Position numbers and translations under genes: made by a program
The notes under the pieces: model-generated
Told to the model about the DNA's origin: nothing
The model's input: the letters and a program-made list of their open reading frames with translations, nothing else
Database searches by the model: none
IMG/VR virus record: IMGVR_UViG_3300010885_029176
Coordinates: 1-20,074 of that record
Reading direction: 5' to 3' (one strand)
From: a virus
Length of the DNA stretch: 20,074 bases
Shown here: in pieces, positions 1-20,074 of the stretch
Layout: each line of letters opens with the position of its first letter
Numbering within the stretch: position 1 is the stretch's first letter

Positions 1-781
1 CATAATTATCAACACTATCTGTCGCCCAACAAAAATTTAATTCATTTATAATTTTTGTATCTTTTTCTAAACACCACAAGTTCCAAAGTAATGACCACAT
101 CTCTGCCGTCCAAAATTGTATTTCGCCAGGACTTATAGGGAATCTTTTTTGATAACTATGCATTTGGTCATATAAATTATTGGAATCGTTATATATATCA
201 TACCAATTTTTTGTTGTTGTTTTTTTAATTATGTATTGACCTCCACCAGAATTTTCTTGATTGTTCTTTAAACATTCCATATTAATACCAACAATATCAC
301 ACATCTCTTGTATTAGTTGATTTTTTTCAGATGTTGGGTGAGCCGACTCATATCTCTCACAACAACTCATAATATAATCATGCCCTATATATCCCTTGGT
401 ATCAGCCATATAACAGACATCGTCTGTTAAATACTTTTCTAAATCAGGTAACTCTCTCAGTATAATATCAGCATCGTGCAGAAAAAACAATTCTCCATTT
501 TCAGGAAATTCTTCTAACCATTTAGAAATTAAGTATGGTTTAATACTAGGTATATAATGTCTCTTATCTCTTTCATCACTATAAAAATGGACATTATAAC
601 CTTTTTCTCTTAACTTTAATCCGTTTTCAGATGGTACTTTACCTCCATTAAACATACCTAATATGATATGTATTTGAGATGGTTTAATACCTTTCTCAAC
701 AAAATTATGACAATATACTTCACACTGCCAATGAAAATATGGGACATCAGGTTGTGCAGTAACAAATAACAATTCCGACAT
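1..781 (-). CDS. Glycosyltransferase-like protein, partial at the left edge
   Basis: An open frame of 260 codons starts at the ATG at 779-781 and runs off the left edge without a stop, so the C-terminus is missing. The N-terminus reads MSELLFVTAQPDVPYFHWQ. A strand-like stretch ending in FFLHDADI (residues 99-106) supplies a DxD-type motif (D103, D105), the usual metal and nucleotide-sugar site of GT-A fold enzymes. A second motif, SGGGQYI (178-184), and a Trp-rich C-terminal stretch (WTAEMWSLLWNLW, 224-236, then FCWATD at 250-255) fit small glycosyltransferase-like proteins I recall from large marine phages. By family knowledge it would move a sugar from a nucleotide donor; the acceptor cannot be read from the sequence. 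It is divergent from the small plus-strand gene at 854 and is separated from the tail genes by it. A glycosyltransferase-fold call is fairly safe; substrate and role (virion, DNA or host glycan) are open. Confidence 0.72.
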   Translation of the reverse strand, partial: MSELLFVTAQPDVPYFHWQCEVYCHNFVEKGIKPSQIHIILGMFNGGKVPSENGLKLREKGYNVHFYSDERDKRHYIPSIKPYLISKWLEEFPENGELFFLHDADIILRELPDLEKYLTDDVCYMADTKGYIGHDYIMSCCERYESAHPTSEKNQLIQEMCDIVGINMECLKNNQENSGGGQYIIKKTTTKNWYDIYNDSNNLYDQMHSYQKRFPISPGEIQFWTAEMWSLLWNLWCLEKDTKIINELNFCWATDSVDNY

Positions 782-840
782 TTCTTTTTTAAATAATTAT
801 AAGGATTTATATCTTTTTTTAAATAGAACAAATTTGGATA

Positions 841-848
841 TATTTATA
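841..848 (-). promoter_or_regulatory. Possible T4-like late promoter box (TATAAATA)
   Basis: Read on the minus strand these bases are TATAAATA, identical to the classical T4 late-promoter -10 box. It lies 59 bases upstream of the glycosyltransferase ATG, inside the 72-base divergent intergenic region. The region is so AT-rich that the match could be chance, and no other promoter element is visible. Confidence 0.22.
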
Positions 849-853
849 TACAT

Positions 854-1024
854 ATGAAACTAATTAAAACAATACAAAGACTAGTAGAAGAATCTGAAAA
901 AGATTACTATTCAGCATGTGATAGATGTGCTGACGAAAGAACTATCAAAAGATTAGAAAAAAACTACACAGATACTCTCAAGTTGATGGAAAAGGTCAAC
1001 AAAATCAGTAAAGATAAAAAATAA
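854..1024 (+). CDS. Small charged protein of unknown function with a CxxC pair
   Basis: A 56-residue frame from ATG at 854 to TAA at 1022-1024. It starts MKLIKTIQRLVEESEK and contains one CDRC motif (residues 22-25). The rest is rich in Lys, Glu and Asp with a probable amphipathic helical or coiled-coil character, and the end is very basic (KISKDKK). There is no signal peptide or membrane segment. I do not recognise the family; a lone CxxC in so small a protein could bind metal only if it dimerises. The gene is convergent with the large adhesin gene, whose stop lies one base beyond this stop, and no terminator separates them. It is the only plus-strand gene I accept; the exact tail-to-tail packing and a normal phage-like amino-acid composition support it, but no homology does. 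Confidence 0.5.
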   Translation: MKLIKTIQRLVEESEKDYYSACDRCADERTIKRLEKNYTDTLKLMEKVNKISKDKK

Positions 1025-1025
1025 A

Positions 1026-4000
1026 TTACGGTGTTATAGTAACTGTAACAGTTCTTCCCGTTAATGTCGCCACCGCTCCAGGATTGGTTTGAGTTCCTTT
1101 TAAACTTACTAATTTAGAACTATCCCAAGTTGTTGAATAAGTCGCCAAATCACTCAATATATTATTAATATTAGTTGTACTTATTGTAGAATTTCCTCGT
1201 ATTTTTAACTGATACATTGTAGTTGGCCAAACACGACTAAAAGTATACCCAGTAATTGTGTTATTACCTTCTATTGCAATATTGAACGCCGCCGATGAAA
1301 AATCTGAAATACTACCATCAATAGTATTATTACCTATAATAGTTACATTAGTTAAATTTGGCGGTAAAAAAGACACGTTACCCGTTATAGTACCAAGACC
1401 TGTCAAATACATATCAGTTAATCCATTTGGTAAATCCGCCACATCACCACTAATAGTATTATCACCAGTTACATATAAATATGTTAATCCCATAGGTAAC
1501 CCTGAAGTGTCACCACTAACTGTATTATCACCACCAAGTATTAAATTTGTTATCCCTGTAGGTAATGACGATACGTTTCCACTTATTGTATTACCAGGAC
1601 CAAAATAACCGTCCATAGTATATATTTGACAATAAGTTAATCCTGTTGGTAATCCTGAAGTACTGCCACTTATCGTATTTTTACCACCAATTGCGAGTAT
1701 TGTGATTCCTGTGGGTAATCCTGTGGTATTACCACTAACGGTGTTATCACCTTGTAAATTTAAATAAGTTAAACCAGATGGTAGTCCTGTAGTATTACCG
1801 CTAATCGTATTATCATAAATTGAAACATATGTCAGTCCTGAAGGTAATCCTGATGTATTTCCACTTAGTACAGTGTTACCATTATTATTAAACATCTGCA
1901 AATTTAGAAGATTAGGTGGTAAGTCTGTTGTGTTTCCTGTTAGATTAGATTGACTAATAACTAAATAAGTCGGAGTTCTTGGTATTTGTGAAATCAAACC
2001 ATCTAATCTAACCTCATAGTTCAAATATGAATTATTCAGATTATCTAATTTGGTATATTCTGAAGTATCAATAACTACATTAATACCCGAAGAACCTGTC
2101 ACTGTTGTGGAAATAGCAAATCTTGTAATATCAGATAAATCAAGTGATTTTACTGTGATTAATCCATTATACAAACTACTATAAACATGATTAGGTGTAT
2201 GGTTTCCTGCCGCAAAAGTACTCACGTTACCATCACCCCAATCTACTAAGTATCCGTATGAAGTTGACTGAATTTCTGTGATTGTAATAGCACTAACATT
2301 TACTGCTGTCATCCTAAATGACTGTAAAGGTAAACTAGGTGTCGGAGTAATAGTAGGTGTCACTGTTATAGTTGGCGTAATAGTTACTGTTGGTGTTGGA
2401 GTATTTTCTGGAGTTATCGTAGGAGTTGGTGTAACTGTTGGTGTTGCTGACGGTGATGGTACCCCATAACAACAAATGTCATAATCAATTCTAATTGCAA
2501 CACTAACAGTATCCGCAGATAGTGTTCTAGCACAATCCGTATTTAAACTAATTGAATTTGTATTCGCATTTAGAACTATTGAACCAATACCAGGAACTCC
2601 ACTTAATAAAGCATTTAACGCATCAACATATTGTTGGTCTGTAGGATATACAGATAAAGATGTTGTAGCAAAAAAGTTACTAGTGAACGCCGAACTACCA
2701 ACATTTAATAACAAATTAAATTGAGCCAACGTTAATTTACAATTTATTTCACCAATCGTTAAGTCTTGATATCCTTGATTTAACATTTGTTGAAATCCTG
2801 TTTTTGTTCCTGTTCTTTCTGTAAAAATACTATCACAAATATTGAAAATCTGATATGATGTATTAGAAGTTCCACAAAGTATTTGAGTTGTTTTAATTAA
2901 ACTACAATTATTACTATCAGTAACTGTTACAGAATATGTTCCAGCGGTAAGTCCTGTAACATATATACCATCCTGCAAACCGACATTAGGTGACCAAGAT
3001 ATTGTAAATGGCGGTGTACCCTTAGTGATTACCGCAGTTATTGTCCCTTCATTACCCTTACCACAGCTTGTATCAATTAAACTAAATTGGACATCATTAC
3101 TACTTTTTATACTAACTGATTTTATTTGTTTGCAACCATTAACATCAGTAACTGAAACTGCGTATAATCCACTTGATAAATTATTAAACGTATATGCAGT
3201 AGAATTTAAGGTAATTGATTGTCCCGGTATTTCATAGGTGTATGTACCGTTAGCACTTGTCTCAACTCTAATAGAACCATTTAATAACCCACATGTTGTA
3301 TCAATATACGTTGTAGTAATTGTAAAAGCGTCTTCGTTAATAACGGTAATGTCGGTCTCATAACTACAAGTACTTGGGTTTGTTATTTTAATATGATACG
3401 TACCTGTTGGTAAGTTATTAAATTGAGCGTTAGAATTTATAGAAATAACTCTAGTATTGCCTGAAGTATCTGTTAATGTATATGTATAAGGTGTATTTCC
3501 CCCTTGAACAAATACATTAATAATTCCATTACTACTTCCACATACAGAAGGAACCGATGACGCAGCGACAAATGTAAACGCATTTGGACTTGATAATGTT
3601 ATTGTTCCTGATGTGGTACATAATCCCGCATCAGTAACCGTTACATTATATATTCCTGACGATAGTCCGGTAAATGTTGTATTATTTGAAAAGTCAATTT
3701 TTGTATCCCCATTTGATAAAACATAATAAAATGGTGCAGTTCCTCCACTCAAATAAACCGTGATTTGTCCGTCCGCTTGAAAGCAATTTGGAGAAACAGG
3801 TAATAAATTAGTTATACCCGGTGGTTCAACATCTATAACTGTTGCTTGTTTAGTGACAGAACATCCTCCAGAATCAAGTACTGTTACAGTATAAACACCC
3901 GCAGTTAAACCGCTAATAGATGAGGTTGTTTCATTATTACTCCATAAATAAGTATATGGTGAAACTCCTGTTTGACCTGTAATATATATTTTTCCAGAAG

Positions 4001-4556
4001 GGCCTGAACATCTTGAATTATTAACAACAAAAAACCCATAATCTAATTGTCCTGAATCCAAAACAACATTAGTAGATGAGCGTCCGCTACATCCTCCATT
4101 ATCAATCGCCTCCACATAATATGTATCTGCAGACAGTTGAACAAAAGGATAAAATCCAACAGAGGAAGTACCTGAAGTTACATATCCATTAGTATTACTA
4201 TATAAATAATAATCAACTATATTAACTGATGTTGTTGCTGTTGCGGTTAAAACCCCATTTGGTAATCCACAAGTTGAATTTATCACACTTGTCTCTAAAC
4301 AAATCCCTGAAGAAATGGTTAATAAAACAGGTTGTTCTTGTGGTGAAACAGAAGAGTCAGTAACTAATATTTGATAAGTACCTACCGATAAACCAGTTCT
4401 AGTTGATGATGTAAAAGAAACATCAGTTCCTAAATTAGGTATTTGCCAATCAATAATATATGGCGATTGTCCATCAATTGGTTCTATATATAAAGCACCT
4501 GTACCTATATTTAGGCAATCCCCTGTAACCGTTGTTATAATATAATTAATAGGCAT
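1026..4556 (-). CDS. Mosaic tail adhesin: SprB-like modules, Pro/Thr linker, PKD-like domain and LRR array
   Basis: An 1176-residue protein, the last and most modular gene of the tail run, starting at a TAATG overlap with the preceding gene. Residues 1-560 hold seven modules of about 75-85 residues. Each ends in a GxYxVxVTDxxGC-like motif (near residues 59, 143, 220, 301, 385, 463 and 539), and most begin with a Cys-Gly-x-x-Asn-Gly-like turn; this is the pattern of the SprB repeat family of Bacteroidota surface adhesins. Residues 561-697 match the C-terminus of the 983-aa neighbour. Residues 699-742 are a Pro/Thr linker. Residues 745-815 look PKD-like (VDWGDGNVS, 771-779). Residues 858-1129 are about twelve 22-residue leucine-rich repeats of type LPxGLTxLxLxGxNTISGN. 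There is no catalytic motif, signal peptide or membrane segment. I infer a fibre or receptor-binding protein whose shared domain anchors it to the baseplate. It could instead be a non-essential decoration protein. Confidence 0.72.
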   Translation of the reverse strand: MPINYIITTVTGDCLNIGTGALYIEPIDGQSPYIIDWQIPNLGTDVSFTSSTRTGLSVGTYQILVTDSSVSPQEQPVLLTISSGICLETSVINSTCGLPNGVLTATATTSVNIVDYYLYSNTNGYVTSGTSSVGFYPFVQLSADTYYVEAIDNGGCSGRSSTNVVLDSGQLDYGFFVVNNSRCSGPSGKIYITGQTGVSPYTYLWSNNETTSSISGLTAGVYTVTVLDSGGCSVTKQATVIDVEPPGITNLLPVSPNCFQADGQITVYLSGGTAPFYYVLSNGDTKIDFSNNTTFTGLSSGIYNVTVTDAGLCTTSGTITLSSPNAFTFVAASSVPSVCGSSNGIINVFVQGGNTPYTYTLTDTSGNTRVISINSNAQFNNLPTGTYHIKITNPSTCSYETDITVINEDAFTITTTYIDTTCGLLNGSIRVETSANGTYTYEIPGQSITLNSTAYTFNNLSSGLYAVSVTDVNGCKQIKSVSIKSSNDVQFSLIDTSCGKGNEGTITAVITKGTPPFTISWSPNVGLQDGIYVTGLTAGTYSVTVTDSNNCSLIKTTQILCGTSNTSYQIFNICDSIFTERTGTKTGFQQMLNQGYQDLTIGEINCKLTLAQFNLLLNVGSSAFTSNFFATTSLSVYPTDQQYVDALNALLSGVPGIGSIVLNANTNSISLNTDCARTLSADTVSVAIRIDYDICCYGVPSPSATPTVTPTPTITPENTPTPTVTITPTITVTPTITPTPSLPLQSFRMTAVNVSAITITEIQSTSYGYLVDWGDGNVSTFAAGNHTPNHVYSSLYNGLITVKSLDLSDITRFAISTTVTGSSGINVVIDTSEYTKLDNLNNSYLNYEVRLDGLISQIPRTPTYLVISQSNLTGNTTDLPPNLLNLQMFNNNGNTVLSGNTSGLPSGLTYVSIYDNTISGNTTGLPSGLTYLNLQGDNTVSGNTTGLPTGITILAIGGKNTISGSTSGLPTGLTYCQIYTMDGYFGPGNTISGNVSSLPTGITNLILGGDNTVSGDTSGLPMGLTYLYVTGDNTISGDVADLPNGLTDMYLTGLGTITGNVSFLPPNLTNVTIIGNNTIDGSISDFSSAAFNIAIEGNNTITGYTFSRVWPTTMYQLKIRGNSTISTTNINNILSDLATYSTTWDSSKLVSLKGTQTNPGAVATLTGRTVTVTITP
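1170..1985 (-). repeat. 22-residue leucine-rich repeat array (coding)
   Basis: About twelve consecutive units cover residues 858-1129 of the 1176-aa protein. Most are exactly 22 residues, for example LPTGITNLILGGDNTVSGDT (998-1017) followed by LPMGLTYLYVTGDNTISGD (1020-1038). One unit (969-997) is stretched to 29 residues by a Gly/Tyr/Phe-containing insertion (MDGYFGPG). The DNA is visibly repetitive, with recurring blocks such as ggtaatcctg. The spacing of Leu-Pro and the Asn-Thr-Ile core resembles 22-residue FNIP-type LRRs more than the classical 24-residue kind. Confidence 0.75.
2331..2462 (-). repeat. Pro/Thr-rich linker (coding low-complexity tract)
   Basis: Residues 699-742 of the 1176-aa protein consist almost only of Pro and Thr, with Ile, Val and Ser, in a TPT-x-TPT rhythm (for example TPTITVTPTITPTPS). 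It joins the SprB-like and shared-domain half to the PKD/LRR half and probably forms an extended stalk. The DNA is a degenerate tract of gtaatagt/ggtgt units. Confidence 0.85.
2877..4556 (-). repeat. Seven SprB-like modules (coding)
   Basis: Residues 1-560 of the 1176-aa protein. Approximate modules are 1-82, 83-168, 169-243, 244-322, 323-407, 408-485 and 486-560. Shared features are an early Cys, a CGxxNG-like turn in several copies, a GGxxPYxYxW/L strand (for example SPYTYLWSNNETTSSISGLT, 199-218), and the closing GxYxVxVTDxxGC. The copies are strongly diverged, so this is not a recent tandem duplication. Confidence 0.72.
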
Positions 4557-7507
4557 TAACTACAACTAATTGTAAAATTCAATCCAACGTTTAATTGGAT
4601 TTGTTTATTTGTAAATTTAGGTTCGCATCCTGAATTAGAAACATACAAAGTATTTCCACTAAGGAAATACGTTAAGTCAGCATCAGTTAAATTTGTCACA
4701 TAAGTTTGTACCGCACCGCTCCATTGAGAATTAGTCGGTGTTTGTAATGTTCCATATCCTGTAAAGAATTTTTGTTGTAATAAAACAGTACTATCCAATC
4801 TTAAATCAATATACCAATCAGTGACTAAAGAATTCAAATCACATGTTAATGAATTAGATGTGACATAATTTGTCACAGTTTGATTTAATATATCTTGGAA
4901 TGATTGTACTGTTGATGACCCTCCATTCCAAGGATAAATAGGACATTCAATAGTTTCATCAATACAATTATATAAAAATAAATTACCATTCAACGTACAA
5001 GGTATACACGGTACCGGTAATATTGCACATCCTCTTTGAATTCTATATACAAATTTTTGTCTATGAAATATAGAATTTTCATACTTAACTCCGGCTAACC
5101 ATATTGTGGTCGCTGGTATCATTTGTTCAACTAATCTAATCCAATAATCACCTAACCCATTAACATAATCCATCATTGAACGATAATTAAAATTATCATT
5201 CGGTATTCCGACAGTTTCTTGTGATTGTAAGTAATTCCAAAATATAGACTGTAATGTTAAATATCCACTTGTTTTACCATCAGAACTAAATTGTCTATCT
5301 CTAACATTTATCATGTTATTCCAAAATGTTTGAGCAAATTCAAAGAACGATTTTTTATTTGGTTGTGGATTAATGAATGTTGAATCAACCCCTCCTGGTT
5401 GTGGATAAGGGGAAGTTAAACCAGTACTAGGTATTGGGTAATCATACTTTCTTGACATATACCAAACATCATATGCCAACCCTTGAGCAGGATTTAAAAA
5501 TAAATCAACATTTTTAACATTTAATACAAATTTTTCATTATCAACAAAATAATAAGCATCATATTTAGAACCTCCATTACCTACTCTAAGTCCTGTGTCT
5601 GTCACAGGCCAACTTTTTTTATTATCGGGTATTCTTAAAAGTCTATAACCTGTATTCAAATATGGAAAATATCTATATCTATCCAAATATTTTTGTCCAT
5701 AAGTAAATTGTTCAAATTCAGTTTGAACATTAAAATTTTGTCCCGTAAATACACTATTAGTATAATTAATTTTTTGAGGACTTTGGTGGTCTTTAACTAG
5801 TTCAAACCATCCCGCCCCTTTCTGAAAGAAATAATCTTGAGTATCTTCAGGTGACTTCGGATAACCATAAGAATCCACAGGAAAATCCGCCAATGTCACA
5901 TCAACATCAGTTATCGTAGTTTGTGTTGTAAAGGCTGAATATACATTACCATAAATAGTAAATGTTGTAGTATCAAATACGGGCATCTCTTCAACATATG
6001 TACCACCAGATATTTGAGCGTACCTCATATTAAAATCCGCCATGTTAATTTTCTGACCTGCAATATATATATTTTCATTAAATTCTATTAAAGCCTCCGG
6101 TGCACCAATAAGTCTTAGTAAAAATTCTATAGACTTTCTTGTACCTTTTGACTTAAACAAATAAGCAGAATTTAAAATTAAATTTCTATAAAATTGATAA
6201 TTTAACTCTGTTGGTGTTGACGCTCTAGAATATCCCTCAAATTCAATTTTACTATTATTACCAAAAACTGAACCTAAGAAATTTTCATTAGTAATTGGGG
6301 AAACGTTTATTTTCCATCCAATTGTTTCTGCCAAATTTTTAAGTAATTGTGATGGTATATCATTTTTAACCGTATAATTTACAGAATTCATATAAGCCAA
6401 TCCATCTATAAACTTTTTAACCTCATCAAAACTTCTACCATAGATACTTAATATTTTTTGAACTCTTTGGTCTTCAGTATCAAATTCTTTAAACGATTCA
6501 GTAGTTAAAAATCTTGTTATTAAATTTGTTTTTGATTCATCAAATGCAACCGCAATCTCATTTAAAGAATTTAAATAATTATCAAATAATCTTGTCCTAA
6601 TATCTAAATTCCAAATCCCATCTATTGGCCAAGTCACATTAACAAAACTAGTAAATAAAACACCATCATCTGATTGTTTTGGTACTTGGAACGTTGCCGT
6701 GTATTTAGGGACAATCATTCTATTTAATAAAAACTTTTCAACCTCATCAAACGGTTCTATTAATGATTTATCCGCATAAAAAGTATTTGGTCTAATAACT
6801 AAAGTTTCGGTTGTTTCCATTTTTCCTGAAAATGGTTGACCAAAAACAATAATTTCTATAAAACCTGAATATAAACTACTGGATGGTGTAAAATGATAAA
6901 TAGGAAATTCTTTATCTCCTAAAAATAAAGAAAACTTATTATACTCAACAGTTAAATTTCTTAATGGAGATACCTCAAATTCTTTTAATGAAATATTTCT
7001 GGTTGCATTAACCGAATAATCAATTCCAAAAGGATTTGTCAATTTAGTCACATCAATTTTAAATGAAGTAACATCTTCAATATTGTCATAATCAATATCA
7101 ATCGCGGTATTGTCAGTAGTAAAATCAGAATTAAGATTATATACTTCTAATGCAGAAGGAAAATAATTTATAATTTTTTGAACTGATGTTGACATTCTTT
7201 TAGATAACGGACCATAAATATTAAATTTAGTTATCTCACTTAAATCAAAATTAGGATAAACTCTAAATTCTTTAGCAATAATTGCCTTAGATTCTAAAAC
7301 ATTAGAAACATTTAATGTGTCTAAAGTAATTGGTTCAGAAAAAGAACCAATATTAAACTCTCTATAAACTTTTTCTGTTATAGTTGTTGTGAATTGAAAA
7401 TTACCTTGCGTTAAACCACCTCCTTGGACTAATTGAAATCCAACCAAATCATCTGAAAAAGGTCTACCATTAGCACCGTCAGGATATTTAATAATCGTTT
7501 TACCCAT
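4556..7507 (-). CDS. Baseplate protein with a gpI/TIGR02242-like tail domain (possible gp7 counterpart)
   Basis: A 983-residue protein that starts and ends at TAATG overlaps. Its core resembles the tail-protein domain found in P2 gpI and in contractile injection systems (TIGR02242 type). The first half is ILSIYGRSFDEVKKFIDGLA (352-371), followed by the PSQLLKNLAETIGW stretch (385-398). The second half is YLFKSKGTRKSIEFLLRLIG (449-468), with the family's Lys-Gly-Thr-Arg turn. Downstream, LVEQMIPATTIWLAG (792-806) and the basic RQKFVYRIQRG (816-826) precede a Cys cluster (C827, C834, C837, C848, C855). Residues 837-983 are related to residues 561-697 of the following protein. In T4 and P2 baseplates gpI corresponds to part of gp7, which joins gp6 in the wedge. 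I therefore infer a wedge role linking to peripheral proteins. The N-terminal 340 residues are not recognised. Domain recognition is by eye, so the family assignment is moderate. Confidence 0.62.
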   Translation of the reverse strand: MGKTIIKYPDGANGRPFSDDLVGFQLVQGGGLTQGNFQFTTTITEKVYREFNIGSFSEPITLDTLNVSNVLESKAIIAKEFRVYPNFDLSEITKFNIYGPLSKRMSTSVQKIINYFPSALEVYNLNSDFTTDNTAIDIDYDNIEDVTSFKIDVTKLTNPFGIDYSVNATRNISLKEFEVSPLRNLTVEYNKFSLFLGDKEFPIYHFTPSSSLYSGFIEIIVFGQPFSGKMETTETLVIRPNTFYADKSLIEPFDEVEKFLLNRMIVPKYTATFQVPKQSDDGVLFTSFVNVTWPIDGIWNLDIRTRLFDNYLNSLNEIAVAFDESKTNLITRFLTTESFKEFDTEDQRVQKILSIYGRSFDEVKKFIDGLAYMNSVNYTVKNDIPSQLLKNLAETIGWKINVSPITNENFLGSVFGNNSKIEFEGYSRASTPTELNYQFYRNLILNSAYLFKSKGTRKSIEFLLRLIGAPEALIEFNENIYIAGQKINMADFNMRYAQISGGTYVEEMPVFDTTTFTIYGNVYSAFTTQTTITDVDVTLADFPVDSYGYPKSPEDTQDYFFQKGAGWFELVKDHQSPQKINYTNSVFTGQNFNVQTEFEQFTYGQKYLDRYRYFPYLNTGYRLLRIPDNKKSWPVTDTGLRVGNGGSKYDAYYFVDNEKFVLNVKNVDLFLNPAQGLAYDVWYMSRKYDYPIPSTGLTSPYPQPGGVDSTFINPQPNKKSFFEFAQTFWNNMINVRDRQFSSDGKTSGYLTLQSIFWNYLQSQETVGIPNDNFNYRSMMDYVNGLGDYWIRLVEQMIPATTIWLAGVKYENSIFHRQKFVYRIQRGCAILPVPCIPCTLNGNLFLYNCIDETIECPIYPWNGGSSTVQSFQDILNQTVTNYVTSNSLTCDLNSLVTDWYIDLRLDSTVLLQQKFFTGYGTLQTPTNSQWSGAVQTYVTNLTDADLTYFLSGNTLYVSNSGCEPKFTNKQIQLNVGLNFTISCS

Positions 7508-8415
7508 TATTGAGTTATGTTTGTAAAGTTTTTACTATAATCTATATTATTTCCTCTATCTTGTCTAACCTCATATAACAAAGAATTAGATTGGTCTCTA
7601 ATTTCATACAAGTTATATTGTTTGTAGATATTATTGTTTGAGTCATAAATAGTATATATACCATCTTGCATTGATTTAGTTTGATTACCATACAAAGCCA
7701 ACGCTAATGTTGATATATCGTGTTCAACAATTTCAATATCTATCGTAATTGGATTAAAAAAAGTATTAGTTATTATTATTTTTTGTGCAGGTTGTCCTAT
7801 AAATGGGGTCGCGTTTGGTTTGTTTGTCGGAGATGATGATGGTGTTAATGTACAAAATATTAAATTTGTAACGGCATCAACATATCTATATCTAATCGCC
7901 TTTTGAGATGTATTTGTTAAATTTTGTAAAACAGGTTCACAAAAAAAGTTAGAAGTTACTATTCTAAAAAAGTTAGGTATTTTAGTACCGTCACTATTTA
8001 AGTATTCAACCCTAAATCCAACAAGTCCTTGTGATACAAATTTATTTCTATATTGTGTCGGTACATTATTTAAATCAATTACAATACCTTTAACGTTAGG
8101 TAGCGCCGATAATACACCACAATCAGTAATTTCCGTTCTTATTTGAGCCGGCTTAACATATAAAGTGTAAATACCAATTTTATTAAATTCATTTGCCGGT
8201 AATCTTAAATTATAAAGACCCCCTAATATTTCAATATTGGCATTACCGCCAGTATTATTATTATTATAATATGGCCTCAATATATTTAACGTATCTAACT
8301 TTTTTAATATAAAATTATCTGTAACATCCCTAGAAGGAGTATAATTTAATATTATTTCAACATCTTCAGGTGATACGTCAGAAGGTCTTATTGTTCCGTA
8401 GGTTCCTATTGCCAT
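7507..8415 (-). CDS. Putative tail/baseplate structural protein with a short Pro/Ser/Thr linker
   Basis: A 302-residue protein I do not recognise. It starts at the ATG at 8413-8415 after a 38-base gap and ends in a TAATG overlap with the 983-aa gene. The N-terminus (GTIRPSDVSPEDVEIILNY, 7-25) is acidic, followed by an Asn-rich stretch (51-55) and beta-rich sequence without a signal peptide or membrane segment. A linker of about 17 residues (TLTPSSSPTNKPNATPF, 189-205) sits directly after C188 and recalls the much longer Pro/Thr tract of the 1176-aa protein. It splits the protein into an N-terminal part of about 188 residues and a C-terminal part of about 97. The last 50 residues (DGIYTIYDSNNNIYKQYNLY, 251-270, and on) are polar and aromatic, which suits a subunit contact. 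A structural role is inferred only from position and composition. Confidence 0.6.
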   Translation of the reverse strand: MAIGTYGTIRPSDVSPEDVEIILNYTPSRDVTDNFILKKLDTLNILRPYYNNNNTGGNANIEILGGLYNLRLPANEFNKIGIYTLYVKPAQIRTEITDCGVLSALPNVKGIVIDLNNVPTQYRNKFVSQGLVGFRVEYLNSDGTKIPNFFRIVTSNFFCEPVLQNLTNTSQKAIRYRYVDAVTNLIFCTLTPSSSPTNKPNATPFIGQPAQKIIITNTFFNPITIDIEIVEHDISTLALALYGNQTKSMQDGIYTIYDSNNNIYKQYNLYEIRDQSNSLLYEVRQDRGNNIDYSKNFTNITQ

Positions 8416-8429
8416 TTTATTCTTTTATT

Positions 8430-8441
8430 TAATAAATAGTT
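8430..8441 (-). promoter_or_regulatory. AACTATTTATTA motif upstream of the 302-aa gene
   Basis: On the minus strand this is AACTATTTATTA, ending 14 bases before the ATG at 8415. The identical 12-mer lies 12 bases before the start of the 1760-aa gene (17452-17463). These are the two largest intergenic gaps within the tail run. It may be a phage promoter element or an AT-rich translation enhancer; sequence alone does not decide. Confidence 0.3.
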
Positions 8442-8453
8442 TATTACTCTTTT

Positions 8454-9623
8454 TTAAAAATTACTTTGGTTAACAAAATTAAAAAATCCATATCCATAAT
8501 TTTCCAAATCACCAATATTATCAATCTCACCTAATCTTTCAACTCTTTCCAATGCACTATTCTTACCTCTTTCCACAAAAACATCTGATTGTACTTCAGG
8601 GTCATTAACTATATTCATAAGAGATTCATTTTTCGTTATTGCAGATTGAACCATCCAATCAGATGTTAATCCAGAACTATCAAAAACATATACCGTCGTT
8701 TTATCAGGAAAATCCAAATACTGAACACCCTCTATAGTATATCCTGTATAACTTGAACTCATTGTTGTTATGACTCCAAATTGTTGTCCATTTTTTATTG
8801 TTGGAACATATAAAGGATATTTTGTTACCCCATATTGGGATAATTCATTTATTCTTGATGTTGTATATCCACTGATTGAAAATGGAACGGAAACATAATT
8901 ATTTGATGTTTGTGCCGAAATATGATTATCCGAGTCACCTGAGAATATAAAATCATACGATATTGATGTCGCAGACCAAGACCCTATATTCGGAGTAAAG
9001 TATGCAGAACCATTAGGGTTTTGAATTGTCGTTCCTGTAAATGGAACCACTACCGTTTTCTTTACAGTATTTCTTCCCCAAGGTGTATTCTGTATTAATG
9101 TAATTAAATAACTACCATTATTTATGTAATCATGATAAATAAAATTTGGTGATGTTGTTGTAATTGTTTGTATCGGTGAGGAGTCACCCCAATCAACTGA
9201 ATATGTGGATAGTTGTAAAAAGGTTCTCAACTGTGTTTCTGACGTATTATAAAAATAATATCTTTTAGGTAATGATGTTGTTGCTGAAAAGACAAAGTTT
9301 TTAACTACATCCGCCTGCATAATCGCCCCATCAAAAACAGAATAGTATCCCATATCCACAGCTGTCTCTCTAAACAGTATTGGGATTGTTAATCCTGTCA
9401 ATAAAGAATCACCATTAGTACCTCCACTTAATATATCAGTCATAGACGAATAAACGTAGGTTAATCCCGTAACATAAACCGTGTCACTAGATATTGATGA
9501 TATGTAACAACAAGTTCCTGTTACACCCGTTATTACATACGTATATGCGGTATATGGTTCAGGAAAAATGTCATTTAATACATTTTCATGAGATATTTTT
9601 ATATAGTAATAATCTTCGTTCAT
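8454..9623 (-). CDS. Tail/baseplate protein with a PKD-like domain
   Basis: A 389-residue protein whose ATG overlaps the stop of the preceding gene (TAATG). After an N-terminal region rich in Thr/Ser/Tyr (1-115), residues 120-193 look like a PKD-type Ig fold. They contain YSVDWGDSSP (141-150), then FIYHDYINNGSYLITL (161-176), which is the usual WGDG...HxYxxxGxYxVxL arrangement. A hinge and beta-rich section follow. The C-terminal segment (DPEVQSDVFVERGKNSALER, 341-360, then LGEIDNIGDLENYGYGFF) is hydrophilic and helix-prone and recalls a conserved tail seen in structural proteins of large marine phages. PKD folds in phage tails usually serve protein-protein or carbohydrate contact. I infer a baseplate-peripheral or fibre-connecting protein; no enzymatic motif is seen. 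Confidence 0.6.
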   Translation of the reverse strand: MNEDYYYIKISHENVLNDIFPEPYTAYTYVITGVTGTCCYISSISSDTVYVTGLTYVYSSMTDILSGGTNGDSLLTGLTIPILFRETAVDMGYYSVFDGAIMQADVVKNFVFSATTSLPKRYYFYNTSETQLRTFLQLSTYSVDWGDSSPIQTITTTSPNFIYHDYINNGSYLITLIQNTPWGRNTVKKTVVVPFTGTTIQNPNGSAYFTPNIGSWSATSISYDFIFSGDSDNHISAQTSNNYVSVPFSISGYTTSRINELSQYGVTKYPLYVPTIKNGQQFGVITTMSSSYTGYTIEGVQYLDFPDKTTVYVFDSSGLTSDWMVQSAITKNESLMNIVNDPEVQSDVFVERGKNSALERVERLGEIDNIGDLENYGYGFFNFVNQSNF

Positions 9624-10429
9624 TACGGATTAATATATTCATACCATTTTATTGGGTTAGAGCTATCTCCAATTAAGACATCATATCCCGTGTTTATATC
9701 ATAAACCTTATATGTATAATTACTATAATCTAAAATTACTTTATAATAAAAGTATTTTTCTTGGGGAAAATTAAATTTATTAATACCTGTTAATGTTGAT
9801 TGCGGTCTATTCATCATTTTAATAAAAATCCCTGTCTTCGCATCAAAAAACTTTGCGGTCATATAAAAAGTATTAATATTTAAAAATGATGTATTTTTTA
9901 ACCAGTAAATAAAAAACCCTTCTTTATCACCAACAAAATCCAATTTCATTACAGGTGTTTTAATATCATTCACAGTATATCCGACTGTCGTTGCTGATGT
10001 AACTCCTTGTTGTGTTGGTAATATTAAGGTAACATAGTTGGTTTGTTTAGTTAAATCAGTAGTATCATATAAATCTAATTTAAAAAATGACTTTTTAAAA
10101 GAATTACTATAGTAATAAATTTCCGTAGGAGTAAATCCTTGTATAGGATATGATGTTAACCAAATTGTATTTGCGCTGGTAGCACCTGATGGAGCAAAAT
10201 AAAATTCATAATTAATATCTGTAGTCAATGAATTTACATTCTGAGAATGTTCAAATCTTGCAACTTCAAAATCTTTATCTTGATTGATAACACTTTTAAT
10301 TGTTTGTTCTTCATATTCAACCAAAGAGTCACTTCTATCAAGCAAATCCCAATTCATTTCAATTGGTATATTGATTTCTTTATCTGTATTTGTTGTAGAT
10401 AATAATATTTTATATTTATTCACAATCAT
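9623..10429 (-). CDS. Putative baseplate structural protein, N-terminal paralogue of the 582-aa protein
   Basis: A 268-residue protein that begins 14 bases inside the end of the 582-aa gene and ends in a TAATG overlap. It is not recognised as a known family. Its N-terminus shares a spaced pattern with the gene before it: NTD (14-16), IP (21-22), DRSD (31-34), then TTDINYEFYF (70-79) with SGAT (82-85). The remainder is rich in Tyr, Phe, Asn and Lys, predicted beta-rich by eye, with no membrane segment, signal peptide or catalytic motif. The C-terminal stretch KYFYYKVILDYSNYTYKVYD (around 225-245) looks like beta hairpins. The position between baseplate genes and the tight overlap make a structural role the simplest reading. 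It could be an accessory subunit derived from the 582-aa gene. Confidence 0.6.
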   Translation of the reverse strand: MIVNKYKILLSTTNTDKEINIPIEMNWDLLDRSDSLVEYEEQTIKSVINQDKDFEVARFEHSQNVNSLTTDINYEFYFAPSGATSANTIWLTSYPIQGFTPTEIYYYSNSFKKSFFKLDLYDTTDLTKQTNYVTLILPTQQGVTSATTVGYTVNDIKTPVMKLDFVGDKEGFFIYWLKNTSFLNINTFYMTAKFFDAKTGIFIKMMNRPQSTLTGINKFNFPQEKYFYYKVILDYSNYTYKVYDINTGYDVLIGDSSNPIKWYEYINP

Positions 10430-12164
10430 CAGTAATCGGGTCTGCTATTGTAGATATATTTTGACCAACATTTCCTTCAGGAATTAGTCTAAATATAATC
10501 TTGGTTGATGGATAATGAGTTCCATTTAAAAAAGGATAATTAACCCCTTTTCCTGACTCGTCAATAAATCCGTAAGTATACATGTCTCTCCAAATAAAAC
10601 TATTTTTGTAATTTGAGTAATACGAATAATATGGTATATTATCAACTTCTTTTAATGAACCCTCCTCTAAATAATCAGAATAAACCCTTAATTGTATTAA
10701 ATTATGCGGTTTATAATAATATCCGTTTGGATTTGTTGTTGCCGATTGAATAATAAATAAATTATCATTAAATGATATCTTATGATACAACTGAGAAATG
10801 ATTCTTTCTTTTTGTTCAAATTGATTAAACTCACAATAATCCCCATTTATTGTATCACCACTTTTTAAATTTTGATTGTAATAAAAGGTAAACCCTCCTG
10901 GTTTAATATATGACGCTGTTGGTATTGTAGTTAAATTAACACTAGAATTAGTGTAATCCCAGTATGATGATACTGATGGACCCAAATTGTATTGATAACC
11001 TTCTCTAATTGAAACATTATTCGCAATTGGTTTATTCATCCACCCAAAATAACCATTATTTATAATAGTAATAAACAACTCCGATAATGGTCTATTCAAA
11101 TTATCTCTATATTCTGATATATCAATATCACTTGAGAATGACAATAGATACGATTGAGACCCTTCTTTTTGTGTTATTCTAGAAACTTTATCGGGCGTTA
11201 ATGTACCAAATTCATATTTTCTTTTAACATTAAAAATATTTTGTTCAAATCCACATTTTGTTAGGATTGAATCACTCACATTCGTTATTATTTTATGTTT
11301 TCTAACATAATATTTAGACATTGTTTCTGCAGAATTATTAATATCAATAATTCTTTTAAATGTCCCTTGAGCCGAATTAAAAAACGTATTCCCTGTAAAT
11401 CCATTATTATATAAGTTAAAAATATATTCGTCTGAATTATACCCATAATTACCTAACGAATATACTTGAAAAACTTTACTCCCATTATATCCAGTCCAAC
11501 CAAAGTTAAACTCTATTTGAACAAACTCACCAACACTCAAATTATGTTCAACAGGACAAACAAAAGATATCAAATTTCTACCTTCGTAATTAAATGGATT
11601 AACAACATAAAAAGGAATTCCAGTACCACATATCCACGTTAGAGTTGTTGACGAGTTTAAATTATATTGTAATACTTTATTGGATTCATTCTCATACGCA
11701 TAACTCACATATTGAGTCCAATTATATGTTGACGCACTTTTATTAATAAAACTAATATGTGGTGAAGTTGTGCCTGAATTTATAGTATAACCAGAAACAT
11801 TATTATCATTTCTTATAAAGTCAAATTCATAATATTGGGGATATCCAAACCAATTATTAGTATTGAATGAAGATTCACTATTAACATAATACAGATTATT
11901 CCTAAATGGAGCATATCCAAAAGCCCCCGTTGTTCCACTATAAGCATTATAAAATAATAAGTCCATATTAGTTGTTAATCTGAAAATATTAGACGCTTGT
12001 CTTTCATTGTCAAATATTTGACTCAAATCAACAATGTCACTTCTATCAAATTCATCAATCTCTTTTTGATTATTGACTAAAGGTATATCTACAGTTAAGT
12101 CAGTATTTATTGCTGACTTATATCTTTTAGAACCTAATACTATCGTTGTGTTAATATCACTCAT
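10416..12164 (-). CDS. Putative baseplate structural protein, 582 aa
   Basis: A 582-residue protein whose ATG (12162-12164) lies 8 bases inside the end of the giant gene. No known family is certain. The N-terminus carries the pattern shared with its neighbour: NTD (20-22), IP (27-28), DRSD (40-43), and TTNMDLLFYNAYSGTTGA (64-81). At 202-217 the sequence VCPVEHNLSVGEFVQI resembles the HxLSVGDxVxI turn repeated in many phage baseplate and tail proteins. It is Tyr/Asn-rich throughout, with no membrane or secretion signal. In T4 the genes after gp6 and gp7 are gp8 and gp9; the position could match gp8, but T4 gp8 is only about 334 residues and I see no gp8 motif, so I do not use that name. A structural role is supported by position and composition. 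Confidence 0.62.
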   Translation of the reverse strand: MSDINTTIVLGSKRYKSAINTDLTVDIPLVNNQKEIDEFDRSDIVDLSQIFDNERQASNIFRLTTNMDLLFYNAYSGTTGAFGYAPFRNNLYYVNSESSFNTNNWFGYPQYYEFDFIRNDNNVSGYTINSGTTSPHISFINKSASTYNWTQYVSYAYENESNKVLQYNLNSSTTLTWICGTGIPFYVVNPFNYEGRNLISFVCPVEHNLSVGEFVQIEFNFGWTGYNGSKVFQVYSLGNYGYNSDEYIFNLYNNGFTGNTFFNSAQGTFKRIIDINNSAETMSKYYVRKHKIITNVSDSILTKCGFEQNIFNVKRKYEFGTLTPDKVSRITQKEGSQSYLLSFSSDIDISEYRDNLNRPLSELFITIINNGYFGWMNKPIANNVSIREGYQYNLGPSVSSYWDYTNSSVNLTTIPTASYIKPGGFTFYYNQNLKSGDTINGDYCEFNQFEQKERIISQLYHKISFNDNLFIIQSATTNPNGYYYKPHNLIQLRVYSDYLEEGSLKEVDNIPYYSYYSNYKNSFIWRDMYTYGFIDESGKGVNYPFLNGTHYPSTKIIFRLIPEGNVGQNISTIADPITDDCE

Positions 12165-15100
12165 TTAATGTGGTTTCACCAATATATTTAGTGTAAAATT
12201 TATTTATAGCTGTTTCACCTTTCTTTAATCCAAAATAAAAATACCATGGAGCACCTGCTAAAGCGGGATTTGGATTTATTGTCGCACCTGTTAAATAAAT
12301 AGGTGATGCTTCAATTGTTGAATTAACCCAGCTTGATGGTGTTGTTCCTGTTGCAATAAAACTAACGTCATTTGTATTAGCCGTTGCCCCCACATTTAAA
12401 AAATTATCAGGACTAACATAATTAATTATTGTATAAACATTACCTACAATTAATGGTGTACCAACAGTTAGTGTAATAGGGGCTGATTGAGCAAAAAGAT
12501 ATCCTCTTGAATTATATTCGTTTGGTAATAATGAACCGGCTCTAGGATAATCACTAGTTAATCTATCTAACGATTGATACTTTTGAGCGTAAAATCCATT
12601 AACAGGTGGTGTTGTCACCCAATCATTAGTTTGTTTTCCAAAAAGTGTATATCCTCCGGTTTGAACTTTCCATTTATAATTTGGAACTATTTGTGATTTA
12701 TTAGGTATATAATCATAAACAAAAGAATTTGTATTTGTGTTATATCTTATTATTCTCATTGGGGATATAAAATCCCTAACTTGCATATCTTCAGTTGTTG
12801 ATTCGAAAAAAATACCCATCATTATATTATTAGCACCGAATCCCGCCGCGATTAATGCAGGATTAGTTCCCGTACTATCATAATAATCGGAATCAAAAGG
12901 TATCACACCTATTTGACTATTAATTGCTGAAGATTGAGCAAAATCGGCATCAACTCTATATCCTTTAGAACCACCACGACTAAAAAGTTTTTTAATCATA
13001 TCAGTACTCAATAATGAACGCCAAAAATTAGTATCTATCACTCTAATAATTGAAAAAAAGTTTATCATATCAGATAAATCAGTATATGATGTTTGAGATA
13101 TTTTTTTCATATTATACCCATAATAATTAGGACTCAAAATTATTTCTTTTAAGAATTCATCTCTAGGCCCTAAATTCATTATTGTTGTTGGAGTTTTTAT
13201 ATCCGAAATATTAGAGCCTCTATCCGGGTCACCGCTAGACGGAGCACCAACAAATCTATAAGAACTTAAAAATTTTTCAGCCGGAGATGAACGATAATAA
13301 AAATTATTTGTTTCATATTGTAACATAACAGTTTCAAAAGGAAACTTACGTTTATAAACTTGATTTAATTTATTATAATACGTATCAACCTTAAAAGGAA
13401 ACGCATATAAATTACCATTAACCCAATTATTAACAAAAACATTGGATAAAACACCTTGACACAGGGCATAGAAAAATCTAAATCTTAAAACATATTCAGA
13501 CCATCTTGTAATATCATTATCCGATTTCGGGTTAAATAATCCTTTTAAGGGTTCCCTAACAAATACATAACATCCATTTTCAACCGCATCGGTATTTGTA
13601 CAATTACTACTGACGCCAAAATTTATACCATTTCCTGAATAGCAATTAAACTGAACCATTCCCGCACAATCAAAAGTATTCAATACCGTTCCATAAAATG
13701 CGTTGTTCCCCGATAAAAAATCACCCGCATTATACTGAGGAGAACTAATTCCTCCACCAACCGTCAAAACACCACTATCGGTAAAGATATACATACTTTG
13801 TTTGGGGTTTTGATTCATCATTGCAACATTATTATAATTAGTATACGCAGTACTACCTGTTGAAAATAATAACAACCCATCCGATGATGGTAATCTATCA
13901 GACCTCATAACAATATTATTTTTATCCGACATGTTTGTCGTATATCCAGTTGGATATATAAAACTAAAATAAAGTTCTTCTGGTATAGTTTGATTTATTG
14001 GATAACTACCATAACAACCATCGCTCACACCTGCAATTCCCGGTTTTGTCATATACATAAAAGTACCTCCAACTAAAGAATCTTGTGTTGAATATTTTTG
14101 AGGGCTATTAGTACTCGAAAACAAAAAATTATTTGGATTAGAAACCACATCACTAGAACCATTATTATTTGTTGATGGAAACGCTTTTCCACTAATACTT
14201 GTATTTCCAGCATTTGTAGGGTCAATCACATAATTTAACGTTGTGGTATCTAAAGCCGAGTAATATCTTGTTAAATTTGTTGTATATCCTGAATATTGAT
14301 TACTTGGTGTGAAAAAATATGATGGATTCCAAAGTTTTTGCCCATTATTAACCGTTAAATTATTATTCGCTAATCTATGAATATAACATAGTTCATTACC
14401 AATCGAACCACCGATGGTTGGGTCAATATTTCTAATCGGTATATTTAATCTAAGTGGAGCATTAATTTGAACACCATTTATATTACTAAACCCTAAAAGT
14501 TTTCCCAGTCCTACTTTTGTTGGATATTGCGGAGAATATGGGTCAACCCCTCTTTGAGTGATATAAATTACCGAATTATTATCTATATAATCTATGTTTT
14601 TTACCGGATGCGGGCAAGTAAATAATTTTTCAGGATTAGTTGGGAAATAACTAAGACAAAAATACGTTTGATACCATGTTCTTTTTATAATAGTTGTTGT
14701 ACTTTCAATTATATCCGCTAAAGTATTAGGTATTGGACTAGAAGCATGTAAATTTCTAAACTGAGTAATTGTCATTCCAGTAACCACTTGGAAATATTCA
14801 ATATCACTAGGATATTGATACGTTTTTTCGTTAGTACTTGCACTTGCGGTTAGAGCATATGTTACGGGAAGCTCGTTACCAACTCTACTATTTGTTTTAC
14901 CATAAATTATAGTTACCGAAGTTTTTCCAGTGTCTGTTGTCCCAGTAATTGATTTAGTACCAAAACTATTTAGAGTACCCCCTGTTATATTAGGGTCCTT
15001 GGAATTTTTTGGACCCACAAAACTAAACATGGACCCGGTACTTAAATCACCATACGTACCCGCCTGCCCAATAAACACAACAACATTATCTAAATGTTGT

Positions 15101-17439
15101 TTATTACTATTTGTTGGTATATTTGGTTCTATTTGTACAGATATTTGATTAGTCCCGTTATAATAATTCGCCTTTGTATTAAACTGATTTAATCTCTCCC
15201 CAAATGGCATATCCGCAGTATATAATGCTGAATAATAATCATTCGCAGAAATTTCAAATGTAGTATATAACTGCACTCCATAGTTTGAGTTATATTTTTT
15301 TAGATTACCGGATAATAATTGAAGAACTAATATATAATCATAATCTTTATTATAACATCCGTTACCTACAAAAAAATTAGGGTCTTTGACTAATTTTGGA
15401 AAATCAGTATCAAATTTAACTTCTAAGGCATCTGAGTATACTCCTAAATTAGCAAAATTGACCAATAAACCACTATTACTACCTGCGTTTGCGGTTGAAG
15501 ATTGTGCCGACGATAACGTGCTACCCCCATTATCATCACCACTACAATCACAAACATCACAATCAGGATATGTAATCATCGGTAATTTTAGTGGTGGAAA
15601 ATCATAATCTATTAATCTTGCAAAAACAATTATAAGGGCGATTGCAATTCCTAACCATAAAAGTAGCATTACTGAATAGTATATTACACCCGCAACCCAA
15701 ACTGTCGCACCAAAACCTATTGATGGTGTTGCCGCCGCAATTATACCTAATGTCGATTGAACTATATTATATCCCGCCCATAATTCTAAAAAAATAAAGA
15801 AAAATACTTTTAACCAACTTTTCCAAAGATAAGCTATTAAACTATATAAAATTATTAAAGGTAATCCAATAATACCCAAAATAATCAATAAAAAATTAAA
15901 AACTCTCCATATTAAACTAGTATGAAAAACCCCATCATTTACGGGATACCTATTAGCAACATCTTCGCAGGTATCATCGTCAATTCTTTTAATACCAATA
16001 AATTTTTCTTTATTATTTGCGATTTTATAATTATCAATAAATGAAGATACTGTATAAACCTTATTGTACTCAAATTCATAAAAATAATCTTCACAATTTA
16101 TTATATCTTGAATGTCAGGATTAGTAATACTCACACTACCATTAGTATATGCTGACCAATCTAAACTAAACGCATACGATTTCTGAAAATCTAACCAATC
16201 AGGGTCAGTTTGGTAATTCGGATTAACAAATTGAATAATCGTTGGGTCAAATCCTCCATTCCATCCTCGTTCCTTAACATTAGGTACTAAATAATATCCT
16301 CTTTTATAATCTTCGGACACACTCGTACTTTGTTGCCATTTAATCTTGAATCTATATTTAGCCTTTGTTGGAACTCCCACTGATGGGTCATTAGATAAAA
16401 CCTGTTGTCCGAATTCATTTGTATACACATAATCCTGATTCATTGGTAAATCAAATAACCAAGCACCCGCAGAATCTATTAACTTACCACCATTTGGTAA
16501 ATCAGCCCTTTCTATAATAGGTAACCCATTAGAATCTCTATAAATTGATTGTGTTAATCCAATAATTTCACCAGGACCTGTAATTAACTTACACAAATCA
16601 CCCGTCGCTTTTTGTGCAATACCGTTTGATTTAACCGCAGATTTTTCATTTGAACTCATTAGAGAACCCATAAAAATTGATGTTGGTAATATATTAATAT
16701 TGGCCTCGTTTGTTAAATCAAAATCACTTCTTGTTATCCCAATTTGACAAACATCTTTTTCACCCCAAAATGGAACAATTTCAATTGTTTTATTAATCAC
16801 AATAATTTGTGGTAATTGATTGAAATTAGATGATGATTTAAATTTTACACCATCAAACTGTTCTTCAGTTGCAACACCCATCCTTATTAAATCTTGAGGA
16901 GTCAACGAAAATTCACCAATGTCCGATAAATCAACATTCATCACAATTGTTTGAGTTCCAACAGGAACACCAAAAATTAAAAAGTCACCACTATCGTTGG
17001 TTGTAACAGTATACTTATAATACTTGTCATAAAGTTCTACAACGGTTTGATTTACTAAAGCATCTAATCTTGTTGGAAAAGTACCTGTCGGTACGTGATT
17101 AGTATATGATGGAACATATGGTAATAAATTATATCTATAACCATCTTCATTAGTTTGTTCTAAATTCTTATAAGGATATATGGAAGATATTACAGGATTA
17201 TCTTCATCTTCGGGTTTTATCGGAATAAAAATTGAAAGTTTGGTATTTGGAATACCGTATCCGTTATTCGCAAAAACTCTTCCGGCAATAACCCCATAAT
17301 CAGAACACATCCTAGTATAAACATCAGATTGTCTTATTTTTAAAGATAGAACTTCCAATTGCTCAAAATCTTGTTCTACTTTAATAACAATATTTTTGTC
17401 ATCCCCCGGCGTTGTTCTTATTCTATATGATTGACCCAT
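12157..17439 (-). CDS. Giant baseplate-associated protein with Ig-like N-terminus and internal membrane cluster
   Basis: A 1760-residue protein, the largest in the window, starting at ATG 17437-17439. An AAAGG lies six bases upstream, one of the few clear ribosome-binding sites here. Residues 46-172 look like a carboxypeptidase-regulatory/Ig-like fold: GVIAGRVFANNGYGIPNTKL (49-68) and later TTNDSGDFLIFGVPVGTQTI (146-165). Residues 505-610 contain about three strongly hydrophobic segments, unusual for a tail protein. A CDVCDC cluster (627-632) and a Gly/Ser/Ala-rich hinge follow. Beta-rich sequence fills the rest. Residues 1664-1710 hold a YTIxNY...DNFLNVGA...VSFIATGTTP module of a kind common in phage structural proteins, and the end carries PWYFYFGLKKGETAINKF (1731-1748). 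The place just after gp6 corresponds to gp7 in T4 order (about 1032 residues), but no gp7 motif is evident. I infer a large wedge, spike or membrane-interacting protein. Confidence 0.65.
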   Translation of the reverse strand: MGQSYRIRTTPGDDKNIVIKVEQDFEQLEVLSLKIRQSDVYTRMCSDYGVIAGRVFANNGYGIPNTKLSIFIPIKPEDEDNPVISSIYPYKNLEQTNEDGYRYNLLPYVPSYTNHVPTGTFPTRLDALVNQTVVELYDKYYKYTVTTNDSGDFLIFGVPVGTQTIVMNVDLSDIGEFSLTPQDLIRMGVATEEQFDGVKFKSSSNFNQLPQIIVINKTIEIVPFWGEKDVCQIGITRSDFDLTNEANINILPTSIFMGSLMSSNEKSAVKSNGIAQKATGDLCKLITGPGEIIGLTQSIYRDSNGLPIIERADLPNGGKLIDSAGAWLFDLPMNQDYVYTNEFGQQVLSNDPSVGVPTKAKYRFKIKWQQSTSVSEDYKRGYYLVPNVKERGWNGGFDPTIIQFVNPNYQTDPDWLDFQKSYAFSLDWSAYTNGSVSITNPDIQDIINCEDYFYEFEYNKVYTVSSFIDNYKIANNKEKFIGIKRIDDDTCEDVANRYPVNDGVFHTSLIWRVFNFLLIILGIIGLPLIILYSLIAYLWKSWLKVFFFIFLELWAGYNIVQSTLGIIAAATPSIGFGATVWVAGVIYYSVMLLLWLGIAIALIIVFARLIDYDFPPLKLPMITYPDCDVCDCSGDDNGGSTLSSAQSSTANAGSNSGLLVNFANLGVYSDALEVKFDTDFPKLVKDPNFFVGNGCYNKDYDYILVLQLLSGNLKKYNSNYGVQLYTTFEISANDYYSALYTADMPFGERLNQFNTKANYYNGTNQISVQIEPNIPTNSNKQHLDNVVVFIGQAGTYGDLSTGSMFSFVGPKNSKDPNITGGTLNSFGTKSITGTTDTGKTSVTIIYGKTNSRVGNELPVTYALTASASTNEKTYQYPSDIEYFQVVTGMTITQFRNLHASSPIPNTLADIIESTTTIIKRTWYQTYFCLSYFPTNPEKLFTCPHPVKNIDYIDNNSVIYITQRGVDPYSPQYPTKVGLGKLLGFSNINGVQINAPLRLNIPIRNIDPTIGGSIGNELCYIHRLANNNLTVNNGQKLWNPSYFFTPSNQYSGYTTNLTRYYSALDTTTLNYVIDPTNAGNTSISGKAFPSTNNNGSSDVVSNPNNFLFSSTNSPQKYSTQDSLVGGTFMYMTKPGIAGVSDGCYGSYPINQTIPEELYFSFIYPTGYTTNMSDKNNIVMRSDRLPSSDGLLLFSTGSTAYTNYNNVAMMNQNPKQSMYIFTDSGVLTVGGGISSPQYNAGDFLSGNNAFYGTVLNTFDCAGMVQFNCYSGNGINFGVSSNCTNTDAVENGCYVFVREPLKGLFNPKSDNDITRWSEYVLRFRFFYALCQGVLSNVFVNNWVNGNLYAFPFKVDTYYNKLNQVYKRKFPFETVMLQYETNNFYYRSSPAEKFLSSYRFVGAPSSGDPDRGSNISDIKTPTTIMNLGPRDEFLKEIILSPNYYGYNMKKISQTSYTDLSDMINFFSIIRVIDTNFWRSLLSTDMIKKLFSRGGSKGYRVDADFAQSSAINSQIGVIPFDSDYYDSTGTNPALIAAGFGANNIMMGIFFESTTEDMQVRDFISPMRIIRYNTNTNSFVYDYIPNKSQIVPNYKWKVQTGGYTLFGKQTNDWVTTPPVNGFYAQKYQSLDRLTSDYPRAGSLLPNEYNSRGYLFAQSAPITLTVGTPLIVGNVYTIINYVSPDNFLNVGATANTNDVSFIATGTTPSSWVNSTIEASPIYLTGATINPNPALAGAPWYFYFGLKKGETAINKFYTKYIGETTLNE
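15610..15927 (-). other. Multi-pass hydrophobic segment within the 1760-aa protein
   Basis: It encodes residues 505-610. The visible hydrophobic blocks are about 509-539 (VFNFLLIILGIIGLPLII core), about 544-570 (VFFFIFLELWAGYNIVQS core) and about 580-607 (VIYYSVMLLLWLGIAIALII core). They are separated by short loops with Lys/Trp (KSWLK) and Pro/Ser (ATPSIGFGAT). Length and composition fit three transmembrane helices or one long hairpin plus a helix. Confidence 0.75.
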
Positions 17440-17445
17440 TAATAA

Positions 17446-17450
17446 CCTTT
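17446..17450 (-). promoter_or_regulatory. Ribosome-binding site AAAGG for the 1760-aa gene
   Basis: AAAGG on the minus strand, six bases before the ATG. It is notable because most other starts in the window lack a clear purine-rich site, as expected for Bacteroidota-type translation. Confidence 0.45.
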
Positions 17451-17451
17451 A

Positions 17452-17463
17452 TAATAAATAGTT
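17452..17463 (-). promoter_or_regulatory. AACTATTTATTA motif upstream of the 1760-aa gene
   Basis: Identical on the minus strand to the 12-mer at 8430-8441, and located 12 bases before the ATG compared with 14 there. It is a possible phage promoter or leader element. Confidence 0.3.
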
Positions 17464-17469
17464 GATGGG

Positions 17470-17493
17470 GTATTTTTCCAAAAGAAAAAATAC
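17470..17493 (-). terminator. AT-rich hairpin, possible weak terminator after the gp6-like gene
   Basis: GTATTTTT (17470-17477) can pair with AAAAATAC (17486-17493) across an 8-base loop, giving an 8-bp stem with a single G-C pair. It lies downstream of the gp6-like stop and upstream of the giant gene. The stem is weak and lacks a clean U-tract, so it could equally be a processing or regulatory structure, or chance in AT-rich DNA. Confidence 0.25.
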
Positions 17494-17534
17494 ACTCGTT
17501 ATAAACATAACTTGTTTATTAAATAAATAAATTA

Positions 17535-19376
17535 TTAACTAATACTTACTGATTGGAGATTCTTGACTTTAACCCTAATATCTTTATTAGCAAATCGTAT
17601 TTGATATATTTGATTAGGCATTGCAAATATAGTCCCATCAACCACACCAATTTCTTTTGTTTCAGAATCAATATAAGACATAGATGTTTGAGATGATGAG
17701 TATTGTCCTCCAACTTTGTTAAAAATTTGTAAGCTTGTTACGGATATAACACCATTTTGTGATTGTAATATTCTATTAAGTTCTGACACATTAACATTTT
17801 GTCCTAATTGTCTTGTTGCTGGATTAAAATAAGTAGATATTTGATTTATAATTGAAGAAACAATTACACCCTGATTTTGACTAGCATCCAATACTATTGA
17901 TAAATCAATTCCCAAATCAATAACTTCGGCACTTTCTACAGAAATATAATCATTCAACATTCTATAGTTAGACAAATATTCCGCAATATTACCTAATAAA
18001 GTATTAGATACTATTGCTGTTAATGAACCGTTGGCATCATATGACAAAATTTTAACTTTAACTTTGTTATCTTCTTCCAAAATTGCCACTTTAGCAGGTG
18101 CTCCAAAATTTGATGGCATTTTTCTAATCAAAGCTTCATAATCATTTACGGTGACCGCTCTATTCTGAGAAGCAAAATTAAATGAAATAAAATTTCTAAC
18201 TTCCTCTAAAGTAGGTAATCCTGAACCTCCAATCGCTGCGGTAACATTATTACATCTTAAAGAAGTAATTACAGATGTATTAGTTTCATCAGAAGGGCCA
18301 TTTACAAAGAAATAAACTGTACCTATTTGATTAATAACATTAACTCCAAGATTTGTTCCTAAACCACCGCCAATTCTATATTGTACAAATAATGTTGTAT
18401 TTGGTTTTAATGTGCGACCCAAAGAAAAGTTATTTAAATATGTTTGGATACTTTGAACATTGATTCCCGTTCTAGCAAACTCTCTTAACTGGTCTTCGGC
18501 CGATGTATTACCACCGCCAAAAGTCATTTTCATAAATCCTTCAGGAGTATATTCGGTCATGAACCTATTATCGGTTGAAATATAAGTCCCTACTTTAACT
18601 CCTGGCATATCCGTAGGTTTTGTTGGGTCTTCAATAAAAACTCTATCTTGCGCTAACGCCTCCACTTCATACCATTTCCCATTTAAAGTTAAAAATTCTT
18701 GAACTGTTGGTACATTAGAATAGTTTGTTCCATCTTTTTGAATAACTGAAGTAACTCCAAGTATATTTTTTTCAGGTAAAAATAACTCATAAAAAGGCTT
18801 AACATCACCAGGAGTTATTGTTTGTTTAAAAACTTTTGTAATACCATTAACTACAATTTCTCGTTTTGTTATAGTATAATTTACCAATGTATTATTACCA
18901 TTAGTATTAGGACGAATAGTTCTATTTGGAAAACCTTCAGAATTGAAGGGTGATGTAAAATCAATATCATTAACAGTTTCAAATACTTGTCCCGCACCAA
19001 TAACTTGACTTCCCTTTCTTAACAAACCCAAATATCTTTCATCAGGTCTATCTCCATTAGCCGGAACTGTAATTGAAAAATCAACTAAAGCAACTGAAGG
19101 TCTTTGTCCCGGTAATTTTAATCCATAAGTTCTGGCAATATTATATATTGATGATTTTTGTTGTGCGTATTGTAATACCGTTTCTTGAATACTTCTATCA
19201 ATATGGTAATGTAAATTATCTGATACCGCAGCATTCAAATCCAAGAACATAGAAAAAACAGACGCATCGTTAAAATTATCTATTAATTCTGGATAATATG
19301 TTTTAACAAAATTTATTAATTCTGTTCTTATTGATTGAAAATCCCTTACGGAATATGATATTCTTTTTTCTCCCAT
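17535..19376 (-). CDS. Baseplate wedge protein, gp6/J-like
   Basis: A 613-residue protein starting six bases after the gp25-like stop. The N-terminus is highly typical of the T4-type gp6 group in marine myoviruses: RDFQSIRTELINFVKTYYPE (11-30), LIDNFNDASVFSMFLDLNAA (31-50), and HYHIDRSIQETVLQYAQQ (56-73). The middle and C-terminal parts fit the baseplate J-like fold: an Asn/Gly-rich beta region, then VNDYEALIRKMPSNFGAPAK and a LGQNVNVSELNRILQSQNGV element near the end. Length is close to T4 gp6 (about 660). In the known structure gp6 dimers form the inner iris of the baseplate and bind gp7, gp53 and gp25. Order directly after gp25 supports the call. No truncation or frameshift is seen. Confidence 0.88.
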   Translation of the reverse strand: MGEKRISYSVRDFQSIRTELINFVKTYYPELIDNFNDASVFSMFLDLNAAVSDNLHYHIDRSIQETVLQYAQQKSSIYNIARTYGLKLPGQRPSVALVDFSITVPANGDRPDERYLGLLRKGSQVIGAGQVFETVNDIDFTSPFNSEGFPNRTIRPNTNGNNTLVNYTITKREIVVNGITKVFKQTITPGDVKPFYELFLPEKNILGVTSVIQKDGTNYSNVPTVQEFLTLNGKWYEVEALAQDRVFIEDPTKPTDMPGVKVGTYISTDNRFMTEYTPEGFMKMTFGGGNTSAEDQLREFARTGINVQSIQTYLNNFSLGRTLKPNTTLFVQYRIGGGLGTNLGVNVINQIGTVYFFVNGPSDETNTSVITSLRCNNVTAAIGGSGLPTLEEVRNFISFNFASQNRAVTVNDYEALIRKMPSNFGAPAKVAILEEDNKVKVKILSYDANGSLTAIVSNTLLGNIAEYLSNYRMLNDYISVESAEVIDLGIDLSIVLDASQNQGVIVSSIINQISTYFNPATRQLGQNVNVSELNRILQSQNGVISVTSLQIFNKVGGQYSSSQTSMSYIDSETKEIGVVDGTIFAMPNQIYQIRFANKDIRVKVKNLQSVSIS

Positions 19377-19382
19377 ATAATA

Positions 19383-19844
19383 TTAAATATTAAGTATTAC
19401 AAAATCTCTTGAATTAAATACATCGTCTGTTATCGCATAATCAATTCTAACCTTTGCTGTGTATGGTTGAGTACTTGAATTCGGCACATTAAATTCTTTA
19501 TTAATAACATTTCCTGCCGTAGTAACAACATTAACTTCTTCTTCATCTGATGCCGCCTTTATAGAAATATTAGTTATTTTAAGTTGTGGCATGTATTTTT
19601 CACAAGCCTCCCTAATATCCGACTCAATATTATTAAAGGTTGGACTATCCATTGGTTCAAATATATATTCATATAATCTTGTACCAAAATCAGGTAAAAA
19701 ATATCTTGAACCTTTTCTTGTTAAGAGTAAATGAATTAAATCAGTTCTAATTTCATCATTAGCGGTTTGAGTTAATCTTAGGTACTTACCTTGATTTGAA
19801 ATATTAAAGGGAAACGCTATACCGTATGTTTTACCATTTGACAT
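19383..19844 (-). CDS. Baseplate wedge protein, gp25/GPW family
   Basis: A 153-residue protein, slightly longer than T4 gp25 (132). It carries the diagnostic core of the GPW/gp25 lysozyme-like family: LLLTRKGSRYFLPDFGTRLY (39-58), followed by EYIFEP (59-64), then an acidic helix with IREACEKYMPQL. The family seeds sheath polymerisation and sits between the gp6 dimer and the sheath; despite its name it has no lysozyme activity. The start ATG follows the DUF5522-like stop by 11 bases, in an AT-rich spacer with TATTTATT on the coding strand. The close link to gp6 downstream matches contractile-tail gene order widely. Confidence 0.92.
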   Translation of the reverse strand: MSNGKTYGIAFPFNISNQGKYLRLTQTANDEIRTDLIHLLLTRKGSRYFLPDFGTRLYEYIFEPMDSPTFNNIESDIREACEKYMPQLKITNISIKAASDEEEVNVVTTAGNVINKEFNVPNSSTQPYTAKVRIDYAITDDVFNSRDFVILNI

Positions 19845-19855
19845 ACAAATAAATA

Positions 19856-20056
19856 TTATGTATTAGTTTTTTTTATGTTTGTTACCCCTTTTTCATGTTT
19901 CGGGTCATAACAACAATGCAAACATTTATTACCGCAGCAATGTCCTCTACTTAAATGATAGTCCTCAGTAAAAACTAATAAACCCTTTTCGTTAAAATAA
20001 TAATAAGAAGGGAGAAGTTTATCCTTCTCCCTAATTTTTTGTTCTATGTTTTCCAT
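19856..20056 (-). CDS. Small Cys-rich DUF5522-like protein
   Basis: A 66-residue protein when started at the ATG at 20054-20056. A GTG five codons earlier (20069-20071) is possible, and the frame is still open at the right edge, so an upstream start cannot be excluded. The middle reads YYYFNEKGLLVFTEDYHLSR (18-37), followed by GHCCGNKCLHCCY (38-50), with Cys at 40, 41, 45, 48 and 49. This closely follows the CCGNxCxHCPY signature of DUF5522, a family of about 60-70 residues best known to me from Bacteroidota; here the usual Pro after the last HC is Cys. The spaced Cys and His suggest metal binding, but the function is unknown. It lies 11 bases before the gp25-like gene and is co-directional, so it is probably co-transcribed with the baseplate genes. 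The tail is Lys/Thr-rich (GVTNIKKTNT). Confidence 0.75.
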   Translation of the reverse strand: MENIEQKIREKDKLLPSYYYFNEKGLLVFTEDYHLSRGHCCGNKCLHCCYDPKHEKGVTNIKKTNT

Positions 20057-20074
20057 ATTACTTAATTTCACAAG

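Follow-up and report, generated by a model that had tools for sequence, protein, structure and literature searches.

SprB-type repeats at the end of a phage baseplate operon seem to be a long-established, fixed structural element and not a recent imitation of the gliding machinery

An SprB-type gene behind the baseplate genes

The window is a stretch of viral DNA of 20,074 nucleotides (IMG/VR record IMGVR_UViG_3300010885_029176). An earlier note on this DNA, made from the letters alone, had placed SprB-like modules in a gene that closes a phage baseplate operon, and indeed gp25-like and gp6/J-like wedge genes are found upstream of it.

19383-19844, minus strand: baseplate wedge gp25-like protein (phrog_261, E 5.6e-17)
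17535-19376, minus strand: baseplate wedge gp6/J-like protein (phrog_219, E 8e-19)
4556-7507, minus strand: 983-aa baseplate-associated protein before the arm gene, its stop overlapping the arm's start (open reading frame, relatives, distant hhalign match)
4559-4843, minus strand: C-terminal domain in the 983-aa protein, resembling the cap (hhalign)
1026-4556, minus strand: arm-and-tip protein of 1176 aa with seven SprB-type Ig modules, cap, linker and tip (open reading frame, PF13573, orthologue of L006 8001-11552 and more than 60 others)

The gp6/J-like protein aligns with the wedge protein of Flavobacterium phage immuto at 27% over full length. Pfam and PHROGs gave no convincing match for the 983-aa protein and a PDB profile search gave none; it has a distant hhalign match to immuto gp109 (probability 78, E 1.8e-5). 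The upstream baseplate gene has more than 500 database relatives, with no cultured relative in INPHARED, and a prophage or lysogenic host was rejected, no relative of this gene being confirmed in a pattern-limited scan of 84,980 bacterial and archaeal genomes. A contractile-tail sheath was found in 9 of 10 relatives tested and Gp23 in the contigs of 5 of 10, some of which may be incomplete. The clade that carries the arm consists of uncultivated, contractile-tailed phages that probably infect Bacteroidota. Scanning the window for Rfam families and tRNAs gave no matches.

Seven modules, a cap and a tip

The 1176-aa protein begins with seven diverged Ig-like modules, which fill residues 1-563. 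An alpha/beta cap follows at residues 564-700, and after it come a Thr/Pro linker and a leucine-rich-repeat (LRR) tip. Positions 2877-4556, to which attention had been drawn earlier, do correspond to residues 1-560 of this reading frame, but about 615 residues beyond the modules were omitted, and it is this part, the cap, linker and tip, that is the key to the role of the protein.

4308-4556, minus strand: module M1, residues 1-83, opening with TGDC and without a closing Cys (HMM boundaries, AlphaFold2)
4056-4307, minus strand: module M2, residues 84-167 (HMM boundaries, AlphaFold2)
3834-4055, minus strand: module M3, residues 168-241, of the seven the nearest to bacterial SprB modules (HMM boundaries, AlphaFold2, best matches, tree)
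3585-3833, minus strand: module M4, residues 242-324, the best PF13573 stretch (Pfam, HMM boundaries)
3333-3584, minus strand: module M5, residues 325-408 (HMM boundaries, AlphaFold2)
3099-3332, minus strand: module M6, residues 409-486 (HMM boundaries, AlphaFold2)
2868-3098, minus strand: module M7, residues 487-563 (HMM boundaries, AlphaFold2)
2457-2867, minus strand: cap domain, residues 564-700, alpha/beta, conserved across all relatives (alignment, AlphaFold2, hhalign)
2331-2456, minus strand: Thr/Pro-rich linker, residues 701-742, left border of the swapped cassette (sequence, dS/dN against L006, identity profile)
2118-2327, minus strand: WGDG/PKD-like beta domain of the tip, residues 744-813 (motif VDWGDGN, AlphaFold2 pLDDT about 83-91)
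1137-1979, minus strand: FNIP-type leucine-rich repeats of the variable tip, residues about 860-1140 (Pfam, phmmer, Foldseek, direct repeats D1)

A Pfam search with PF13573 (SprB) gave an E value of 1.5e-17 and 63.3 bits for the protein, above the curated gathering cut-off of 28 bits, and four stretches passed singly, so that the SprB-family identity proposed earlier is borne out. A family profile places exactly seven modules, near residues 1-82, 82-167, 168-242, 244-324, 325-408, 407-486 and 487-562, and AlphaFold2 predicts seven consecutive Ig-like beta-sandwich domains (mean pLDDT 84) followed by the cap; Foldseek matched the module array to Ig-type chains. The count of seven diverged modules therefore stood, whereas the closing motif GxYxVxVTDxxGC, said to end all of them, is strict only in M3 (GVYTVTVLDSGGC), M4 (GIYNVTVTDAGLC), M6 (GLYAVSVTDVNGC) and M7 (GTYSVTVTDSNNC), is degenerate in M2 and M5, and lacks its Cys in M1. 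PF13573 matched all 66 of 66 aligned relatives, which argues against a chance match. The nearest cellular relatives of the modules come from Bacteroidota in 80 of the 80 best loci (one title says only uncultured bacterium). PF13573 is a general repeat of Bacteroidota surface proteins and no marker of gliding, and by itself an SprB label on a phage protein implies neither gliding nor mimicry.

The cap and the C-terminal domain of the 983-aa protein are paralogues (hhalign probability 97.2, E 3e-11), control alignments against an Ig module giving E values of 0.26 and 0.57. The LRR region of the tip contains direct repeats (D1) and has a sub-threshold Pfam match to FNIP; phmmer matched the tip to LRR chains and the top Foldseek matches were all LRR, including the FNIP protein 7zal, with a tip model of low to moderate confidence (pLDDT 63).

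A constant array and a variable tip

The same architecture, which the earlier note had proposed to look for in other phages, is widespread in related ones. When relatives were collected by nothing but the upstream baseplate gene, the protein of the next gene carried the array in 59 of 59 complete cases, and in 44 of 44 once redundancy was removed; seven modules were detected in 42 of these 44 and six in two, where module 1 is evident but was missed. In a tree across seven divergent phages, the modules group by position, all seven positions being separate clades (bootstrap 95-99), and bacterial modules cluster with bacterial ones, and in BLAST on a subset of the modules the same-position module of another phage was the best match for 370 of 371. 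The clades and best-match counts indicate that the array is old, colinear and fixed, and they rule out recent capture from a host; an ancient Bacteroidota origin is likely. Variable repeat number as a form of phase variation was also ruled out, the count being fixed. Bacterial arrays had 1 to 29 modules detected per reading frame, many of them cut at locus ends. LR756502.1 was set aside as a relative, its SprB protein, with a signal-peptide-like N-terminus and about 14 modules, being of the secreted type.

The tip varies in presence and in sequence. Of 64 complete proteins, 31 have a C-terminal and 8 an N-terminal extension, with two bearing both and 27 neither. The array exceeds the tip in conservation in every tip-bearing related pair compared, with array/tip identities of 96/70, 95/88, 76/43, 95/47 (an N-terminal tip), 98/92, 85/68, 78/64 and 83/50%. 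L006 is the nearest relative of the window, and their arrays are 96% identical; dS is 0.17 and dN/dS 0.11 in the modules, dS is 0.15 and dN 0 in the linker, and dS reaches 0.8-1.2 in the tip. At the DNA level most of the array is 93-99% identical, residues about 740-1140 are 52-81% identical, and identity is back at 92-100% at the gene end; this dip and recovery point to a swapped cassette. A local rise in divergence at M6-M7 (80-90% DNA identity) suggests that the border of the swap is imperfectly clean. The raised tip dS fits recombination, although alignment of fast-evolving repeats could partly explain it. A diversity-generating retroelement as the source of the tip variation was set aside, no reverse transcriptase being found in 10 contigs, which may be fragments.

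A probable arm holding an exchangeable tip

Taken together these data suggest that the gene most probably encodes a conserved seven-module Ig arm with a cap, which holds an exchangeable recognition tip and belongs to the adsorption apparatus, most likely attached to the baseplate. The seven SprB-family modules and the cap, about 700 aa, would form a constant, elongated structural arm in the virion, and the cap, with its paralogue at the C-terminus of the neighbouring baseplate protein, is the likely docking or pairing point. The arm would carry a replaceable tip, which here consists of the PKD-like domain and the LRR, joined to the arm through a flexible Thr/Pro linker; other members have an N-terminal tip or one probably supplied by separate downstream genes. 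The tip, with its LRR binding the receptor, would set host choice, whereas the SprB modules would act as a spacer setting reach and stiffness. The location among tail genes and the variable, recombining tip on a conserved shaft are traits of adsorption proteins, and the lack of a Shine-Dalgarno signal (23 of 615, equal to shuffled sequence) is also counted in favour of this arm. Tips occur at both ends, so the end of attachment is uncertain.

A capsid or neck location is conceivable, given that up to 23 of 66 relatives, though not the window protein, match Hoc-like head-decoration families of PHROG at E<=1e-3 and that the PDB profile search weakly picks phage Ig decoration and neck-whisker proteins. 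The Hoc-like matches, however, probably reflect the common Ig fold, the position behind the baseplate gene is invariable and the cap is paralogous to the protein of that gene, and we regard a Hoc- or whisker-like protein that is encoded after baseplate genes by chance as improbable. As conservation leaves function possible, the array could also bind a ligand itself. The modules might bind reversibly to the host-derived or extracellular glycans to which SprB-type adhesins attach, the tip then being an additional, specific binder, and it agrees with this that all modules are of the SprB family, that their nearest cellular counterparts are Bacteroidota surface proteins and that epithelial adherence via phage Ig-like and BACON/PKD proteins is possible (PMC13370021); yet the array is constant across phages with presumably different hosts while the tips vary, and we consider such binding rather unlikely. 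Indeed, the earlier proposal that the modules bind the same extracellular glycans as the host adhesin sits poorly with an array that is the conserved part, often tipless, while tips diverge and swap. There is little probability, too, that throughout the clade the array binds with low affinity to a conserved structure on the Bacteroidota surface, e.g. the SprB-type adhesin layer; if true, it would make a common first contact and the swapped tips would decide the strain, in a two-step adsorption where one domain family serves host adhesion and its virus alike.

Engagement of the host gliding machinery had also been suggested; the arm might plug into the SprB/SprF track or ride moving adhesins over the cell. 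The repeat family is that of SprB, and the genomes of the relatives encode T9SS-sorted proteins, which makes T9SS probable in their hosts, some of which may glide. Nevertheless, SprB couples to the gliding track via its C-terminal 368 aa and SprF (PMC9143113; PMC12635249), and the phage protein has no such domain. It also lacks a signal peptide, its first 60 residues having no hydrophobic core (maximum 19-residue hydropathy 1.15), and the arm protein has no match to the T9SS type B sorting domain (PF13585/TIGR04131), TIGR04183 giving only a sub-threshold internal match at 343-394. A 'Por_Secre_tail' score of 31 bits on the trimmed protein was taken as an artefact of summed weak Ig-like matches, since none of the stretches passes singly and the match lies inside the protein. 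With neither signal peptide nor T9SS sorting domain, the phage protein lacks the part through which SprB is linked to gliding; we judge coupling to gliding to be very improbable, and the idea of gliding or glycan mimicry is unsupported. PF11751 (PorP/SprF) matched 0 of 10 phage contigs, which are possibly fragments, and the control genomes were also without a match.

Relation to known systems

The phage arm may be seen as a parallel to the BACON array of crAssphage that works alike with another domain family. The crAss-BACON protein, encoded in the tail region of crAss-like phages, has Ig-fold modules in tandem, eight in cluster 1, which belong to a family of Bacteroidota surface proteins; each position is its own clade apart from bacterial domains, and the C-terminus is poorly conserved (PMC6949934). 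Both systems display a fixed-number Ig array beside tail genes, position-specific clades and a poorly conserved C-terminus, but here the family is PF13573 and not PF13004, the modules are seven, the cap domain is shared with a baseplate protein, and the phages are large, T4-type and contractile-tailed. The tip can also lie at the N- or the C-terminus, and a cassette swap is visible. BACON (PF13004) is absent from the 17 families matched by any of the 66 members. SprB thus joins BACON as a second, independent domain family in the numbered Ig arrays that Bacteroidota phages keep fixed beside tail genes, and for such arrays a passive spacer can now be tested against a shared first-contact binder.

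SprB of Flavobacterium johnsoniae shares the repeat family PF13573 and is a highly repetitive protein of 669 kDa, T9SS-exported, with a type B CTD and bound to SprF (PMC9143113), whereas the phage protein has 1176 aa and seven diverged modules, and neither signal peptide nor CTD. Immutovirus immuto likewise has T4-type gp25- and gp6-like wedge genes, but its tail region is without SprB modules or cap and has annotated tail fibre and spike genes instead. The moraphages, T4-type phages of aquatic habitats, are also large; they encode gp25, gp6, sheath and major capsid protein, have predicted Bacteroidota hosts, and in 24 of them a lysine-tRNA ligase is found (PMC12619734). The arm clade, possibly of the same lineage, resembles them in gp25, gp6, sheath and Gp23, and the lysine-tRNA ligase was detected in 0 of 8 contigs tested (possibly incomplete); the terms 'Ig-like' and 'adhesin' are absent from the moraphage paper (PMC12619734). 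The literature searched held no paper describing SprB repeats in phage tails. For a large uncultivated clade of contractile-tailed phages, a probable host-recognition module is identified and the border between its constant part and its interchangeable tip located.

A0A6J5LD72, a protein of 714 aa from an uncultured Caudovirales phage (UniProt/BFVD), matches the whole array and the cap at 36% identity (E 2e-61) and already bears the database label 'SprB repeat'; judged by its length, it is a tipless member of the family without linker, and no description of it was found in the literature searched. The best solved-structure match to the array is GhpA of Aureispira (PDB 9flp, 9fly, 9flw; Foldseek E 2.3e-18, 15-20% identity), the grappling-hook protein, a bacterial predation adhesin. 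Both have tandem Ig-like modules of the Bacteroidota adhesin type, but GhpA is much longer, and the likeness holds for the chain of modules, without a shared overall pose (rmsd 50-70).

The arm protein

The minus strand of the 20-kb virus record carries gp25-like and gp6/J-like baseplate wedge genes, and several of the proteins encoded on it have no database relatives. It also encodes the following:
4556-7507 (-), 983-aa baseplate-associated protein, directly before the arm gene
1026-4556 (-), 1176-aa arm protein
2-781 (-), gene with a phrog_4417 match
A 100% identical copy of the arm gene is present in the 49.9-kb contig IMGVR_UViG_3300009684_000046, and a 192-kb contig holds a counterpart at 85% identity.

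The earlier note had described SprB-like modules in a phage tail protein and, indeed, the arm protein matched the Pfam SprB profile (PF13573) at 63.3 bits (cut-off 28), which places the modules in this family. With a profile made from the modules themselves, seven are contiguous across residues 1-562. AlphaFold2, given 66 relatives, predicted seven successive Ig-like sandwiches and then an alpha/beta domain; because the mean pLDDT is 84 but the pTM is 0.40, the modelled domains are taken as reliable, but not the overall pose. The best solved-structure matches of the module chain are fragments of GhpA, the Aureispira grappling-hook protein. Among viral proteins, the chain is matched best by one of 714 aa from an uncultured phage, a database entry that already bears the label 'SprB repeat'; the literature searched yielded no paper describing such repeats in phage tails.

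The array is followed by a conserved cap (residues 564-700). In hhalign, the cap profile aligned to the domain at the C-terminus of the 983-aa protein with probability 97 and E 3e-11; control comparisons with an Ig module gave E 0.26 and 0.57. The Thr/Pro linker that follows leads to a WGDG/PKD-like domain and then to FNIP-type leucine-rich repeats (LRRs). The tip was modelled with moderate confidence (pLDDT 63), and its top structural matches are all LRR proteins, a solved FNIP protein among them.

A fixed and old array

In order to avoid circularity, relatives were gathered with the upstream 983-aa protein as query. The same architecture recurs in other phages: among the best 80 of more than 500 relatives, the array is present in all 59 complete next-gene proteins (44/44 non-redundant), open-ended proteins having lost their ends at contig ends. 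Seven modules were detected in 42 of the 44 and six in the other two, where a diverged first module is evident; all 66 aligned complete arrays match PF13573. When modules of seven divergent phages were placed in one tree with modules of 45 Bacteroidota proteins, every one of the seven positions formed a separate clade (bootstrap 95-99; SH-aLRT 79 for M7), with the minimum possible number of changes. In a wider set, the best match of 370 of 371 phage modules is the same position in another phage, and bacterial modules match bacterial modules best. Given these position clades and same-position matches, the sequences indicate that the common ancestor of these phages already had seven modules in the same order.

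Capture of host modules had been proposed, and this would hold only for the distant past. The nearest cellular relatives are Bacteroidota in every record naming a phylum, so an ancient origin from a Bacteroidota pool is likely, whereas recent capture is not.

Some smaller genes downstream of arm genes likewise contain one or two SprB modules, in locus L010 (11839-13266, 44 bits) and, sub-threshold, in L006 (14378-16933 and 16975-18291). The 642-kb 'huge phage' record LR756502.1 encodes, at 7885-12897, a 1670-aa SprB-repeat protein with about 14 modules and a signal-peptide-like N-terminus, which is either a host-like secreted adhesin or contamination.

A variable, probably exchangeable tip

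Extensions were counted in 64 complete proteins: C-terminal in 31, N-terminal in 8 (at both ends in 2) and absent in 27; 24 contain a Thr/Pro linker. In all related tip-bearing pairs, conservation is higher in the array than in the tip. Compared with the orthologue in phage locus L006 (8001-11552), the array has a dS of 0.17 and a dN/dS of 0.11, and the tip a dS of 0.8-1.2. DNA identity is 93-99% across most of the array (80-90% in M6-M7), 52-81% at residues about 740-1140, and again 92-100% at the gene end and just beyond. Because identity drops over the tip and recovers at the gene end, the profile reads as the signature of an exchanged cassette, to which fast repeat evolution could contribute. 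In locus L008, a separate gene adjoining downstream (11068-13332) encodes DUF285 repeats (E 1e-98) together with a Thr/Pro linker and a WGDG domain, apparently a second, unrelated repeat type serving as tip.

We infer that the arm protein is part of the virion, where a constant seven-bead arm would dock near the baseplate via its cap and carry an exchangeable recognition tip that binds the receptor; for tipless members, neighbouring genes probably provide the tip. The closest known parallel is the array of eight BACON domains in crAss-like phages, where each position likewise has its own clade and the C-terminus shows little conservation (PMC6949934). The arm is the SprB-family counterpart of that array in another phage clade, and it differs in having a cap in common with the baseplate protein and tips that sit at one terminus or the other.

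Engagement of the gliding machinery, also suggested earlier, is not supported. SprB is held and moved via its own C-terminal region and SprF (PMC9143113, PMC12635249), whereas neither a T9SS sorting domain at the C-terminus nor a signal peptide was found in the arm protein, which belongs to the SprB repeat family but not to the adhesin's functional type.

Phage type, host and neighbouring genes

A sheath gene in 9/10 contigs and T4-type capsid genes in 5/10 support a contractile tail. These phages resemble the moraphages, a lineage described recently (PMC12619734), but lysine-tRNA ligase, one of the genes shared within it, was not detected in the 8 contigs tested. Three observations support a Bacteroidota host: the absence of Shine-Dalgarno sequences, a wedge protein related to that of a Flavobacterium phage, and T9SS-sorted proteins in relatives. 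The latter are secreted-looking proteins with T9SS sorting domains in contigs of the same clade:
L234 3280-4797, 256-kb contig
L235 4614-6503 and 8574-13133, 295-kb contig
L236 4421-6532, 192-kb contig, the nearest relative of the window
The domains scored 38-51 bits for type B (TIGR04131, cut-off 35) and 39.5 bits for type A (TIGR04183, cut-off 23); the type A gene adjoins three small ORFs that are signal-peptide-like, of which two weakly match outer-membrane barrels. Type A cargo is already known from 'Cryophage' (PMC7468147); phage-borne type B cargo may be new, and these proteins may alter the infected-cell surface.

The phrog_4417-matching gene (2-781 (-); L006 11797-12774) looks like a glycosyltransferase with an HDAD motif and in many relatives lies after the arm gene. 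No Pfam family matches it, and phrog_4417 itself has no function assigned. Relatives below 60% identity at 80% or more query coverage occur in 74 phage records (34-38% among those listed); in Enterococcus phage phiFL1A one directly follows the major tail protein gene. The product may glycosylate tail proteins, for example at Thr/Pro linkers. Within the baseplate operon, a 1760-aa protein (12157-17439 (-)) carries two or more strongly hydrophobic segments at residues about 513-607 (19-residue hydropathy 2.8), an uncommon feature in a virion protein.

Follow-up and report, generated by a model that had tools for sequence, protein, structure and literature searches.

A variable hydrophobic block framed by invariant cysteines in a baseplate-locus protein of large contractile phages: a candidate membrane-embedding cassette

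The window analysed here is the whole 20,074-nucleotide stretch of a virus record from IMG/VR (IMGVR_UViG_3300010885_029176, positions 1 to 20,074). As indicated by its list of open reading frames, a frame of 1760 codons on the minus strand contains a hydrophobic block; the encoded protein is called BIG here and its parts and neighbours are collected in Table 1. The order gp25 - J - BIG - 582 - 268 - 389 - 302 - 983 aa was conserved. All of the 74 long homologous loci had J beside BIG; the 582-aa frame was found in 70, gp25 in 68 and the 983-aa frame in 58 of them. A sheath family was encountered in five out of six long contigs, the 192-kb contig of a close relative (L003) included genes for portal, DNA polymerase, a UvsX-like protein and ribonucleotide reductase, and one BIG homologue was located on a contig of 326 kb. 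Carriers of BIG are large contractile phages with a T4-like organisation. In the sheath-to-baseplate region of the L003 contig, no other large frame displayed comparable hydrophobic stretches; one frame of 535 aa had a single stretch, at its N-terminus.

The last complete frame of the window (1026-4556) encodes 1176 aa with SprB repeats (PF13573), a weak internal match to a T9SS sorting domain and a leucine-rich-repeat-like stretch (aa 848-975), and is probably a fibre-like protein. It was present in 20 of the 74 homologous loci, many of which stop short of its place. Its SprB repeats are a hint that the host may belong to Bacteroidota. The 302-aa frame (7507-8415) belonged to no known family and was nearly constant in length across loci (297-302 aa), with variable neighbours. 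The tail sheath protein at L118:5760-9110 (83760-87110 on the L003 contig) was, with ~1117 aa, far above typical size and showed its best sheath match at the C-terminal end. At L074:15129-16031, a 301-aa frame with a Fib_succ_major domain (E 8e-38) was inserted among the baseplate-cluster frames; domains of this kind are commonly found in Bacteroidota and Fibrobacterota.

Table 1. Features of the BIG locus in the window (BIG, name used here; aa, residues of BIG)
Feature	Position	Strand	Evidence or remark
gp25-like baseplate wedge protein	19383..19844	-	PF04965
gp6/J-like baseplate wedge protein, directly upstream of BIG	17535..19376	-	PF04865, phrog_219
BIG, 1760-aa baseplate-locus protein bearing the block	12157..17439	-	open frame and IMG/VR relatives
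N-terminal conserved beta-rich domain, aa 1-500	15940..17439	-	near-invariant C45, C231, C283, C449, C491
G273, N-side site of co-varying Cys pair, Cys lost in window phage	16621..16623	-	
C491, invariant, directly ahead of block	15967..15969	-	Cys in 128/128 non-redundant homologues
Hydrophobic block (variable cassette), aa 505-612	15604..15927	-	found in 128/128 homologues
Predicted helix 1, aa 509-541	15817..15915	-	AF2
Predicted helix 2, aa 543-570	15730..15813	-	AF2
Predicted helix 3, aa 578-610	15610..15708	-	AF2
Frozen motif LPMITYPDCDVCDC (CxxCxC), aa 619-632	15544..15585	-	Cys conservation; median dN 0 in close pairs
Ser/Gly/Asn-rich linker, aa 633-660	15460..15543	-	pLDDT below 50; varies among homologues
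Fast-evolving middle region, about aa 661-1249	13693..15459	-	highest median dN (0.19) among compared regions
C-terminal conserved domain, about aa 1250-1760	12160..13692	-	C1258, C1266, C1280, C1290, C1327
P1367, C-side site of co-varying Cys pair, Cys lost in window phage	13339..13341	-	
582-aa frame overlapping the end of BIG, no known family	10416..12164	-	same order in homologous loci

BIG displayed no match in Pfam, PHROGs, NCBIfam or the PDB, and no relatives were found in INPHARED phages. Three alignment-led scans of IMG/VR each yielded at least 563-584 confirmed relatives, which ruled out an oddity peculiar to one phage; the homologue set used below comprised 128 sequences after reduction at 90 % identity and was drawn from at least 560 IMG/VR loci. 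No relatives were found in PLSDB plasmids or in 84,980 bacterial and archaeal genomes, and a cellular injection system or prophage was thereby ruled out. A membrane-anchored injection system would lie in a cellular genome devoid of capsid genes, and the L003 contig carries a portal. Comparison phages were chosen as nearest by J. Flavobacterium immuto, Microcystis Mel-JY01 and PA5oct were rejected as isolate counterparts, having matched by profile in gp25 and J and not in BIG or the frames beyond it, and the large proteins following J in immuto and Mel-JY01 were without a hydrophobic block. In the uncultured LR756508, gp25 and J matched by profile and BIG and the frames beyond it did not.

The 19-residue Kyte-Doolittle mean of BIG peaked twice, reaching 2.83 in the stretch from aa 513 and 2.81 in that from aa 589, and none of the other frames of the window exceeded 1.53. 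Such a lone 19-residue peak is insufficient by itself to rule chance out, and it was indeed within chance for the composition of BIG (best of 5000 shuffles, 3.12). The mean over the 106-residue block, however, was 1.67 versus a best of 1.04 in 5000 shuffles of the same protein. Together with conservation in the 128 homologues, this ruled out a chance hydrophobic stretch. The CxxCxC motif arose in just four out of 5000 shuffles.

A hydrophobic block was present between the positions of V504 and P620 in every one of the 128 homologues, with a best 19-residue hydropathy of at least 2.0 throughout (median 2.66); ahead of it (residues 1-480), the maximum across the same set was 1.61. Block length ranged from 49 to 150 aa and helix number from about one hairpin to four helices, the shortest blocks resembling one hairpin that starts and ends on the same side. 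A rough transmembrane scan, whose biological-scale values are approximate and in which likeness to a membrane segment rests on hydropathy, gave mostly two or three segments per block (range one to six, with two and three equally frequent), at least one in every block and none in the residues preceding it in any homologue. Net charge of the flanks was -0.3 and +1.4, and a positive-inside signal was not clear. Position 533 was histidine in 118 out of 128 homologues and serine in the window phage. Eighteen homologues displayed a tetra-Cys form, in which a CxxC...C...C module replaced the second half of the block. This module, CxxC-(8-22)-C-(3-10)-C, was seen in L005, L035, L037, L071 and 14 others, on scattered tree branches.

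Residues 1-720 of BIG, which were 44-64 % identical to 75 non-redundant homologues, were modelled with AF2 as a monomer (76 sequences, mean pLDDT 76.9, pTM 0.60). The model displayed a beta-rich domain (pLDDT about 80-95 over most of aa 50-460) and three long helices (pLDDT about 75-90), flanked by stretches of low confidence (about 50 or below) that contain C491 and the CxxCxC motif. Being set between such linkers, the helices lay outside the soluble beta domain in this monomer model. The C-terminal half was modelled with a pTM of 0.57 and, as searched with Foldseek against the PDB, had no solved relative and no known fold. Apart from the block, both half-models consisted mostly of strands and coil. 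With TM-scores near 0.1, the Foldseek matches to pilins and SdrD-type beta domains, obtained with the N-terminal half, were discounted as homology.

The initial annotation had placed a hydrophobic segment and a CDVCDC cluster (aa 627-632) within aa 505-632, that is 15927-15544 on the minus strand. These coordinates were right, and both features were confirmed. The three helices that it described hold for the AF2 model of the window protein and not for the family, given the range of helix numbers above; likewise, its Ser/Gly hinge exists (about aa 633-660) with neither length nor sequence conserved among homologues. Conservation had been set beforehand as a test, and the block was never absent nor non-hydrophobic in the 128 homologues. 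Burial within a globular domain was looked for as well, and the AF2 monomer put the block on linkers outside such domains.

Four near-invariant cysteines frame the block, namely C491 before it and C627, C630 and C632 (128/128, 128/128 and 126/128 non-redundant homologues) after it, the latter making up CDVCDC. The recognition of C491 as a fourth frame cysteine goes beyond the initial annotation, as does that of 13 near-invariant cysteines across the whole of BIG, though relatives are 30-50 % identical. C449 and C632 were considered as a pair on account of joint loss and dismissed, as their losses fall in different sequences. Sites 273 and 1367, in turn, lie 1094 residues apart, and cysteines occupied both in 94 homologues and neither in 25, with no mixed case among 119. 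Their state changed eight times on an N-terminal tree and five times on a C-terminal one, each time at both sites; once restricted to well-supported branches, the count fell to four and three independent pairs, too few for significance. From this covariation, the two sites probably form a bond, or share a ligand, that links the N- and C-terminal domains. Joint gain and loss suggests that the conserved ends of BIG probably touch, leaving the block and the fast-evolving middle to loop out.

Regional rates were compared between close relatives (18 pairs). Residues 1-500 had a median dN of 0.053, the C-terminal domain 0.074 and the block 0.126, the motif at aa 619-632 and the middle region being the extremes (Table 1); in the latter, homologues also differed by large insertions and deletions. 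The block had accumulated ~2.4 times the amino-acid change of the N-terminal domain at broadly similar dS. The frame thus appeared frozen while the block kept its hydrophobicity and not its sequence, a pattern expected of a lipid-facing segment. Divergence of the block was also uneven: in the window/L001 pair dS was 0.03 in the block versus 0.39 in aa 1-500, and the L098/L099 pair displayed the reverse, its block having diverged far beyond its surroundings, which points to local exchange. Block class (long, mid, short or tetra-Cys) changed at least 26 times on the tree of aa 1-490, where the window (long block) and L005 (tetra-Cys block) were sisters.

Recurrent changes of class and local exchange in both close pairs would also be expected if the block mainly bound a particular host envelope protein, its swapping then reflecting host range or escape from exclusion. 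A role of this kind has been put forward for the C-termini of tape measures and for superinfection exclusion. A lipid anchor that is under loose constraint and drifts fast would leave the same pattern, however, and these phages have no known host, receptor or exclusion protein; we regard binding of a host protein as highly improbable.

According to another explanation, the helices never meet lipid and six or three copies pack at the hub, between wedges or against a tail protein, stapling the baseplate. Solubility is the norm for virion proteins, the AF2 model is that of a monomer, and the frozen flanking cysteines and the histidine of 118/128 blocks look as for a specific contact. Against such packing, the block is free to vary in length, helix number and sequence and is swapped on a near-constant backbone, and for a soluble bundle its mean hydropathy (0.5-2.1 over up to ~110 residues) is high. 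An oligomer core is on balance unlikely. The alternative left by the initial annotation, a membrane device or a helix bundle at the hub, was thereby narrowed, the device being favoured over the buried bundle because the block varies freely and is swapped on a conserved backbone.

A membrane could also be entered at another stage, with the block inserting during synthesis into the producing cell's inner membrane and baseplates being built there and freed at lysis. In support of this, the targeting machinery should be drawn to such hydrophobic stretches as the chain emerges, and the shortest blocks look like one hairpin whose ends lie on one side. Anchored contractile systems are known as well (PMC8894136, PMC12237407). 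A plain anchor would not predict cassette swapping, however, and the flank charges gave no clear orientation. An even helix number would keep both large domains cytoplasmic, and the equal frequency of two and three segments (rough counts) speaks against this explanation. We consider assembly at the membrane unlikely.

Tentatively, and with doubt and belief in near balance, we read the block as a cassette that embeds in a membrane at the infection stage, and BIG as a baseplate protein in the position of T4 gp7. Free variation and recurrent exchange combined with constant hydrophobicity and a fixed cysteine frame point to a lipid-facing cassette, unlike a packed core. From its genome position, BIG would be a structural baseplate protein of the virion. 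Its N- and C-terminal domains would be in mutual contact, as cysteine-pair covariation suggests, and would bind the remaining baseplate, as synteny and conservation suggest. The helical cassette would loop from this core on flexible linkers between C491 and CxxCxC, ranging from one kinked hairpin-like unit of 30-35 residues up to about four helices, and the frame cysteines would probably clasp the ends of the loop via metal or disulfides. The likeliest moment for the cassette to embed in a membrane would be infection, when the baseplate opens on contact and may expose it; it could then dock in or open the host envelope for tube and DNA.

Several points count against the membrane-embedding reading. 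Baseplates remain outside the cell, which makes it hard to see by what route their helices would get to the inner membrane, and alpha-helices seldom enter outer membranes from outside. The near-invariant cysteines and the histidine conserved in most blocks suggest a more specific role than that of a greasy anchor, and the exposed position of the helices derives from a monomer model with a pTM of 0.60.

The passage of contractile-phage DNA through the inner membrane is not yet settled, and parts acting on membranes have usually been sought in the tape measure or in ejected proteins. A membrane-like helix block exchanged like a cassette suggests a tail part that touches a membrane directly. At least several hundred uncultured phages carry such a conserved, exchangeable, membrane-like cassette with a fixed cysteine frame in a baseplate-cluster protein, and a defined block of ~110 residues between two fixed landmarks makes the question testable. 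A bolder and rather doubtful proposal is that an abundant lineage of contractile phages holds an interchangeable membrane-penetrating cassette in the baseplate and not in the tape measure, with a fixed cysteine clasp, exposure on opening and helix sets fitted to host envelopes. The BIG family was absent from the libraries searched, and naming it would bring annotation to a great many phage contigs from the environment.

Among predicted structures, A0A8S5LA66 (Myoviridae sp. ctPuP5, metagenomic, BFVD) resembles BIG in predicted fold (Foldseek E 1.3e-44), with 34 % identity where the two align; it is a family member, itself uncharacterised. BIG resembles T4 gp7 in large size and in its place in a contractile phage genome, right behind gp25 and gp6/J; it is likewise rich in cysteines and likely multi-domain with linkers. 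T4 gp7 has three linked domains and eight cysteines, domain A swivelling about 45 degrees outward upon baseplate opening, and a hydrophobic block is not mentioned in the passages concerned (PMC3004832). Profile searches with both halves and phmmer returned no gp7 chain, and gp7 was absent among the best 50 Foldseek matches of both halves against the PDB. In the lambda tail-tip protein gpL, a conserved four-cysteine cluster binds [4Fe-4S], and the same source describes no membrane-like block (PMC10721106). BIG, known from sequence alone, also has four conserved cysteines, with unlike spacing.

With tape measure proteins, BIG shares a membrane-like region inside a long tail protein. Tape measures are long and helical and lie inside the tube; BIG, in contrast, is beta-rich and encoded after J in the gp25-J baseplate cluster, not as a mostly alpha-helical product near tube or sheath genes. 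The tape measure of the lactococcal siphophage TP901-1 has two hydrophobic regions with three putative transmembrane segments each, and deletion of the first region abolishes infection (PMC5099701). A membrane helix in the distal part of a contractile tail-like machine is also found in Cis13 of the thylakoid-anchored injection system of Anabaena, where it is needed for membrane anchoring (PMC8894136); as compared by description, Cis13 is a tail-fibre-like trimer of a cellular system with one such helix, whereas the segments of BIG are membrane-like by hydropathy. As these two precedents indicate, parts of this sort can be used in infection or as anchors.
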